Assembly (NCBI RefSeq): GCF_014842975.1
Contig: NZ_JACYXK010000028.1
Span: forward strand, 372,001-436,000
Length of the DNA stretch: 64,000 nt
From: Rhodanobacter sp. DHB23
GTDB lineage: Bacteria; Pseudomonadota; Gammaproteobacteria; Xanthomonadales; Rhodanobacteraceae
Direction of reading: 5' to 3'
Below the pieces are notes generated by a model, which made no database searches, was not told the origin of the DNA, and worked only from the letters and a program-made list of their open reading frames with translations. Positions 1 to 64,000 of this stretch are shown piece by piece. How positions within the stretch are numbered: position 1 is the first letter of the stretch; each line of letters starts with the position of its first letter. A program made the translations under genes and the position numbers.

Positions 1-2238
1 ATCGGCATCAATCGATGCATAGGCCTTCTTGTAGGCGGCAGTGTTGCGATCGGAAATGGACTCGCCGCCCATGTGACCCGTCATGATGTCTGCGGCACGA
101 TCGCGGATCTCGGCATCGGTCGGTGTGCTACGCCACCAATGGCTGAGTTGCGTGCGGGCCAGCGTCAGAGCATTGCTTGCGGCATCCGATTTTCCGGTAG
201 TGGCCTCGGCTGCCTGATGTTCGGCAACCTTGGCATCCTGGCCCGTGTCGCCCGAGGCAGTAGCAACAAATGCTGCCGTAGTCAGTGCCGGTGTCATGGC
301 AACAACATTTCGAAAGATCGGCAACAAGGCTGCCCACCGACTCGCGATAGTGGCCGTGGCCGCCTCCGTTTCCACCGCTGCCGTCGCCGCAGCTGTACCA
401 ATCGCAGCTTCAGCAACTGTCGTTTCAGCCGCCGCCGCTGTGGCTGCCGGCCCGATCTTGCCCATCCAACCCACCAGCGACGTGATGCCGCCGATCATGC
501 TGCTGAGACCTTTGATGGCGAGGAAGGCAGCAAATCCAGCAGCAGCTTCCGCGGTGTATTTCGTCAGGGTCGGATACTTCTGCGCCAGATCGTTGACCTC
601 CTTGATGACACTGCTGAACCAGTTCGTCAGTTTCGTCAGGGTCGGATTGAGTTGCTGGCCGATCGTGTTCTCAAGCGTCTCCAATTGCGCGTGCATGGAC
701 TGCATAGCGCCGCTGAAGGTTTGCTGGCGCTCCTTCAAGAGGTCATCGGGATTCCTGGTGCTCTTCTGCTGAGCAACTTGGGCGTCAATGGCAGCTGTTA
801 CCGCGGGGTTGCTGAGCATCGCCAAACCGGAGGCGAACGTTTGGCCGCCAAGCCCCATCTTCGAAAGAAACGTCCCCAGATTGGCGACGGCGTTGGCCAT
901 CTCCTGGGGATTTTCCAGATCCTTGGGCGAGTTCGAGGCGTAACCGAATTCCTGCCAGTGCTGCCAGGTGTATTTCGTCAGCGCCGGCACCAGTACTTCG
1001 CGGACCCACTGATTCGTAGCCGAGATGGCAAGCTGGCTGTCCTTGAGGGCGCCTGGTGCAACCATCGCCTGTGTGCTCGAGTGTCCATACTTGCTGACCT
1101 TGGAGGGATCGAGCACCCCAAGTTGCTCCAGCAAATCAGCGCCACCCTTTTTCATCACGCCGCCAGCGCTGGCGGTATAGATGGCGTTGAGGATCGTGGC
1201 GGCCTTGGTGTTGCCGCCTGCGCCACCACCACCAGCCGCCTTGAATTCCTCGTTCGTTGCGACGAAGTTGCGGAACTGGTCCGGCGTCATGTTCGTGGAC
1301 AACGCACGATTGAGCTGGCGCAGACTCGTCTCAAGGGACTTCACATCAATCTTGCCGCCTGAAGCGACAGAGGCATCACTGATGCCCCGCATGATCCACT
1401 TGGCCTTGTCGGCATTCTCGGCTCCCCCCATCGCCTCGACCACGCCGAAGATGTTCTGGATCTGGTGTTCCAGCGGGCTCTGGTCACCCTGAAGCTTCAG
1501 AACCTGAGCGACCTTCATCGCGTAAGGAACCAGTTGTGCACGCATGTCCTGCATGTACTGGCTCGTGCCCGGCAACCCAGGCAACGCCGCCAGCTCGGCC
1601 TTCAGGGCATCGTTGGTGCTGTAGAAGGGATTCTGCTGCGATTCCTGGCGCGCGCGCGTCTGGATCGCACTCAGTTCTCCGGATGACAGGTTGCGCGCCT
1701 TGAGCTTCAGAAGGGTGTCCTGATAATCGGCCGCCGTCTCCACCGAAGCCTTCAGGCCTTGATCGATCTTCATGGCGGCCCAAATCTCGGCCATACCCTT
1801 GAGGGCCGAACTGAGGCCACCAACGCTGGTCGTCGTTTCCTTGACCTTGGCGTTCGCCGCTCCCATCTCGCGGGTGCCGACAGCAACACCTACGCCCGCC
1901 ATTCGTGCGCTCGACCCCAGCTCGTTGAAAGAGGCGATACCACCCTTCAAGGTTTCACCGAGGGTCACCATGCCCTGCGCTAGATCCACCAGCTTTTCGG
2001 CGAGGCCACTCATTTGGCCACTGGTAGTGCTGGCCTTATTCCCCAGCGTGCCGAGGGCAGCTTCCAATTCTCCGGCGCCACGCCCCAGCCCGGCCATGCT
2101 CTTCGTCGAATCGTTGAATCCCGCTGTGACCTTGCTGGCCAGCTCCCTCAGCTCCTGCAGGCGACTCATGAATCGCCCCAGCGGACCGCTGGCGAGGTCC
2201 GCCATCGTCAACCTCATTGCAATCTGCATGTCTGCCAT
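1..2238 (-). CDS. Phage tail tape-measure protein (3' end outside window)
   Basis: The reading frame is open from an ATG at 2238 to the left edge (746 codons, no stop), so the C-terminus is outside. It would set tail length and scaffold the tail tube. Alanine-rich helical N-terminal half, a long middle of alternating helices, then a hydrophobic Gly/Ala stretch near residues 575-625 (FAAFLAIKGLSSMIGGI, then Ala-rich) as in tape-measure membrane segments. A GGAG ribosome site lies 8 nt before the start. It follows a tail-assembly-chaperone-like gene by 11 bp, the order expected in tail modules. Family assignment is from composition, length and context; it is unrelated at sight to the tape measure of element 2. 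Confidence 0.8.
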   Translation of the reverse strand, partial: MADMQIAMRLTMADLASGPLGRFMSRLQELRELASKVTAGFNDSTKSMAGLGRGAGELEAALGTLGNKASTTSGQMSGLAEKLVDLAQGMVTLGETLKGGIASFNELGSSARMAGVGVAVGTREMGAANAKVKETTTSVGGLSSALKGMAEIWAAMKIDQGLKASVETAADYQDTLLKLKARNLSSGELSAIQTRARQESQQNPFYSTNDALKAELAALPGLPGTSQYMQDMRAQLVPYAMKVAQVLKLQGDQSPLEHQIQNIFGVVEAMGGAENADKAKWIMRGISDASVASGGKIDVKSLETSLRQLNRALSTNMTPDQFRNFVATNEEFKAAGGGGAGGNTKAATILNAIYTASAGGVMKKGGADLLEQLGVLDPSKVSKYGHSSTQAMVAPGALKDSQLAISATNQWVREVLVPALTKYTWQHWQEFGYASNSPKDLENPQEMANAVANLGTFLSKMGLGGQTFASGLAMLSNPAVTAAIDAQVAQQKSTRNPDDLLKERQQTFSGAMQSMHAQLETLENTIGQQLNPTLTKLTNWFSSVIKEVNDLAQKYPTLTKYTAEAAAGFAAFLAIKGLSSMIGGITSLVGWMGKIGPAATAAAAETTVAEAAIGTAAATAAVETEAATATIASRWAALLPIFRNVVAMTPALTTAAFVATASGDTGQDAKVAEHQAAEATTGKSDAASNALTLARTQLSHWWRSTPTDAEIRDRAADIMTGHMGGESISDRNTAAYKKAYASIDAD

Positions 2239-2249
2239 AGCCGGCTCCT

Positions 2250-2531
2250 TTACGCGCGCAAGGTGGCTTGGTTGGTGCCGAGAACCGTGGCGACCACGGT
2301 TTCCAAGTTCTGGATGTTCAGGGCCTCCTCGACTTCTTCGAGTGTGACGTTCTTGACCTCGCGACGGACCGCGGCATGAATGATGGCCAGGAGATGTTTG
2401 GAGTTCTCCTCATCAAAAAGTGCCGTCTCGGCTGGGCGGCACATGAAAGCTTGGATGTGGCGCGCGACGGATTTCATCTCTCGAAAGCCGAGAGGTTTGA
2501 GGCTGATGGTCTTTCCGCGAATGAGCAGCAT
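2250..2531 (-). CDS. Tail assembly chaperone-like protein
   Basis: 93 residues. A short beta-type N-terminus (LIRGKTISLKPLG) is followed by helices (HLLAIIHAAVRREVKNVTLEEVEEALNIQN). Small proteins of this shape directly before a tape-measure gene are usually tail-assembly chaperones that coat the tape measure before tube polymerisation. A GGAG ribosome site lies 8 nt before the ATG. It resembles the protein at 19221-19565 in element 2 in layout: both open with RGKT and both carry an LxxI...V(T/P)L...L pattern. The function is inferred mainly from position. No programmed frameshift extension is visible. Confidence 0.6.
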   Translation of the reverse strand: MLLIRGKTISLKPLGFREMKSVARHIQAFMCRPAETALFDEENSKHLLAIIHAAVRREVKNVTLEEVEEALNIQNLETVVATVLGTNQATLRA

Positions 2532-2579
2532 GGGGATAACTCCAGATGGAATAGCGGTTAAGAGGCGTTGATGAGAACT

Positions 2580-2807
2580 TCAATGACCGCCACGGGGCAG
2601 CTCCGTGGCTTGCGGCTTGTCGTGCTCTGGCATCACCGCCAGCAGTGCTTGCTTGTTGACCTTGAGGTGGTCGACCAACTCAGGCGGGATCGCGCCCTTG
2701 CCTCGCTCGGTTTCGATGTGAAGGGTGTCGCCCGTGCGGGTGAGCACGCAGCCAGAGGCCCACACCAGCAGCAAGGTTTCGATAGGGTTGAAGGTGCGCG
2801 TGGTCAT
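2580..2807 (-). CDS. TubC-like N-terminal docking domain peptide
   Basis: 75 residues. The core (GCVLTRTGDTLHIETERGKGAIPPELVDHLK, then NKQALLAVMP; given here only to show the pattern in two pieces) matches the short TubC N-terminal domain, with a strand-strand-helix-helix pattern ending in K..LL. Such stand-alone peptides often accompany primase-helicase genes of integrated elements; their role is unknown. The ATG overlaps the stop of the DUF3631 gene (ATGA), indicating translational coupling to replication genes rather than to the tail genes that follow. Confidence 0.55.
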   Translation of the reverse strand: MTTRTFNPIETLLLVWASGCVLTRTGDTLHIETERGKGAIPPELVDHLKVNKQALLAVMPEHDKPQATELPRGGH

Positions 2808-4444
2808 ATGTCGATCCTCTCGCGCTCTACTTTTGTGCCTTCTTCCTTTTTCCCTAAGGAGGGGTGCACATCCGCTACACCGCTACATTGGCTTAGTGGC
2901 GCGGTTTGCGAGGTATTGAGCCCCGCTACACCATCCGCTACGGTTTTCGCCGATCCGCTACACGCTACGGATTGGGATGTAGCGGGTAGCGGCTGAGCTT
3001 CGGTGTAGCGGATCGCGCTTTTTGATCCGTTCACGCTCAAACCCGCGCCGTTGTGCGGTTGTAGCGGTGTAGCGGATACAGGGGGGTGTTCTACGGAAAG
3101 GGAAAGGTAGCGATCAAAGGCGTCCCGGAAGTCGGCCAGGTCGTAGCCCTTCCGGATGCCATCACTCGTGCGCATGTTCGCCGGCTTTATCCGGAAGTCG
3201 ACCAGGCGGGCGGCGAGGTGGCGCTGGGTCATCGGTCGACCTTTGGCCCAAGTCGCCCAGGGGGCCTCTTCATCACTGGTCAGCTCTTCCAGCAAGAGCG
3301 CGCTGGTGAGGCGGGATGATCCACGCCGCTCGAACACATCCCTGATATCCCGCAGCAGCTCCACGCCGATGCTCTGGCTTTCCTCCTCAGCACCATGAAG
3401 CGCTAGCGCAGCGTTCCGGGCTGCCTTGGCCCATGCCTCGCCTGCGAGGTCGGCGATCGCCAGCAACGGCTCCCAGCAGTCCTGTGCGCGGTCATTGAGC
3501 CCGCTGGCCGGGGTTGGGCGGGCAATCGCCACATCATCCCGGTTGTCTTCCGCCCATCGGGCCATGCGCTGGCGCAAGGCGTCCCACTGGTCGCTTTCCG
3601 CGTGCCGAATCTTCGCCACTGACTCACCGGCCACCTTGCGACGCAGGCGCAATGGAATGGAGCGATCCTCGATCGTGTCGGCCAGCTTGCCGATGCCACA
3701 CACCACCTTGGCGCCCCAGGTTCGGAACTGGGTGGGCACATGGTCATCACCCTCAACCCGGATGACGAAGGCAGTCTTGCGGTACAGGCCGGAGTTGATG
3801 AGGCCGCGGGCTTCGTCGTTCTCCTTGAGGAAGGTGTCGGCCTCGTCGATCAGGAGTGTGGGTTGCCACATCTCCATGCTGCGGAACAGGGCCGCAGGGG
3901 AAATGTTCGCCACCGGCAGCGCGCGGCACACCAATTCGGACATGACCGTCAGCAGCACCGTCTTGCCGCAGCGCTTCTCCGGGGCGGTGATATGGGCCAG
4001 CGGAGACACCGTGAGGGCATCCATGCACCAGGTATGCATGCACCACAGCGCTGCAGCGAGAATGGTGGGCTTGTCGGCGGCCACATGCTCCTTGATCGCC
4101 CGGCAGAGGTCTCGGACGAGCTCGCCACCGTCCACCGGCTTCGCCCAGGGCTCGACATGCGGGAACATGGACGACTGGTCACTATCCACCTTGCCGGCAG
4201 CCGTAAGGCGGTCCAATTCACCCACGCTGGCGCTCCTCTTGGCCTGCGCCCGGATGCGCTGGTAGCCCGCAGGATCGGCCAGGCGCACCGCCTTGATAGC
4301 TTCCAACACGTTGGCCTCAAACAAGGCTCCCGGATCTTCGCCAAGGCGACCAAGGGCATGCTGCACCAACTCCGGGATAGACGATGCCACCGCCTCCCGC
4401 TTGGCCACGTCGTCGATGCTGGCGCTGTAGGTGTCAGCGGGCAT
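2804..4444 (-). CDS. DUF3631 replication ATPase (primase-helicase-like)
   Basis: 546 residues from the ATG at 4444, which overlaps the end of the upstream zinc-ribbon gene by 11 bp; an in-frame start at 4558 would overlap it by 125 bp and is rejected. Walker A is EKRCGKT at residues 156-162 and Walker B is TLLIDEADTF near 196-205. The conserved RSIPLRLRRK segment near residue 270 is typical of DUF3631 proteins, which replace or assist helicases in plasmids and satellites. The C-terminal 90 residues are low-complexity, and their DNA carries the iteron-like array at 2872-3075. With the zinc-ribbon protein it would form a split P4-alpha-like replication unit. Confidence 0.8.
   Translation of the reverse strand: MPADTYSASIDDVAKREAVASSIPELVQHALGRLGEDPGALFEANVLEAIKAVRLADPAGYQRIRAQAKRSASVGELDRLTAAGKVDSDQSSMFPHVEPWAKPVDGGELVRDLCRAIKEHVAADKPTILAAALWCMHTWCMDALTVSPLAHITAPEKRCGKTVLLTVMSELVCRALPVANISPAALFRSMEMWQPTLLIDEADTFLKENDEARGLINSGLYRKTAFVIRVEGDDHVPTQFRTWGAKVVCGIGKLADTIEDRSIPLRLRRKVAGESVAKIRHAESDQWDALRQRMARWAEDNRDDVAIARPTPASGLNDRAQDCWEPLLAIADLAGEAWAKAARNAALALHGAEEESQSIGVELLRDIRDVFERRGSSRLTSALLLEELTSDEEAPWATWAKGRPMTQRHLAARLVDFRIKPANMRTSDGIRKGYDLADFRDAFDRYLSLSVEHPPVSATPLQPHNGAGLSVNGSKSAIRYTEAQPLPATSQSVACSGSAKTVADGVAGLNTSQTAPLSQCSGVADVHPSLGKKEEGTKVERERIDI
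2872..3075. repeat. Iteron-like array of CCGCTAC / GTAGCGG (element 1)
   Basis: Ten exact copies of one 7-mer lie in 204 bp. Five are in the CCGCTAC direction (2872, 2880, 2923, 2935, 2955) plus one variant, ACGCTAC at 2962. Five are inverted, GTAGCGG (2979, 2986, 3005, 3061, 3069). The left half is all one orientation and the right half all the other. The array lies inside the 3' part of the DUF3631 gene, about codons 457-524, where the protein is low-complexity. A replication-origin or partition role is inferred. Confidence 0.7.
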
Positions 4445-4967
4445 GCAGCACCTCCTTGGCATCGAAGATATTGAGGGCCGAGATGCGAAGCCGATGCAGT
4501 TCTTCATCGTCCAGGGCGAAGCCGTCGCCCATCCTGCTGGCGGCGATCTGCAGCACATTGGCTTCGTGGATGAGCACGTCCAGTGCAGCGCGCCACTTCG
4601 GAAGCAAGGCCGCTTGCAGGAACTGGCTGCGTTCGACAGGCGTCATAGTCTTGAAGTCACGCCGGACGAAGAGATCACCCACTTCCAGCCCGACCGCGGC
4701 GAGCACGTCGTGAACTTCGCACCCTGCGAAGCAGTGGAGCAGCAGCGTGCCGTTGTCACCCTGGGCAATGCTCAACGAGGCGGATTTGCTTCCGTGTGCG
4801 GGGCAGCGTGCGCGCCAGCCGTTGCCGGTCTTGATGACACCCTCCAAGCGTCCCAGCAGCAGAGATACCGGGTCGAGGTTGGTGGTAAAGTGCTTGCCGG
4901 AAGTGTTGTGATTTGCGCTCTGACGCCCGGTGCCAGCCGGGCGTTGGCGTTTCTGGGGCCAACTCAT
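4434..4967 (-). CDS. Zinc-ribbon primase-like protein
   Basis: 177 residues with a zinc-binding primase motif at residues 58-80: CPAH, then about 20 residues on, HCFAGC. This resembles the CHC2/Toprim N-terminal zinc domain of DNA primases, but no Toprim or polymerase domain follows. The C-terminal half (ALLPKWRAALDVLIHEANVL, then ASRMGDGFALDD) is nearly identical in pattern to the protein at 14984-15454 in element 2. Its ATG overlaps the AlpA stop by one base (TAATG) and its end overlaps the DUF3631 start. It probably recognises the origin or primes replication together with the neighbouring ATPase. Confidence 0.75.
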   Translation of the reverse strand: MSWPQKRQRPAGTGRQSANHNTSGKHFTTNLDPVSLLLGRLEGVIKTGNGWRARCPAHGSKSASLSIAQGDNGTLLLHCFAGCEVHDVLAAVGLEVGDLFVRRDFKTMTPVERSQFLQAALLPKWRAALDVLIHEANVLQIAASRMGDGFALDDEELHRLRISALNIFDAKEVLHAR

Positions 4968-5191
4968 TACGTGGCCGCCTTCGCCAGCGACTCAGCGAAC
5001 GTCAACACGTCGGCTTCGCGCCAGACAGTGCAGCCAGGGGAAAGCTTGATCGGTGCCGGCGCCTTGCCGGCCTTCACCCAATTCCACCATGTCGAAGCGG
5101 TGACCGGCAGCAAGCCGGGAGCGCCGGTGCGGCGGTTGCGGGTGATGTCAGAAACGCGCAGGTAGGCGCGAGTTGTTGCCTCGGATGCCAT
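4967..5191 (-). CDS. alpA: AlpA-family helix-turn-helix regulator
   Basis: 74 residues. The MerR-like AlpA fold is recognisable from LRVSDITRNRRTGAPGLLPV followed by TWWNWVKAGKAPAPIKLSPG and WREADVLTFAESL. AlpA proteins of P4-like elements activate integrase/excision or element genes. It lies first in the replication block and is coupled to it by a one-base overlap. Element 2 has its counterpart at 14647-14853. Confidence 0.8.
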   Translation of the reverse strand: MASEATTRAYLRVSDITRNRRTGAPGLLPVTASTWWNWVKAGKAPAPIKLSPGCTVWREADVLTFAESLAKAAT

Positions 5192-5256
5192 GTGACCGCC
5201 CTCGATTGGTTTGGACGGTCATGCAAGTTAGCCGCGAAAAAATAAGCGTGCCCAGT

Positions 5257-5892
5257 TCACTTTCGCTTTTTTCGCCCATTCAAGAGGCCTTTATCCTGAA
5301 GGACATTCCTCATCTGTGTTTCGCTGACATTGAAGTGACGTGCGGCTTTACTTGTAAGGTTGATCTTGGCCGTTCCGTTATTCAGCATGCTTTTAGCATA
5401 GGCCTCCCACCTGGTATGGCGATCCGCTGCTGCCTCGCTCCGATTCAATCCACTGACCTTTCCTGCGTTGCTGGAACTCGCTGCGCGAGCATCCTGCAAA
5501 ACAGCATCACCAATGGCGTTACTCCGTGAGGCATTGGCTGCAAACATGGCATCAACTGCATAGGTCCACGCCAGGACCTGGTGACCATCATGTTCAGCCA
5601 TGATGGCCTCGATGGCATACGCAGTTGCGATCGCCGCCCATTCACGTGTGGGATCTTCTCCGGCCATCCACTGTCGGGTTGGATCGGTCAAAGCCAGATG
5701 CAAGCTATCTCCAGTGACCAAACCGGCAGCAACCTCGTTTCTGAGCTGATCGCGAAATTCTTTGTCGAACTGTTTCTTGTCGACGAACAGGCCGCGGGCA
5801 ATCAGCCCATCGGCAACGATGATCAGCGCCGTACCAGCGTACTTACTTGGAGTCATCTCCTCACGGGAATGCCCGAATCGCTGATGCCACAT
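5257..5892 (-). CDS. Hypothetical protein with C-terminal HTH-like segment
   Basis: 211 residues from the ATG at 5892, 7 nt after AGAGGTG; a GTG two codons earlier is also possible. Not recognised. The N-terminal part is helical (ALIIVADGLIARGLFVD, DKEFRDQLRNEVAAG). The C-terminus (SKAARHFNVSETQMRNVLQDKGLL) reads like a helix-turn-helix followed by a basic tail, GRKKRK. It occupies the same slot, just before AlpA, as the 219-residue protein of element 2 (13895-14554), which has LASHLGISDTTARANAVERL near its N-terminus. Both may be DNA-binding, but they are not visibly homologous. Confidence 0.65.
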   Translation of the reverse strand: MWHQRFGHSREEMTPSKYAGTALIIVADGLIARGLFVDKKQFDKEFRDQLRNEVAAGLVTGDSLHLALTDPTRQWMAGEDPTREWAAIATAYAIEAIMAEHDGHQVLAWTYAVDAMFAANASRSNAIGDAVLQDARAASSSNAGKVSGLNRSEAAADRHTRWEAYAKSMLNNGTAKINLTSKAARHFNVSETQMRNVLQDKGLLNGRKKRK

Positions 5893-5981
5893 GCGCACAC
5901 CTCTGCGCCCTTCATAGGGTGCCGCGCCAGCCGGGGAAGGTGCCCGGTGTTCGGGGATCAGCCTAGGCGCGGTGTGAACTG

Positions 5982-6167
5982 TCAGATGTGGCCGATCAGG
6001 TCGTGAGCGCGCTCGATCATGTCATCCGCCGCCCAAATGGCATTGGACACGGCATGCGTGTCGTTTGGGTTCGGAAGTTCACGAACGCAGCGCAGAATGG
6101 CGACAGCTTGATCCAGCAAGTTACTGGCTTGCTCGTGCGCTTCGCCGGTGATGGTGTGGTCGATCAT
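5982..6167 (-). CDS. Small hypothetical protein, element 1 early operon
   Basis: 61 residues, acidic and helical (EQASNLLDQAVAILRCVREL, then ADDMIERAHDLIGHI). Not recognised. The ATG overlaps the stop of the gene before it by 4 bp, so it is the third gene of a coupled early operon downstream of the structured leader. Its pattern loosely resembles the 76-residue first gene of element 2. Confidence 0.6.
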   Translation of the reverse strand: MIDHTITGEAHEQASNLLDQAVAILRCVRELPNPNDTHAVSNAIWAADDMIERAHDLIGHI

Positions 6168-6517
6168 GCGTGGATCTCCTTTTTATCCTCTACAGCCTTA
6201 TCGTGCAGTGCGCGAATTTTGGGGTTTTGCAGCTCACGCGCTAGCGCCGCCATCGTGTCCATGACGCTCGCATATTCGGCCAGGTGAGCCACAACCCACC
6301 CCAACCGCGACATGTGCGCCTCCTCCACTTGCTCGGCACCGATGGTATTGCCGATAGCGGCAATCTGATGCAGCGCATTCTCGACGTGGCTGGAAGCAAG
6401 CGAATCAACCTCTTCCAGTTCCACGGTGGTTCTGGCAAGTAGCGCCGCCTCAATCCAATCCACACCGAGTGCGATGGAGAACAGTCGATCCACTTCGTTG
6501 CCGGTCTGGATGCTCAT
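6164..6517 (-). CDS. Hypothetical protein, element 1 early operon
   Basis: 117 residues, mostly alpha-helical, not recognised. Visible pattern: ALGVDWIEAALLARTTVELEEV, ALHQIAAIGNTI, HLAEYASVMDTMAALARELQ. Both ends overlap neighbouring genes by 4 bp (ATGA). A counterpart of similar size and helical content (107 residues, with LTFLAELAIDLHNIEADAQ) sits in the same operon position in element 2, but similarity is weak. Confidence 0.65.
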   Translation of the reverse strand: MSIQTGNEVDRLFSIALGVDWIEAALLARTTVELEEVDSLASSHVENALHQIAAIGNTIGAEQVEEAHMSRLGWVVAHLAEYASVMDTMAALARELQNPKIRALHDKAVEDKKEIHA

Positions 6518-6879
6518 GCGCGAGCCCTCCCGGATTGCCAGCAGCCATGCATGTCGTCTCGAACCTCTTCCAATCGTTCTTCAGCGCGATCACCAAGTTC
6601 AAGTAGCGCCAACTGCAAGGCGGTTACCTCACCATTATTCAGACCCTTGTAGATGACGCGATTGTCGTCGCGTGCGTCTGCTTTTCCGCGTGCGTCCGCC
6701 ACCAGCATCCTGGCGATTGCATTTGCGGCGTAGACCGAGCGATCAATTATCGCCAACCGGTTACGGACGCTCATGGGCAGCTCTTTATCGAGAGCCTTCC
6801 ATCCTTCGTCATAGCACCATCCGGTAAATGCTTCGATCGTCTCGCTTTCGAGCGCAGCGTTCTTCGGCTTCATGGTCAT
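6514..6879 (-). CDS. Hypothetical protein, first gene of element 1 early operon
   Basis: 121 residues; the ATG follows the conserved GCAGAGGTGGAG leader end, which supplies the ribosome site. Not recognised. It has an acidic N-terminus (ALESETIEAFTGWCYDEGWKAL) and helices VRNRLAIIDRSVYAANAIARML and VTALQLALLELGDRAEERLEEV. It overlaps the next gene by 4 bp. It would be the first product released when the leader terminator is read through, so it is a candidate early regulator. Confidence 0.65.
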   Translation of the reverse strand: MTMKPKNAALESETIEAFTGWCYDEGWKALDKELPMSVRNRLAIIDRSVYAANAIARMLVADARGKADARDDNRVIYKGLNNGEVTALQLALLELGDRAEERLEEVRDDMHGCWQSGRARA

Positions 6880-7033
6880 GCTCCACCTCTGCAGTTGATG
6901 CTGAAGGAGCCACCAGGCCGTTGCGGCAGGGTGGCAGGCGTGCAGGGTTGGCGAACCGGCTCACAAGGTCACCGGCCAGCCCGAAGGCTGCCCTGCACGC
7001 CCACCATAGAAGCGGACATGACGCAGCAGGCAC
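6809..7033 (-). CDS. Possible Ash/Icd-like leader peptide, element 1
   Basis: A 74-codon frame crossing the leader and entering the first early gene out of frame. Its middle (FANPARLPPCRNGLVAPSA, then STAEVE) matches the frame at 12862-13047 in element 2 (TPARPPPRRNGPVAPSA, STAEVE). Leaders of P4-like elements often carry a short 'ash' frame of this kind. A one-base indel near 6976 places the upstream part in a different frame from element 2, so either the start differs or the match merely reflects RNA conservation. Confidence 0.35.
   Translation of the reverse strand: MPAASCPLLWWACRAAFGLAGDLVSRFANPARLPPCRNGLVAPSASTAEVEHDHEAEERCARKRDDRSIYRMVL
6948..6954 (-). promoter_or_regulatory. Predicted immunity-RNA target site, element 1 (seqC-like)
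   Basis: On the minus strand the site reads TCGCCAA, the exact complement of the hairpin loop TTGGCGA at 7078-7084, with flanking GG/CC that can extend the pairing after one mismatch. The distance is 130 nt, as in element 2, where both partners have changed together. By analogy with P4 this would be a target of the CI-type RNA. Confidence 0.65.
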
Positions 7034-7063
7034 AAAAAAAGCGCCATTCGGCGCTGCTGCGCC
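7034..7063 (-). terminator. Leader terminator with overlapping antiterminator stem, element 1
   Basis: On the minus strand GGCGC-AGCA-GCGCC-GAAT-GGCGC-TTTTTTT. The central GCGCC can pair with the upstream GGCGC (antiterminator) or with the downstream GGCGC, which is followed by seven T (Rho-independent terminator). The same arrangement with different loops occurs at 12805-12833. It would attenuate transcription of the early operon. Confidence 0.75.
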
Positions 7064-7109
7064 TTGTGAAGATCAGGTCGCCAAACCTGGCCCCCGAATT
7101 GGCGGGGAC
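7064..7109 (-). ncRNA. CI-like immunity RNA region, element 1
   Basis: Minus-strand leader just after the promoter. Stem-loop 1 is CCCCG-CCAATT-CGGGG (7092-7107). Stem-loop 2 is CAGGT-TTGGCG-ACCTG (7074-7089). Stem 2 is conserved with element 2 while the loop differs, and the loop complements a site 130 nt downstream. This is the layout of the P4 CI RNA, which pairs with its own leader to force early termination. RNA ends are not visible from sequence. Confidence 0.65.
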
Positions 7110-7115
7110 GGTGGC

Positions 7116-7144
7116 AATATGCGCCTAATGCAATGGGACTGCAA
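7116..7144 (-). promoter_or_regulatory. Early promoter of element 1
   Basis: Minus strand: -35 TTGCAG at 7144-7139, a 17-bp spacer, and -10 CATATT at 7121-7116. The identical -10 and a near-identical -35 (TTGCAC) with the same 17-bp spacer occur in element 2 at 12724-12752, while the spacers differ. Transcription would start near 7109, at the foot of the first stem-loop. Confidence 0.7.
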
Positions 7145-7200
7145 GGGATGGATAAATGAAGGTTTGGTGGCTGGCGATCGCCTGCACTCTGAACAGCAGA

Positions 7201-8301
7201 TCAGTGAGAAGAAGGTGTTACTCGCGCCAAACGCCTGACGGCTCCGACAAAATCTCCACCCACTCCAGGCTGCGACAGCTGGATGACCTCGTTGATGCCA
7301 GATGCGCTTTGAATGCTCATCTCGGTGTACCGACAAATGGGTATTTGCCTGTTGTTGTTGAAACGACGATCAGGACCACCGTTCTTGTTGACGAAGCGCC
7401 AAGTGTGCCCAACCACCCGCGTGTCGCGTGGCACCCCTTCATCCTCGATGAAGTTCTTTTCGTCTACGTCTATGTTCAAATGACTGTACTCCACGCCTCC
7501 CACACCTTCAGGCGCATAGACCAGTACACGGTCGGGGAAGAAGTGCAGCACTTGACGCCCGACGTCTATAGCCACTGTCTCGATATTGCATTTGAGATGC
7601 TGTGGCGCCGCACGCCGGATGGAAGTCACCTTGCGCCTGATAAGGCTTGCGGCGCCGGCGTGATATTTGCGATCTAGTACGCGCCCGCTAGCCTCGATGT
7701 GCCACACGCGGGCACAGCCTGCTAACTGAAGTGCCGCAGAGTGTAGTTGCTCATATGCAGCCTCTACATCCGGATCGAACTCGTAGAAAAGCACCACCGT
7801 TTTCGCAAGTTGATCTAGGACGCCAACATATATAGCGCCCATCAGACCCGCGAGTGCGATCAACGAATTCACCCACTGCGGCGCATCCATGTGGACCGAC
7901 CACGCCAACAACATAAGGGTGCCGATGAGAACCATGGGCCACATCAGGGGCCGCTTGCGCTTCTGATTGATTTCATCCAACAACGCCTTGGATGACGAAT
8001 CAACTATGTGATTCGCATCGAGGGATTCGATCTCCTTCAGCGGTTCGTGTGTGGCACTGGTCGGCGCGTGTTGGGTCGACGGCATGTACGAATGCTGTTG
8101 CCGCGGTGCGCGGGTGCCATTGCCTGCCGGCGGCAGGGTGGCCCGGTAGTAGAAACCACCGCGCCCCATATGGATGTAGTTACCGCGCGGCCCCGTGCCG
8201 ACACGAAACCCTTTGATGCCTGCGGAAACCCCGACCCCGGAGCCGGAAAGGTTGAAACGCAACGGCCCGACGCTAATGCTTTTACGTAGGTAGAACCCCA
8301 C
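7201..8301 (-). CDS. DUF4236 membrane protein, cargo of element 1
   Basis: 366 residues from a GTG with a GGGGG ribosome site. The N-terminus (MGFYLRKSISVGPLRFNLSG, then GVGVSAGIKGFRVGTGPRG) is the DUF4236 domain, a glycine-rich beta repeat of unknown function. Two adjacent hydrophobic stretches follow near residues 115-155 (MVLIGTLMLLAWSV and LIALAGLMGAIYVGVL), then a soluble C-terminal part of about 210 residues. It sits between the integrase and the leader, the slot where element 2 has two different membrane proteins, so it is probably accessory cargo. A defence role is possible but unproven. Confidence 0.75.
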   Translation of the reverse strand: MGFYLRKSISVGPLRFNLSGSGVGVSAGIKGFRVGTGPRGNYIHMGRGGFYYRATLPPAGNGTRAPRQQHSYMPSTQHAPTSATHEPLKEIESLDANHIVDSSSKALLDEINQKRKRPLMWPMVLIGTLMLLAWSVHMDAPQWVNSLIALAGLMGAIYVGVLDQLAKTVVLFYEFDPDVEAAYEQLHSAALQLAGCARVWHIEASGRVLDRKYHAGAASLIRRKVTSIRRAAPQHLKCNIETVAIDVGRQVLHFFPDRVLVYAPEGVGGVEYSHLNIDVDEKNFIEDEGVPRDTRVVGHTWRFVNKNGGPDRRFNNNRQIPICRYTEMSIQSASGINEVIQLSQPGVGGDFVGAVRRLARVTPSSH

Positions 8302-8350
8302 GGTGCCCCCTGTGGTACGTGGTGTTCGTCAGCCGCCATCGCGACTGCAC

Positions 8351-8373
8351 GGCCAGCCTCCCCTAGGCTGGCC
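8351..8373. terminator. Stem-loop between integrase 1 and cargo gene
   Basis: A perfect 9-bp inverted repeat, GGCCAGCCT-CCCCT-AGGCTGGCC, lies 51 bp past the integrase stop and 50 bp before the cargo start. There is no clear T-tract, so it is at best a weak terminator for the integrase transcript. Confidence 0.4.
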
Positions 8374-8423
8374 TGCAGATTCTGCTACGCGAGATGTCGT
8401 ACATCCAAGCACATCCAACCGGA

Positions 8424-9644
8424 TCACCCAGCCTTGCGCTTGAACGGCACCACAGCACCACCAGCGCGTAGTGCGTCCAGGTAGTCGGCCCAGCCCTGCA
8501 TCATCCGCTTGCGCTCGTCCAGGTACTGCGCGGCATGCGTGTACGCCTCGCGCACCTTGTTGCTTTCGGCGTGGGCTAGCTGGCGCTCGATGGCATCGGC
8601 GTTCCACCCCATCTCGTTCAAGCGACTGGCGGCCATGCTGCGGAAGCCGTGGCCGGTCATCTCGTCCTTGCCGTAGCCCAGCCGACGCAGTGCAGCGTTG
8701 ACAGTGTTTTCGCTCATGGGGCGGCTGGCGGTGCGGATGCCGGGGAACACGTAGCGCCCGGAACCTGTGAGCAAGTGCAGCTCGCGCAGCACGGCCACAG
8801 CCTGCGATGACAGCGGCACGATATGGGGAGCCTTCATCTTCATGCGCTCGCCGGGGATGCGCCAGATCGCGCCGTCCAGGTCGAACTCTGACCACTCCGC
8901 GTGCCGCAGCTCGCCCGGGCGCACGAACACCAGTGGTGCCAGCTTCAACGCCGCAAGCGTGACGGGCTGGCCGGTGAAGCCCTCGATGGCACGCAGCAGC
9001 TCCCCGACCTTCATCGGATCGGTGATCGCGGCGTGGTGTTTGACCTTGGGCGGCTTCAACGCACCGCGCAGGCTGGCGGTGGGGTCGGCCTCGGCATTGC
9101 CTTCCAGAATCGCCCAGCGGAACACCTGCCCCGCCTTGACCTTGGCGCGAGTGGCCGTGTCCAGCTTGCCCGCATCTTCGATCTTGCGCAGCGCATCCAG
9201 CAGAACGCGCGGTGTGATGGCGCCGATCGGTAATGCACCGATCTCGGGGAACAGGAAGGTTTCCAAGATCCACTGGTTCTTCAGCTTCGTGATCTCGGCA
9301 ACGTCCTGCCGCGCCATCCAGTCACGCGCTACCTTCTCGAACGTGTCCGCTGCGATTTCCGCGGCCTTGATCCGCTCCACCTTCTCGGCTTTCCGCTGCT
9401 CGCTCGGATCGACGCCAGCGGCGAGCAGCTTGCGCGCGTCGTCGCGCCGCATGCGTGCGTCGACCAGGCCGGTGTCGGGATAGGTGCCCAGGGCAAGCCG
9501 TTTCTCCTTGCCCCCGAATCGGTACTTGAGCCGCCACCACTTGCCCCCGGCCGGAACGATTTCCAGATACAGGCCGCCGCCATCGAACAGGCGGCGCGGC
9601 TTGTCGGTGGGCTTGGCTTTGCGGATGGCGGTGTCGGTCAGCAT
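8424..9644 (-). CDS. int: P4-type tyrosine integrase, element 1
   Basis: 406 residues from the ATG at 9644 (MLTDTAIRKAKP, the usual P4-integrase start). The N-terminal DUF4102 arm-binding domain covers about residues 1-90 (LFDGGGLYLEIVPAGGKWWR). Catalytic residues are visible: Arg in FVRPGELR near 242, Lys near 268, HGFR at 332-335, His in LAHA near 358 and the nucleophile Tyr near 368 (EAYTHAAQYLDER). It is transcribed away from tRNA-Leu, whose 3' end lies 174 bp upstream and is the presumed attachment site. The second end of the element is outside the window. Confidence 0.93.
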   Translation of the reverse strand: MLTDTAIRKAKPTDKPRRLFDGGGLYLEIVPAGGKWWRLKYRFGGKEKRLALGTYPDTGLVDARMRRDDARKLLAAGVDPSEQRKAEKVERIKAAEIAADTFEKVARDWMARQDVAEITKLKNQWILETFLFPEIGALPIGAITPRVLLDALRKIEDAGKLDTATRAKVKAGQVFRWAILEGNAEADPTASLRGALKPPKVKHHAAITDPMKVGELLRAIEGFTGQPVTLAALKLAPLVFVRPGELRHAEWSEFDLDGAIWRIPGERMKMKAPHIVPLSSQAVAVLRELHLLTGSGRYVFPGIRTASRPMSENTVNAALRRLGYGKDEMTGHGFRSMAASRLNEMGWNADAIERQLAHAESNKVREAYTHAAQYLDERKRMMQGWADYLDALRAGGAVVPFKRKAG

Positions 9645-9730
9645 GGGGGCATTTCCACCCTTTGCGGCCAGCAGGGCCGCGGAATGCCCCCGATACTGCC
9701 CCCGCGTGGGGGCAGATTGCAATGGATGCC

Positions 9731-9748
9731 ATCGGACAGCATCGGACA
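9731..9748. repeat. ATCGGACA direct repeats near attachment site of element 1
   Basis: ATCGGACA occurs at 9731-9738 and 9741-9748, one helical turn apart, with a related ATCGGACG at 9804-9811 next to the tRNA-Leu 3' end. Helically phased repeats between an integrase gene and its tRNA target are typical arm-type integrase or excisionase sites. Confidence 0.45.
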
Positions 9749-9754
9749 AAGAAA

Positions 9755-9798
9755 AAGGCCGGAAGCCTTATTTCTAGGGACTTTCCGGCCTTCGTTGG
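9755..9798 (-). terminator. Terminator after tRNA-Leu
   Basis: On the minus strand AAGGCCGGAA and TTCCGGCCTT form a 10-bp stem followed by TTTC. It ends the tRNA-Leu transcript before the integrase gene, so the tRNA transcript would not drive int. Confidence 0.65.
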
Positions 9799-9817
9799 AC
9801 TCTATCGGACGGCTTGA

Positions 9818-9904
9818 TGGTGCCCGGAGCGGGGATCGAACCCGCATAGCCTTGCGGCTGAGGGATTTTAAGTCCCTTGCGTCTACCAGTTTCGCCATCC
9901 GGGC
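9818..9904 (-). tRNA. leuZ: tRNA-Leu (UAA)
   Basis: 87 nt including encoded CCA. The acceptor stem GCCCGGA pairs with TCCGGGC, the anticodon loop is CTTAAAA with anticodon TAA, there is a long variable arm, and the T-arm is GGGTTCGATCCC. It corresponds to leuZ of the glyW-cysT-leuZ cluster. Its 3' end is the presumed target of element 1; element 2 separates it from tRNA-Cys. Confidence 0.95.
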
Positions 9905-9914
9905 GGCGTGCCGT

Positions 9915-9945
9915 GTGCCTGCGTGCAGGCGGCGCGGATCGTAGC
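9915..9945 (-). promoter_or_regulatory. Possible private promoter of tRNA-Leu
   Basis: On the minus strand a TACGAT -10-like hexamer lies about 35 nt upstream of the tRNA, followed by a GC-rich discriminator (CCGCGCCGCC) of the kind seen in stringently controlled tRNA promoters. The best -35 at 17-bp spacing is poor (CCGGTT). Such a promoter would explain how the tRNA is still expressed although its operon is interrupted. Confidence 0.35.
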
Positions 9946-9997
9946 ATGTGCCCACGGCGCAACCGGCGCGCATGCCCACGATCGATCCGCGGAAACG

Positions 9998-10020
9998 AAA
10001 AACCCGCCGGGCGGCGGGCT
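9998..10020 (-). terminator. Ancestral terminator of the tRNA-Cys operon
   Basis: On the minus strand CCCGCC-GCCC-GGCGGG is followed by TTTTT. It lies between the left attachment site of element 2 and tRNA-Leu, so before insertion it would have followed tRNA-Cys directly. It also ends any minus-strand transcript leaving element 2. Confidence 0.65.
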
Positions 10021-10032
10021 TCGATACGCTGG

Positions 10033-10051
10033 TTTGGAGGCCTAGGTCGGA
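10033..10051. repeat. attL of element 2
   Basis: TTTGGAGGCCTAGGTCGGA, a 19-bp exact copy of the sequence at 23325-23343. It corresponds to the 3' end of tRNA-Cys including CCA. Bases on both sides of the two copies differ, so the repeat is exactly bounded. The enclosed element is about 13.3 kb. Confidence 0.92.
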
Positions 10052-10059
10052 CACTAAGC

Positions 10060-10078
10060 GGATACTTTAGGATACTTT
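10060..10078. repeat. GGATACTTT direct repeats near attL
   Basis: GGATACTTT occurs at 10060 and 10070, one helical turn apart, with a weaker AATACTT at 10081. Their position just inside attL suggests excisionase or integrase binding sites. Confidence 0.4.
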
Positions 10079-10170
10079 CTAATACTTAGAATCCAGCCTT
10101 CAAACGGCTATGTGATGCGGTTTTCAGGTATCAGAAGGTATCCAATGGCATCCTTGCGTATCCGACCAAG

Positions 10171-10191
10171 TGTGCGTAGATTGTGCGTAGA
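10171..10191. repeat. Integrase arm-type sites, left end of element 2
   Basis: TGTGCGTAGA at 10171 and again at 10182, 11 bp apart. The right end carries TGTGCGTAGA at 23251 and a variant, CTGCGCGTAG, at 23262, with the same 11-bp spacing and orientation. Matching pairs inside both ends are what is expected of integrase arm-binding sites. Confidence 0.6.
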
Positions 10192-10210
10192 ATCCAGTTA
10201 GGGAGCGCAC

Positions 10211-11431
10211 ATGCTCAGCCAGCTCGAAATCAAGAACAAGCTGGTGCCGAAGGGCAAGCCGTACCTGAAAGCTGACGGCGGCGGTCTGGCGCTGCTGGTG
10301 CAGCCGAACGGCGCGAAGCTCTGGCGCCTGCGCTACCGCTTCGCCGGCAAGGCCCAGATGCTCAGCCTGGGGAGCTGGCCCGAGGTGTCGCTCGCCACGG
10401 CACGCGCCGAACGCGACCGGGCAAGAGCGTCGCTGCGCGCCGGCATCAACCCGTCGACGGTGCGCAAGGAGACCAAGGCCCGCGCCATCGTCGCCGCGGC
10501 GAACACCTTTCGCGCGCTGGCCGCCGAGTGGATCGAACAGCACCGCGAGGTGTGGGGTGCGCCGCACCTGCAACGCATCCAGGCTCAGCTCGACCGCGAC
10601 ATCCTGCCGTCGCTCGGCGACCGTCCCATCACGGAGATCACGCCAGCCGAGGTGCTGGCGATGGTGAAGCGCGTCGAGGCCCGCGGATCGCTCAGCATGG
10701 CGAAGCGCTGTCTGGATCGCACCACCGATGTCTTCGCCTTGGGCGTGCGCACGCTGCGCTGCCCGAGTAACCCGGCCCGCGACCTCGTGGGCGTGCTCAA
10801 GACGCGCAAGGTCGCGCACCGCGCTGCCCTACCCTTCGACCAGCTGGCCGCCTTCTACGAGCGCCTGGAAGCGCTCAGCGCCGGCCCAGAGCTGAAGGGC
10901 GCCATGGAGATGGCCATTCTCACCGCGACGCGCTCCGGCGAAGTCCGCGGCATGCGCTGGGACGAGCTCGACCTCAACGCCGAGGCGCCGCTGTGGCGCA
11001 TCCCTGCCGAACGCATGAAGATGGCCAATGAGCATCTGGTGCCGCTCAGCCGGCAGGCGGTGGCGATCCTGAAGCGTATGCACAAGCTCTCAGGCGATGG
11101 CGCGCTGGTGTTCCCGAGTCCGTCCAAGCCGAAGGAGCCGCTGACCGCCAACGCGCTCCTGATGGCCCTGTGGCGCATGGGCTACGCCAAGGGCGAGATC
11201 ACCATGCACGGCTTCCGGGCGACCTTCAGCACGACGCTCAACGAGCTGGGCCACAACCCGGACGTCATCGAGCGCGCGTTAGCGCACCTGCCGGCGGACA
11301 AGGTACGGGCGGCCTACCACCGGGCGCAGTACCTGGACGAGCGGCGGAAGCTGCTGCAGGCCTGGGCGGACATGATCGACGGGAAGCGCGCTGGAGGCGG
11401 CGTGGTGCCGTTCAAGCGCAAGGCGTCTTAG
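10211..11431 (+). CDS. int: P4-type tyrosine integrase, element 2
   Basis: 406 residues, the same length as integrase 1 but clearly diverged. DUF4102 arm-binding domain at about residues 1-90 (LKADGGGLALLVQPNGAKLWR). Catalytic residues: Arg in ATRSGEVRGMRW, HGFR near residue 333, His in LAHL and Tyr in AAYHRAQYLDERRK. It starts 160 bp inside attL. It would recombine the 19-bp core at tRNA-Cys, unlike integrase 1, which uses tRNA-Leu. Confidence 0.93.
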   Translation: MLSQLEIKNKLVPKGKPYLKADGGGLALLVQPNGAKLWRLRYRFAGKAQMLSLGSWPEVSLATARAERDRARASLRAGINPSTVRKETKARAIVAAANTFRALAAEWIEQHREVWGAPHLQRIQAQLDRDILPSLGDRPITEITPAEVLAMVKRVEARGSLSMAKRCLDRTTDVFALGVRTLRCPSNPARDLVGVLKTRKVAHRAALPFDQLAAFYERLEALSAGPELKGAMEMAILTATRSGEVRGMRWDELDLNAEAPLWRIPAERMKMANEHLVPLSRQAVAILKRMHKLSGDGALVFPSPSKPKEPLTANALLMALWRMGYAKGEITMHGFRATFSTTLNELGHNPDVIERALAHLPADKVRAAYHRAQYLDERRKLLQAWADMIDGKRAGGGVVPFKRKAS

Positions 11432-12052
11432 TTAAAGACGGGATGAATAATCATTGATAAAGCTATTCAGTAGTTCGAGCATCTTTTTCAATCTTTTTGA
11501 TGATTCACCATATTTTGGAATGAGATCAGGCAAGGTAGCGGCAGACATCGTGGCAAGCGATACAACAATGTCGTTTTTCATTGCAGGAAAAGAAGCCAGC
11601 GCCCATGAATGGCGCGAAGGCAGCCAAGCGACTTTCTCAAGGTTTTTCTCTATCAATTCAAAATTCATTTTTTGAACGAGTTGCATGCTGTTGAATGCTG
11701 CTACGTTGCAAGCTTGTTGATTCCGCACATCTAGCCCGTTGATTGCAGCAATAGCTTTTTCAGCTAAACCTTTGGATGTGTTGCAGTCCGAAAAAAGGAA
11801 CGAAGCAATAACCAGGCCTCTCGCATCAATTTCCTCGTGACGAGCGGCGCTGTCTTTGCGCGCCAAGAAAAGAGCGGCGACAACTGCTCCCATGGTGCCA
11901 ATTGCCGTGAGCCAAGTCGCTAAGTCTCCGTACTCAAGTCGTTCGTTCCAGCCGGAGTGCGGCGGATAAAAGACGAAAGCCACGAGGAGAGCTCCAGCAA
12001 TAATTCCTACAGCGCACCATTGCGCGGCAATCTTGTGAGTTACAGGCATCAT
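11432..12052 (-). CDS. Two-TM hypothetical membrane protein, cargo of element 2
   Basis: 206 residues with two N-terminal membrane helices, about 10-30 (WCAVGIIAGALLVAFVFYPP) and 44-62 (LATWLTAIGTMGAVVAALFL), then a cytoplasmic helical domain. The W-L-x-A-x-G-T-x-G-A-V motif is common in uncharacterised small membrane proteins of mobile elements. Its stop abuts the integrase stop (convergent). The DNA is clearly more AT-rich than its surroundings (for example 11454-11680), a sign of separate acquisition. Function unknown; membrane-anchored defence cargo is one possibility. Confidence 0.7.
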   Translation of the reverse strand: MMPVTHKIAAQWCAVGIIAGALLVAFVFYPPHSGWNERLEYGDLATWLTAIGTMGAVVAALFLARKDSAARHEEIDARGLVIASFLFSDCNTSKGLAEKAIAAINGLDVRNQQACNVAAFNSMQLVQKMNFELIEKNLEKVAWLPSRHSWALASFPAMKNDIVVSLATMSAATLPDLIPKYGESSKRLKKMLELLNSFINDYSSRL

Positions 12053-12100
12053 TCAATAGTCATCCATCTCGGCAAAATAAAGTGAAAGTCTCGTCGAAGA

Positions 12101-12712
12101 TCAGCTTCTAGCCCTTGGCTTTTCCCCTTCGCGACTGAATGACGGAAGATCGCATGCCGTTTCGATCACTCTGCCGAGGTTCTTGACGCGTTGCATGTTA
12201 TTCGTGATCTCAATGACCATTTGCTCACGATTGTATTCCGGCGTGCCATACTGCCCTCGGAGCAAGTCAAGATGAATGTCGTAGCTGGTGAGTGCATCAA
12301 TAAATGCTACGCGAACCGCTGCATCGAGATATAAGCAGTTCTCCACGTAGAAATCTCGAAACTTGTCCTTTAATTCTGCGCGCGCAGTTCCTTCATCCAT
12401 GTGGATGTGATCGAGCATTTCGAGCCAAAGCAAATATGCCTTTTGGTGGGTTTCCAGGCGTCGCTCACCAGCGAGGAGGCGAAGAGACGTCTGCGCGCGA
12501 AGGGCCTCCGTTACCTGCGCTAGCTTGACCTCATTGTCATGCTTGATCGATTCCACGATCGTAGTGATCTTTCCAATGTCCTCCTTCGTCGCGAGTCCCT
12601 TTCCCTTCTCGGATAGGTAGGATCCTGCATAGCGAGGCAGGCCGAACAAAAGCACAGCGCCAATCACCGCGCCTGCGGAACCAGCTATACCGAACATCTC
12701 CAAGATCTGCAT
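12101..12712 (-). CDS. Hypothetical membrane-anchored protein, cargo of element 2
   Basis: 203 residues from the ATG at 12712; a start at 12811 would run through the promoter/leader of the element and is rejected. One N-terminal membrane helix (GSAGAVIGAVLLFGL) is followed by YLSEKGKGLATKEDIGKITT, a signature often seen in uncharacterised membrane proteins of mobile elements, then a helical domain (HQKAYLLWLEMLDHIHMDE). It is transcribed divergently from the early promoter, which begins 12 bp from its start codon. With the neighbour at 11432 it forms the cargo block. Confidence 0.7.
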   Translation of the reverse strand: MQILEMFGIAGSAGAVIGAVLLFGLPRYAGSYLSEKGKGLATKEDIGKITTIVESIKHDNEVKLAQVTEALRAQTSLRLLAGERRLETHQKAYLLWLEMLDHIHMDEGTARAELKDKFRDFYVENCLYLDAAVRVAFIDALTSYDIHLDLLRGQYGTPEYNREQMVIEITNNMQRVKNLGRVIETACDLPSFSREGEKPRARS

Positions 12713-12723
12713 GCAGCTCCCCC

Positions 12724-12752
12724 TTGCACTTCCTCCGTAGTCGGCGCATATT
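12724..12752 (+). promoter_or_regulatory. Early promoter of element 2
   Basis: -35 TTGCAC at 12724-12729, a 17-bp spacer, -10 CATATT at 12747-12752. It matches element 1 in both hexamers and spacing although the spacer sequence differs. The expected start is near 12759, followed at once by the first stem-loop of the leader. Confidence 0.7.
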
Positions 12753-12758
12753 GCCACC

Positions 12759-12804
12759 GTCCCCGCCAATTCGGGGGCCAGGTGTAGGAACCTGATATTC
12801 GAAA
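12759..12804 (+). ncRNA. CI-like immunity RNA region, element 2
   Basis: Stem-loop 1 is CCCCG-CCAATT-CGGGG (12761-12776), identical to element 1. Stem-loop 2 is CAGGT-GTAGGA-ACCTG (12779-12794), with the same stem but a different loop. The loop core GTAGGAA (12784-12790) is the exact complement of TTCCTAC at 12914-12920. The same relation holds in element 1 with a different sequence, so the pairing is supported by covariation. Predicted to act like the P4 CI RNA. Confidence 0.7.
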
Positions 12805-12833
12805 GGCGCAACGGCGCCGATGGCGCTTTTTTT
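12805..12833 (+). terminator. Leader terminator with overlapping antiterminator stem, element 2
   Basis: GGCGC-AACG-GCGCC-GAT-GGCGC-TTTTTTT. The central GCGCC can form either an antiterminator stem with the upstream GGCGC or the terminator stem with the downstream GGCGC, which is followed by seven T. Same design as 7034-7063. Confidence 0.75.
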
Positions 12834-12861
12834 GTGCCCGTTGCGTCATGCCCACGCTTTT

Positions 12862-13047
12862 ATGGTGGGCGTGCAGGGCAGCCTTGCGCTGGCCGGTTTC
12901 CTTTCGAGCCGGTTTCCTACCCCTGCACGCCCGCCACCTCGCCGCAACGGCCCGGTGGCTCCTTCAGCATCAACTGCAGAGGTGGAGTCATGGCAACTGA
13001 AAGCGCAATCCAACGCACCAACTACATGCTTCCTCTGGATCTGGTAG
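12862..13047 (+). CDS. Possible Ash-like leader peptide, element 2
   Basis: A 61-codon frame (an in-frame ATG at 12820 would give 75). MVGVQGSLALAGFLSSRF, TPARPPPRRNGPVAPSA and STAEVE resemble the short Ash/Icd-like proteins found in P4-like leaders. It overlaps the first early gene in another frame. The shared peptide with element 1 supports it, but the same bases are also constrained by the predicted RNA pairing. Confidence 0.45.
   Translation: MVGVQGSLALAGFLSSRFPTPARPPPRRNGPVAPSASTAEVESWQLKAQSNAPTTCFLWIW
12914..12920 (+). promoter_or_regulatory. Predicted immunity-RNA target site, element 2 (seqC-like)
   Basis: TTCCTAC, exactly complementary to the loop GTAGGAA at 12784-12790, 130 nt upstream. 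A partial second match (TTCCT) lies at 12898-12902. By analogy with P4, pairing here by the CI-type RNA would promote early termination. Confidence 0.65.
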
Positions 13048-13220
13048 ACGAAGCTGACAAGCTGGCTTACCAAGCCAACGCCGTTCTTGAATGTCTGGTG
13101 GATGCACGTGCCGTGCTGGACTCTCCGGAAGTCGTCTTGGATGGAATCGGATGGCTGTTGCGTGACCAAATTGCGCGACTGAAAGAGATCTGCAACACCG
13201 TTGTGGAGGCCCGCGCATGA
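12990..13220 (+). CDS. Small hypothetical protein, first gene of element 2 early operon
   Basis: 76 residues from the ATG at 12990, directly after GGTGGAG in the conserved leader end. Helical and acidic (LDLVDEADKLAYQANAVLEC, LLRDQIARLKEICNTVVE). Not recognised. It overlaps the next gene by 4 bp. A longer in-frame start at 12834 lies inside the terminator stem region and is not credible. Confidence 0.65.
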   Translation: MATESAIQRTNYMLPLDLVDEADKLAYQANAVLECLVDARAVLDSPEVVLDGIGWLLRDQIARLKEICNTVVEARA

Positions 13221-13540
13221 ACGCCCGCGCAAATACGACCATAGGCAAGCGTTGCACGCCACGCCCTGACAGTCTCTTCTCCATTCCGAACATGGAGCCT
13301 GAGTGCAGGGTTCGGGCATGTCAGGGAGCGCTTGTTCCGATCCTGAGTGGCATCGCAGCGATTGGGGATTGGTTGACGCAGGACGATGAGCAGAACGAAA
13401 TGCTCGATGCCTCACTGGCCGATACGGGCTATCTACTGACCTTCTTGGCTGAACTCGCGATCGATTTGCACAACATCGAGGCAGACGCGCAGTACGACCT
13501 GCGGGCGCTCAACACCAAATCGAGGGAGAGCCACACATGA
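13217..13540 (+). CDS. Hypothetical protein, element 2 early operon
   Basis: 107 residues, coupled by 4-bp overlaps at both ends. The N-terminus is polar; the rest is helical (LVPILSGIAAIGDWLTQDDE, LLTFLAELAIDLHNIEADA). Not recognised. It sits where element 1 has the 117-residue helical protein. Confidence 0.65.
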   Translation: MNARANTTIGKRCTPRPDSLFSIPNMEPECRVRACQGALVPILSGIAAIGDWLTQDDEQNEMLDASLADTGYLLTFLAELAIDLHNIEADAQYDLRALNTKSRESHT

Positions 13541-13833
13541 GCGCCGCCATCATCCAGTTCCCGCGAGCGAAGCGGATCCCTACCAGGGCCACGCGTGCAT
13601 CGTCTGCTGAGGTAAGCGTCATCCCGTGCCTGTACCCTCCCCACTGGTCCGACCACCAGCAGTACATTTTCGACCACATGATGCGCGATGGGCGCAGCGT
13701 TGAAGAGGCGACTGCGCACATCGAGGCCCAGATCCACGACATGGAGGATGCGAAGGCACTTCCTTCCGAACGGGATCAGCTGCTGTTCCTGGCCCGTCGT
13801 GCCCTGTCGCGCATGAGGAAGATCGGCGATTGA
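13537..13833 (+). CDS. Hypothetical protein, element 2 early operon
   Basis: 98 residues. A basic N-terminus (IQFPRAKRIPTRATRA) leads into PCLYPPHWSDHQQYIFDHMM and helices with an acidic centre (VEEATAHIEAQIHDMEDAKA). Not recognised. It is the last of three genes joined by 4-bp overlaps after the leader. Confidence 0.6.
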   Translation: MSAAIIQFPRAKRIPTRATRASSAEVSVIPCLYPPHWSDHQQYIFDHMMRDGRSVEEATAHIEAQIHDMEDAKALPSERDQLLFLARRALSRMRKIGD

Positions 13834-13894
13834 CTGCTCACGCCGCGCCAGTTCGCCCGCTGGCGCGGCTCGCCTTGAGGGCGTGGAGGTAGGC

Positions 13895-14554
13895 ATGCCC
13901 ACCGTGACGAAGCCCATCCGTATGCGCAAGGCCGCGGCAGTGAATCGCTCCATCTTCACGAAGACCGAAGTGTGGAAGTCGCAACTCGCCAGCCACCTTG
14001 GCATCAGTGACACCACGGCAAGAGCGAACGCAGTCGAGCGCCTGAATGCGTTGCTGGACGATTGCGGCGAGAAACTTCGGGTGGCCGAGGCCGGTCCGCT
14101 CCGAGCCCACGTCATTGCCGCAAACGAGCCGGTACGAGATCTTGCCGAAAAGCTGTACAAGGCCATCGCCAAGCTGGACGCGCCGTATCGGAACATGCTC
14201 CCCGACGCCTCCGCTTTCGTCGACCATCTTGCGAACTTCCACGATCAGCTGGCCATCACCCTATTCCAGATGCGTGGACGCTCAAGTGCACGCGGCGGAG
14301 CACGCAAAGTCGAGCAAAAGAATGCCAAAGACACCGCGCTGCATGCGCTGCGCGCGTTCTACGACCTCAACGCGCTGGGCGACGATGGTGAGCTGCGATC
14401 GAGGGCCCTGAATGGGGCCGACCAAGCGACTTGGGAGAGCTACGACGAGCAACGCTGCGCGTTCTTGGTGTGGATTGCACCTGAGCTCGGATTGAAGATC
14501 AAAGCCAAGAAGCAGCAGCGCGCCTCCAAGGCGAGAAACGGGAAGGCTGCTTAG
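13895..14554 (+). CDS. Hypothetical protein with possible N-terminal HTH
   Basis: 219 residues from the ATG at 13895, after the ribosome site GGAGGTAGGC; a start 4 codons earlier is possible. LASHLGISDTTARANAVERL near residues 33-52 reads like a helix-turn-helix. The middle is helical, and the C-terminus is lysine-rich (KIKAKKQQRASKARNGKAA). It precedes AlpA, like the 211-residue protein of element 1, with no clear homology. A DNA-binding role is only suggested. Confidence 0.6.
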   Translation: MPTVTKPIRMRKAAAVNRSIFTKTEVWKSQLASHLGISDTTARANAVERLNALLDDCGEKLRVAEAGPLRAHVIAANEPVRDLAEKLYKAIAKLDAPYRNMLPDASAFVDHLANFHDQLAITLFQMRGRSSARGGARKVEQKNAKDTALHALRAFYDLNALGDDGELRSRALNGADQATWESYDEQRCAFLVWIAPELGLKIKAKKQQRASKARNGKAA

Positions 14555-14622
14555 CGTTTCAATATGGGCATAAGTCACCCGTATTGATTCGCTGAATCGC
14601 GAATTTTTGGTCATATGGTGCT

Positions 14623-14642
14623 GATCACCTCCATAGGTGATC
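14623..14642 (+). promoter_or_regulatory. Perfect inverted repeat before alpA (operator or RBS hairpin)
   Basis: GATCACCT-CCAT-AGGTGATC, an 8-bp perfect dyad ending 4 bp before the AlpA ATG. It contains the only Shine-Dalgarno-like bases (AGGTGA). It could be an operator for AlpA or another element protein, or an RNA hairpin masking the ribosome site. The 90-bp gap before alpA is relatively AT-rich and may hold a second promoter. Confidence 0.5.
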
Positions 14643-14646
14643 GACC

Positions 14647-14853
14647 ATGAACCCGGCCAGCTCCGTTGATTTCGACCCCCTGATTCCCCTGCCCGAAGCA
14701 GCCAAGCTGCTGGGCACAACCCGCGGCAACGCTTGGAAGTGGGTGCGCGCCGGCCTGCTGCCGCAGCCCATCAAGCTCACCGCCAGACGCTGCGGCTTCC
14801 GCAAGTCCACGCTCGAGCAGTTCATCGCCGAGCGCGAGAAGGCGGCGGCGTGA
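14647..14853 (+). CDS. alpA: AlpA-family regulator, element 2
   Basis: 68 residues with the AlpA/MerR-like fold: LIPLPEAAKLLGTTRGNAWK, WVRAGLLPQPIKLTARR and GFRKSTLEQFIAEREKAA. It is the counterpart of 4967-5191 and starts the replication block. Its stop overlaps the ATG of a 44-codon gene (TGATG). Confidence 0.85.
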   Translation: MNPASSVDFDPLIPLPEAAKLLGTTRGNAWKWVRAGLLPQPIKLTARRCGFRKSTLEQFIAEREKAAA

Positions 14854-14987
14854 TGAACGCCAACCGTTCCCGCGCCGATGCGATGGGCTCGATGCGGCCC
14901 GTTCAATGGCACGAAGTGAGCACCGACCTGTTCGCGACTGGCACGAGCATGGCACCCAGGTCGAACTTCTTCGGGTGGCTCAAATGA
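14853..14987 (+). CDS. 44-residue hypothetical protein between alpA and primase-like gene
   Basis: Its ATG overlaps the alpA stop (TGATG) and its stop overlaps the next start (ATGA), so it is coupled on both sides. That is the main support for a frame this short. Sequence features: MRPVQWHEVSTDLFATGTSM. Not recognised; element 1 has no counterpart, since there AlpA couples directly to the zinc-ribbon gene. Confidence 0.55.
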   Translation: MNANRSRADAMGSMRPVQWHEVSTDLFATGTSMAPRSNFFGWLK

Positions 14988-15454
14988 ACTCCTCTCCGCT
15001 GGAACGCATCCTGGCAGCGCACGAGCATGTCACTGGCTACCGGGAACGCCGCACGGGTCGCGGCTATCGCATCACCTGCGCCGTCTGCGCTACAGCCTCT
15101 TACAAGGGCGCTGTCACTGAGGCCGAAAACGGTAGCGTGCTGATGCACTTCTTCTGTGGCCATTCGTCGGCCGAGGTGCTGGACGCCCTGGGGCTTTCGC
15201 TGGCCGACCTTTTCCCCACCCGTGACCTGCGCACCCTAACGCCCCAGCAGCGCCGTGAACTGCGTGAGAGTGCTCTGTTGCCGAAGTGGCGCGCGGCGTT
15301 GGAGGTGCTCACCCATGAGGCCAACGTCCTGCTGATCGTCGCCAGCAAGATGGGCGACGGCTTCGTCCTGGACGACAACGAGCTGACCCGCATGCGCATT
15401 GGGGCCCTGAAGATCTTCGACGCGCAGCAGGTTCTGGCGGTGCGTCATGGCTGA
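14984..15454 (+). CDS. Zinc-ribbon primase-like protein, element 2
   Basis: 156 residues. CAVC near residue 27 and FFCGH near 53 form a four-ligand zinc motif like that of primase N-termini. The C-terminal half (ALLPKWRAALEVLTHEANVL, ASKMGDGFVLDDNEL) is closely similar to the element 1 protein at 4434-4967. It overlaps the downstream ATPase gene by 8 bp. Together with the ATPase it likely provides replication initiation or priming. Confidence 0.75.
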   Translation: MNSSPLERILAAHEHVTGYRERRTGRGYRITCAVCATASYKGAVTEAENGSVLMHFFCGHSSAEVLDALGLSLADLFPTRDLRTLTPQQRRELRESALLPKWRAALEVLTHEANVLLIVASKMGDGFVLDDNELTRMRIGALKIFDAQQVLAVRHG

Positions 15455-16541
15455 GACGCTGATCTCCAACATCGACGAGCTGGCCGACCGTGAAGCCGAG
15501 CGCACGGGGTGGTGCGCTGGTGCAAATAAAGCAAATGCACCAATGCACCACTTGGAGCACGAGCTGCAAGGCATCGTGCCTCCGGTAGTGCTGGACGCTG
15601 CAGCATTGCTTGGTCGCGAGTTCCAGCCGCGTGAGGAACTGCTGGCGCCCTGGCTGACTTCGCAGTCCCTGGCGATGGTGTACGCACGACGCGGTGTCGG
15701 TAAAACGCACTTCGCGCTGGGTGTGGCCTATGCCTTGGCATCCGGTGGCGAGTTCCTTGGCTGGAAAGCACCCGCTCCCGTACGTGTGCTCTACCTGGAC
15801 GGCGAGATGCCGGGTGCTGACCTGCAGGCACGCCTCTCGCACGTGATCGCCAACGCACCGCAGGCCGCGGCACCCGGCGCGCTTCGGATCATGACGCCCG
15901 ATGCCCAGCCGTACGGCTTGTTGCCGAACCTCTACACGCCCGAAGGCCAAGCAGCGATCAACGCGGTGATCGGCGACGCGCAAGTGATCGTGGTCGACAA
16001 CCTCTCCTGCCTCGTTCGTGGCGGCAAGGAGAACGAGGGCGAGAGCTGGCAGCCGGTCGCCGAATGGGGGCTGCGCCAGCGCTCTGCAGGCCGCTCGGTG
16101 ATCTTCATCCACCACGCCGGCAAGGGTGGCCAGCAACGCGGCACCAGCAAGCGCGAAGACCTGCTGGATACCGTCATCTCGCTTCGCCGCCCGGCCGACT
16201 ACACGCCCGACCAGGGCGCCAGGTTCGAAGTCCACTTCGAGAAGGCCCGCGCCCTGTACGGGCAGGACGTCGACCCGATCGACGCGCAGTTGGAATCGGC
16301 TCCCGACGGCGCGCAGGCCTGGACGATCAAGCGCGTCGCCGATGCCGCGGACGATCAGATCCTGGAGATGACCGATCTCGGCCTCAGTACGCGCGAGATC
16401 GGCACCGAGCTGGGCATCGCCCATTCCACCGTCGTGCGCACGCTCGCACGCCTCAAGGAGACCGGCCGCTACACCCCGAAGCCCAAGGCGCCACGCAAAC
16501 CTCGCGATCCCGCAGCGCACTGGAGCGACCGTGATGACTGA
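15447..16541 (+). CDS. RepA-like AAA/RecA-type ATPase with C-terminal HTH
   Basis: 364 residues. Walker A lies at about 80-88 (ARRGVGKTH), Walker B at 180-186 (IVVDNLS) and a conserved IHHAGKGG near 221-228, as in hexameric RepA/DnaB-like helicases. A C-terminal helix-turn-helix (LSTREIGTELGIAHSTVVRT, about 313-332) could bind the origin. It replaces the DUF3631 ATPase of element 1, so the replication modules are mosaic. Its 5' end contains four of the TGGTGCA-type repeats. Confidence 0.8.
   Translation: MAETLISNIDELADREAERTGWCAGANKANAPMHHLEHELQGIVPPVVLDAAALLGREFQPREELLAPWLTSQSLAMVYARRGVGKTHFALGVAYALASGGEFLGWKAPAPVRVLYLDGEMPGADLQARLSHVIANAPQAAAPGALRIMTPDAQPYGLLPNLYTPEGQAAINAVIGDAQVIVVDNLSCLVRGGKENEGESWQPVAEWGLRQRSAGRSVIFIHHAGKGGQQRGTSKREDLLDTVISLRRPADYTPDQGARFEVHFEKARALYGQDVDPIDAQLESAPDGAQAWTIKRVADAADDQILEMTDLGLSTREIGTELGIAHSTVVRTLARLKETGRYTPKPKAPRKPRDPAAHWSDRDD
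15510..15550. repeat. TGGTGCA repeats, cluster 1 (element 2)
   Basis: TGGTGCG at 15510 and TGGTGCA at 15518, then the inverted TGCACCA at 15536 and 15544. The two direct and two inverted copies form a dyad inside the 5' end of the ATPase gene. Confidence 0.6.
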
Positions 16542-16899
16542 TGAAACCAAGTGGTGCACCGGTGCATTCCCTGGTGGTGCACCAGCGCACCAGCAGGAAA
16601 CCGACCTGAAAGCGCTGGCTATGCGCGTCCTGACCAAGACGCCAAGCGGTGCAAGTGGTGCGTCTGGTGCAAGTGGTGCGTCTGGTGCAGCCGAATGCAT
16701 TACAGAGCGGCTCCATCGGTTGGCGCGGACGCTCGGCATTCCTCGCAGCGTGGTTGATGCGCTGCCGGCGGACGAACTGGAGGTAACCGCCGAGCAGGCC
16801 GCGATGTGCGAGGGCTACATGGACGGCAACGGCGACCCGCTGGCCCAGGCACTCCTCGTCTTCTACCTCAAGACCCTAGCCAAGCGCTGCGGCACTTGA
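16534..16899 (+). CDS. Hypothetical protein with Ser-Gly-Ala repeats
   Basis: 121 residues from the ATG at 16534 (a GTG one codon earlier is possible), overlapping the ATPase gene by 8 bp. The first half is low-complexity with GAS repeated five times around residue 40, a direct consequence of a 9-bp DNA repeat. The second half is a helical domain (LHRLARTLGIPRSVVDALPA, then EQAAMCEGYMDGN). Not recognised. The N-terminus appears shaped by the DNA repeats rather than by protein constraint. Confidence 0.6.
   Translation: MTDETKWCTGAFPGGAPAHQQETDLKALAMRVLTKTPSGASGASGASGASGAAECITERLHRLARTLGIPRSVVDALPADELEVTAEQAAMCEGYMDGNGDPLAQALLVFYLKTLAKRCGT
16552..16689. repeat. TGGTGCA repeats, clusters 2 and 3 (element 2)
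   Basis: Cluster 2 (16552-16592) holds TGGTGCA at 16552 and 16575, CGGTGCA at 16560, and inverted TGCACCA at 16578 and CGCACCA at 16586. Cluster 3 (16647-16689) has five direct copies at an exact 9-bp period (16647, 16656, 16665, 16674, 16683). With 15510-15550 this gives about 14 copies of one 7-mer in 1.2 kb, around and after the ATPase gene. Iteron function is inferred. Confidence 0.65.
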
Positions 16900-16919
16900 A
16901 CTGAGCACCGGAGAGAACA

Positions 16920-17348
16920 GTGGAGAAACAGACGAAACGCAGGGCCGCATGGAAGCCCGGGCAGTCCGGCAATCCTGCCGGTCGCCCCAAGGGCATCCCG
17001 AATCCGCAGGCCCGTCTGCGGAAGCTGATCGACGTGGAGGCGCTGATCCAGCGCCTGTCCGAGAGCGCAGCCAAAGGGAATACCCGTGCCGCGGAGCTGC
17101 TCCTGGATCGCGCCCTGCCGCCGCTGCGCGCCGTTGCCGAGCCGGTACACATGCCGGGCCTGACTGACGCCACGACGCTCACCGCGAAGGCCGAGGCCAT
17201 CGTGGCGCTCGCCGCCGACGGCAAGCTCAGCCCGGACGTGGCCACCGCGATGCTCGGCGCCATCGGCCAGCTCGCGAAGGCCGTGGAGATCGACGAACTC
17301 GCCCGCCGCATCGCGGCACTGGAGGAGGCCCATGGGCAGCCTACGTGA
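16920..17348 (+). CDS. DUF5681 protein (small-terminase-like)
   Basis: 142 residues from a GTG after a GGAG site. The N-terminal AAWKPGQSGNPAGRPKGIPN is the DUF5681 hallmark, seen in phage and prophage proteins often placed beside terminases. A helical remainder (RLRKLIDVEALIQRLSES, IDELARRIAALEEA) follows. In a satellite it could redirect DNA packaging, but that is inference; no large terminase is present in the element. Confidence 0.75.
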   Translation: MEKQTKRRAAWKPGQSGNPAGRPKGIPNPQARLRKLIDVEALIQRLSESAAKGNTRAAELLLDRALPPLRAVAEPVHMPGLTDATTLTAKAEAIVALAADGKLSPDVATAMLGAIGQLAKAVEIDELARRIAALEEAHGQPT

Positions 17349-17688
17349 CCGCGTGAAGGCGCTGGAGATCCGCGCGCAGACGAACGCGACCGCACTCCTC
17401 GACGTGGAGGCGACGGCGCGCCTGCACCATTGGCCGGAGTTGATCCTCGAGCGCTATGCCGATGGGCGGCTCGATGACCTGGCGGCAACGCTGCCGGCGC
17501 TGCAGAGCCTGCTCACCCGCTTGCAGCAGGCGGGCAGTGCCATCCGCTTTTGCGGTCGCTGGCACCCGCTCTACCGCGGCAACGATCCGATCATCACCGA
17601 TCGTGCCATGACCCGACTTGAAGCCCAGGGCGACGACTTCGCTGCCGCTGCCATCGACCACCTGTCTACCACGGAGACCCACCCATGA
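17332..17688 (+). CDS. Hypothetical protein, element 2
   Basis: 118 residues, overlapping the DUF5681 gene by 17 bp. It begins MGSLRDRVKALEIRAQTNAT, an amphipathic helix whose M-x-S-L-x-x-R-V-x-x-L-E pattern recurs at the start of 22357-22611 and 22595-22774. A central segment RFCGRWHPLYRGND follows. Not recognised. Confidence 0.6.
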   Translation: MGSLRDRVKALEIRAQTNATALLDVEATARLHHWPELILERYADGRLDDLAATLPALQSLLTRLQQAGSAIRFCGRWHPLYRGNDPIITDRAMTRLEAQGDDFAAAAIDHLSTTETHP

Positions 17689-17873
17689 CCACCACCAGCA
17701 CCGAGCGCACGAAGCTCGAAATCCTCACCGAGCTGGCCAAGCTCTCGCCCTTCGAACTCTCTGCCGTGATGGCGAAGGTGGAGCGCGAGAAGGCCAACCA
17801 GCTCGCCAAGTCCGCCAAGAAGCCCGGTCGCCGCAGCTTCGCGAACTGGGGCACCCCGCTCAACCCGCGCTGA
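17685..17873 (+). CDS. Small basic hypothetical protein, element 2
   Basis: 62 residues, coupled to the upstream gene by a 4-bp overlap. Helical N-terminus (LEILTELAKLSPFELSAVMA) and a basic C-terminus (KSAKKPGRRSFANWGT). Not recognised. Confidence 0.55.
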   Translation: MTTTSTERTKLEILTELAKLSPFELSAVMAKVEREKANQLAKSAKKPGRRSFANWGTPLNPR

Positions 17874-17907
17874 TCACCAGCACCCACCACACCAGAGGAG
17901 CACCGCC

Positions 17908-18192
17908 ATGGAAACCATCAGCATCCCGAATATCAACCTCGGCACCATCAACACGGCGCAGGGCATCGTCTTTGGCGAAATGCTCCGGGTCATGTTGGGC
18001 CTCTCGGATCCGCAGTTCGTCGCCACCGGTGTCGCCATCGGCGCCATCCCCGCGCCTGCCTACAACCCCGCGTCCGCATCTCCCCAGCAGTGGATCTGGC
18101 AGAGCACCGCCGTCGCCACGCTGATCAGCTCGCAGGCCAACATCACCGCCTCGCAGAACGCGATCACCGCGTACTACGCCAACAACCACTGA
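17908..18192 (+). CDS. Hypothetical protein, element 2 (possible virion-type protein)
   Basis: 94 residues with a good ribosome site (AGAGGAGC). Rich in Ile, Ala, Asn and Thr, with beta-type segments (ISIPNINLGTINTAQGIVFG, TGVAIGAIPAPAYNPAS, ITASQNAITAYYANNH). The composition is like small structural proteins and differs from its helical neighbours. Not recognised. Confidence 0.55.
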   Translation: METISIPNINLGTINTAQGIVFGEMLRVMLGLSDPQFVATGVAIGAIPAPAYNPASASPQQWIWQSTAVATLISSQANITASQNAITAYYANNH

Positions 18193-18221
18193 CGCCTCCA
18201 CCCATACCCAAGGAGTACGCG

Positions 18222-18410
18222 ATGGAAAACATCCGCACCGTACGCATGCGAGCACCGGCCGGCCACTGTGGCGGCGCATCGGTCGACGGCACCAACTACC
18301 CGGCAAACGCCGACGGAACGATCACTGTGCCGGACGGTCGTCCCTGCGCCGAATTGAAGAGCCACGGCTTCGAAGTGGTCGAGATCAACGAACCGAGCCT
18401 GGAGGGCTGA
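18222..18410 (+). CDS. Small hypothetical protein, element 2
   Basis: 62 residues with an AAGGAG ribosome site 6 nt before the ATG. Beta-type sequence (RTVRMRAPAGHCGGASVDGT, TITVPDG, CAELKSHGFEVVE). Not recognised; small proteins of this look occur among phage head-tail genes. Confidence 0.55.
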   Translation: MENIRTVRMRAPAGHCGGASVDGTNYPANADGTITVPDGRPCAELKSHGFEVVEINEPSLEG

Positions 18411-18413
18411 CCG

Positions 18414-19118
18414 ATGAACGCGAAAGCCAACATCCAGCCCGTGCCCACCGCACTCGATCACCTGCGCGCCGCGCTCACCACGCGCGACGAGCTGGGCAAG
18501 CAGTCCGCCGAGCTCATGGCGAAGATCGAACGCCTCGCGCCGATCGAGGCCGAGGTGGCGCTGGCACAGTCCCACCTGCAGGACGTCATGGCCGCAGAGC
18601 AGCAGAAGCTGCAGACCTGGGCCGACAAGGGCGCGAAAGGCGAGCCGCCTGCCGTCGATTCTGCCGCGCGCGAGCAAGCCTCCCGCAGGCTGGCTGACGC
18701 GAAGGCGCGACTCGAAGCCGCAGGAGCGGTGAAGGGATCGCTCACGGATGATGCGATGGCGATCAACGTGCAACTACAGCAGCACCGCTACGTGATCGGC
18801 ACCACGCTGATGGATGTGCTTGGCGAAGAGGTGTTGCGCACCGTCGAGGGCATGCGCAAGACGTCCCTGGCGGTGCTGGAGAGCGAGGCTGCCTTCTTTG
18901 CAATCCGCGAGCAAATGCAGTCCATCAGAGACGGGTTGGCGGACGACGCTAACGGCAACACCTCCATGGTGGCGCGCAGCTTCGGCGACTGGCTGCAGGC
19001 CATCTCCCTCGCCAGCAACCTCAGCGCGGAAGAACGAGACCAGGCCGTGCGGAGCGGTCGCACTCGCTCACTGGATCGACTCGAAAAACTGCAAGCGGGC
19101 GAAGACCCCGACGCGTGA
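18414..19118 (+). CDS. Coiled-coil hypothetical protein, element 2
   Basis: 234 residues, almost entirely helical and rich in Ala, Glu, Gln and Lys, with heptad-like stretches (LGKQSAELMAKIERLAPIEA, ARRLADAKARLEAAG type). No enzyme motif. It is the last gene before the terminator at 19133-19156. A scaffold-like or structural role is possible; nothing more can be said. Confidence 0.6.
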   Translation: MNAKANIQPVPTALDHLRAALTTRDELGKQSAELMAKIERLAPIEAEVALAQSHLQDVMAAEQQKLQTWADKGAKGEPPAVDSAAREQASRRLADAKARLEAAGAVKGSLTDDAMAINVQLQQHRYVIGTTLMDVLGEEVLRTVEGMRKTSLAVLESEAAFFAIREQMQSIRDGLADDANGNTSMVARSFGDWLQAISLASNLSAEERDQAVRSGRTRSLDRLEKLQAGEDPDA

Positions 19119-19132
19119 TCGACCTTGAGCTC

Positions 19133-19156
19133 CCCCGCCCTTCGGGGCGGGTTCTT
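19133..19156 (+). terminator. Rho-independent terminator before the tail module
   Basis: CCCGCCC-TTCG-GGGCGGG followed by TTCTTTTT. It separates the long early/replication transcript from the chaperone and tape-measure genes, which therefore need their own promoter or read-through. Confidence 0.85.
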
Positions 19157-19220
19157 TTTCTCAACCAGAAACCGAAGTGACCCGCACACGCCACGCTGCT
19201 GAGCGAATTTCGAGGTGCAC

Positions 19221-19565
19221 ATGGAAAACTCTACGCACAAACCTACGCACGCCAGCGTCACGCTGCGCGGCAAAACGGTGCCCTTCAGGACTTGGAGCCT
19301 GACCGATGTGGCATGCGCCCGCGACGACTTCGTCGCCGTCTCGCGCTGCACGAATCTGTTCGCGCCGGCAGTGCTCCCTTCCGTCCTGCGCATCCTCGCC
19401 CTCTCGATCAAGGAGCACTTCCCGGACGTGCCGCTGCAAACCCTGGCCGATGAATTGACCGACGCGCTGCGCCCCACCGATCTGCTGGCGATCGTGCCGG
19501 TGGTGTTCGACGCGAAGGAGCCGCTCCCCTACGTGCACGAGGTGAATTCCCATGGCATCCACTGA
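19221..19565 (+). CDS. Tail assembly chaperone-like protein, element 2
   Basis: 114 residues from the ATG at 19221 (a GTG two codons earlier is possible). A beta-type opening (ASVTLRGKTVPFRTWSLTD) and a helical rest (VLRILALSIKEHFPDVPLQT, LADELTDALRPTDLLAIVPV) resemble the element 1 protein at 2250-2531 in layout. It overlaps the tape-measure start by 14 bp, the typical place of a tail chaperone. The assignment rests on position and shape. Confidence 0.55.
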   Translation: MENSTHKPTHASVTLRGKTVPFRTWSLTDVACARDDFVAVSRCTNLFAPAVLPSVLRILALSIKEHFPDVPLQTLADELTDALRPTDLLAIVPVVFDAKEPLPYVHEVNSHGIH

Positions 19566-22326
19566 TGACGAGATCAAGGTTCTCCTGACCTCCGACGCCT
19601 CGCAGCTGCAGGCCGGAATGGAAGCCGGCGCGGAGAGCGTCGAGGAAGCCACAGAGGCCATGCAGGCGACCGTGGCGCAGGAGGCTGCAGCCTTCAACGA
19701 TGCCGTGCAGACGAAGATCGCGGCCATGACGCGGCTTAACACCGCGATGGCCGGCAATCTCGGATCGTCCGAAGGCATGGCCGAGGCCGAGTCCGCACTG
19801 GACGCAGCGATGGCATCCGGCGCTGTCACCGCCAGCGAGTATGCAGCGGCACTCGACACGCTCAACGCCGCGGAGGTCTCCACGGCAGCGGCCACCGAAG
19901 CCAGCTCCGCCGCCTTCGCCTTGAGCGGCGGCACGGCGCGCGAGTTGGGCGTGCTGATCGGTGAAGCACTGCGCGGCAACTACACGCGCCTCGAAGGCTC
20001 CACGATCACCCTGGCGAACCGCACAGGGCTGCTGCAGCAAGTGTTCTCGCCGACGGGCGTTGCCATCATGGCGACAGCTGGGGCGGCCCTGTATCTCGGC
20101 GACCAGCTCCTGAAGGCGGACGAGACGGCGAGCGCCTTCAATCGCGCGATCCTGTCCACGGGCGACATCGTCGGCATGACGTCCGGCGAATTGAATGGAC
20201 TGGCCATGCAGGTTGGCACCTTCACCGGCCAGACCTCGCAGGCGGACGTCATCGTCCAGAAGCTGGCGCAGTCCGGCAAGCTCACGGGCCAGTCGCTGCA
20301 GTACGCCGCGCAGGCTGCTGCGAACTCCATGCAGCTCACTGGCGAATCCGCCGATCAAGCCGCGCGCGAGGTGGAGTCGCTGGCCGGCAATCCCACGCAG
20401 GCTGTCGTCGCGCTCAACGACAAGTACCACTTCCTCACGGTCGAGCTGTACGAGCAGATCAGCACCTTGCAACGTGAGGGCGACACGTTCGGCGCCACGG
20501 AGGTTGCCGCCAAGGCGTTCGCCGACAACACCTCGGACCGGCTCGACAATCTCAACAGCAAGATGGGTTTCTTCGAGCGCCAGCTCAGCGACTTCAAGAA
20601 CGGCTTCAACGTCATCGACCAAGGCCTGCGCAAGGCCTTCGACCCGACGCTGGAGGAGCAATCCGCTGCGGCGACGGTGAAGGCATACGACGCCCAGCAG
20701 CAACTCAATGCGGCCATCAAGGCGTACGGGAACATCGGCGGCGACGATGCGAAGCAGGCCATCGAGAACGCACGGCAATACGCAGAGGAGACGAAGAAGG
20801 CCTCTGACGCGTTGCGCGCGCAGGTCAAGGCGCAACAGGACGCCGCACAGCACCAGGCTAAGGCGGCACAGCAGAATGCCCAGCTGATCCAGGAGGTGAA
20901 GGAGCAGGACGATCTCAACCAGCACCTGAAGGAAACGAGCCTGCTGCAGGAGAAGATCGCCGAAGCCAAGCAGCGCATCGAGGACATTCACAAGAGCGAT
21001 CCGAACTCCGAATCCATCAAGGGCATCAGCTTCGATGCGTCGGGCGCCATTGCGGGCGGCGAACAGTGGGCGGCGATCCTCACGAAGCTGCAGCACGAGT
21101 TCGGCGAGACCAAGGCCAAGGCCGTCGATCTGCATAAGTCACTGGAGGAGCAGCTTGATATCGACGAGTCGACCGATCAGGTGTCGTACCAGAACCGCGA
21201 GAAGTACGAGCTGGCGTTCTGGACGCAGAAGCTGGCGACGCTGAAGAAAGGCACGCTGCAGTACGCGGAGGCCTACCGCACGATTCAGCAGCTCACGAAG
21301 GAAGTGGACGACGAGCGCGCACAGGAGGCCAAGAAGGCAGACGAAGAAGAACTCGCCAGCCTGGAAAAGACCGTCACGGCAGCGGAAAACGGAGCCGAGC
21401 AGAAGCGGCGCTCGAACGAGGAGGCATTCCGCGCCGGCACGGTATCGGCCCAGCAGTACCTCGCCACCGAAAAAGCCATCGACCAAGAGCTCCTGGCCGC
21501 CTACGCACAGTACATCGCCAAGAAGGAGGAACTCGACAAGGGCAACGTGAAGGCGCTGCAGGACGATGCAAAGCTGTGGTCGACGGAGCAGACGCGCGTC
21601 AGTGACGATGTTGCGAACGCGCAGGCACAAGCAGCAGCGAAAACGCAGCAGGCCTGGAACCAAGCCACCAACCAGATCACCCGGTCGATGGTGCAGGGTT
21701 TCGATCAGATCATCTTCAAGAGCGGCACGACCAACCAGACCTTGGCGCAGCAGGCCGAGCAAGCCGCAGGGCGCATCATCGAGTCGATGGTCAACCAGGT
21801 GCTGGAAAAGTGGATCGCCGCCGAGATGAAGAAGCTGGCGTCGTCGGTGCAGACGCTACTCGGCATCGGAACGGCCAACGACACACAGGCGACCACGGAC
21901 ATTGCGACCGACGCGACAAAGTCGGCAGCGATGGTTGCGAATGCCATTGGCGTTGCAGGTGCACAAGGCGTCGCCTCCTTCGCCGGCGCGCCCTGGCCTG
22001 TCGATATGGGCGCCCCCGCATTCGGTGCAGCCATGGCAGCGGCTGCAGGCAGCTTCGCTGTCGCCTCCGCCGCGGGAGGCTGGGATCGCGTCCCTTTCGA
22101 CGGTGCCCAGGCCATCTTGCACAAGGACGAGATGGTGTTGCCGTCGCATATCGCCGGCCCGATGCGCCAGATAGCCCAGTCGGGACTCGCCGGCGGCGCA
22201 GGCAATACCCACCACTGGCACATCAACGCCAACGACGCGCAGAGCGTCACGAAGCTGATCCGCAACGACCCGGGCGGCCTCATCAAGGCTGCGAATCGCG
22301 CGGCCAGGTTTCAACGGAACCGCTGA
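19552..22326 (+). CDS. Phage tail tape-measure protein, element 2
   Basis: 924 residues. The N-terminus (IKVLLTSDASQLQAGMEAGA) is typical of prophage tape measures. About residues 140-290 carry the tail-length domain (TLANRTGLLQQVFSPTGVAI, LYLGDQLLKADETASAFNRA). Residues 380-740 are a long coiled coil rich in Lys, Glu, Gln and Ala. Hydrophobic Ala/Gly segments follow near 800-840, then a C-terminus with an AILHKDEMVLPSHIAGPM motif. The frame is intact. It is the largest gene of an element with no visible capsid or tail-tube genes, which is unusual for a satellite. Confidence 0.88.
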   Translation: MASTDDEIKVLLTSDASQLQAGMEAGAESVEEATEAMQATVAQEAAAFNDAVQTKIAAMTRLNTAMAGNLGSSEGMAEAESALDAAMASGAVTASEYAAALDTLNAAEVSTAAATEASSAAFALSGGTARELGVLIGEALRGNYTRLEGSTITLANRTGLLQQVFSPTGVAIMATAGAALYLGDQLLKADETASAFNRAILSTGDIVGMTSGELNGLAMQVGTFTGQTSQADVIVQKLAQSGKLTGQSLQYAAQAAANSMQLTGESADQAAREVESLAGNPTQAVVALNDKYHFLTVELYEQISTLQREGDTFGATEVAAKAFADNTSDRLDNLNSKMGFFERQLSDFKNGFNVIDQGLRKAFDPTLEEQSAAATVKAYDAQQQLNAAIKAYGNIGGDDAKQAIENARQYAEETKKASDALRAQVKAQQDAAQHQAKAAQQNAQLIQEVKEQDDLNQHLKETSLLQEKIAEAKQRIEDIHKSDPNSESIKGISFDASGAIAGGEQWAAILTKLQHEFGETKAKAVDLHKSLEEQLDIDESTDQVSYQNREKYELAFWTQKLATLKKGTLQYAEAYRTIQQLTKEVDDERAQEAKKADEEELASLEKTVTAAENGAEQKRRSNEEAFRAGTVSAQQYLATEKAIDQELLAAYAQYIAKKEELDKGNVKALQDDAKLWSTEQTRVSDDVANAQAQAAAKTQQAWNQATNQITRSMVQGFDQIIFKSGTTNQTLAQQAEQAAGRIIESMVNQVLEKWIAAEMKKLASSVQTLLGIGTANDTQATTDIATDATKSAAMVANAIGVAGAQGVASFAGAPWPVDMGAPAFGAAMAAAAGSFAVASAAGGWDRVPFDGAQAILHKDEMVLPSHIAGPMRQIAQSGLAGGAGNTHHWHINANDAQSVTKLIRNDPGGLIKAANRAARFQRNR

Positions 22327-22356
22327 TCGAGCAACCCACAACGAAGGGAGAGAGAC

Positions 22357-22611
22357 ATGCCCAGCTTGAACGAACGAATCCGCCAGCTCGAAAAATATCA
22401 GCCGACGCAGAACATGTGGGACATGCTGGATCCAGACCAGCAGCGCGACATTCTGGCGGAGACCATCCGGTGCTTGGAGAGGGATGTTGCCGAAGGCCGC
22501 GGCAACGAGCCGTGGGCTGCAGGCTACTCGAATCAAACCGTGGCGGAGGCGCTGCTCATGTGGAAGGGTTACTTGGCTGACTGGGAGCGCGACCATGGCC
22601 TCACTCATTGA
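22357..22611 (+). CDS. Small hypothetical protein after tape measure
   Basis: 84 residues with a GGGAGAG ribosome site. Starts MPSLNERIRQLEKYQPTQNM, sharing an amphipathic N-terminal helix with 17332 and 22595. The rest is acidic and aromatic (WAAGYSNQTVAEALLMWKGY). Not recognised. Confidence 0.6.
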   Translation: MPSLNERIRQLEKYQPTQNMWDMLDPDQQRDILAETIRCLERDVAEGRGNEPWAAGYSNQTVAEALLMWKGYLADWERDHGLTH

Positions 22612-22774
22612 TCGCGTGACCAGGCTGGAGGAGCGCAGGATCCAGCAAGACCCCATGCGCGTCATCTGCGTCGACGAGCATGCCGATCGCAGCGAAGCGG
22701 TGAAGCGATACCGGCAGGAGACCGACTACCGCGGCATCGTGGTGGCGATGGATGAGGTGGACTGCGGGCTCTAG
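22595..22774 (+). CDS. Small hypothetical protein, element 2 right end
   Basis: 59 residues, overlapping the previous gene by 17 bp, exactly the overlap seen at 17332. Starts MASLIDRVTRLEERRIQQDP, then VICVDEHADRSEAVKRYRQE. The repeated start motif and equal overlap suggest duplication of a small gene start within the element. Not recognised. Confidence 0.55.
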   Translation: MASLIDRVTRLEERRIQQDPMRVICVDEHADRSEAVKRYRQETDYRGIVVAMDEVDCGL

Positions 22775-22863
22775 TATTGAGCCGCACCTGCAAGTTGACC
22801 GCTGCTGCTGACCAACTGCAGTGCCCCCCTGATCTCGACATTCCCAAGAAGAAGGCCAGGCAC

Positions 22864-23184
22864 ATGGAAAAGACAAAGGCTCAACGCGATGCCTTGCGTG
22901 ACCTCGGATTCACTCGCCGCGGCGTGCCGGCGGATTACCGTGGTGATGATCCGGAACTCTGCAACGCCCCCACATTGACCGGGCGTCCTTGTAGGGCGCG
23001 AGGCCTTATGCCGAATGGAAGGTGCGCGCAACACCAGGACGCTGGCGACAAACCCACTCAGGGCGCCCCCACCCGTGCCAAGGGAGATCCGTCATCCGCG
23101 CGAATGCGGCTGACGAGAGAGGTGGACGCATTGATGAAAGTGAGGAGTCACCTCAAGAAGCGCGACGGCGGCGCCGGCAAATAG
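22864..23184 (+). CDS. Small Cys/His protein of mobile-element type
   Basis: 106 residues from the ATG at 22864; a TTG at 22777 would add 29 residues. CNAPTLTGRPCRARGLMPNG followed by RCAQHQ is a C-x(9-10)-C-x(10)-C-x2-H zinc-binding pattern common in small phage and prophage proteins (variant of C..RTGRPC....NGRC..HGG). Basic C-terminus. Last gene before attR. Function unknown. Confidence 0.6.
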   Translation: MEKTKAQRDALRDLGFTRRGVPADYRGDDPELCNAPTLTGRPCRARGLMPNGRCAQHQDAGDKPTQGAPTRAKGDPSSARMRLTREVDALMKVRSHLKKRDGGAGK

Positions 23185-23250
23185 AGGTGCTGCATCTAGG
23201 GCACCGCGGCCTGCGCTGGCGCACCAGCCATCGGCGCATCATCAGCAATG

Positions 23251-23271
23251 TGTGCGTAGAACTGCGCGTAG
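23251..23271. repeat. Integrase arm-type sites, right end of element 2
   Basis: TGTGCGTAGA at 23251 and CTGCGCGTAG at 23262, 11 bp apart, matching the pair at 10171-10191. Confidence 0.55.
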
Positions 23272-23276
23272 CAAAA

Positions 23277-23306
23277 AGGGCAATGACCGGAAAGTCATTG
23301 CCCTTC
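23277..23306 (-). terminator. Terminator just inside attR of element 2
   Basis: A perfect 12-bp stem AAGGGCAATGAC-CGGAAA-GTCATTGCCCTT. The T-tract (TTTTTGC) follows on the minus strand, so it ends transcripts coming from tRNA-Cys into the element. It replaces the host terminator displaced to 9998-10020. Confidence 0.75.
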
Positions 23307-23324
23307 AAGGTGTTGCGTACGCAT

Positions 23325-23343
23325 TTTGGAGGCCTAGGTCGGA
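23325..23343. repeat. attR of element 2
   Basis: TTTGGAGGCCTAGGTCGGA, identical to 10033-10051, forming the 3' end of the intact tRNA-Cys gene. Confidence 0.92.
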
Positions 23344-23400
23344 ATCGAACCGGCGTACGCGGATTTGCAGTCCGCTGCATGACCACTCTGCCACCAGGCC
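23327..23400 (-). tRNA. cysT: tRNA-Cys (GCA)
   Basis: 74 nt including CCA. Acceptor GGCCTGG pairs with CTAGGCC (one G-U), discriminator T, anticodon loop CTGCAAA with anticodon GCA, T-arm CCGGTTCGATTCCGA. Its 3' end is regenerated by the element 2 attachment site. Confidence 0.95.
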
Positions 23401-23414
23401 AAACTGCGTGAAAC

Positions 23415-23490
<76 letters not shown>

Positions 23491-23570
23491 TTGGTGAGCC
23501 GTCAATGATAGCAGAAGAACGCGATATGAGAAGCCCCGCCCTGCCAACCCGATGCCCTTCCCCCCAGACG

Positions 23571-23598
23571 ACGAAGCCCCGGCGTACCGGGGCTTCGT
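23571..23598. other. Stem-loop between the two tRNA-Gly genes
   Basis: ACGAAGCCCCGG-CGTA-CCGGGGCTTCGT, a perfect 12-bp dyad without a T-tract. It could be an attenuator or an RNA-processing structure in the tRNA precursor. Confidence 0.5.
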
Positions 23599-23607
23599 GC
23601 TTGAAAC

Positions 23608-23683
<76 letters not shown>

Positions 23684-23695
23684 TTGGGAGGGCGC

Positions 23696-23723
23696 ATTCT
23701 AATACGCGAACACGCCACGTCAA
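23696..23723 (-). promoter_or_regulatory. Promoter of the tRNA-Gly-Gly-Cys operon
   Basis: Minus strand: -35 TTGACG (23723-23718), 16-bp spacer, -10 TAGAAT (23701-23696), then a GC-rich discriminator GCGCCC, typical of stable-RNA promoters. It lies in the 44 bp between pgsA and the first tRNA. Confidence 0.75.
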
Positions 23724-23727
23724 GCCT

Positions 23728-24336
23728 TCAATCGTCGTTGCGCGGGCCTGAGCGCAAGGGCGCGTCGCCACGCAGGCTGGGCCACGCCGCACGCAGGTAA
23801 TACAGGCCCGACCAGATGGTGAGTACGCCGGCGAGCACCAGCAGCGCCTCGCCGATGTGGTACAGGCGCAGCGCGGTGGCTTCCTTCTCGTGCTGCACGA
23901 TCAGCACCACCAGCGCCACGATCTGCATCACCGTCTTCAGCTTGCCGATGAAGGCCACCTTCACCGTGGCGCTCATGCCGACTTCGGCCATCCATTCGCG
24001 CAGCGCGGAAATGCTGATCTCGCGTCCCACGATCACCGCCGCGGTCACCGCCATCACGATGCCGGACCAGCCTTCCGGGTGCGACTCCACCAGCAGGAAC
24101 AGGGTCACCGCCACCATCAGCTTGTCGGCCACCGGATCGAGGAAGGCGCCAAACGCCGAGGTGAGGTTCATGCGCCGCGCGAGGAAGCCGTCCAGCCAGT
24201 CGGTGACGGCGGCGAGCAGGAACACGATCGCCGCCGTGATGTTGTGGCCGTGGAACGGCAGGTAGAACACCACCACCATCACCGGCAGCAACAACACGCG
24301 GAACAGGGTCAGCCAGGTGGGAAGGTTGATGTGCAT
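23728..24336 (-). CDS. pgsA: CDP-diacylglycerol--glycerol-3-phosphate 3-phosphatidyltransferase
   Basis: 202 residues from the ATG at 24336 (MHINLPTWLTLFRVLLLPVM); the earlier in-frame ATG adds a non-conserved tail. Integral membrane enzyme making phosphatidylglycerophosphate from CDP-diacylglycerol and glycerol-3-phosphate, the committed step to phosphatidylglycerol and cardiolipin. The CDP-alcohol phosphotransferase motif D-x2-DG-x2-AR-x8-G-x3-D-x3-D is complete (DWLDGFLARR, then FGAFLDPVADK, about residues 51-77). Several membrane helices. The pgsA-tRNA-Gly order matches other gammaproteobacteria. Confidence 0.95.
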   Translation of the reverse strand: MHINLPTWLTLFRVLLLPVMVVVFYLPFHGHNITAAIVFLLAAVTDWLDGFLARRMNLTSAFGAFLDPVADKLMVAVTLFLLVESHPEGWSGIVMAVTAAVIVGREISISALREWMAEVGMSATVKVAFIGKLKTVMQIVALVVLIVQHEKEATALRLYHIGEALLVLAGVLTIWSGLYYLRAAWPSLRGDAPLRSGPRNDD

Positions 24337-24406
24337 GGGGGCGCCTGCGGATTTGCCACAGTGTCGCATGCCGTCGCGTCGCCGCGCAGCGCGGCATGCG
24401 AAACGT

Positions 24407-26233
24407 TCAGCCGTGCAGCACGTCGTAGATGCGCTCGGCCAGGCCGCGGTCGATGCCTTTCACGCGCATCAGTTCTTCCACGCCGGCCGCCTCCACGCCG
24501 GCGAGGCCACCAAAGGTCTTGAGCAAGGCGGTGCGGCGACGTGCGCCCACGCCAGGCACGTCTTCCAGCACGCTGCGTTCGCGCGCCTTCTCGCGGCGCT
24601 TGCGATGGCCGCTGATCGCGAAACGGTGCGATTCGTCGCGCACCGCCGCCACCAGGTGCAATGCCGGCGAAGTCGGGCCGGGGTGGATCTCGCGCCCCTG
24701 GTCCACGAGGATCAGGGTTTCCTCGCCCGCACGTCGCGCCGGCCCCTTGGCCACGCCGACCACGTGGATGCCGGCGACGCCGAGTTCCTTCAACACGGCC
24801 AGCGCCTGTGCCACCTGGCCGCCGCCGCCGTCGATCAGCAGCACGTCGGGCTTCGCGCCCTCGCCTTCGGCCACCTTGCGGAAGCGCCGGGTCAGCGCCT
24901 GGTGCATGGCGGCGTAGTCGTCGCCAGGCGTGATGCCGGCGATGTTGAAACGGCGGTAGTGCGATTTCTCCGGCCCTTCCGGACCGAACACCACGCAGGA
25001 CGCCACGGTGAGTTCGCCGCGCGTGTGGCTGATGTCGAAGCACTCGAGGCGTCGCGGCGGTTCGGGCAGTTCCAGCAGCTTCTGCAGATCCTCGAAGCGC
25101 GTGCCCAGCGTCTGCCGGCTGGCGAGGCGCTGGGTCAGCGAGGCCTGCGCATTGCGCTCGGCCATCTGCAGGAAACGCGCGCGTTCGCCACGCACGCGGC
25201 TCTTCAGTTCCACCGCATGGCCGCTCTGCTCCGTGAGCATCTGCGCCAGCATCTCCTGTTCCGGCAAGTCGTCGCCGAGGATCAATTCGCGCGGCACCGG
25301 GCGATCGAGGTAGTACTGCGCCACGAATTGCGCCAGCAGGTCCGCAGGCTCGGCATCCAGCGGCAGGCGCGGGAAGAAATCGCGCGTGCCCAGGCTGATG
25401 CCGTCGCGGAAGAACAGCACGCTGACGCAGGCCAGGCCCGACTCGATGCGGCAGGCGATCACGTCCATGTCGGCGCTGGCGCCCTGCACGTGGTGCTGCG
25501 CCTGCAGCTGGCGCAGTGCGGCAACCTGGTCGCGCAATGCGGCAGCGCGCTCGAAGTCCAGCCTTGCGCTGGCCTGTTCCATCGCCGCGGCCAGTTCGTC
25601 GATCACGGCGCTGCTGCGGCCTTCGAGGAACATCTCGGCGTGGCGCACGTCGTTGCGGTAGTCGTCAACCGTTATGAGCTGCACGCACGGCGCGGTGCAG
25701 CGACCGATCTGGTGCTGCAGGCAGGGCCGCGAGCGATTGCGGAAATAGCTGTCCTCGCACTGGCGCACCTTGAACAGCTTCTGCATCAGGCCCAGGCTCT
25801 CGCGCACCGCGAACGTGCTGGGGTACGGCCCGAAGTAACGCCCCGGCAGGTTCCTCGCGCCGCGATGGAAGGCCAGCCGCGGATAATCCTCGCCGCCGGA
25901 CAGGTAGATGTAGGGATAGCTCTTGTCGTCGCGCAACATGATGTTGTAGCGCGGTTTCAGCGACTTGATCAGCTGCGACTCCAGCAGCAGCGCTTCGCCT
26001 TCGGTGCGCGTGACGGTGATCTCGCAGCGGGCGATCTGCGCGATCATCGCGGCGATGCGCGGCTCCATGCGCGGCTTCAGGAAATAGCTGCCCACGCGCT
26101 TCTTCAGGTTGCCGGCCTTGCCCACGTAGAGCAGTTCGCCGTCTTCGTCGAAGTAACGATAGACGCCGGGCGAGGTGGTCAGGGTGCGGACGAAGGCCTT
26201 GCCGTCGAAGGCCTGCGGCGAAGTGGGCTGCAT
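24407..26233 (-). CDS. uvrC: UvrABC system protein C (excinuclease)
   Basis: 608 residues, full length. Makes both incisions in nucleotide excision repair. The N-terminal GIY-YIG-type domain (PGVYRYFDEDGELLYVGKAG) is followed by the UVR domain near residue 205, the RNase H-like domain in the C-terminal half (VLLIDGGGGQVAQA, about 455-468), and tandem helix-hairpin-helix motifs at the end (EDVPGVGARRRTALLKTFGG). It lies 70 bp upstream of pgsA, the conserved uvrC-pgsA pair. Confidence 0.97.
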   Translation of the reverse strand: MQPTSPQAFDGKAFVRTLTTSPGVYRYFDEDGELLYVGKAGNLKKRVGSYFLKPRMEPRIAAMIAQIARCEITVTRTEGEALLLESQLIKSLKPRYNIMLRDDKSYPYIYLSGGEDYPRLAFHRGARNLPGRYFGPYPSTFAVRESLGLMQKLFKVRQCEDSYFRNRSRPCLQHQIGRCTAPCVQLITVDDYRNDVRHAEMFLEGRSSAVIDELAAAMEQASARLDFERAAALRDQVAALRQLQAQHHVQGASADMDVIACRIESGLACVSVLFFRDGISLGTRDFFPRLPLDAEPADLLAQFVAQYYLDRPVPRELILGDDLPEQEMLAQMLTEQSGHAVELKSRVRGERARFLQMAERNAQASLTQRLASRQTLGTRFEDLQKLLELPEPPRRLECFDISHTRGELTVASCVVFGPEGPEKSHYRRFNIAGITPGDDYAAMHQALTRRFRKVAEGEGAKPDVLLIDGGGGQVAQALAVLKELGVAGIHVVGVAKGPARRAGEETLILVDQGREIHPGPTSPALHLVAAVRDESHRFAISGHRKRREKARERSVLEDVPGVGARRRTALLKTFGGLAGVEAAGVEELMRVKGIDRGLAERIYDVLHG

Positions 26234-26309
26234 GCGCGGATTCTAGCCGGTCGGTCCGGCTTTGGCCGGTATCATGGGCGCTCCTGTCGCGTGCCTGGCG
26301 GAGATACCC

Positions 26310-26468
26310 ATGGGTTGCCTGCCGATCCCCATCCTGTTCGTGCTCGGCGTGCTGATCGGCGACTGGCTGTGGGGCGACCAGGGTGCGCTGTGGGGTGCCG
26401 GCATCGGCCTCTTGCTCGGCCTGATCCTGTTCGGCGTCTTCATCGTGAAGTTGCGGCGACGGAGTTGA
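26310..26468 (+). CDS. Small two-helix membrane protein
   Basis: 52 residues from the ATG at 26310, with GGAG 8 nt upstream. Two hydrophobic segments (LPIPILFVLGVLIGDWLW and GAGIGLLLGLILFGVFIV) and a basic end KLRRRS. Not recognised by name. It is divergent from uvrC. Confidence 0.6.
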   Translation: MGCLPIPILFVLGVLIGDWLWGDQGALWGAGIGLLLGLILFGVFIVKLRRRS

Positions 26469-26732
26469 TCTTGCCGGTCGCTCCGTTGAAAGCCGGTAGC
26501 CGATACCTGCCTGGCGTCTGTCATCTCGTCACCGCCGCGTATCCGGAAACCGGGGAACTCCACGAAGCCTCGGCTCCACACGCTCGTCATTCCGGCGCAG
26601 GCCGGAGGCGCCTCACGACAGCGAAGCTGGTCATCCGGCGACGGCATGGCCCGGACGCGTCATCGCTACCGGATCACGGCCCGCGCCGGGATGACGAGCG
26701 GAAGCGCGATTGATCAGGCAATCGCCAGGGCT
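26469..26732. repeat. Intergenic palindromic repeat remnants
   Basis: No gene seen. The stretch holds inverted fragments of a dispersed repeat: GTCATTCCGGCGCAGGCCGG near 26587 and CGCGCCGGGATGACGAGCGG near 26680. The same family, with clearer arms, occurs at 42648-42725. Confidence 0.55.
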
Positions 26733-27209
26733 TCAGCGATGGGCGACGCGCAAGCGCTCGATCAAACCGGCGACACCGCGTTCGGCCAATTCCACCGACG
26801 CGGCGAAACCGGCTGCGTCGCCGTACCACGGATCGGGAAATTCCAGCGGCGGCGCTGCACCCGTCCATTTGAGGAACAATGCGGCCTGTTCCGCCTGCCC
26901 GGGCGTAGCGGCGAATTTGCGCAGCCCGCGCAGGTTGTCGCGGTCCATCGCCAGCAACAGGTCGTGGTCCGCGAAATCGCGCGCGCGCAACTGGCGCGCG
27001 CGATGTTTCGACAAATCATGGCCCGCAGCGCGTGCCGCCGCGACCATGCGCGGATCGGCGCCCTCGCCCGCATGCCAGCCGCCGGTGCCGCAGGAGGCCA
27101 CGGCCACGTCCAGCCCGGCTTCGGCCAGGCGCTTGCGCGCCACGGCTTCCGCCAGTGGCGAACGGCAGATGTTGCCGAGGCAGACGAACAGTACGCGTCG
27201 CACGCTCAC
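26733..27209 (-). CDS. Low-molecular-weight protein-tyrosine phosphatase
   Basis: 158 residues from a GTG overlapping the kdsB stop (GTGA). The P-loop CLGNICRSP (C-x5-R-S) sits near residue 10, and the general-acid loop DPWYGD near 125. These cytoplasmic phosphatases often regulate exopolysaccharide tyrosine kinases; no kinase is nearby. The coupling to kdsB, which makes the LPS sugar donor CMP-Kdo, is common in this lineage. The ATG at 27227 would overlap kdsB by 22 bp and is less likely. Confidence 0.9.
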
Positions 27210-27979
27210 CCTTGCGTCTTCAACCATTGCTCGGCACGCGCGAGGTCGGCTTCGGTATCGATGCCGGGCGGGAACGGTTCGGGGGTGAGCCGCACCGCGA
27301 TGGCATGGCCGTGCTCCAGCACGCGCAACTGCTCCAGCGACTCGGCCTGCTCCAGCGGCGTGCGCGCCAGCCGCGCGTAGCGTGCGAGGAAACCGGCACG
27401 GTAGGCATAGATGCCGATGTGGCGCAGGAACGGCACGCCCGACGGCAGCGCTTCGCGGTTCGCGGCGAAGGCATCGCGCGCCCACGGCAGCGGCGCGCGG
27501 CTGAAATACAACGCGCGCCCGTCCGCGGCACGCACCAGCTTCACCACGTTGGCATCGAACAGTTCATGGGCGTCGGTGACGGGTGTCGCCAGCGTGGCCA
27601 TCGGTGCGTCGTCCTCGGCCAGCGCGCGCGCCACTTCGCGGATGCCGGCCGCGGGCGCGAAGGGTTCGTCGCCCTGCAGGTTCACCACGATGGCGTCGTC
27701 CGCCCAACCGCACAGCGCGGCGCATTCGGCGAGGCGGTCGCTGCCGGACGCGTGGTCGGCGCGCGTCATGCACACCTTGACGCCCTGCCCGGCCAACGCA
27801 TCGGCGATGCGCGCATCGTCCGTCGCCACCACCACGTCCACCGCGCCCGCCTGCAGGGCCCGCTGTGCCACGCGCACCACCATGGGCACGCCGGCGATTC
27901 CGCGCAGCGGCTTGGCCGGCAGGCGGGTGGAGCCGTAACGGGCGGGAATCGCGACGATGAAGGGCGGGACGTTGGGCAT
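27206..27979 (-). CDS. kdsB: 3-deoxy-manno-octulosonate cytidylyltransferase (CMP-Kdo synthetase)
   Basis: 257 residues from the ATG at 27979 ([20 protein letters not shown]). It activates Kdo with CTP for lipopolysaccharide core assembly. The N-terminal nucleotide-binding motif [14 protein letters not shown] and the DG/LQGDEPF metal-binding region ([11 protein letters not shown], about 96-106) are intact. Length matches the family (about 250). The start in the longer frame at 28072 is not conserved-looking. Confidence 0.95.
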
Positions 27980-28028
27980 GGCGACCTCGGCATGGGCCGT
28001 CAAGCCTAACCCGCAGGTCCCTCCAAGG

Positions 28029-28103
28029 GTAGGAGCACCCTGTGCGCGAATGCTCCTGGCTTTATCAAGCATCAGAGCGTTCGCGCACAGGATGCACTCC
28101 TAC
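28029..28103. repeat. Palindromic repeat overlapping the aroA stop codon
   Basis: Left arm GTAGGAGCACCCTGTGCGCG (continuing to 28055) and right arm ending GCGCACAGGATGCACTCCTAC form a long imperfect hairpin. The aroA stop codon TAG (28102-28100) lies inside the right arm. The hairpin probably terminates the aroA transcript. This type of GTAGGAG...CTCCTAC palindrome is common between genes in Xanthomonadaceae-like genomes. Confidence 0.7.
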
Positions 28104-29410
28104 GCGGAGACGGCCAGGTCGAAGCCGCAGGCGTTGGCCAGCTCCATGAAACCCGGGAACGAGGTGGCCACGTGGCGGCAGTCGTCGATGCGTACCGGCG
28201 CCTGCGCCACCAGCCCGGCCACCGCGAAACTCATCGCGATGCGGTGGTCGGTGAGGCTTTCCACCGTGCCGCCGGCGAGCTTGCCGCCGTGGATGGTCGC
28301 GCCGTCGGGCGTTTCGTCCACCGTGATGCCCAGTGCGCGCAGGCCGGCCGCCATCGCGGCGAGGCGGTCGGATTCCTTGACGCGCAATTCGGCGGCACCG
28401 CGGATGACGGTGCGGCCCTCGGCCACCGCCGCGGCGACGAACAGCGCGGGGAATTCGTCGATCATGTCCGGCACCAGCGCCTCGGGCAGATCGACGCCGT
28501 GCAGCGGCGCGTGGCGCACCACCAGGTCGCCCACCGGCTCGCCGCCGCTTGCGCGCGGATTCTCGACGCGGATGTCCGCGCCCATCAGGCGCAATGCTTC
28601 CAGCAGGCCGGTGCGGCGCGGGTTGAGCCCCACGGCGGGCAGGCGCAGCTCGGAGCCGGGCACGATGCTCGCGGCGACCAGGAAGAACGCGGCGGAGGAG
28701 AAGTCCGCCGGCACGTCCACGTCGGTGGCGCGCAACGCATGGCCGCCGGACAACTTCGCATGGCCGGGCTCGAACGCGATCGGCCAGCCGAACGCGGCCA
28801 GCATGCGCTCGGTGTAGTCGCGCGTGGGGTGCGGCTCGATGACTTCGGTTTCGCCTTCGGCATACAAGCCGGCCAGCAACAGCGCGGACTTCACCTGCGC
28901 GCTGGCCACCGGCAGCTCGTAGCGGATGCCCTGCAGGTGCTGACCGCCATGTACATGCAGCGGCGGCAGGCCATCCTGCGTATCGATGCGTGCGCCCATC
29001 GTGGCGAGCGGATTCGTGACCCGGCGCATCGGACGCTTCGAGAGCGAGGCATCGCCGACCAGGGTGCTGTTGAACGCCTGCCCGGCCAGCAGGCCGGCGA
29101 GCAGGCGCATGCCGGTGCCGGCGTTGCCGCAGTCCAGCGGATCCGCGCTTGCGCGCAGGCCATGCAGACCCACGCCGTGCACCACGCGCTCACCTTCGGC
29201 CGGCGTCTCGATGCGCACGCCGAGCTGCTGCAGCACCGCGGCGGTGGCGCGGGTGTCCTCTCCTTCGAGAAAGCCGCGGATGCGCGATGTGCCTTCGGCC
29301 AGCGCGCCGAACATCAGCGCACGATGCGAGACCGACTTGTCGCCCGGCACATTCACGCTGCCACGCAGCGGTCCGGCCGGACGACTGTCCCAATCCAGCC
29401 GCGCGCTCAT
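28100..29410 (-). CDS. aroA: 3-phosphoshikimate 1-carboxyvinyltransferase (EPSP synthase)
   Basis: 436 residues. Sixth step of the shikimate pathway, joining phosphoenolpyruvate to shikimate-3-phosphate. Signatures: PGDKSVSHRALMFGALAEG near 24-42, DCGNAGTGMRLLAGLLAG near 94-111, and RVKESDRLAAMAAGLRALG near 345. The ATG overlaps the pheA stop (ATGA). An upstream in-frame extension runs through pheA in another frame and is not real. The last codon and stop are contributed by a palindromic repeat. Confidence 0.97.
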   Translation of the reverse strand: MSARLDWDSRPAGPLRGSVNVPGDKSVSHRALMFGALAEGTSRIRGFLEGEDTRATAAVLQQLGVRIETPAEGERVVHGVGLHGLRASADPLDCGNAGTGMRLLAGLLAGQAFNSTLVGDASLSKRPMRRVTNPLATMGARIDTQDGLPPLHVHGGQHLQGIRYELPVASAQVKSALLLAGLYAEGETEVIEPHPTRDYTERMLAAFGWPIAFEPGHAKLSGGHALRATDVDVPADFSSAAFFLVAASIVPGSELRLPAVGLNPRRTGLLEALRLMGADIRVENPRASGGEPVGDLVVRHAPLHGVDLPEALVPDMIDEFPALFVAAAVAEGRTVIRGAAELRVKESDRLAAMAAGLRALGITVDETPDGATIHGGKLAGGTVESLTDHRIAMSFAVAGLVAQAPVRIDDCRHVATSFPGFMELANACGFDLAVSA

Positions 29411-30495
29411 GGCAAGGCCACCGGGTAGGAGCCGAGCACGCGCAGTTGCGCCACCGACTGCTCGATCTCCTTCACCGCCGCCTGCAGGGTTTCGTCCTGG
29501 ATGTGGCCGGAGACGTCGATGAAGAACGCGTACTGCCACTTGCCGCTGTGCGCGGGGCGCGACTCGATGCGGTTGAGGCTCACGCCGTGCGCGGCGAACG
29601 GGCTGAGCACGTGGTACAGCGCGCCCGGCTGGTCGTTTACCGTGATCAGCAGCGAGGTGCGGTCGTTGCCCGAGGGCGGGAACAGCGAGCGGCCGATGAC
29701 CAGGAAACGCGTGGTGTTGTCGGCACGGTCCTCGATGCCGGTGGCCAGCGTCTTCAGGCCGTACACCTTGCCCGCCGTCTCGCCGGCGATGGCGCCGGCG
29801 TCGTCGGCGTGGCGCGCCAGCCGCGCCGCCTCGGCATTGCTGCTCACCGCCTCGCAGGTCACGTGTGGCAGGTTCATGCGCAGCCAGGCCTTGCACTGCT
29901 GCAGCGACTGCGCATGCGCGTAGACGCGCTTGATCGATTCCAGGTTGCCCGCCATCGAATGCAGGCACTGGTGCACGCGCAGCTCCACCTCGCCGCAGAT
30001 GCGCGCGTCGGAGGTGAGGAACATGTCCAGGGTGACCTGGATCATGCCCTGCCCCGAGTTCTCCACCGGCACCACGCCGAAGTCGGCATGCCCGGCGGCG
30101 ACCTCCTGGAACACTTCCTCGATGCTGCCCAGCGGCAGACCGTAGGCGGCATGGCCGAAGTGCTTGCGCACCGCCTGCTCGCTGAAAGTGCCTTCGGGGC
30201 CGAGGTAGCCGATCTTCAGGGGATCTTCCTGCGCGAGGCAGGAGGACATGATCTCGCGGAACAGCCGTACCATCTCCGTATCCGGCAGCGGCCCCTTGTT
30301 GCGGTCCACCACCATGCGCAGCACGTGCGCCTCGCGCTCGGGGCGGTAATAGTCGATGGCGGAAAGGCCTTCGCCCTTCACCCGCGCCACTTCCTGCGCC
30401 CAGTTGGCACGCTCGGAGATCAGCTCCTGGATCTGCCGGTCGATGCTGTCGATGCGCTCGCGCACGTCGGACAGCGAGGTCTTGCTTTCGGTCAT
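29407..30495 (-). CDS. pheA: Bifunctional chorismate mutase / prephenate dehydratase (P-protein)
   Basis: 362 residues from the ATG at 30495. Chorismate mutase helices at about 5-90 (LSDVRERIDSIDRQIQELIS). Prephenate dehydratase domain from about 95 (KIGYLGPEGTFSEQAVRKHF; VPVENSGQGMIQVTLD). C-terminal ACT domain for phenylalanine feedback, with GALYHVLSPFAAHGVSLNRI and ESRP. It converts chorismate to phenylpyruvate. Operon serC-pheA-aroA. Confidence 0.97.
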   Translation of the reverse strand: MTESKTSLSDVRERIDSIDRQIQELISERANWAQEVARVKGEGLSAIDYYRPEREAHVLRMVVDRNKGPLPDTEMVRLFREIMSSCLAQEDPLKIGYLGPEGTFSEQAVRKHFGHAAYGLPLGSIEEVFQEVAAGHADFGVVPVENSGQGMIQVTLDMFLTSDARICGEVELRVHQCLHSMAGNLESIKRVYAHAQSLQQCKAWLRMNLPHVTCEAVSSNAEAARLARHADDAGAIAGETAGKVYGLKTLATGIEDRADNTTRFLVIGRSLFPPSGNDRTSLLITVNDQPGALYHVLSPFAAHGVSLNRIESRPAHSGKWQYAFFIDVSGHIQDETLQAAVKEIEQSVAQLRVLGSYPVALP

Positions 30496-30566
30496 GGCGT
30501 GGTTCTGGGTCGTGTATCTGGATGGATAGAAGGCCAAACGCGGACGGTCGATGATGCCCGAAACGA

Positions 30567-31652
30567 TCAGCCGTGTCGCGTCGCGAAGTCGCGCATGAAG
30601 GCGACCAGCGTATCCACCGCCTCCGGCGGCACCGCGTTGTAGAGCGAGGCGCGCATGCCGCCCAGTGCCTTGTGGCCCTTGAGCGCGAACAGGCCGGCCG
30701 CCTCGGACTCGGCGAGGAACAGCGCATCGAGCGCGCCGTCGCGCAGGGTGAACGGCACGTTCATGCGCGAGCGCGCGGCGGGATCGATCGCGTTGTGGTA
30801 GTAGCCGCCGGAACCGTCGATGGCGGCGTACAGGCGTTCGGCCTTGATGCGGTTGCGTTCGGCCATGGCGGCTAGCCCGCCCCGCTCCTTCAGCCACTGG
30901 AAGGTGAGCCCGGCGAGGTACCAGCCCCAGGTATTCGGCGTGTTGAGCATGGAGTCCTGCGCCGCATGCTCGGCGTAGCGGAAGATCTTCGCCATCGGCC
31001 GCGTGGCGCGCACCAGCAGGTCGCGGCGCGCGATCATCAGCACCAGGCCGGAGGGGCCGATGTTCTTCTGCGCTCCGGCGTAGATCAGGCCGAAGCGGCG
31101 CACGTCCAGCGGCGCGGAGAGGATGTCGGAGGACATGTCCGCCACCAGCGGCACGTCACCGGTGTCCGGCACCTCGTGGAACTGCACGCCGTGGATGGTC
31201 TCGTTCGGCGTGTAGTGCACGTAAGCGGCGCGCGGGTCGAGTTTCCACTCCGCACGCGGCGGCAGGCGGCGGTAGCCGTCGCCCTTGCTGCTGGCAGCCA
31301 CGTTCACACGTACATAGGACGCAGCCTCGTTCGCGGCCTTCTCGCCCCAATGACCGTTGACGATGTAGTCGGCACCGTCGCCCTCGCCCGCCAGGTTCAT
31401 CGGGATCTGCGCGAAGTGCTGGGTGGCGCCGCCCTGCAGGAACAGCACGGCGTAGTCGTCGGGAATCGCGGCGAGTTCCCGCAGGTCGGCTTCCGCCTGC
31501 GCCGCCATCGCGATGAAGCGCTTGCCGCGGTGCGACTGCTCCATCACCGACATGCCGCTGCCGTTCCAGTCCAGCAGTTCGCGTTGCGCGCGCTCAAGCA
31601 CCTCGCGCGGCAGCGCCGCCGGACCCGCGCTGAAATTCCACACCTGGCTCAC
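30567..31652 (-). CDS. serC: Phosphoserine aminotransferase
   Basis: 361 residues from a GTG at 31652 (product begins with Met then SQVWNFSAGPAALP, as in E. coli SerC). GGAG lies 7 nt upstream; a GTG at 31664 would add four residues. PLP enzyme of serine and pyridoxine biosynthesis. The cofactor lysine is in FGLIYAGAQKNIGPSGL near 190-206. First gene of the serC-pheA-aroA operon, which pools serine and aromatic amino acid supply. Confidence 0.96.
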   Translation of the reverse strand: MSQVWNFSAGPAALPREVLERAQRELLDWNGSGMSVMEQSHRGKRFIAMAAQAEADLRELAAIPDDYAVLFLQGGATQHFAQIPMNLAGEGDGADYIVNGHWGEKAANEAASYVRVNVAASSKGDGYRRLPPRAEWKLDPRAAYVHYTPNETIHGVQFHEVPDTGDVPLVADMSSDILSAPLDVRRFGLIYAGAQKNIGPSGLVLMIARRDLLVRATRPMAKIFRYAEHAAQDSMLNTPNTWGWYLAGLTFQWLKERGGLAAMAERNRIKAERLYAAIDGSGGYYHNAIDPAARSRMNVPFTLRDGALDALFLAESEAAGLFALKGHKALGGMRASLYNAVPPEAVDTLVAFMRDFATRHG

Positions 31653-32063
31653 CGATAGCTCCACGTGGTTGTGTCCGCCGCATTATGGCGCGGCGCAGCA
31701 TGGATGCGTCAATGAGATCCTGCGCCATTGAATAGATAGCGCGGCCGGGGATCGCCACCCGCTTGATTCCCGCGACCAGGGATGATCGCAAGGCAACGGA
31801 GTAGCGCGGCCTCGGGTGGCCGGCCGCTTGACTCCCGTGGTCACCTGATCAGCGTCACGTCTCAGCGGTGAGCCGATTGGCTCCTCCCCCTGCGTGCAGA
31901 GGGAGGTTGGGAGGGGGAAACCTTGCGAAAGACTCTCAATTGAATTGCTTTCGCAAGCGCTTGACCCCACCCCAGCCCTCCCCTGCACGCAGGGGAGGGA
32001 GACAGAACATGGCACGACTGGGACGCAACGTTGATCAGGCCGCGGCCTGGGGCGATCGCAAGG
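31653..32063. repeat. Intergenic region with nested inverted repeats (BIME-like)
   Basis: No gene seen in 411 bp. The core (31881-32000) has a left unit CTCCTCCCCCTGCGTGCAGA with GGTTGGGAGGGGG, a centre of CTTGCGAAAG (31922) paired with CTTTCGCAAG (31948), and a right inverted unit CCCTCCCCTGCACGCAGGGG. The same unit occurs singly at 45666-45702, so it is a dispersed palindromic family. Confidence 0.65.
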
Positions 32064-32831
32064 CTAAAACCGCATCCACAACACCAGCGCGATGCACAGC
32101 GCCAGCACGGCGGCGGTGACGATCAGCCACCACACCTCCCCCCGCGGCCCGGCGGCGTCTTCGGGCAGCGCCATCGCCTCCGGTTCGGGCGGCGCGACCA
32201 CGGGTTCCGCTTCCATCCCCGGCGCATCGAGCACGAAACGATGCGGCCCCAGGCTGATCTGGTCGCCGGGCCGCAAGGCCAGGCGCTGCACCGTCGCGCC
32301 GTTCACGCGCAACGGATAGGTTGCCGAGGCCTGCACCACCTCGAGCACCAGGCGATCCTCCTGCCAGCCCAGCTTGAGGCTGGCCGTCTCGCCCTGCGGC
32401 AGTTCGAGCGGGCAACGGCCATAGGGCCCGAGCTCGAGGCCGTCGCCGATGGGAAACACGCGCCCCGACAGGGCGCCGGCCAACGCGCGCAAGGCGACGG
32501 TGCAGCGTGCCTGTGCCGGCGCCGTGGCGGTCTCGCGCTGTTCCGGCGCGACGTCGTCGCGCAGCAGCATGCGGCAATCGCCCACGCTCAGCATGTCGCC
32601 CGGGCGCAACAAGGCGCGTTCGCGCACCGGCCGTGCGTTCACGTACACGCGCGTGGCGGAGGGCAGCACCGCCAGCACCCAGCCGCGCTGGTCCTGCTCG
32701 ATGCGCAGGTGCCGCGGCGCAGCCTGCCCGGCCGACAAGACCAGGTCGTTGTCCGCCGCACTGCCTATCCGCAATTGCGGTGCCGTCCACGGGAAATCTT
32801 CGCGGGCGGAATGGAGAAACTCGATGCGCAT
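32064..32831 (-). CDS. FHA-domain membrane protein
   Basis: 255 residues from the ATG at 32831. Two forkhead-associated-like domains: about 1-95 (LRIGSAADNDLVLSAGQAAP, RHLRIEQ) and about 100-200 (GLELGPYGRCPLELPQGE, RPGDQISLGPHRF). A single C-terminal membrane helix (WWLIVTAAVLALCIALVLWM) ends the protein. FHA domains bind phosphothreonine; the partner kinase is not nearby. The second domain lacks the usual SRxH core, so it may have a structural role. Confidence 0.8.
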   Translation of the reverse strand: MRIEFLHSAREDFPWTAPQLRIGSAADNDLVLSAGQAAPRHLRIEQDQRGWVLAVLPSATRVYVNARPVRERALLRPGDMLSVGDCRMLLRDDVAPEQRETATAPAQARCTVALRALAGALSGRVFPIGDGLELGPYGRCPLELPQGETASLKLGWQEDRLVLEVVQASATYPLRVNGATVQRLALRPGDQISLGPHRFVLDAPGMEAEPVVAPPEPEAMALPEDAAGPRGEVWWLIVTAAVLALCIALVLWMRF

Positions 32832-32957
32832 CGCCGTACCAATCCATTGACCGCGGCACTCTAGCATGCGGTTCCTGAGCGCTTGCGCATGCATTCGTAT
32901 GCATCAAGCATGAGCATGGCATGGCTTATCATGCCCAGCCGTCCCCGGAGCACGCGC

Positions 32958-33233
32958 ATGCCCAGCATCGACATCCAACGCCCCCACAAGCTGCCGTTGC
33001 CGGAAGCGCGCGCCGTGGTCGAGAAGGTCGCCGCGCGCATGCACGAGAAGTTCGACATCGCGGGCCGCTGGGAGGGCGACACCCTGCATTTCTCCCGCCC
33101 CGGCGTGAACGGCCAGATCGCGGTGGCCGGCGATGCGGTCCGCGTGCGCGCCGAGCTGGGCCTGCTGCTGTCCCCGCTCAAGGGCATGATCGAGCAGGAG
33201 ATCCGGCGCAAGCTGGACGAGCATTTCGCCTGA
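32958..33233 (+). CDS. Polyhydroxyalkanoic acid system protein (PHA_gran_rgn family)
   Basis: 91 residues from the ATG at 32958; upstream in-frame ATGs would give a non-conserved hydrophobic tail. MPSIDIQRPHKLPLPEARAV, then FDIAGRWEGDTLHFSRPGVN and EQEIRRKLDEHF, match the small family first linked to PHA granule regulation but widespread in proteobacteria that lack PHA genes. No PHA genes are nearby, so the name may not reflect the role here. Confidence 0.8.
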   Translation: MPSIDIQRPHKLPLPEARAVVEKVAARMHEKFDIAGRWEGDTLHFSRPGVNGQIAVAGDAVRVRAELGLLLSPLKGMIEQEIRRKLDEHFA

Positions 33234-33379
33234 GCGATCCGGCGATGCCCGGCGCGCCCTGCATGCCGTCGCTGGCGCGACGCCAGGCAACGCTCCAGGC
33301 GGGATTTTGACCGGACGCCCGGCCGTGGCATAATCGCCGGCTTGTGCGGCCAGCATGGCCGCTCTCCGACCCGGAACAC

Positions 33380-33598
33380 ATGGCCAAAGACGACGTCATC
33401 GAAATGGAAGGCACGGTCCTGGAGACCCTGCCCAACACCATGTTCCGCGTGCAACTGGAGAACGGGCACGTTGTCATCGCCCACATCTCCGGGCGCATGC
33501 GCAAGCATTACATCCGCATCCTCACGGGCGACAAGGTCAAGATCGAAATGACCCCGTACGACCTGAGCAAGGGGCGGATCACCTACCGCATGAAATAA
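33380..33598 (+). CDS. infA: Translation initiation factor IF-1
   Basis: 72 residues, full length ([20 protein letters not shown] to KGRITYRMK). OB-fold protein that binds the 30S A site with IF-2 and IF-3. The clpA-infA neighbourhood is widespread in gammaproteobacteria; here the two genes converge on a shared terminator. Confidence 0.98.
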
Positions 33599-33684
33599 GG
33601 CGGCTGCCGCACTGGATGAAAAGTGCAGCCATGGATGGCTGCCCGTGTGACCTTCGCGATCAAGGATGATCGCAAAATGTTATG

Positions 33685-33711
33685 AAAAGGCCGCGCAGTG
33701 CGCGGCCTTTT
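33685..33711. terminator. Bidirectional terminator between infA and clpA
   Basis: AAAAGGCCGCGC-AGT-GCGCGGCCTTTT, a 12-bp stem flanked by A and T tracts, serving both convergent genes. Confidence 0.9.
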
Positions 33712-33730
33712 GTGTGCCTGAAACCCGCCG

Positions 33731-36004
<2,274 letters not shown>

Positions 36005-36067
36005 CCGGACCGTCTCCGTTGCAATGGCTGGGCGGCTTGGCCGCGTTGGCTACGAAATGGGGGTGGC

Positions 36068-36394
36068 CTACAACTTTTCCATGGTGCAGAGCAGAGGGTG
36101 CTGATGCGAGCGTGAATATTCGTTGACCTGGGTGACCTTGGTCTCCGCCACCTCGCGGGTGAACACCCCGCATACGCCCTTGCCGCGAGTATGCACGTGC
36201 AGCATCACCTGCACGGCGCGCTCCTGGTCCAGCGCGAAGAAGCTGCGCAGCACCTCGACCACGAAATCCATCGGCGTGAAGTCGTCGTTGAGCAGCACCA
36301 CCTGGAACAGCGGCGGCCTTGCCACTTCGGGCCTGGCGGTGTGCAGCGCCAGGCCATGGCCGCTTTCCTGCTCGTTTTCGTGTTCGTTGGACAT
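36068..36394 (-). CDS. clpS: ATP-dependent Clp protease adaptor ClpS
   Basis: 108 residues from the ATG at 36394. N-recognin that delivers N-end-rule substrates to Clp[41 protein letters not shown] and the conserved H residues are present. The N-terminal tail is polar, as needed for ClpA engagement. Transcribed with clpA. Confidence 0.97.
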
Positions 36395-36508
36395 GGATGA
36401 CGATGTTCGTTCGACGGTTGCGATTATACGCCGCGCCGGCTGCGCACCCCGCGGCGACCGCGTTGGGATGTAGTGGCACAATGGCGTCTTTTCCAGCCCC
36501 CTCCCGCC

Positions 36509-36994
36509 ATGCCGCCCGACTCCCCCACCGACGCCATCTGGCGCCCGCACGTCACCGTGGCCTGCGTGGTGAGTGACGGCGCGCGCTACCTGATGGTCGA
36601 AGAGGAAGTGAACGGACGGCTGGCGTACAACCAGCCCGCCGGCCACCTCGAGGACCACGAGCGCCTCGTCGACGCGGCCGTGCGCGAGACGCTGGAGGAA
36701 ACCGGCTGGACGGTGATGCCCACCCACCTGATCGGCGTGCACCAGTGGCGCAGCACCGAGCACGGCGAAGGCGTGATCCGTTTCAGTTTCGCCGCCCGCC
36801 CCGTCAGCCACGATCCCGCGCGGCCACTGGACACCGGTATCCGCCGTGCCCTGTGGCTGGACCGCGCCGAAATCGCCGCGCTGGGCGAGCGCCTGCGCAG
36901 CCCGCTGGTGCTGGCGAGCATCGATGCCTGGCTGGCCGGCGCCCGCTTCCCGCTGGACGCGCTGCACGCCTGGCCGCACGGCGCCGCGCCATGA
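36509..36994 (+). CDS. nudJ: NUDIX hydrolase (NudJ-like phosphatase)
   Basis: 161 residues from the ATG at 36509. Nudix box [20 protein letters not shown], then TGW, matches G-x5-E-x7-R-E-x2-E-E-x-G-U. The upstream PAGHLE and [11 protein letters not shown] pattern is that of NudJ/YmfB, a thiamin-pyrophosphate and nucleotide phosphohydrolase. Overlap of 4 bp with mnmA, the arrangement known from nudJ-mnmA-hflD in E. coli. Confidence 0.88.
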
Positions 36995-38103
36995 AGGTGA
37001 TGCTGGGCATTTCCGGCGGCGTCGACTCCTCGGTGGCGGCGCTGCTGCTGCAGCAGGCCGGCCACACCGTCGAAGGCCTGTTCATGCAGAACTGGGAAGA
37101 GGACGAACGCAGCGGCCCCTGCACCGCCGACGCCGACCGCAAGGACGCCGTGGCCGTGTGCGGCCGGCTGGGCATCCCGTTCCACGCACGCAACTTCGCC
37201 GCCGAGTACTGGGACGGCGTGTTCGAACACTTCCTTGCCGAATACCGCGCCGGCCGCACGCCCAACCCCGACGTGCTGTGCAACCGCGAGATCAAGTTCA
37301 AGACCTTCCTTGACGAGGCACGCGCGCTGGGCGCGGAAAAGATCGCCACCGGCCACTACGCCCGCGTGGGCTGCGCGGACGGCGCATACCGCCTGCTGCG
37401 CGCAGTGGACGCGGCCAAGGATCAGACCTATTTCCTGCATGCGCTGGGCCAGGCCCAGCTCGCCGCCACGCTGTTCCCGGTCGGCGAGATCGAGAAGTCG
37501 CAAGTGCGCGGGATGGCCCGCGCGGCCAACCTGCCGACCCACGCGAAGAAGGATTCCACCGGCATCTGCTTCATCGGCGAACGCGACTTCCGCAGCTTCC
37601 TCGCCCAGTACATCCCCGCCCGCCCCGGCGAGATGCGCACACCGGAAGGCGAACGGGTCGGCGAACACCAGGGCGCGATGTACTACACGCTGGGCCAGCG
37701 CAACGGGCTGGGCATCGGCGGCCGCCACGGCGCCAGCGGCGAGCCGTGGTACGTGGTGGGCAAGGACGTGGCGGCCAACGTGCTCCACGTGGCGCAGGGC
37801 AATGCCAACCGCTGGCTGGATTCGCGCACGCTGCGCAGCGAGGCGCCGACCTGGGTGGCAGGCCACGCCCCAGCCGCGCATTTCCGCTGCACCGCCAAGA
37901 CCCGTTACCGCCAGGCCGACCAGGCCTGCGAGGTGCGCGTGCTGGACGATGCTCTTGAAGTCCGCTTCGACACACCGCAACGTGCAGTGACGCCCGGCCA
38001 GTCGGTGGTGCTCTACGACGGCGAGGCCTGCCTCGGTGGCGCGGTGATCGCCGCCACTGACGCACCCTTCGGCGGCCTGTCCCCCATTCAAGACGAGAAC
38101 TGA
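36991..38103 (+). CDS. mnmA: tRNA-specific 2-thiouridylase MnmA
   Basis: 370 residues. Adds sulfur at U34 of Lys, Glu and Gln tRNAs. PP-loop SGGVDSSV at 8-15, catalytic Cys in [11 protein letters not shown] near 97, and the persulfide Cys in [17 protein letters not shown] near 195. ATG overlaps the nudix stop. Coupled operon with nudix and hflD. Confidence 0.97.
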
Positions 38104-38123
38104 CGGTGCTTGACGCTTTTGCG

Positions 38124-38747
38124 ATGAACGAGGAACGCGTGCTGGCGCTGGCCGGCCTCTACCAGGCCTGCGCGCTGGCGCAGCAGCTGGCCAACCAGGG
38201 GCGCTGCGACGAGAGCGCGATGGACGCCGGCATCGCCAGCGTGTTCCGCATCGACGCACCCTCGGTGGTGGGCGTGTACGGCAACATCGCCAGCGTGCGG
38301 CTGGGCCTGCGCACCCTGGTGTCCCAGCTCGACGAAAGCAGCGACGACATGGCGGTGACGCGCATGGCGATGACCGTGATGCGGCTGGAACGCAACCTGT
38401 CCGGCCGCCAGGAACTGCTGGCCCGCCTGCAGCAGGGCATCCGCGCCGCGCAGCGGCAGGCCGAACATTTCGGCCAGGGCTCCAGCCAGGTCACCGCGCG
38501 GCTGGCCGAACTCTACGCCTCCACGCTGTCCACCCTGCGCCCGCGCGTGATGGTCAACGGCAACCCGCAGCACCTGCAGCAGCCGGCCGTCGTCGAGAAG
38601 GTGCGCAGCAACCTGCTCGCGGCGGTGCGCTCGGCGGTGCTGTGGCGCCAGCTCGGCGGCCGCCAGTGGCAGCTGCTGCTGTTCCGCAGGCAGTGCAGCA
38701 TGCTGGCGCGGGGGCTGCTCACGGGTTCCACGCTCGACGGGCGTTGA
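38124..38747 (+). CDS. hflD: High-frequency lysogenization protein HflD homologue
   Basis: 207 residues from the ATG at 38124; a GTG at 38106 is possible. All-helical HflD pattern (LAGLYQACALAQQLANQGRC, VLWRQLGGRQWQLLLFRRQC). In E. coli it affects lambda CII and lysogeny; its cellular role is unclear. In many relatives purB follows; here a LysR gene and acnB follow, so the cluster has been broken. Confidence 0.9.
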   Translation: MNEERVLALAGLYQACALAQQLANQGRCDESAMDAGIASVFRIDAPSVVGVYGNIASVRLGLRTLVSQLDESSDDMAVTRMAMTVMRLERNLSGRQELLARLQQGIRAAQRQAEHFGQGSSQVTARLAELYASTLSTLRPRVMVNGNPQHLQQPAVVEKVRSNLLAAVRSAVLWRQLGGRQWQLLLFRRQCSMLARGLLTGSTLDGR

Positions 38748-38935
38748 CGCCGCGCCTGCCCTTCTCCCCTCGGGAGAAGGTGGCGCGCAGCGCCGGATGA
38801 GGGTGCGGGCGAAGCACGGCGACGAACCCTGCGACCAGCTTCAACGGCACGTTTCACCCGCATCCTCACCCCAACCTCTCTCCCGCAGGGCGAGGGGCTC
38901 AACAGCGAAGATGGCAGACGTCCTCCTGTAGGCCG
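38748..38935. repeat. Palindromic repeat region between hflD and lysR
   Basis: CTTCTCCCCTCGGGAGAAGG near 38761 is a perfect hairpin and a probable terminator for hflD. Further on, CCTCACCCCAACCTCTCTCC and GCAGGGCGAGGGGCTC belong to the same G/C-tract repeat family seen at 31881 and 45666. No gene is evident. Confidence 0.5.
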
Positions 38936-39829
38936 CTAGCCAAGCAGCTTCAACCCCGGCAACTGCTTCGCCAGCGCGCGCAGCAGCTTGGCGAAGGCGG
39001 CAAGATCGGCGCCCCATGGCGTGGCTTCGCGCCAGTACAGCGCGATCTCGCGACCCTGCGACTGTCCCTTGATCTTCGCCAGCACGATGTCGGGCTTGGA
39101 GGCCAGCCGCTCGTGCGCCAGCGCGGGCACCAGCGCGTGGCCGCCGCGCAAGCTGACCAAGGCGGCCAGGCTCTCCAGGCTCACGTCCTGCACGTGGCCG
39201 TCGCCGTCGGCATGGCTCTCGGCCATCAGGATCGCGTCGGCCTTGTCCAGTTGCTCCAGCGCCACGCTGCGCCGGCCGGCCAGCGGGTGGTCGGCGCGCA
39301 GCATCGCTTCCCACGGTTCGAAGAACAGCGGCTGCACCGCGATGCCGCTGGCCAGCGGCGCGAGCGGCGCGAGCACGGCATCGAGTTCCGCCTCGTGCAA
39401 GCGGCGCAGCAGGCCACGAGGTTTGCCTTCGGAAATGCCCAGACGCACGCCCGGAAAATGCTGCGGGAACGGCGCGATCAGGTGCGGCAGCAGGTAAGGC
39501 CCCAGCGAAGCCGGCACGCCCAGCCGCAGCTCGCCGCCAAAGGCCACGGCACCGGCGCGCGCGGTCTGCTGCAGCAATTCCGCCGCGGCGATCAGGGCAT
39601 CGATGCGCTCCAGCAACCGCCAACCGCCAGCCGTCGGCACCACCTTGCGGCCGCCACGCTCGAACAGCGGCGCACCCAGCGCCTGCTCCACCTTCTGCAC
39701 CTGGTGCGACAGGCCGGACGGGCTGATGTGCATGGCCCGCGCCGCGCTGTTGAAGCTGCCGTGGCGGTGCACCGCCTGCACCATCATCAGGTCGCGCAGC
39801 GAGATCGCCGAAATGTGCGAAGAGATCAT
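38936..39829 (-). CDS. LysR-family transcriptional regulator
   Basis: 297 residues from the ATG at 39829 ([20 protein letters not shown]); starts at 39853 and 39883 are in frame, but 39883 lies inside a terminator hairpin. N-terminal winged helix with [20 protein letters not shown], then a LysR substrate-binding domain. The [17 protein letters not shown] start resembles OxyR/CysB-like regulators. Downstream of and codirectional with acnB. Target unknown. Confidence 0.85.
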
Positions 39830-39867
39830 CCGTGCGCCCGTGGTTGCCGCCATGGGCGAAGCATAAA

Positions 39868-39900
39868 CGACGAAGCCCGGCATGCGGCCGGGCTTCGTCG
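39868..39900 (-). terminator. Terminator downstream of acnB
   Basis: CGACGAAGCCCGG and its complement form a 13-bp stem around a short loop, followed on the minus strand by GTTTATG. A second hairpin, CCCCTCTCCCGC-TTGC-GGGAGAGGGG type, lies closer to acnB at 39938-39963. Confidence 0.65.
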
Positions 39901-39973
39901 CTTTGAGGAATGCGGCAAGCCTCGCCCTCTCCCCCTGCCCCTCTCCCGCAAGCGGGAGAGGGGAATGGCACGC

Positions 39974-42565
39974 TTACGCCGCGACGGTATCCGCGACTTC
40001 CTTGTAGTCCTGGATCTTGTCGAAGTTCATGTAGCGGTAGATCTTCTCGCCGTTGGCATTGATCACGCCGATGTCGGCCATGTACTCGTCCCTGGTCGGG
40101 ATGCGGCCGAGGCGCGAGCAGATCGCGGCGAGTTCGGCCGAACCCAGGTACACGTTGGAGTTCTTGCCGAGGCGGTTCGGGAAGTTGCGGGTGGAGGTGG
40201 AGAACACCGTGGCGCCCTCGCGCACCTGCGCCTGGTTGCCCATGCACAGCGAGCAGCCCGGCATTTCCATGCGCGCGCCGGCGGTGCCGAAGGTACCGTA
40301 GACGCCTTCGTTGGTCAGCTCGCTGGCATCCATCTTGGTCGGCGGGGCCACCCACAGCTTGGTCGGGATGTCGCGCTTGCCTTCGAGCAGCTTGGCGGCG
40401 GCGCGGAAGTGGCCGATGTTGGTCATGCACGAGCCGATGAACACCTCGTCGATGGCGGCGCCAGCCACGTCGCTCAGCGTCTTCACGTCGTCCGGGTCGT
40501 TCGGGCAGGCCACGATGGGCTCGTGCACGTCGGCCAGGTCGATCTCGATGACGGCGGCGTATTCGGCGTCGGCGTCGCGCTCCAGCAACTGCGGGTTGGC
40601 CAACCAGGCTTCCATCGCCTTGATGCGGCGCTCGATGCTGCGCGGGTCCTTGTAGCCCTGCGCGATCATCACCTTCAGCAGGGTGATGTTGCTGTTGATG
40701 TATTCGATGATCGGTGCCTTGTCCAAATGCACCGTGCAGCCGGCGGCCGAGCGCTCGGCCGAGGCGTCGGACAGTTCGAACGCCTGCTCCACCTTGAGGT
40801 TCGGCAGGCCTTCGATTTCCAGGATGCGGCCCGAGAAGATGTTCTTCTTGCCCTGCTTGGCAACCGTGAGCAGGCCGCTCTTGATCGCGTACAGCGGGAT
40901 GGCGTTGACGAGGTCACGCAGGGTCACGCCCGGCTGCAGCTCGCCCTTGAAGCGCACCAGCACGGATTCCGGCATGTCCAGCGGCATCACGCCGGTGGCG
41001 GCCGCAAAGGCCACCAGGCCCGAGCCGGCCGGGAACGAGATGCCGATCGGGAAGCGCGTGTGGCTGTCGCCGCCGGTGCCGACGGTGTCGGGCAGCAGCA
41101 TGCGGTTGAGCCAGCTGTGGATCACGCCGTCGCCCGGGCGCAGCGAGATGCCGCCGCGCGTGCTGATGAATTCCGGCAGCGTGTGGTGGGTCTTCACGTC
41201 CACCGGCTTCGGGTAGGCGGCGGTGTGGCAGAACGACTGCATCACCAGGTCGGCCGAGAAGCCCAGGCAGGCCAGGTCCTTCAGCTCGTCGCGGGTCATC
41301 GGGCCGGTGGTGTCCTGCGAACCCACCGAGGTCATCTTCGGCTCGCAGTAGGTGCCCGGGCGCACGCCCTGGCCTTCCGGCAAACCAACGGCGCGACCCA
41401 CCATCTTCTGTGCCAGCGTGTAGCCCTTGCCGGTGTCGGCCGGCTGCTGCGGCAGGCGGAACAGCGTGGAAACCGGCAGGCCCAGCGCCTCGCGCGCCTT
41501 GGCGGTGAGGCCGCGGCCGATGATCAACGGGATGCGGCCGCCGGCGCGCACTTCGTCGAACAGCACGTCGGACTTCACCTGGAACTCGGCGATGACTTCG
41601 CCGTTTTTCAGCGCCTTGCCTTCGTACGGACGCAGCTCGACCACGTCGCCCATGTTCATGTTGGACACGTCGAGTTCGATCGGCAGCGCGCCGGCATCTT
41701 CCATGGTGTTGTAGAAGATCGGGGCGATCTTGCTACCCAGGCACACGCCGCCGTAGCGCTTGTTCGGGATGAAGGGGATGTCCTCGCCCGTGAACCACAG
41801 CACCGAGTTGGTGGCGGACTTGCGGCTGGAACCGGTACCGACCACGTCACCCACGTAGGCGACCAGGTGACCCTTTTCCTTCAGCGATTCGACGAAGGCG
41901 ATCGGGCCGCGCTTGCCGTCTTCTTCCGGCTGGAACGGCGCGCCGTCACGCTTGTTCTTCAGCATGGCGAGCGCATGCAGCGGGATGTCCGGGCGCGTGG
42001 TGGCGTCCGGCGCCGGCGACAGGTCGTCGGTATTGGTTTCGCCCGGCACCTTGAACACGGTGATGGTCAGGCTTTCCGGCACTTCCGGCTTGCTGGTGAA
42101 CCACTCGGCGTCGGCCCAGCTCTGCAGCACGACCTTGGCGTTGGCGTTGCCCTTGTCGGCCTTTTCCTTGACGTCATGGAAGGCGTCGAACATCAGCAGG
42201 GTGTGCTTGAGCGCGTTGGCGGCGACGGTGCCGATCTGCGCGTCGTCGAGCAGCTCGATCAACGGATGGATGTTGTAGCCGCCGAGCATGGTGCCCAGCA
42301 GTTCGGTGGCCTTCTCGCGCGGGATCAGCGCGCACTGCTCGGTGCCAAACGCCACCGCCGCCAGGTACGAGGCCTTGACCTTGGCCGCGTCGTCCACGCC
42401 GGCCGGCACGCGGTTGGTGATCAGGTCGACCAGGAACGTTTCTTCGCCAGCCGGCGGGTTCTTCAGCAGCTCGACCAGCTCGGCGGTCTGCTGGGCCGAC
42501 AGCGGCAGCGGCGGGATGCCCAGCGCGGCGCGCTCGGCAGCATGTTGGCGATAGGCGGTAAGCAT
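39974..42565 (-). CDS. acnB: Aconitate hydratase B
   Basis: 863 residues from the ATG at 42565 ([20 protein letters not shown]); the longer frame to 42820 runs through a repeat. TCA-cycle citrate/isocitrate isomerase. N-terminal HEAT-like domain, swivel domain, then the catalytic domain with the cluster cysteines in [19 protein letters not shown] near 709 and [19 protein letters not shown] near 770. Length matches AcnB (about 865). Divergent from acnA. Confidence 0.97.
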
Positions 42566-42907
42566 GTGGCTCGTCCTGTGGCGGGGATTGGCTGCTCCCC
42601 TGCACAACGGGGGAGAGAGTCGTGGCGCTGCCTTTTTGCCCGTCATTCCTGCGCGGGCAGGCATCCAGTGTCGTCGCACCCGATGGTCCCGGGGCGCTGG
42701 ATCCCGGCCTGCGCCGGGATGACGAGCAGAATCCGGAAGCTCATCGGCCGCCAATTTTGCCAGCCGCCCCACGCGACCGGCAACGGAAACCTGTTTCCGG
42801 CAGCGTTCGATATCGTGCAATGCGGCCTTGCAATACCGCTCACGTTCGGTGGCGTAGGATTCCTGGGGTTAACCCCATCGCCAGATTCGAGCCACCGGAG
42901 TCAAGCC
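42566..42907. promoter_or_regulatory. Divergent acnB-acnA intergenic region with palindromic repeat
   Basis: 342 bp without a gene. It holds a dispersed repeat at 42648-42725, with GTCATTCCTGCGCGGGCAGG and CTGGATCCCGGCCTGCGCCG plus GGATGACGAG as inverted arms. The acnB leader is to its left. The acnA promoter is probably between 42780 and 42890, where CTTGCAATACCGCTCACGTT is the least GC-rich stretch, but no convincing -35/-10 pair stands out. Confidence 0.5.
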
Positions 42908-45655
<2,748 letters not shown>

Positions 45656-45859
45656 TGCCCCGCTTGTCTCCTCCCCCTGCGTGCAGGGGGAGGCTGGGAG
45701 GGGGTGGCTCTGCCCTTGCGTGAAAGCGCCACTTCTCCCCTGCGACGCGGGGAGGGAATAACCAGAAGCCCACGCCTTGCCGCCGTACGGACGCGCATGC
45801 TCCAATGCCGCGAGGGGCGTCGCCACCGCGGGCGATCACGATCAGGAGTCGAGCAAGCA
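45656..45859. repeat. Intergenic palindromic repeats between acnA and fadD
   Basis: CCTCCCCCTGCGTGCAGGGG with GAGGCTGGGAGGGGG at 45670-45704 is the same unit as at 31883. A second hairpin, CTTCTCCCCTGCGACGCGGG followed by GAGGG, lies at 45732-45755. Both could terminate acnA. No gene is evident. Confidence 0.55.
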
Positions 45860-47551
45860 ATGAGCAACGAGCGTCCGTGGCTGGATCATTATCCGCAAGG
45901 CGTGTCCGCCGAGATCGACCTCAACGCCTACGCCTCGGTCGCCGCCGTGCTGGAAGAAGCCTTCCAGCGCTTTCGCGACCGCCCGGCCTTCGGCAATTTC
46001 GGCAAGCAGCTCAATTACGGCCAGATCGATGAACTGAGCCGCCAGTTCGCCGGCTACCTCACCGGCGTGCTCAAGCTCGGCAAGGGCGACCGCATCGCGA
46101 TCATGATGCCCAACGTGCTGCAGTACCCGATCGCCCTGTATGGCGCGTTGCGCGCCGGCCTGGTGGTGGTCAACACCAACCCGATGTACACCGCGCGCGA
46201 GCTGAAGCACCAGCTCGAGGATTCCGGCGCCAAGGCCATCGTGGTGCTGGACAACTTCGCCGCCACGCTGCAGCAGGTGGTGGCCGATACCCCGGTACGG
46301 CACATCGTCACCACCGGCATCGGCGACCTGCTCGGCTTCCCCAAGGGCGCCGTGCTCAACTTCGTGCTCAGGCACGTGAAGAAGATGGTGCCGGCCTACC
46401 ACCTGCCGCAGGCGGTGCGCTTCCGCGACGCGCTGGCGCAGGGCGCCGCGCATCCGCTGCCGCGGGTCGAGCTCGGCCACGGCGACCTCGCCTTCCTGCA
46501 GTACACCGGCGGCACCACCGGCGTGGCCAAGGGCGCCATGCTGACCCACGCCAACATGATCGCCAACATGCTGCAGGTGGGCGCCTGGATCGGCGATGCA
46601 CTGAAGCCCGGCGAGGAAGTCGCCATCGGCGCCCTGCCGCTGTACCACATCTTCTCGCTGACCGCCTGCGGCATGGTGTTCACGCGGCTGGGCGCGCTCA
46701 CGCTGCTGATCACCAACCCGCGCGACATGCCCGGCTTCGTCAAGGAACTGAAGAAGGCGCCCTTCTCGATCCTGCCCGGCGTCAACACCCTGTTCAACGG
46801 CCTGCTCAACACGCCCGGCTTCGCCGAGGTGGATTTTTCGCACCTGAAGATCTCGCTGGGCGGCGGCATGGCGGTGCAGCGTTCCGTGGCCGAACGCTGG
46901 CACAAGGTGACCGGTTGCGCCCTGGCGGAGGCCTATGGCCTCACCGAAACCTCGCCCGGCGTGTGCATCAATCCCACCGACCTGAAGGAATACAACGGCT
47001 CGATCGGCCTGCCGCTGCCCAGCACCGAGGTGGCGATCTGGTCGGAAGAGAACCGGCCGTTGCCGATCGGCGAGGTGGGCGAACTGATGGTGCACGGCCC
47101 GCAGGTGATGAAAGGTTACTGGCAGCGTCCCGACGAGACCGCCAAGGTGCTGGGCGACGACGGCTGGCTGCACACCGGCGACATCGCGAAGATGGACGCG
47201 AACGGCTACGTCTACATCGTCGACCGCAAGAAGGACATGATCCTGGTGTCCGGCTTCAACGTGTACCCGAACGAGGTGGAGGACGCGGTGATGCAGAACC
47301 CCGGCGTGGCCGAGGTGGCCGCGGTGGGCGTGCCGGACGAGCATTCCGGCGAGGTGGTGAAGCTGTTCGTGGTGCGCAAGGACCCGAACCTCACCGAGGA
47401 GGCGCTCAGGCAGTTCTGCCGCGACAACCTCACCGGCTACAAGCGGCCCAAGTACATCGAGTTCCGCGACGCGCTGCCCAAGAGCAACGTGGGCAAGATC
47501 CTGCGCCGCGAGCTGCGCGACGAGAAGAAGGCCGCAGCCACCGTCCACTGA
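45860..47551 (+). CDS. fadD: Long-chain-fatty-acid--CoA ligase
   Basis: 563 residues from the ATG at 45860. Activates fatty acids with ATP and CoA for beta-oxidation. AMP-binding motif [20 protein letters not shown] near 214-233, [14 protein letters not shown] near 358, [20 protein letters not shown] near 434 and the C-terminal lysine in [13 protein letters not shown] near 545. Length and motifs match FadD rather than shorter acyl-CoA ligases. Confidence 0.95.
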
Positions 47552-47557
47552 AACGAC

Positions 47558-47582
47558 GAAGGCCCCGCATGGCGGGGCCTTC
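47558..47582. terminator. Terminator after fadD
   Basis: GAAGGCCCCGC-ATG-GCGGGGCCTTC, an 11-bp stem between the convergent fadD and PilZ genes; it can act in both directions, although T-tracts are short. Confidence 0.75.
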
Positions 47583-47608
47583 GATGCAACCGGCTCCGGC
47601 GGGAGCGG

Positions 47609-47974
47609 TCAGTCCTTCCAGGATTCCAGGATGTCGGCGTAGCCGCCCAGCAGGTTCCACAACGGCACCTGCTTGTCCTCGGGGATGCAGACGTAGGAAA
47701 AGCCGACGTGGTGGTCGGCGACGCGCGCCACCTGCGCTTCCAGGTGGATGTGCAGGTCGCTGCCGAAGATCATGTCCAGCAGCCAGCTCTGGCCCACCTC
47801 ACCAGTCCAGCCCAGCGGGCGGCGCAGCAGCACGCCGGTCGCGGAGATGTCCACCAGTTCGGTGGGATGCGACTCGACGCCGCGGCTCATCAGCACGGTC
47901 GTCTCGATCTGCATGCGCGCCGGACGCAGGTGTTCGCTCTCACTGCCAGGCATCTCGTTGCCGTCCCTCACCAT
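47609..47974 (-). CDS. PilZ-domain protein
   Basis: 121 residues. RPARMQIETTVLMSRGVESH, then DISATGVLLRRPL, is the PilZ pattern; the usual R-x3-R is represented by RPAR(M) and D/N-x-S-x2-G by DISATGV. Such proteins bind cyclic di-GMP and adjust motility or polysaccharide systems. Stand-alone, with no neighbouring pilus or flagellar gene. An inner ATG (MPGSESEH) is also possible as start. Confidence 0.8.
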   Translation of the reverse strand: MVRDGNEMPGSESEHLRPARMQIETTVLMSRGVESHPTELVDISATGVLLRRPLGWTGEVGQSWLLDMIFGSDLHIHLEAQVARVADHHVGFSYVCIPEDKQVPLWNLLGGYADILESWKD

Positions 47975-48500
47975 GAAAGCTCCTCGATCGTCACATCCCG
48001 TCGTCGCCGTGGCGACGCTCCTGCGGATCGCACCTGCAAACCGTGTCCGCCATCACATTCAAGCAAGCCGCATGCCATCGCCGGAAATGGCGCTACAGCG
48101 CGCTTTTCCCCGCCTTTCGCCGGTGGCGACTGACGCATGCCGTCGTGTCGGACATCCCAGGGTCACTTGCGCGACTCCCACCACGGCCATGCCGTCGCGA
48201 ACCAATCGCAGAGTGTTCCACAAGCGAGGCACGCATGGTACCCGCCAAGCCGCGCATACGCTGGACTTGTCGCCGGCCAGTCGCTACTCTTCGCCCACGC
48301 GTGGCGCCGCTGCCAGTTCCGGCGGCGATGCTGCCCACCCGATGCCCCAGCCAGACCATTCGATTCGTTGACGACGTTTCCCACGTCGCCGCATCGCCTT
48401 GCGCCAGCCTGACACAGCCGTGCTCCGCGCCGTCGTCCGGCGCAAGGCAACCCAACACAGACGCACTGCCGGCCGCCTTGCGGCCCAATGACACGCATCG
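47975..48500. other. Intergenic region without supported gene
   Basis: 526 bp between PilZ and scpA. An open frame at 48043-48504 (153 codons) has an unlikely composition (rich in Arg, Pro, Ser and Cys), no ribosome site and no recognisable pattern, so it is not called. It presumably holds the promoters of pilZ and scpA. Confidence 0.6.
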
Positions 48501-49469
48501 ATGAGCACCGAGCCAGTCGGGCCGCAGGGCCCGGACGCATCGCAGGACAACTTGCGGGACAATCAGGCGGCGCATCCCCAGCAGCAGGAAATGCCGCTGG
48601 CGATCGTGCGCGGCGAGCCGGTGCTGCAGATGCCGCAGGACCTGTACATCCCGCCGGACGCGCTGGAGGTCTTCCTCGAGGCGTTCGAAGGCCCGCTGGA
48701 CCTGTTGCTGTACCTGATCCGCCGGCAGAACCTGGACATCCTGGACATTCCGATTGCCGAGATCACCCGGCAGTACATGGAATACATCGACATGATGCGG
48801 GACGTGATGCGGCTGGAGCTGGCCGCGGAATACCTGCTGATGGCCGCGATCCTGGCCGAGATCAAGTCGCGCCTGCTGCTGCCGCGGCCGCCCGCCGAGG
48901 AGGGCCTGGAGGACGACCCGCGCGCCGAGCTGGTGCGCCGCCTGCAGGAGTACGAACGCTTCAAGAAGGCCGCCGAGGACATCGAGGCCCTGCCCCGCAT
49001 GGAGCGCGACACGGCCATTGCGCAGGCCGACACCGGCGAGCGCAACGTGATCAGGCTGCCGCCGCCGCTGGATCTCAAGGAAATGCTGCTGGCGCTCAAG
49101 GACGTGCTGCATCGTGCCGAACTGTTCGGCCACCATGCGATCAAGCGCGAGGCGCTCAGCGTGCGCCAGCGCATGGGCGAGCTGCTGGGCAAGCTGGAAG
49201 GCCAGGCCTTCCAGCGTTTCGAAACGCTGTTCGACGTCAGCGAAGGCCGCCTCGGCGTGGTGGTCACCTTCCTGGCCATGCTGGAGCTGGCCAAGGAAAT
49301 GCTGATCGAGATCGTGCAGGAGGCCCCGCTCGCGCCGATCTACCTGAAGGCGCGCGTGAACGCCGAGGCGGCGCTCGCCGACGCGATGGAGCAGGACGAC
49401 GCCGACGACCAGGACGCCGCGGAATCGGCGTTCGAGACACCGGATACCGCCGGCAACGGCACGCACTGA
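48501..49469 (+). CDS. scpA: Segregation and condensation protein A
   Basis: 322 residues. Kleisin subunit that bridges SMC heads in chromosome condensation. FEGPLDLLLYLIRRQNLDIL near 63-82 is the ScpA signature, followed by AAEYLLMAAILAEIKSRLLL near 110. The N-terminal 40 residues are polar and variable; an inner ATG at residue 31 could also start. Coupled cluster scpA-scpB-rluB. Confidence 0.95.
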   Translation: MSTEPVGPQGPDASQDNLRDNQAAHPQQQEMPLAIVRGEPVLQMPQDLYIPPDALEVFLEAFEGPLDLLLYLIRRQNLDILDIPIAEITRQYMEYIDMMRDVMRLELAAEYLLMAAILAEIKSRLLLPRPPAEEGLEDDPRAELVRRLQEYERFKKAAEDIEALPRMERDTAIAQADTGERNVIRLPPPLDLKEMLLALKDVLHRAELFGHHAIKREALSVRQRMGELLGKLEGQAFQRFETLFDVSEGRLGVVVTFLAMLELAKEMLIEIVQEAPLAPIYLKARVNAEAALADAMEQDDADDQDAAESAFETPDTAGNGTH

Positions 49470-49485
49470 ATCGGCACCGGGAACC

Positions 49486-50298
49486 ATGCAGATCGAGCAA
49501 CTCAAACCCATCGTCGAAGCGGCCCTGCTCGCCGCCAGCCAGCCGATGACGGTCGCCCAGATCGGCGACCTGTTCGGCGAAACCGACGAAGTCGGCCACG
49601 AGCAGATCGCCCGCGCGCTGGAAGCGCTGGCCGCCGACTGCGCAGGCCGCGGCGTGGAGCTGAAGGAAGTCGCCTCCGGCTTCCGCTACCAGGTGCGCCA
49701 GGAAGTGCACCCGTGGGTCTCCCGCATGTGGACCGAGAAGCCCAGCCGCTACTCGCGCGCCCTGCTGGAGACGCTGGCGCTGATCGCCTACCGCCAGCCG
49801 ATCACCCGTCCGGAGATCGAGCAGATCCGCGGCGTGGTGGTCTCCAGCAACATCATCAAGACCCTGGAAGAACGCGAGTGGATCCGCGTGGTGGGCCATC
49901 GCGACGTGCCCGGCCGGCCGGCGCTGTTCGGCACCACCCGCGCCTTCCTCGACTACTTCAGCCTGAAATCGCTGGACCAGCTGCCGCCGCTGTCCGAAAT
50001 CCGCGACATGGAAGACCCGCAGATGGGCTTCGAGCAGACCCCGCTGCCCGCCCGCATCATCAAGGACCTGCCGATCGACCCGGATGAAGCGGAAGACGCG
50101 GAAACGGCGGCCGAAGAACACGAAGACACCCGCGCGGGAACGGACGAGGCGCCCGCCGGATCCGGACCCGTCGCGGATACGACCGGACACGCCGCCGAAC
50201 CCGGCGCAACCGAACCCTCCACTGCCGACGAGGCAGCGGCCCCCGCGGACGTCGAAGACGACGCAACCGCCCAGAACTCCCAGGAGCAACGCGCATGA
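49486..50298 (+). CDS. scpB: Segregation and condensation protein B
   Basis: 270 residues. Winged-helix partner of ScpA/SMC. IVEAALLAASQPMTVAQIGD near 7-26, RYSRALLETLALIAYRQPIT near 86 and RGVVVSSNIIKTLEEREWIR near 115 are typical. The last 75 residues are an acidic, Ala/Asp/Glu-rich tail. Ends with a 4-bp overlap into rluB. Confidence 0.95.
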   Translation: MQIEQLKPIVEAALLAASQPMTVAQIGDLFGETDEVGHEQIARALEALAADCAGRGVELKEVASGFRYQVRQEVHPWVSRMWTEKPSRYSRALLETLALIAYRQPITRPEIEQIRGVVVSSNIIKTLEEREWIRVVGHRDVPGRPALFGTTRAFLDYFSLKSLDQLPPLSEIRDMEDPQMGFEQTPLPARIIKDLPIDPDEAEDAETAAEEHEDTRAGTDEAPAGSGPVADTTGHAAEPGATEPSTADEAAAPADVEDDATAQNSQEQRA

Positions 50299-51767
50299 CT
50301 GCGCCGAAAAAATCCACCCTTTCCCTCAAGCGCGCGCCGGTCAGCGAGAGCGCGCCGCTGGAAGAACGCCTGCACAAGGTCCTCGCCAACGCCGGCCTCG
50401 GCTCGCGCCGCATGCTGGAACAGCGCATCCAGGCCGGCGAGGTCGAACTCAACGGCCAGCCCGCCACCATCGGCACCAGCGTGCACGCGGGCGACCGCGT
50501 GGTGGTCGACGGCAAGCAGTTCGTGGTCGCCACCGACAACCGCGGCGACACCGAGGTGCTGATCTACCACAAGCCCGAAGGCGTGCTCACCACGCGCGAC
50601 GACCCCGAAGGCCGCCCCACCGTGTTCGAGCAGCTGCCGCGCCTCAAGGGTGCGCGCTGGGTCGCCGTGGGCCGCCTCGACATCAACACCACCGGCCTGC
50701 TGCTGCTCACCACCGACGGCGAACTCGCCAACGCGCTGATGCACCCCAAGAGCGGCATCGAGCGCGAATACCTCTGCCGCGTACACGGCGAGGTGCCCGA
50801 CGAGGTGATCGAGAAGCTCAAGGCCGGTGTGGAGCTGGAGGACGGCCCCGCCCGCTTCGACGAGATCGCCGTGATCAGCCGCGGCGGCAGCCACAGCTGG
50901 TTCCGCGTGGTGATCCGCGAAGGCCGCAACCGCGAAGTGCGCCGGCTGTGGGACTCGCAGGGCTTCCTGGTCAGCCGCCTCAAGCGCATCCGCTACGGCA
51001 ACGTCGAACTGCCGCGCACCCTGCGCCGCGACGACAGCGCCACGCTGGACGAGGAATCCGTGAAGCAGCTGCGCCAGGCCGCCGGCCTCGGCGCGCCGCA
51101 ACCCGTGCTGACCCTGAGCCCGGTGCTGCACCAGCGCCGCGCCAACCGCAACGTCACCGAATACCGCCCAGAGGGTGGTGCCAGCGGCTGGAGCAGCGGC
51201 CACCAGGACGAGGCGCGCGAACTGCGCGCCTACGACCGCATCCGCGAGGAACCCGCGCGCGGCCGGCAGCAGCGTCGCCATCCCGGCAAGGAAGTGAACG
51301 GCAACGTCGCCCGTCCGGAACGCCCTTCCGGCAATGGTTTCCAGCGCAAGAACAAGCGCGGCATCGCGCCCGGCCAGGAGCTTCCCTCGGTGCGCACCTG
51401 GTTCGCCGGCGACAGCCGCGACGGCGGCGTGCGCCCGGCCGGTGGCGGCCAGGGCAACAAGCGTCGCGGCGGCAAGCCCGGCGGTGGCACCGGTGGCGCC
51501 CGCGGTGGCGCGGGCCACGGCGGCTTCGCCAATGCCAATCCGTACGGCAGCAGCTTCGGCGGCGGCCACGGCGGTGGTCATGGTGGACACGGCGGCTTCG
51601 GCAACAGCCACGGCAGCGAAGGCCGCCCCGCCGGCAACCGCCAGGGTGGCCGCGGTCGCCCGCAGGGCCAGGGCGGCAATCGCCCGCCGCAAGGCGGCGG
51701 CCGTCCCGGCGGCAACCGTCCGCATGGTCGCGGCGGCAGCGGTGGCGGCCGTTCCGGCAATCGCTGA
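50295..51767 (+). CDS. rluB: 23S rRNA pseudouridine 2605 synthase with long Gly/Arg-rich tail
   Basis: 490 residues. S4 RNA-binding domain at about 18-75 (RLHKVLANAGLGSRRMLEQR). Catalytic Asp in VGRLDINTTGLLLLTTDGEL near 132. The enzyme core ends near residue 275. The rest is low-complexity, rich in Gly, Arg, Asn and His (GGHGGGHGGHGGFGNSHG type). The linker IAPGQELPSVRTWFAGDSRD near 356-375 recurs in the fragment at 52165-52321. Overlaps scpB by 4 bp. Confidence 0.94.
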   Translation: MTAPKKSTLSLKRAPVSESAPLEERLHKVLANAGLGSRRMLEQRIQAGEVELNGQPATIGTSVHAGDRVVVDGKQFVVATDNRGDTEVLIYHKPEGVLTTRDDPEGRPTVFEQLPRLKGARWVAVGRLDINTTGLLLLTTDGELANALMHPKSGIEREYLCRVHGEVPDEVIEKLKAGVELEDGPARFDEIAVISRGGSHSWFRVVIREGRNREVRRLWDSQGFLVSRLKRIRYGNVELPRTLRRDDSATLDEESVKQLRQAAGLGAPQPVLTLSPVLHQRRANRNVTEYRPEGGASGWSSGHQDEARELRAYDRIREEPARGRQQRRHPGKEVNGNVARPERPSGNGFQRKNKRGIAPGQELPSVRTWFAGDSRDGGVRPAGGGQGNKRRGGKPGGGTGGARGGAGHGGFANANPYGSSFGGGHGGGHGGHGGFGNSHGSEGRPAGNRQGGRGRPQGQGGNRPPQGGGRPGGNRPHGRGGSGGGRSGNR

Positions 51768-51776
51768 TCGCCGGCG

Positions 51777-52115
51777 ATGATTCGCATCTACCACAACAAC
51801 CGCTGCAGCAAGTCACGCGCCACGCTGGCGCTGCTGGATGGCCGCGACGTCGAGGTGGTGAACTACCTCGACACGCCGCCCGATGCCGCCGAACTGAAGC
51901 AACTGCTCAAGCTGCTCGGCATCCCGGCCCGCCAGTTGCTGCGCAGCGGCGAGGCCGCCTACCGGGAACTCGGCCTCGCCGATCCCGCACTGGACGAAAA
52001 TGCCCTGATCGCCGCGATGGTCGCCCAACCGATCCTGATCGAACGCCCCATCGTGGTCGCCAACGGCAAGGCCGCGATCGGCCGGCCGCCGGAAGCGGTG
52101 CTGGCGATACTCTGA
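51777..52115 (+). CDS. arsC: ArsC/Spx-family reductase (arsenate reductase-like)
   Basis: 112 residues. MIRIYHNNRCSKSRATLALL carries the single catalytic Cys, Cys11, with the family's C-x-K-S-R context. QPILIERPIVVANGKAAIGR near 80-99 is the arsenate-binding Arg loop. Glutaredoxin-dependent arsenate reductase is the usual annotation; no other ars genes are nearby, so another thiol-redox role is possible. It lies between rluB and a duplicated piece of rluB. Confidence 0.85.
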   Translation: MIRIYHNNRCSKSRATLALLDGRDVEVVNYLDTPPDAAELKQLLKLLGIPARQLLRSGEAAYRELGLADPALDENALIAAMVAQPILIERPIVVANGKAAIGRPPEAVLAIL

Positions 52116-52164
52116 CGCCGGCCGGCGGTGGCCTTGCCGCCTCCGGCTGGCGCCCCTCCGTCCC

Positions 52165-52321
52165 CGGCGGCATCGCCCCCGGTCAGGAACTGCCTTCGGT
52201 GCGCACGTGGTTCGCCGGTGACAGCCGTGATGGCGCAGCGCGTCCGGCGGGCGGCGGCCAAGGCATCAAGCATCGCGGCGGCAAGCCCGGCGGTGTGCGC
52301 GTACGCTTGGTGGCTGGGTGA
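52165..52321 (+). pseudogene. Duplicated fragment of the rluB C-terminal tail
   Basis: The frame reads GIAPGQELPSVRTWFAGDSR, then DGAARPAGGGQGIKHRGGKP and GG before a stop at 52319-52321. It matches the rluB tail near 51360-51485 at almost every residue. It has no start codon or ribosome site of its own and is cut off at its 5' side by the arsC-like gene. A partial tandem duplication spanning the reductase gene, or insertion of that gene into a longer tail, would explain it. Confidence 0.75.
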
Positions 52322-52391
52322 CAAAAAAAGGGTGGGCGGCGTCCCGATCTGTAACGCCGCGCCCCGCCATTTCCCTTTCCGGAAATCGGGT

Positions 52392-53063
52392 TCAGGGTGT
52401 GACCGGTGCCGGCGAATCGAGGGTCTCGCGCGTCCCCTTCAGGGTGCCTTTCACATACGCGATGACGGTACTTCCGTCCGGCGCGTATTGGGTAATGCTG
52501 AAATCGCCCGACATCGAGTTGTTGTCGTTGCTCAGCGTAATGTCTTCGCGGATGTTTGCAGGACCAATGTAGACGGTTCCGGTGTTGTCCCAGCTCAGCG
52601 CGAAATGATTGAGCTGGTAGGTATGCGCGCCGGTCTGTGCCCAGGTGCCCTCGCAGAAGTTTCCGCTCGGTGGTGGGAGCGTACCCGAATTCATGAACTC
52701 GCCCCCATCGGCATGCCAGGCCTGGAAACCGAAGTCGATCAAGGTGCCATCCGGCGTGCCGGGTCCGTTGCCTTCGGCGGTCTGGGTGTAATACCACAGG
52801 CCTGTAATCGGTTCGAGGAATTGCAGCGGATTGGGCATGGCCTTCGTCTTCGGCTGCGCAGCGGCGGCGACATTCCGGGTGGCTTCGGCCATGGACATCT
52901 GCCAGGCGGCCGCCGGCGAAAGTTTGGCCGGCGGCGCGATCATCCACTGACCGTTGGCCGACCTGACCAGGTTCAATCCGCAAGCCTTGGCCTGATGGGT
53001 CACGGCAACGGCGGACAGGCCGATCAGGGCCAGCGCGACGCTGGTATGCAAACGAGTAGTCAT
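52392..53063 (-). CDS. Secreted hypothetical protein
   Basis: 223 residues with an N-terminal signal peptide (about 1-28; hydrophobic core VALALIGLSAVAV, probable cleavage after HQAKA). The mature part has an ITGLWYYTQTAEGNGPGTPD start, IDFGFQAWHADGGEFMNSGT and YQLNHFALSWDNTGTVYIGP. This beta-rich pattern recurs in secreted proteins of unknown function in soil bacteria. Function unknown. It is divergent from the large regulator at 53218. Confidence 0.75.
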   Translation of the reverse strand: MTTRLHTSVALALIGLSAVAVTHQAKACGLNLVRSANGQWMIAPPAKLSPAAAWQMSMAEATRNVAAAAQPKTKAMPNPLQFLEPITGLWYYTQTAEGNGPGTPDGTLIDFGFQAWHADGGEFMNSGTLPPPSGNFCEGTWAQTGAHTYQLNHFALSWDNTGTVYIGPANIREDITLSNDNNSMSGDFSITQYAPDGSTVIAYVKGTLKGTRETLDSPAPVTP

Positions 53064-53217
53064 GGCGTTTTCTCCCGGTGTTGATTCGGCGCACTCTCGA
53101 TGCGTCCGGGTATAAACTGCGCCGCGACAGGGGCAGGGGTCATGATGGTTCGGTGAGGAAATCGCGAGACTTTGCCGTCACGCGACGACACGAGCTGATC
53201 GGGTGGAGCTCTGCATC

Positions 53218-55743
53218 ATGGGGAACGACAGCATTGCCGCAGATGCGGATGCACCCCGCCGGTTCGCGTTTGCGAACGTGGTGATCGATGCCACTGCGCA
53301 TTGCCTGACTCGCGATGGACAGGAAATGTCCATCGAACCCAAGGCCTTCGCCGTGCTGCTGGAATTCCTGGCCCACCCCGGCCAGTTGCGCAGCCGCGAC
53401 GAGCTGCTCGATGCCGTGTGGGGCCACAGCTTCGTCACGCCGGGCACGCTCAACCGCCTCGTCGCGCAGCTGCGACGCGCGCTGGGCGACGACAGCGGGA
53501 ACCCGCGCTGCATCCAGACCGTGCATGGACTCGGTTACCGCTTCATCGCGCCCCTTCACGCCCACCCGCAAGCGCAAGTCCAACCCGCGTTGCGCTTCAC
53601 CCCGCCCGTGCAGGCCCACCTGCCGGAACGGTCCGGCCAGCTGGTCGGCCGCGAGCGCGACATCGAGGAGCTGGTGCAGGCATTGCGCGGGCACCGGTTG
53701 TTGACGATCGCCGGTCCCGGCGGCATCGGCAAGACCCAGGCGGCGCTGGAAACCGCGCGGGTCTGCGCGGCGGATTTCCCCGACGGCGTCTGGTTGTTCG
53801 ATTGCACGCCGCTGATCGGGGGCGACGCGCTGGTACAGCGGGTCGCCAGCATGTTCGACGTCCGCGGCACCCTCGACGCCAGCGAATTGACTGCGCGGCT
53901 CTGCGAGTTGCTGCAGCGGCGCAAGGCGCTGCTGTTGTTCGACAACGCGGAACGGATCGCGGAACCGCTCGCAGCGCTGGCTGACACCCTGTTGGCTGCA
54001 TGCGCCTCGCTGCACGTGCTGGTGACCAGCCAGCGCCGCCTGAGCTGCGGCAGCGAGTCGCTGTATTGGCTGGAGCCGCTGGCGATTCCGCCGCCGGGCA
54101 AATGGAGCACCTGCGACGAAGTCATCGAACTGATGCGGGTACCGGCCGTGCAGTTGTTGCTGCTACGCCTGCACGCGGTCGCCCCCCGGTTTGCGTTGAC
54201 GCCGTCGAATGCCCCGGCGATCGCGGATATCTGCCGTCGCCTCGATGGCATGCCGCTGGCACTGGAACTGGCCGCGGCGCGCCTGCGCATGCTCAGCCCC
54301 GAACAGCTGCTGGCGCGCCTGGACAACCATCTGCTCAACCTTGCCGAAGCCAGCCCGAACCGACCCGCACGGCATCAGACCCTGCACGCGCTGATCGAAT
54401 GGAGCTACGCGCTGCTTTCCGAAGACGAGCAAGCCCTGTTGCGCGGCCTGGGCGTCTTCGCTGGCGGCTGCACGCTGGGAGGCGCGCACGCGACCGGCGC
54501 GGCGTTCGGGCTGGGCGACGTGAAGACGCTCGACCTGCTGGGCGGCCTGATCGACAAGTCCCTGCTCGGCTTCGACGCGGGCGTCAATCCGCCGCGCTAC
54601 GTGCTGCTCGACAGCGTGCGGCTGTTCGCGCTGGAGCGGCTTGCCGAAAGCGGCGAAGAGGAGCGCGCGCGCGATGCGCACCTGGCGCACTTCGTCGATT
54701 TCACCGAGCGCGTGAATGCCGGGATCCTGGGCGAGCTGCAGAAACTCTGGGCCGAGCGCGTCAGGCGCGAAGGGGCCAATCTGCACACCGCCCTCGATTA
54801 CGCGTTGGCGCAGCCCCGCCGGACCGGGGATGCGCTCGCACTGGTCAGCAACCTCTGCTGGTATTTCCGCGGCGGCATCGACTACCTGCAGCCGGCACAA
54901 TGGCTGGAGATGGCGTTGCAGGCGAATCATTCGCCCACGCTGCACCGCGCCCGCGCGTTGATCGCCGTCGGCATGGTGATGCATCAGACGCTGGATCACG
55001 AGCATGCGGGGACGCGCCTGCGCGAAGGCATTGCGCTGGCCGCCAACCTGGGCGATGCGTTCCTGGCGGGCGCCGGCCAGGCGGTCCTGGCTTTCGAACT
55101 CGCGACGTGCGGGGATTTCGCGGGCGCCGAGGCCTGCGTGCAGGCGGCGCTGGCCATCGCAAAGGCGCGCGACGATGCCTGGGTGCGGTCGAATGCCCTG
55201 CTCAGCCGCGGCGTCATGCACTCCTTGAACGATCGCCATCGCGAAGCGGAAGCCGACATGAGCGAGGCCGTGGATTGCCTGCCCGTGCACAGCGATTATT
55301 TCCAGCGGGCCTACACGTTGATCAATCGCGCCTTGCAGCGCTTCTATCTCGGCGACGCGCGAGGCGCCGCGCAGGACTGGCTATACGACCTGGGCGTGTT
55401 CATCCCGCTGCAGAACTGGCGTGGCGCGGCAGGCTGCGTGGAAGGAACGGCATATCTCGCCGCCGAATCCGGCAGGCTCGAGTCGGCGGCGCGATTCCTG
55501 GCGGCCGCAGCGCGGGTGCGCGACTGGACCGGTGCACCGCTGATGCCGCAATGGCGGAAAGCGCAGCAGGTCGCGATGCGGGAAGCGCGGGAAGCATTGG
55601 GCGTCGCGGAATTCGAGCACGCATGGCAGGCCGGCGCCGCGACGCGCTTCGAGGATGTCGTGGCCGAGGCGCGCGTGCTGCTGTCGGAAATCGCGGCGGC
55701 TCAAGTGCCGCGCAGCGGAGCGAGCAGCCCTTCCGGGTCGTAA
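53218..55743 (+). CDS. Winged-helix/NB-ARC/TPR transcriptional regulator
   Basis: 841 residues from the ATG at 53218 (GGTGGAG 10 nt upstream; a GTG at 53203 is possible). OmpR-type winged helix at about 15-112 (SRDELLDAVWGHSFVTPGTL). NB-ARC/AAA ATPase from about 140, with Walker A GPGGIGKTQAA at 166-176, an LLLFDN Walker B, and RLDGMPLALELAAARLRML near 342. The C-terminal half consists of TPR-like helices. Such one-piece STAND regulators sense unknown ligands and activate nearby genes; the divergent secreted protein is a possible target. Its 3' end overlaps the convergent oxidase gene by 43 bp. Confidence 0.88.
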   Translation: MGNDSIAADADAPRRFAFANVVIDATAHCLTRDGQEMSIEPKAFAVLLEFLAHPGQLRSRDELLDAVWGHSFVTPGTLNRLVAQLRRALGDDSGNPRCIQTVHGLGYRFIAPLHAHPQAQVQPALRFTPPVQAHLPERSGQLVGRERDIEELVQALRGHRLLTIAGPGGIGKTQAALETARVCAADFPDGVWLFDCTPLIGGDALVQRVASMFDVRGTLDASELTARLCELLQRRKALLLFDNAERIAEPLAALADTLLAACASLHVLVTSQRRLSCGSESLYWLEPLAIPPPGKWSTCDEVIELMRVPAVQLLLLRLHAVAPRFALTPSNAPAIADICRRLDGMPLALELAAARLRMLSPEQLLARLDNHLLNLAEASPNRPARHQTLHALIEWSYALLSEDEQALLRGLGVFAGGCTLGGAHATGAAFGLGDVKTLDLLGGLIDKSLLGFDAGVNPPRYVLLDSVRLFALERLAESGEEERARDAHLAHFVDFTERVNAGILGELQKLWAERVRREGANLHTALDYALAQPRRTGDALALVSNLCWYFRGGIDYLQPAQWLEMALQANHSPTLHRARALIAVGMVMHQTLDHEHAGTRLREGIALAANLGDAFLAGAGQAVLAFELATCGDFAGAEACVQAALAIAKARDDAWVRSNALLSRGVMHSLNDRHREAEADMSEAVDCLPVHSDYFQRAYTLINRALQRFYLGDARGAAQDWLYDLGVFIPLQNWRGAAGCVEGTAYLAAESGRLESAARFLAAAARVRDWTGAPLMPQWRKAQQVAMREAREALGVAEFEHAWQAGAATRFEDVVAEARVLLSEIAAAQVPRSGASSPSGS

Positions 55744-57086
55744 TGCGCGCGTAGCGCGGCAAGCCGCTCGCGCGCCCCCGAATCGTGTGCGCGCGCCCCC
55801 AGATCGGCTGTTTCGCCGGCGAAATTCGGCTGCATGCCGCCGCGTGCATGGGGTGCGAGCGCGGTGCGCAGTCCGCGCGTCCAGTCGCGGACGGCGGCGA
55901 AACGCTCCGATGCGCCGGCACGCCCGATCACGTTGATGAAGAATGGCGAGTCCCTGTGCGTGAACGCGGTGGCATCGTTCGCGATCCGCGCGACCTCGCC
56001 ACCGAGATGGTGCACGTGGACTTCGCTCGCCGGGTCGGCCGGAGCCGCGGCGAGCGGAACCAGCGCATCGATCAACGCGTCGTCGAACGCATCGAACTGG
56101 GACGTCGTCCAGTAGTAATGGTCGCCTGATGGCGCTGCCGCATCGAAGCTCTGTTGCCAGGCCGCGTAAGGCACGATGCCTTCGTGCCGGCCCAGGGGCT
56201 CGGCCCGTCCCGAGATCGGCGCGGCGATCCGTACGCCCTCGGCGGGATCGCCGCTCCAGCAATAGGCGAGCGCCACCACGCGTTTCCCGTGTGCTTCGGC
56301 AGGCAGGAACGGCAACGGCGGCGCGGTGGTGAAAACCAGCATCGCGGTGAATGCATCCGGCGCAGTCGGCGTGTACGCACGAAAAGCGCGCAGCAGCGCC
56401 GGGGCGGCATCGACCGGATAGAACACGACACCAGCCCCCACGTCGCCCACCTGGTGCAGCCGGTAGGTGTAGCGCGTAACCACGCCGAGGCCGCCTGCCC
56501 CACCGCGCAAACCCCAGAACAGATCGGCATGTTCGCGCTCGCTGGCGACGACGCTGCGGCCGTCCGCCAGCACCACGTCGGCTTCGACCAGGTTGTCCAC
56601 GGCCAGGCCGCAGCGGCGCATCAACCAGCCCACGCCGCCGCCGAGTGTGTAGCCGCCGACGCCGGTGGTCGAGACGAAGCCCCCGGTGGTGGCCAGTCCG
56701 TGCGGCGACGTCGCTGCATCCACGTCGCGCCACAGGGCGCCGCCACCGACACGGGCGGTGCGTGCTTGCGCATTCACCTCGACATGGTTCATCGCGCCCA
56801 GATCCAGCATCAGCGCATCGTTGCGCACGGCCAACCCGGCCACATTGTGGCCGCCGCCGCGTACCGTCATCGGCAGATGCGCGGCGGCAGCGAACTTGAC
56901 CGCGGCAATGACGTCATCGGCATCCTCGCAGTGGGCGATGGCCAGCGGGCACCGGTCGATCGCACCGTTCCACACGCGGCGGCGCGACTCGTAACCGGCA
57001 TCGCCACGCTGCAGCAAGCTGCCGCGCAGTGCCTTGGCCAGGTCCTGCCAGGCGAGCGCGGTTGTGTGACCCGATTCGACGGACAT
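55701..57086 (-). CDS. FAD-binding oxidase (berberine-bridge-like)
   Basis: 461 residues from the ATG at 57086. FAD-binding PCMH domain with PMTVRGGGHNVAGLAVRNDA near 74-93 (the His is the usual covalent FAD site), TTGVGGYTLGGGVGWLMRRC near 141-160 and LRGGAGGLGVVTRYTY near 195. The C-terminal BBE segment is YDPEGLLAP, degenerate compared with the usual N-rich motif. Substrate unknown; such enzymes oxidise sugars or aromatic natural products. Convergent overlap with the regulator gene. Confidence 0.88.
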   Translation of the reverse strand: MSVESGHTTALAWQDLAKALRGSLLQRGDAGYESRRRVWNGAIDRCPLAIAHCEDADDVIAAVKFAAAAHLPMTVRGGGHNVAGLAVRNDALMLDLGAMNHVEVNAQARTARVGGGALWRDVDAATSPHGLATTGGFVSTTGVGGYTLGGGVGWLMRRCGLAVDNLVEADVVLADGRSVVASEREHADLFWGLRGGAGGLGVVTRYTYRLHQVGDVGAGVVFYPVDAAPALLRAFRAYTPTAPDAFTAMLVFTTAPPLPFLPAEAHGKRVVALAYCWSGDPAEGVRIAAPISGRAEPLGRHEGIVPYAAWQQSFDAAAPSGDHYYWTTSQFDAFDDALIDALVPLAAAPADPASEVHVHHLGGEVARIANDATAFTHRDSPFFINVIGRAGASERFAAVRDWTRGLRTALAPHARGGMQPNFAGETADLGARAHDSGARERLAALRAHYDPEGLLAPLRGT

Positions 57087-57248
57087 GCTGCCCCCTTTCC
57101 CGCAATATGTCGCGGCATCACGAGACCGTGTCATGCCGACTGGCACCCGGCCAGGCAGCATCATGCGCCCGATCGGCGCCCCCGGTCATGATGGAAGCGT
57201 TGGGCTTCGATGATGGCGCCGACAACCGCCCACCGGACGGCAGGACGG

Positions 57249-58055
57249 CTAGTTTGCGTCGAGCGTGAAGGCGTCGGCGTCCATCCACGCCGGGAAGCGC
57301 TCGCGATGGGCGAGCAGCGGCACGGGGTCGAGGGTGAGCGTGGTCACCTGTTCCAGCGCGCCGCACTCCACCAGCGCCTCGCCCACCGGGTCGATCACCG
57401 CGCTGTCGCCGGCGTAGGACAGGTCGTTGCCGTCCACGCCCACGCGGTTCACGCCGATCACGCAGGCCAGGTTCTCGATCGCGCGGGCGCGCAGCAGGGT
57501 GCGCCACGGCTGGCGGCGCGGCGCGGGCCAGTTCGCCACGAAGATGGCGAGGTCGTAGTCCATGCCGCCCGCCGCGCTGGCCAGCCGGCGGTTGCGCAGC
57601 CACACCGGGAAGCGCAGGTCGTAGCAGACCTGCGGCAGGATGCGCCACCCCTTCAGCTCCACGATCAGCCGCGCGTTGCCGCCGCCGTAGCGGGTGTGTT
57701 CGCCGGCCATGCGGAACAGGTGGCGCTTGTCGTATTGCTCGAACGTGCCGTCCGGGCGCATCCAGATCAGACGGTTGTAGACGGTGCCGCCTTCGCGGAT
57801 CGCGAGGCTGCCGCAGATCACCGCGTCCACCTCGGCGGCCAGCGCGCGCAACCAGGCCACGCCCTCGCCGTCCATGGTCTCGGCGCTGGCGCCGGTGTCG
57901 TTGCTGAAGCCGGAGAGCAGGGTTTCCGGCAGCACGACCAGGTCGCTGCCGCGCGCGCGGCGCACCAGCCCGCCGTAGTAGTCGCGGTTGGCCGGCGCGT
58001 CGTGCCAGCGGGTGGCGCCCTGCACCAGCGAAACGGTCAGCGGCTGCAGACTCAC
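57249..58055 (-). CDS. yafV: Omega-amidase (YafV-like nitrilase family)
   Basis: 268 residues from a GTG overlapping the aminotransferase stop (GTGA). Carbon-nitrogen hydrolase triad: Glu in VLPETLLSGF near 43, Lys in YDKRHLFRM near 109, Cys in LPQVCYDLRFPVW near 143. YafV enzymes hydrolyse alpha-ketoglutaramate or 2-oxosuccinamate left by glutamine-dependent transamination, which fits the coupled aminotransferase upstream. Confidence 0.92.
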   Translation of the reverse strand: MSLQPLTVSLVQGATRWHDAPANRDYYGGLVRRARGSDLVVLPETLLSGFSNDTGASAETMDGEGVAWLRALAAEVDAVICGSLAIREGGTVYNRLIWMRPDGTFEQYDKRHLFRMAGEHTRYGGGNARLIVELKGWRILPQVCYDLRFPVWLRNRRLASAAGGMDYDLAIFVANWPAPRRQPWRTLLRARAIENLACVIGVNRVGVDGNDLSYAGDSAVIDPVGEALVECGALEQVTTLTLDPVPLLAHRERFPAWMDADAFTLDAN

Positions 58056-59197
58056 AGCTTGCACAGCCGCTCGGCGGCCGCCTCCATGGTGGCGTCGCTC
58101 TTGGCGAAGCACAGGCGCAGCAGGCGCGTGCCCGGCGCGGTTTCGCAGAACGGCGTCAGCGGGATCGCCGCCACCCCGCCCCGCTCCACCAGCCAGCGGC
58201 TGAAGGCGAGGTCGTCCTCGTCGCGGATGGCCGAGTAGTCCACCAGTTGGAAGTAGCCGCCCGGCACCTCGAGCAGCTTGAAGCGCGACGGCGCCAGCAG
58301 CGCGCGGAAACGGTCGCGCTTGGCCTGGTAGAACGCGGGCAGTTCCAGGTAGTGCTGCGGGTCGCTGGCCAGGAACTCGGCGAACGCGGCCTGCGCGGGA
58401 TGGAAGCTGCAGAACGTGAGGTACTGGTGCACCTTGCGGAACTCCGCGCTGAGCGCACGCGGCGCCACCGCGTAGCCCAGCTTCCAGCCGGTGCAGTGGT
58501 AGGTCTTGCCGAAGGAGGAGATCACGAAGCTGCGCGCGGCGAGCTCCGGGTGGCGCAGCACGCTCTCGTGCTGCTTGCCGTCGTAGACGATGTGCTCGTA
58601 CACCTCGTCGGATAGCACCACGATATCGGTATCGCGCACGATCGAGGCCAGCTCGTCGAGGTCGGCCGCGGAAAGCACCGCGCCGGACGGGTTGTGCGGG
58701 CTGTTGACGAGGATCATGCGCGTGCGCGGCGTCACCGCGTCGCGCACGCGCTGCCAGTCCACCGAGAAGGCCGGGGCGACCAGCGGGATATGCACCGCCT
58801 TCGCGCCCTGCAGCTCGATCGCCGGCTCGTAGCTGTCGTAGGCGGGATCGAACACGATCACCTCCTCGCCCGCGCGCACCACCGCGGCGATCGCCGCGAA
58901 CAGCGCCTCGGTGGCGCCGGAGGTGACGGTGATCTCGGCGTCGGCGTCGGGGCGGTGGCCGTACATGCGTTCGGTCTTGGCCGCGATCTGCTCGCGCAGC
59001 GGCGCGGTGCCGTGCAGCGGCGCGTACTGGTTCCTGCCCTCGTTCATCGCGCGCGCCAGCGCGTCGCGCAGGCCTTGCGGCGGCTCGAAATCGGGAAAGC
59101 CCTGCCCCAGGTTCACCGCCTTGTGCTCCAGCGCGAGCTGGCTCATCACGCTGAAAATGGTGGTGCCGACCTTGGGGAGCTTGGTGTCGATCTTCAT
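58052..59197 (-). CDS. ybdL: Methionine/glutamine aminotransferase (YbdL-like)
   Basis: 381 residues from the ATG at 59197 (MKIDTKLPKVGTTIFSVMSQ). Fold-type I PLP aminotransferase: NLGQGFPDFEPP near 29, NSPHNPSGAVL near 167, and the PLP lysine in SSFGKTYHCTGWKLGYAV near 233. It transaminates methionine-type 2-oxo acids using glutamine. The YbdL-YafV pairing suggests methionine salvage through 4-methylthio-2-oxobutyrate. Confidence 0.92.
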   Translation of the reverse strand: MKIDTKLPKVGTTIFSVMSQLALEHKAVNLGQGFPDFEPPQGLRDALARAMNEGRNQYAPLHGTAPLREQIAAKTERMYGHRPDADAEITVTSGATEALFAAIAAVVRAGEEVIVFDPAYDSYEPAIELQGAKAVHIPLVAPAFSVDWQRVRDAVTPRTRMILVNSPHNPSGAVLSAADLDELASIVRDTDIVVLSDEVYEHIVYDGKQHESVLRHPELAARSFVISSFGKTYHCTGWKLGYAVAPRALSAEFRKVHQYLTFCSFHPAQAAFAEFLASDPQHYLELPAFYQAKRDRFRALLAPSRFKLLEVPGGYFQLVDYSAIRDEDDLAFSRWLVERGGVAAIPLTPFCETAPGTRLLRLCFAKSDATMEAAAERLCKL

Positions 59198-59237
59198 CGC
59201 GTTGCCGTATGGAAGTCCAAACGAAAGCGTAGCATGG

Positions 59238-60194
59238 TCACAAGGCGCGCTTCCTGCACTCCTCGTGCTTGCGCAGGGTGGTCGACGGCAGTCGCTCGGC
59301 AAGGAAGTCCACCAGCGCGCGCACGCCAGGCAACATGCCGCGGCGGCTGGGATAGATGAAGTGCATGGTGCCTTCCGGCGCGCTCCACTCCGGCAACAGC
59401 ACTTCCAGCTCGCCGGCGGCCACCGCCGGCGCGCAGACGAACTCCGGCAGCAGGGTCACGCCGACGCCGCGGCGCGCCGCCTCCAGCAGCACGGCGAAGT
59501 CGCCGCAGATCAGCCGCGCATCCACTTCCACGTTGACGCGCTCGCCGGCCGAGTCGATCAGCTCCCAGGTCTGCGGGCCTTCGTGCTCCTGCATCGACAG
59601 CGCCGGGAATTTCGCCAGCTCGCCGGGATGCCTGGGGCGTCCCAATGTATCGAGCAGCTTGGGGCTGGCCACCGGCAGCACGCGCGACTGGCCAAAGCTG
59701 CGCACCACCATGTTGGCATCGGTATCGAGCTTGCTGCGCACGCGGATCGCGAGATCGTAGCCCTCGCCGAGCAGGTCCACGCGGCGGTTGCTGGAAAGCA
59801 CGCGCACCTGCAAGCGCGGGTACTGCGCCAGGAAGTCCGGCAGCACGTGGGCGAGGACGGTCTGGGTCAGCGACACCGGGCAACTCAGGCGCACCACGCC
59901 GCGCGGCTCGGCCCGCAACTCGTCCACCGCCTCCTGTGCGGCACGCGCCTCTTCCAGCACCGCGCGGCAATGCGCGTAGAAACGCTCGCCCACTTCGGTG
60001 ACCACGAAGCGGCGCGTGGTCCGTTGCAGCAGGCGCACGCCCAGCCGGTCTTCCAGCTGCGCCACCCGTTTGCTGAGCCGCGACTTGGGCATGCCCAAGG
60101 CCCGCCCCGCTGCGGAGAAGCCGCCGTGTTCGACCACCGCGGCGAAGAAATACAGGTCGTTGAGATCCTGCAGTGCTCCGATCAATTGCGTCAT
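59238..60194 (-). CDS. LysR-family transcriptional regulator
   Basis: 318 residues from the ATG at 60194; the longer frame to 60308 lacks support. Winged helix AAVVEHGGFSAAGRALGMPK, SRLSKRVAQLEDRLGVRLLQ, then the substrate-binding domain with VRLSCPVSLTQTVLAHVLPD. The layout resembles the CrgA/AaeR-type subgroup. Located 40 bp upstream of the aminotransferase start and codirectional, so it may or may not control that pair. Confidence 0.88.
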   Translation of the reverse strand: MTQLIGALQDLNDLYFFAAVVEHGGFSAAGRALGMPKSRLSKRVAQLEDRLGVRLLQRTTRRFVVTEVGERFYAHCRAVLEEARAAQEAVDELRAEPRGVVRLSCPVSLTQTVLAHVLPDFLAQYPRLQVRVLSSNRRVDLLGEGYDLAIRVRSKLDTDANMVVRSFGQSRVLPVASPKLLDTLGRPRHPGELAKFPALSMQEHEGPQTWELIDSAGERVNVEVDARLICGDFAVLLEAARRGVGVTLLPEFVCAPAVAAGELEVLLPEWSAPEGTMHFIYPSRRGMLPGVRALVDFLAERLPSTTLRKHEECRKRAL

Positions 60195-60409
60195 GGTTGT
60201 TTCCCGCTCCGAACGACATCCCCGATCCGGCCAGCTTAATTGCCGGATTGTTTCGAATACACCCATGGTTGCCGAGCTCCCAGGCTCCCGCCACCCCACC
60301 CCTGCCATCAGTCATGTTGCCAAACCCGCATTGGATGCTTGACGGTCAAATTTCTAGTGTTATAGTTCACTACAACACCACTCAACGAGTTCACCAGAGG
60401 AGCAATGCC
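60195..60409. promoter_or_regulatory. Divergent regulatory region upstream of the YtrA operon
   Basis: 215 bp without a gene. Right part: -35 TTGACG (60339-60344), 16-bp spacer, -10 TATAGT (60361-60366), then a GAGGAG ribosome site at 60397-60402 before the ATG at 60410. An ATG-CCA-TGA three-codon frame overlaps the real start at 60405. Confidence 0.7.
60357..60378 (+). promoter_or_regulatory. Probable operator for the YtrA/GntR repressor
   Basis: GTGTTATAGT-TC-ACTACAACAC: the arms match at 9 of 10 positions. It covers the -10 element of the only promoter upstream of the operon, the expected place for repression by the GntR-family protein encoded 390 bp downstream. Confidence 0.75.
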
Positions 60410-60763
60410 ATGAACGCGAAGCTCAACTCCAGCAACCCGGCCGCCGCCACCCGCGACGTCTTCACCACCACCCTGGTCCCCGCCCGCCGCTGGATCGCCT
60501 CCGCCGTCGCGGTGGTGATGACCAGCCTGACGCTGGCCGTGGTCAGCCTGCCGACCCAGGTGCCCGAAGTGGCGTGGATCAACGGCATCCACGTGACCAA
60601 CCTAGCGCCGGTCGAAGTCACCCCCACGGCCGCCGACATGAAGGCTGCCCTGCTGGAACACGCCGCGGTGGGTGCCGCCAACGGCGCCGCCGCGCAGCTC
60701 GGGGCGCAGCTGGCCATGCCCTACTATTCCTTCGGCACCACGAGCACCAGCAGCAAGGAATAA
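60410..60763 (+). CDS. Small membrane-anchored hypothetical protein, first gene of YtrA operon
   Basis: 117 residues with a GAGGAG ribosome site. One hydrophobic segment near 28-47 (WIASAVAVVMTSLTLAVVSL), then a short extracytoplasmic tail (VAWINGIHVTNLAPVEVTPT) with an Ala-rich helix and a Ser/Thr-rich end. Not recognised. It may be a small partner of the ABC transporter encoded downstream. Confidence 0.7.
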   Translation: MNAKLNSSNPAAATRDVFTTTLVPARRWIASAVAVVMTSLTLAVVSLPTQVPEVAWINGIHVTNLAPVEVTPTAADMKAALLEHAAVGAANGAAAQLGAQLAMPYYSFGTTSTSSKE

Positions 60764-60766
60764 TCC

Positions 60767-61141
60767 ATGACCATCACCTGGAACGACAGCATCCCGATCT
60801 ATCGCCAACTGCACCAACGCGTGGTGGCGATGATCCTGGATGGCGCCTTGAACGAGGGCGACCCGCTGCCGTCGGTGCGCCAGGTGGCCGCGGATTTCCA
60901 GATCAATCCGCTGACCGTGTCGAAGGCGTACCAGGAGCTGGTCGACGAACGCTTGGTTGAAAAAAGGAGGGGGTTGGGCATGTTTGTCATCGAGGGTGCA
61001 CGCGAAGAACTGCTGAAATCCGAGCGCGAACGCTTCCTGCGCGAGGAATGGCCCGCGCTGTACGCCCGCCTGCAACGGCTGGGCCTGGACCTGAAGACCC
61101 TGCTGCGCGAAGCGCCATCCGAACCGGAGAAGCACGCATGA
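60767..61141 (+). CDS. GntR-family repressor, YtrA subfamily
   Basis: 124 residues. GntR winged helix with SIPIYRQLHQRVVAMILDGA, LPSVRQVAADFQINPLTVSK and AYQELVDERLVEKRRGLGMF. Only a short C-terminal helical region follows, as in YtrA proteins, which repress adjacent ABC transporter operons and respond to envelope or antibiotic stress. ATGA overlap with the ATPase gene. Probable operator at 60357-60378. Confidence 0.92.
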   Translation: MTITWNDSIPIYRQLHQRVVAMILDGALNEGDPLPSVRQVAADFQINPLTVSKAYQELVDERLVEKRRGLGMFVIEGAREELLKSERERFLREEWPALYARLQRLGLDLKTLLREAPSEPEKHA

Positions 61142-61995
61142 ACGCCGTCGTCTCCGCCCGCGGCCTGGGCAAGCGCTACAAGAACGCCGCCGCGCTGGAC
61201 AACGTGAGCTTCGAGATCCAGCCCGGCCGCATCGTGGGCCTGATCGGCCCGAACGGCGCCGGCAAGACCACCGCGCTGAAGGCCATCCTCGGCCTTACCG
61301 ATTTCCAGGGCGAGCTGAGCGTGCTGGGCCTGGATCCGCGCAAGCAGCGCGGCAAGCTGATGGAGCAGGTCTGCTTCATCGCCGACGTGGCGGTGCTGCC
61401 GCGCTGGATCCGCGTGCGCGAGGCAGTCGACTTCGTCGCCAACACGCATCCGCGCTTCGATCGCAGGAAGTGCGAGGCCTTGCTCGCCCGCACCAAGCTC
61501 ACGCCCAACCTGCGCGTGAAGCAGATGTCCAAGGGCATGATCGTGCAATTGCACCTTGCGCTGGTGATGGCCATCGACGCGCGCCTGCTGGTGCTGGACG
61601 AACCCACGCTGGGCCTGGACATCCTGTACCGCAAGCAGTTCTACCAGAACCTTCTGGAAGACTACTTCGACGAGAACAAGACCATCATCGTCACCACCCA
61701 CCAGGTGGAGGAAGTCGAGCACATCCTCACCGACCTGATGTTCATCCGCGACGGCCGGATCGTGCTGGACGCCGACATGGACGCCGTGGGCGAGCGCTTC
61801 GCCGAAGTGATGGTCGGCGCCGACAAGGCCGCCGAGGTCCGCGCACTGAAGCCGCTGGACGAACGCCAGGTGTTCGGCAAGAGCATCTTCCTGTTCGACG
61901 GCATGGCACGCGCGCAACTGGAGGCGCTGGGCGAAGTACGCCGCCCCTCCGTCAGCGACCTGTTCGTCGCCACCATGAAAGGAACCTACGCATGA
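61138..61995 (+). CDS. ABC transporter ATP-binding protein
   Basis: 285 residues. Walker A GLIGPNGAGKTTALKA near 37-52, Walker B LLVLDEPTLGLD near 149-160, H-loop in IVTTHQVEE near 184. The signature is MSKGM instead of LSGGQ (KQMSKGMIVQLHLAL), a form common in BcrA/YtrB-type exporters. Coupled to the regulator and the permease by ATGA overlaps. Confidence 0.93.
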   Translation: MNAVVSARGLGKRYKNAAALDNVSFEIQPGRIVGLIGPNGAGKTTALKAILGLTDFQGELSVLGLDPRKQRGKLMEQVCFIADVAVLPRWIRVREAVDFVANTHPRFDRRKCEALLARTKLTPNLRVKQMSKGMIVQLHLALVMAIDARLLVLDEPTLGLDILYRKQFYQNLLEDYFDENKTIIVTTHQVEEVEHILTDLMFIRDGRIVLDADMDAVGERFAEVMVGADKAAEVRALKPLDERQVFGKSIFLFDGMARAQLEALGEVRRPSVSDLFVATMKGTYA

Positions 61996-62969
61996 AAACC
62001 CCGGTTCTGAACGAAATGTACTGGCTGGTGAAGCGCGAGTTCTGGGAACACCGCGGCGGCTTCCTGTGGACGCCGGTCATCGTCGGCGGCGTGTTCCTGC
62101 TGCTCAACGTGATGGGCATCATCGCCGGCGAGGTGCTTGGCGGCCATTTCGATGGCCACGCGAACTTCATCGGCAACAACATGCACCTGTTCGACCAGGC
62201 GCTGTCCAACACCGACTCCGCCAAGATCGGCGCCGGCCTGGACATCATGATGTTCTCCACCAGCGCCATCATCAGCATCGTGCTGGGCTTCGTGGTGTTC
62301 TTCTATTTCCTCGGTGCGCTGTACGACGACCGCCGTGACCGCAGCCTGCTGTTCTGGAAGTCGCTGCCTTTGTCGGATACCGCCACCGTGCTCTCCAAGG
62401 TCGTGGCCGGCACGGTCCTGGCACCGGTGATCGCGGTGATCTGCGGTGTAGTGACCGGTATTGGCATGTTGCTGCTGTTCGCCATCACGCTGTCCTTCCA
62501 CGGCATCAGCGTATGGCAATTGTTGACCTACGCACACCCATTCCGCATGACCGCCAACCTGATTGGCGCCATCCCGCTGTACATGCTGTGGGCACTGCCC
62601 GCCACGGGCTGGCTGCTGCTCTGCTCCGCTTGGGCGCGCAGCAAACCCTTTCTGTGGGCTGTCGCACTGCCGGTGGCGGTGGGCTTGGTGTTGTGGTGGT
62701 TCAACCTGCTGGGCGGCCGCATCATGGGTGGGAACTGGTACTGGCACGACGTGTGCGGCCGCATCCTGCTCAGCGTGTTCCCAGGTGGCTGGATCGGCCC
62801 GCAGCACTACGCCGATCTGGGCGGCACCGTGGATCACACGATGGACTTCCTGAGCCTCGGCAACAGCTACAGCGCGATGGCCTCGCCCAGCTTCTGGATC
62901 GGCGCCGCCGCGGGCCTCGCCCTGCTGGCCGCCGCCATCTGGCTGCGCCGCTGGCGCGACGACACCTGA
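61992..62969 (+). CDS. ABC transporter permease
   Basis: 325 residues with six or more membrane helices (for example TPVIVGGVFLLLNVMGIIAG, IISIVLGFVVFFYFLGALY, LAPVIAVICGVVTGIGMLLL, PFLWAVALPVAVGLVLWW, GAAAGLALLAAAIW). The DDRRDRSLLFWKSLPLSD motif is typical of ABC-2-type exporters. Works with the ATPase encoded just upstream; substrate unknown. Confidence 0.88.
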   Translation: MKTPVLNEMYWLVKREFWEHRGGFLWTPVIVGGVFLLLNVMGIIAGEVLGGHFDGHANFIGNNMHLFDQALSNTDSAKIGAGLDIMMFSTSAIISIVLGFVVFFYFLGALYDDRRDRSLLFWKSLPLSDTATVLSKVVAGTVLAPVIAVICGVVTGIGMLLLFAITLSFHGISVWQLLTYAHPFRMTANLIGAIPLYMLWALPATGWLLLCSAWARSKPFLWAVALPVAVGLVLWWFNLLGGRIMGGNWYWHDVCGRILLSVFPGGWIGPQHYADLGGTVDHTMDFLSLGNSYSAMASPSFWIGAAAGLALLAAAIWLRRWRDDT

Positions 62970-63003
62970 TATCCCACCGCACTCAAACGGGGAGACATTC
63001 ACC

Positions 63004-63717
63004 ATGAAAAACAACGCGATCACCGGCAGCCTCCTCGCGCTGGCCCTGCTGTTGCCATTGACGGCTTGCAGCCAATCGCCCGACAGCGGCTCCGGCAGCG
63101 ACGTGGCGCAAGCCGCGAATGAAGCCCAGCAGCAGGTTTCGCCGTCGGCCATCCATGCGGAAGTCCAGAAGGGCATCGACCAGGCCAAGAAGGAATTGCT
63201 GACCGAGGACATCAGCGTCGGCAACGTGCATTTCAACGACAAGGGCAAGCAACACGACGACGGCGACGACGACAGCAAGCTGCCCAAGGCCGTCATCACC
63301 CCGCAGGGCACCCTGGTGATCGCGGGCAAGCCGCAGGATGCCACGCCCGAGCAGCACGCCATGCTGGTCGACTATCGCCAGCAGCTGATCGGCATCGCCA
63401 GCGCCGGCATGGACATCGGCGCCAGCGGCGCGGACATCGGCGTCGCCGCGGCGAAGCAGGCCATCTTCGGTGCGTTCACCGGCAAGAGCGACAAGGAGAT
63501 CGAGGCGAGCATCAAGCCGCAGACCGACGCGATCCAGGCCGCCGCCCTGCGCCTGTGCAAGCGGCTACCCGACATGCTGGCCTCGCAGCAGAAGCTGGCC
63601 GCCGCGATGCCCGCCTTCCAGCCCTACGCCACGATGACGCAGAAGGACGTCGACGACTGCGGCAAGGACATGGCCGACCAGAACGGCAAGAAGGGTTTTG
63701 CCGTCTTCTCCGACTGA
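63004..63717 (+). CDS. DUF2884-type lipoprotein
   Basis: 237 residues. Signal peptide with lipobox LTAC (LLALALLLPLTACSQS, Cys22). Acidic linker (HDDGDDDSK), then KAVITPQGTLVIAGKPQDAT and PEQHAMLVDYRQQLIGIA, the DUF2884/YggN pattern. Two Cys near the C-terminus could form a disulfide. It follows the ABC permease by 34 bp, so it probably belongs to the YtrA operon. Function unknown. Confidence 0.82.
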   Translation: MKNNAITGSLLALALLLPLTACSQSPDSGSGSDVAQAANEAQQQVSPSAIHAEVQKGIDQAKKELLTEDISVGNVHFNDKGKQHDDGDDDSKLPKAVITPQGTLVIAGKPQDATPEQHAMLVDYRQQLIGIASAGMDIGASGADIGVAAAKQAIFGAFTGKSDKEIEASIKPQTDAIQAAALRLCKRLPDMLASQQKLAAAMPAFQPYATMTQKDVDDCGKDMADQNGKKGFAVFSD

Positions 63718-63755
63718 CCGCACGCCCCTCCGCCCGAACCGAAGGCAGGCCATCC

Positions 63756-64000
63756 ATGAAGGCTCCCGTCCGTCCGCTCCTCCTCGCCACGCTGGCATGC
63801 GTACTTGCCGCCTGCAGCACGCCCGACACCGTCATGGAAAACGGCGCCATCGCGCTGTACGGGAACACGGTGACCCTGCGCGTCCCCGGCTCGCCGAACG
63901 CCGTGATCGGTGCCGACGGCACGCTCACGGTGGACGGCAAGCCGGTCCCCGCCACGCCCGCCCAGCGTGTACTGCTGGCGCAGTACAACCAGAGCGTGCA
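63756..64000 (+). CDS. Second DUF2884-type lipoprotein (3' end outside window)
   Basis: 81 codons before the edge. Lipobox LAAC (LLLATLACVLAACSTP). VTLRVPGSPNAVIGADGTLT, VDGKPVPATPAQRVLLAQYN matches the core of the preceding lipoprotein (ITPQGTLVIAGKPQDATPEQ), so the two are tandem paralogues. Last visible gene of the operon. Confidence 0.8.
   Translation, partial: MKAPVRPLLLATLACVLAACSTPDTVMENGAIALYGNTVTLRVPGSPNAVIGADGTLTVDGKPVPATPAQRVLLAQYNQSV

What the first reader, a model, noticed from the sequence alone, without database searches (positions are those of the whole stretch)
6948..12920. Two P4-like immunity leaders with a covarying 7-nt RNA pairing
The leaders at 6880-7144 (minus) and 12724-12990 (plus) share a promoter (TTGCA[G/C]-N17-CATATT), a first hairpin, a second hairpin with constant stem CAGGT/ACCTG, and an overlapping antiterminator/terminator. 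The loop of the second hairpin differs: TTGGCGA in element 1, GTAGGAA in element 2. In each element the exact complement lies 130 nt downstream (TCGCCAA at 6948; TTCCTAC at 12914). Four of seven positions changed, and all four are compensated. Phage P4 uses such loop-to-leader pairing (CI RNA, seqB with seqA/seqC) for prophage immunity, so these look like two immunity specificities that let related elements coexist.
Basis: partly seen in the sequence, partly recalled or inferred. Interest (0 to 1): 0.88.

Follow-up and report, generated by a model that had tools for sequence, protein, structure and literature searches.

The report
Neighbour islands with private RNA immunity
Two neighbouring mobile DNA islands in one bacterium each appear to silence their own genes with a small antisense RNA of the kind used by phages P4, P1 and P7, and matched changes in both RNA partners should keep the two switches from reading each other.

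Summary
Both leaders are isrK (RF01394) followed by C4 antisense RNA (RF01695), the two Rfam families that also match phage P4's immunity region. A second, 8-nt pair (b/b') was missed; it too differs between the elements and is fully compensated. In 15 selected related leaders, a pairs in 105/105 cells and b in 120/120; none of 5000 permutations reached either. The leaders sit in two adjacent integrase-bearing islands of about 13-14 kb. Predicted pairing is strong within an element, weak across (-20.0/-17.5 against -3.2/-5.6 kcal/mol).

Corrections: the antisense RNA is the downstream C4 domain, not the upstream hairpin; and neither leader has the second, ribosome-site target found in P4 and P7, so C4-triggered termination at isrK is the likely mechanism.

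Beyond the window, some genomes of the same order carry 10-19 C4 matches, mostly without an integrase nearby. Same-genome copies never shared both codes (0/38 close pairs, against 33/88 between genomes). Immunity itself was not tested.

The parts
7116..7144 (-). element 1 leader promoter (TTGCAG-N17-CATATT)
   Evidence: direct reading
7034..7109 (-). element 1 isrK-type attenuator (P4 seqA equivalent): two hairpins, b' site, antiterminator/terminator, T-run 7034-7040
   Evidence: Rfam RF01394 54.6 bits (gathering 50); folding
7078..7084 (-). element 1 target site a' (TTGGCGA) in the loop of hairpin 2
7062..7069 (-). element 1 target site b' (TCACAAGG), overlapping the antiterminator 5' strand 7059-7063
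6927..7011 (-). element 1 C4 antisense RNA (P4 CI RNA equivalent)
   Evidence: Rfam RF01695 76.6 bits (gathering 45)
6961..6968 (-). element 1 antisense site b (CCTTGTGA), loop of C4 hairpin P3
6948..6954 (-). element 1 antisense site a (TCGCCAA), single-stranded junction of C4
6514..6879 (-). element 1 first ORF after C4, 121 aa, no family found; same position as icd after P7 c4
8424..9749 (-). element 1 tyrosine integrase next to tRNA-Leu (9818-9904)
   Evidence: Pfam PF00589 5.9e-25
5908..5973 (-). element 1 int-alpA RNA
   Evidence: Rfam RF02996 53.5 bits
4434..4967 (-). element 1 primase zinc-ribbon-like protein
   Evidence: phrog_6088 5.1e-15; PF01807 8.6e-4 (19.5 bits, below the curated cut-off 24.9)
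2804..4558 (-). element 1 DUF3631 protein
   Evidence: PF12307 7.5e-53
10033..10051 (+). element 2 left attachment repeat (19 nt, same as 23325-23343 at the tRNA-Cys 3' end)
10211..11431 (+). element 2 tyrosine integrase
   Evidence: PF00589 9.9e-21
12724..12752 (+). element 2 leader promoter (TTGCAC-N17-CATATT)
   Evidence: direct reading
12759..12833 (+). element 2 isrK-type attenuator
   Evidence: RF01394 52.3 bits; folding
12784..12790 (+). element 2 target site a' (GTAGGAA)
12799..12806 (+). element 2 target site b' (TCGAAAGG)
12858..12941 (+). element 2 C4 antisense RNA
   Evidence: RF01695 67.7 bits
12900..12907 (+). element 2 antisense site b (CCTTTCGA)
12914..12920 (+). element 2 antisense site a (TTCCTAC)
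12990..13220 (+). element 2 first ORF after C4, 76 aa, no family found, no similarity to the element 1 ORF by BLASTP
15447..16541 (+). element 2 AAA_25 / DnaB-like helicase
   Evidence: PF13481 1.9e-28; PHROGs
19552..22326 (+). element 2 tail tape-measure protein
   Evidence: PF06791 2.5e-28; phrog_24 2e-49
23325..23343 (+). element 2 right attachment repeat at the tRNA-Cys 3' end

Best explanation
Each leader is a self-limiting P4-type immunity switch. A transcript starts at the shared promoter, reads through the isrK attenuator and yields a C4 antisense RNA of about 85 nt (shown at sequence and structure level; transcription and processing inferred). C4 then pairs at two places, a with a' and b with b', with the isrK region of the next transcript. 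The b' site overlaps the 5' strand of an antiterminator hairpin, so C4 binding frees the terminator, and the operon for the small ORF and replication genes is shut off (inferred from folding and from P4). An incoming element with the same a/b sequences would be silenced, which is immunity; one with different sequences would not. The two islands lie side by side and have fully compensated, different a and b sequences, so they are predicted to be heteroimmune and able to coexist.
For: Rfam C4 and isrK above gathering in both leaders, and the same two families in P4's own immunity region. Perfect a and b pairing in 15 of 15 selected relatives located by flanking motifs, 0 of 5000 permutations. 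a/a' covariation score 0.725 against 0.236 shuffled. Predicted duplexes -20.0/-17.5 kcal/mol cognate, -3.2/-5.6 across. In genomes with several copies, 136 of 137 C4s pair best with their own leader; this set was limited to the 150 of 184 loci where cognate matches of 6 nt or more had already been found, so it shows lack of cross-talk rather than pairing. Same-genome copies never share a+b: 0/38 against 33/88 for pairs with scaffold identity 0.90 or more (Fisher p = 1e-6). Blocking b' raises terminator probability from 0.72 to 0.999 (element 1) and from 0.05 to 1.0 (element 2). Both islands carry an integrase about 2 kb or less from C4.
Against: No RNA or immunity data. Under a looser definition of the terminator the folding effect on the two window leaders is small (0.90 to 1.00 and 0.98 to 1.00). 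Energy models ignore cotranscriptional folding and proteins. In Salmonella, co-expressing the RNA downstream of IsrK made the growth arrest stronger, not weaker (PMC4825925, passage seen). The second target near the ribosome site, present in P4 and P7, is missing here. c4-a1b1 falls just below its gathering score (44.3 and 39.4 against 46.7). 26 of 184 parsed loci lack a b match of 6 nt or more under that parser. Some cross-matches exist inside genomes: a and b both 6 nt or more in 33 of 1250 ordered pairs, both 7 or more in 3 of 1250, about what chance gives. TTGGCGA also occurs inside the element 1 first ORF (6756-6750, by eye); the b' octamer does not, its single minus-strand copy in the window being the leader's.
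Confidence: 0.82

Rival explanations
1. The upstream isrK RNA, not C4, is the trans-acting RNA, as proposed for Salmonella Gifsy-1 IsrK: it pairs with the read-through transcript and activates translation of the first ORF.
For: isrK family match in both leaders; published dual-function model for IsrK (PMC4825925, passages seen). The same a/b pairing would serve either direction.
Against: The C4 domain is a strongly conserved fold (76.6 and 67.7 bits). P4's region has the same order and its termination factor is CI RNA according to the passage seen. The a/b sites do not recur at the first ORF's ribosome site here.
Confidence: 0.08
2. The leaders are inert relics or a shuffled regulatory module with no immunity role; specificity differences are drift along old duplications.
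For: The leaders are 88% identical while the integrases are 42% identical and the first ORFs unrelated by BLASTP, so the module moves between elements.
Against: All 6 changed base pairs are compensated. The paired sites change faster than the scaffold (12/30 against 13/152). At scaffold identity of 0.90 or more, same-genome copies always differ in a+b (0/38 shared) while between-genome pairs often agree (33/88).
Confidence: 0.05
3. C4 acts mainly on translation of the downstream ORF, as described for P1/P7 C4 on icd/ant, rather than on termination.
For: 54 of 184 loci do have a second a+b target just after C4 (non-cognate rate 0.8%); in examples read by eye, among them L004, b2' covers the Shine-Dalgarno. 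P7 and P4 have it too.
Against: Both window leaders have no such target within the 75 nt searched.
Confidence: 0.05

Closest known systems
Phage P4 immunity region (CI RNA with seqA/seqC)
   Same: Same Rfam families in the same order (C4 74.9 and isrK 60.8 bits in P4); b match TCACAGG upstream and TCACAGGA downstream by script, a match GTGAGAA upstream and downstream by eye, the script having misplaced site a there
   Different: P4 has a second copy of both sites after C4, at the next gene's ribosome site; the window leaders do not
Phage P1/P7 c4-icd-ant
   Same: C4 fold, a and b contacts, small ORF about 50 nt after C4 (P7: C4 69.6 bits; annotation; pairing). Heteroimmunity of P1 and P7 through C4 is stated in a review (PMC12197685, passage seen)
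   Different: No ant gene recognised among the ORFs scanned here; P7 has both upstream and downstream targets and no isrK match at gathering
Salmonella Gifsy-1 isrK-STnc1160-orf45-anrP
   Same: isrK followed by a processed RNA sharing complementary sequence; authors note the P4 seqA likeness (PMC4825925, passages seen)
   Different: IsrK is proposed to activate translation in trans; the gene downstream is an antirepressor-like anrP, and the Q-like antiterminator gene antQ lies upstream
Rfam c4-a1b1 (RF03163)
   Same: Describes the target half of the pairing; matches at E 6e-10 and 1e-8
   Different: Both matches fall below the gathering score of 46.7

Membership tests
C4 antisense RNA (RF01695) | covariance-model score above gathering (45) | tested here: met
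   76.6 and 67.7 bits
isrK (RF01394) | covariance-model score above gathering (50) | tested here: met
   54.6 and 52.3 bits
c4-a1b1 (RF03163) | score above gathering (46.7) | tested here: not met
   44.3 and 39.4 bits
P4-type RNA immunity | C4-like RNA complementary to an upstream site next to a terminator | tested here: met
   a and b pairs in both elements; T-run terminator and competing hairpin
P4-type RNA immunity | second target (seqC) downstream of the RNA | tested here: not met
   no a or b match of 6 nt or more after C4 in L001/L002; present in P4
P4-type RNA immunity | leader precedes replication genes | tested here: inconclusive
   primase zinc ribbon and DUF3631 or AAA_25 helicase lie on the same strand further down; no transcript data
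P4-type RNA immunity | processed stable RNA and superinfection immunity | not testable with these tools
   needs RNA and infection or transfer experiments
P4-family satellite | integrase at a tRNA, compact island | tested here: met
   integrases; 19-nt att repeat at tRNA-Cys; for element 1 only a partial repeat of the tRNA-Leu end (16/20 ungapped) at window position -4012
P4-family satellite | P4 capsid-hijack genes (psu, delta, sid) | not tested
   not searched specifically; element 2 carries a tape-measure gene
P1/P7 c4-icd-ant operon | antirepressor gene downstream | tested here: inconclusive
   no antirepressor family among the ORFs scanned, but not every ORF of the islands was scanned

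The most novel reading that the evidence does not exclude
C4/isrK switches have left their satellites. In some Xanthomonadales they form dispersed families of 10-19 cassettes per genome (promoter, isrK, C4 and, in the families tested, a small ORF under purifying selection), each with a private a/b code kept distinct from the others in that genome. They would be chromosomal, mutually orthogonal antisense switches, possibly a standing RNA immunity repertoire against C4-controlled mobile elements or a multicopy toxin-antisense family. The window pair would be the mobile end of this spectrum.
Probability: 0.5. Interest if true: 0.8.

Novelty: new variant of a known kind. Interest (0 to 1): 0.6.

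Why it matters
If right, immunity groups of RNA-controlled satellites can be read from about 15 nt of sequence, so compatibility of co-resident elements becomes predictable and testable. The variant without a ribosome-site target isolates the termination step of the P4 mechanism. The many-copy genomes offer a natural set of apparently orthogonal antisense switches and raise the question of why a chromosome keeps up to 19 of them.

Tried and rejected
P4 CI RNA placed at the upstream hairpin (reader): rejected, Rfam puts C4 downstream. Guess from memory that the small first ORFs are DUF3077: Pfam found no such family in the ten proteins scanned. Orphan cassettes as a repertoire against known satellites: 5 cross-genome matches with a and b of 7 nt or more between 66 orphan-type and 54 two-target loci, close to chance by the rates, so no support. 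Raw comparison of identical specificities, 0/625 within against 34/16211 between, is not significant by itself (Fisher p = 0.64); only the comparison matched on scaffold identity is. The pattern scan of genome contigs gave 66 stretches; I used only two, whose contig lengths equal those of G009 and G328, and did not check the others. Rows dropped before counts: L107 and L108 (below gathering, other fold) and L106 and L117 (misparsed), leaving 184 of 188 fetched loci; matches that were listed but not fetched are not in the counts. Structure prediction of the small ORFs was not run.
Full report
WHAT IS THERE. Both leaders exist as described. Against all 4227 Rfam families each leader gives isrK (54.6 and 52.3 bits) followed by C4 antisense RNA (76.6 and 67.7 bits), both above gathering; the C4 target family c4-a1b1 matches just below gathering. 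A second contact joins the loop of C4 hairpin P3 (b) to the stretch just before the terminator (b'): TCACAAGG/CCTTGTGA in element 1, TCGAAAGG/CCTTTCGA in element 2. Over both contacts 6 of 15 base pairs differ between the elements and all are compensated.

THE ISLANDS. Element 2 runs from a 19-nt repeat at 10033 to its copy at the 3' end of tRNA-Cys at 23325 and carries an integrase, a helicase and a tape-measure protein. Element 1 has an integrase next to tRNA-Leu, int-alpA RNA, a primase-like zinc ribbon and DUF3631; a partial repeat of the tRNA-Leu end lies about 4 kb left of the window, so its left border is tentative. The integrases share 42% identity, the first ORFs nothing that BLASTP detects, yet the leader module is 88% identical over 250 nt. 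Within the leader core the paired sites differ at 12/30 columns and the rest at 13/152.

ORGANISM. Not given. G009, of the same genus as the window's genome, has a contig of the same length as one of Rhodanobacter sp. DHG33, and G328 of the same family one equal to Dyella acidiphila 7MK23; the family is therefore probably Rhodanobacteraceae, order Xanthomonadales. This is an inference from contig lengths.

COVARIATION. C4 was searched in 398 genomes of the order (72 with a match), 15 of the genus (2) and 369 of the class (24); the samples overlap. 188 loci were collected, not all that were listed; four were dropped, leaving 184 from 50 genomes. A cognate upstream match of 6 nt or more exists for a in 183/184 and for b in 158/184; non-cognate pairs reach it in 12.4% and 13.2%. 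In 15 window-type leaders, which I chose after seeing and whose sites were located by flanking motifs only, every cell pairs (105/105 and 120/120, wobble allowed; 0 of 5000 permutations); five of these 15 had shown no b match of 6 nt or more in the free search, owing to wobble or mismatch limits of that parser, namely L005, L008, L020 and L030, four in fact when recounted. On a 27-sequence alignment the a/a' helix has 51 double-changed cells and 99.5% paired cells; sliding the partner drops pairing to 31-55%; two count measures do not exceed their shuffles. The b/b' helix is 83% paired on that automatic alignment, which is gapped there. Loci are related, so these numbers are not independent events.

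MECHANISM. Downstream of b' the sequence can form either a competing hairpin or a terminator before seven T. Making b' unavailable shifts the terminator from 0.72 to 0.999 (element 1) and from 0.05 to 1.0 (element 2). With a looser definition over 88 leaders, those with cognate matches and a T-run, blocking b' raised it by more than 0.1 in 46, lowered it in none, and left 87 above 0.9; 42 were above 0.9 already, the two window leaders moved only from 0.90 and 0.98, and blocking a' or a random 5' stretch gave means of 0.72 and 0.63 against 0.73 free and 1.00 with b' blocked. Because b' adjoins the competing strand, part of this is built in. C4-induced termination is thus the favoured but unproven step. 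P4 and P7 carry a second target at the next ribosome site, as do 54 of 184 loci (non-cognate rate 0.8%); both window leaders and 106 other loci have neither a nor b there, and 22 have one.

COEXISTENCE. Predicted cognate duplexes are -20.0 and -17.5 kcal/mol and cross duplexes -3.2 and -5.6. Among loci already known to have cognate matches (150 of 184), 136 of the 137 with other copies in the genome have their own leader as best target. For leader pairs whose scaffold is at least 90% identical, 33 of 88 between-genome pairs share a+b but 0 of 38 same-genome pairs do (p = 1e-6). One same-genome pair shares b only. At 85-90% it is 1/160 against 0/100. Many of the sharing pairs continue to match in the flanks and so are probably orthologues, whereas same-genome pairs are paralogues; that difference is part of the contrast. 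The result fits exclusion of same-specificity copies, or selection against cross-silencing.

ORPHAN FAMILIES. 18 of the 398 genomes had five or more matches (candidates capped at ten). Deeper searches gave 19, 17 (one under the curated cut-off) and 10 for G332, G129 and G299, 15 for G260, nine of them under the cut-off, and 15 for G240, two under it. Homology between copies of one genome usually covers the leader and runs from about -100 to -225 to between +80 and +620, with mostly unrelated flanks; exceptions reach further (L040/L060, L096/L100, L043/L117, some G129 copies) and one G260 copy had no hit. Only 2 of 64 copies in G332, G129, G260 and G240 lie within 10 kb of a Phage_integrase match, against 2 of 2 in the window's genome; for 14 of the 64 no such match lies on the same contig; G299 was not tested. 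Ten long ORFs near six copies gave one rve-type transposase, five without a family and four others (FG-GAP/SpvB-like, multicopper oxidase, weak AHH, TonB receptor), no phage integrase or primase. Small ORFs of four sets (G299 with G026, G129, G240, and one from other genomes of the family) show pairwise dN/dS of 0.05 to 0.8; G332 and G260 were not tested. In G260 homology mostly stops at the end of C4 or by +225, so no common ORF was apparent.

LITERATURE. P4 seqA/CI and IsrK: PMC4825925, passages. C4 of P1/P7 and heteroimmunity: review PMC12197685, passages. C4 and c4-a1b1 motifs: PMC2864571, passages. C4 and isrK annotated in Xylella: PMC12189769, one passage. The searches listed no paper whose title or displayed abstract start describes many-copy orthogonal C4 cassettes; most subscription papers are not held.

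Noticed in passing
Loci of G332, G129, G299, G260 and G240: Dispersed families of 10-19 C4 matches per genome with distinct a/b codes; in four of the five genomes tested for it, mostly without an integrase nearby.
   Followed up: partly
G664 contig C9 1700-3092: Four C4 matches in tandem within 1.4 kb in a 1.5-Mb genome outside the order.
   Followed up: no
window 12943-12989 and the matching minus-strand stretch at 6880-6926: The stretch of about 45 nt between C4 and the first ORF is almost identical in the two elements although the ORFs are unrelated; by eye GGCTCC could pair with the GGTGGAG ribosome-site region, a possible second control.
   Followed up: no
window 7054-7061 with 7022-7029; 12807-12814 with 12838-12845: A further possible helix across the T-run (CGCAGCAG/CTGCTGCG, CGCAACGG/CCGTTGCG), also changed and compensated between the elements.
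   Followed up: partly
G332 C1:2049673 and 2049912; G026 C19:588505 and 591286; G259 C72:24289 and 25164: Closely spaced pairs of C4 matches.
   Followed up: no
L375 (PV029746.1, Pseudomonas phage Phipami28): Record contains int-alpA, isrK, c4-a1b1 and C4 beside ABC-transporter and dehydrogenase genes, so part of it looks chromosomal.
   Followed up: no
window 6756-6750, minus strand: A further copy of TTGGCGA lies inside the element 1 first ORF (by eye); no b' octamer accompanies it.
   Followed up: partly
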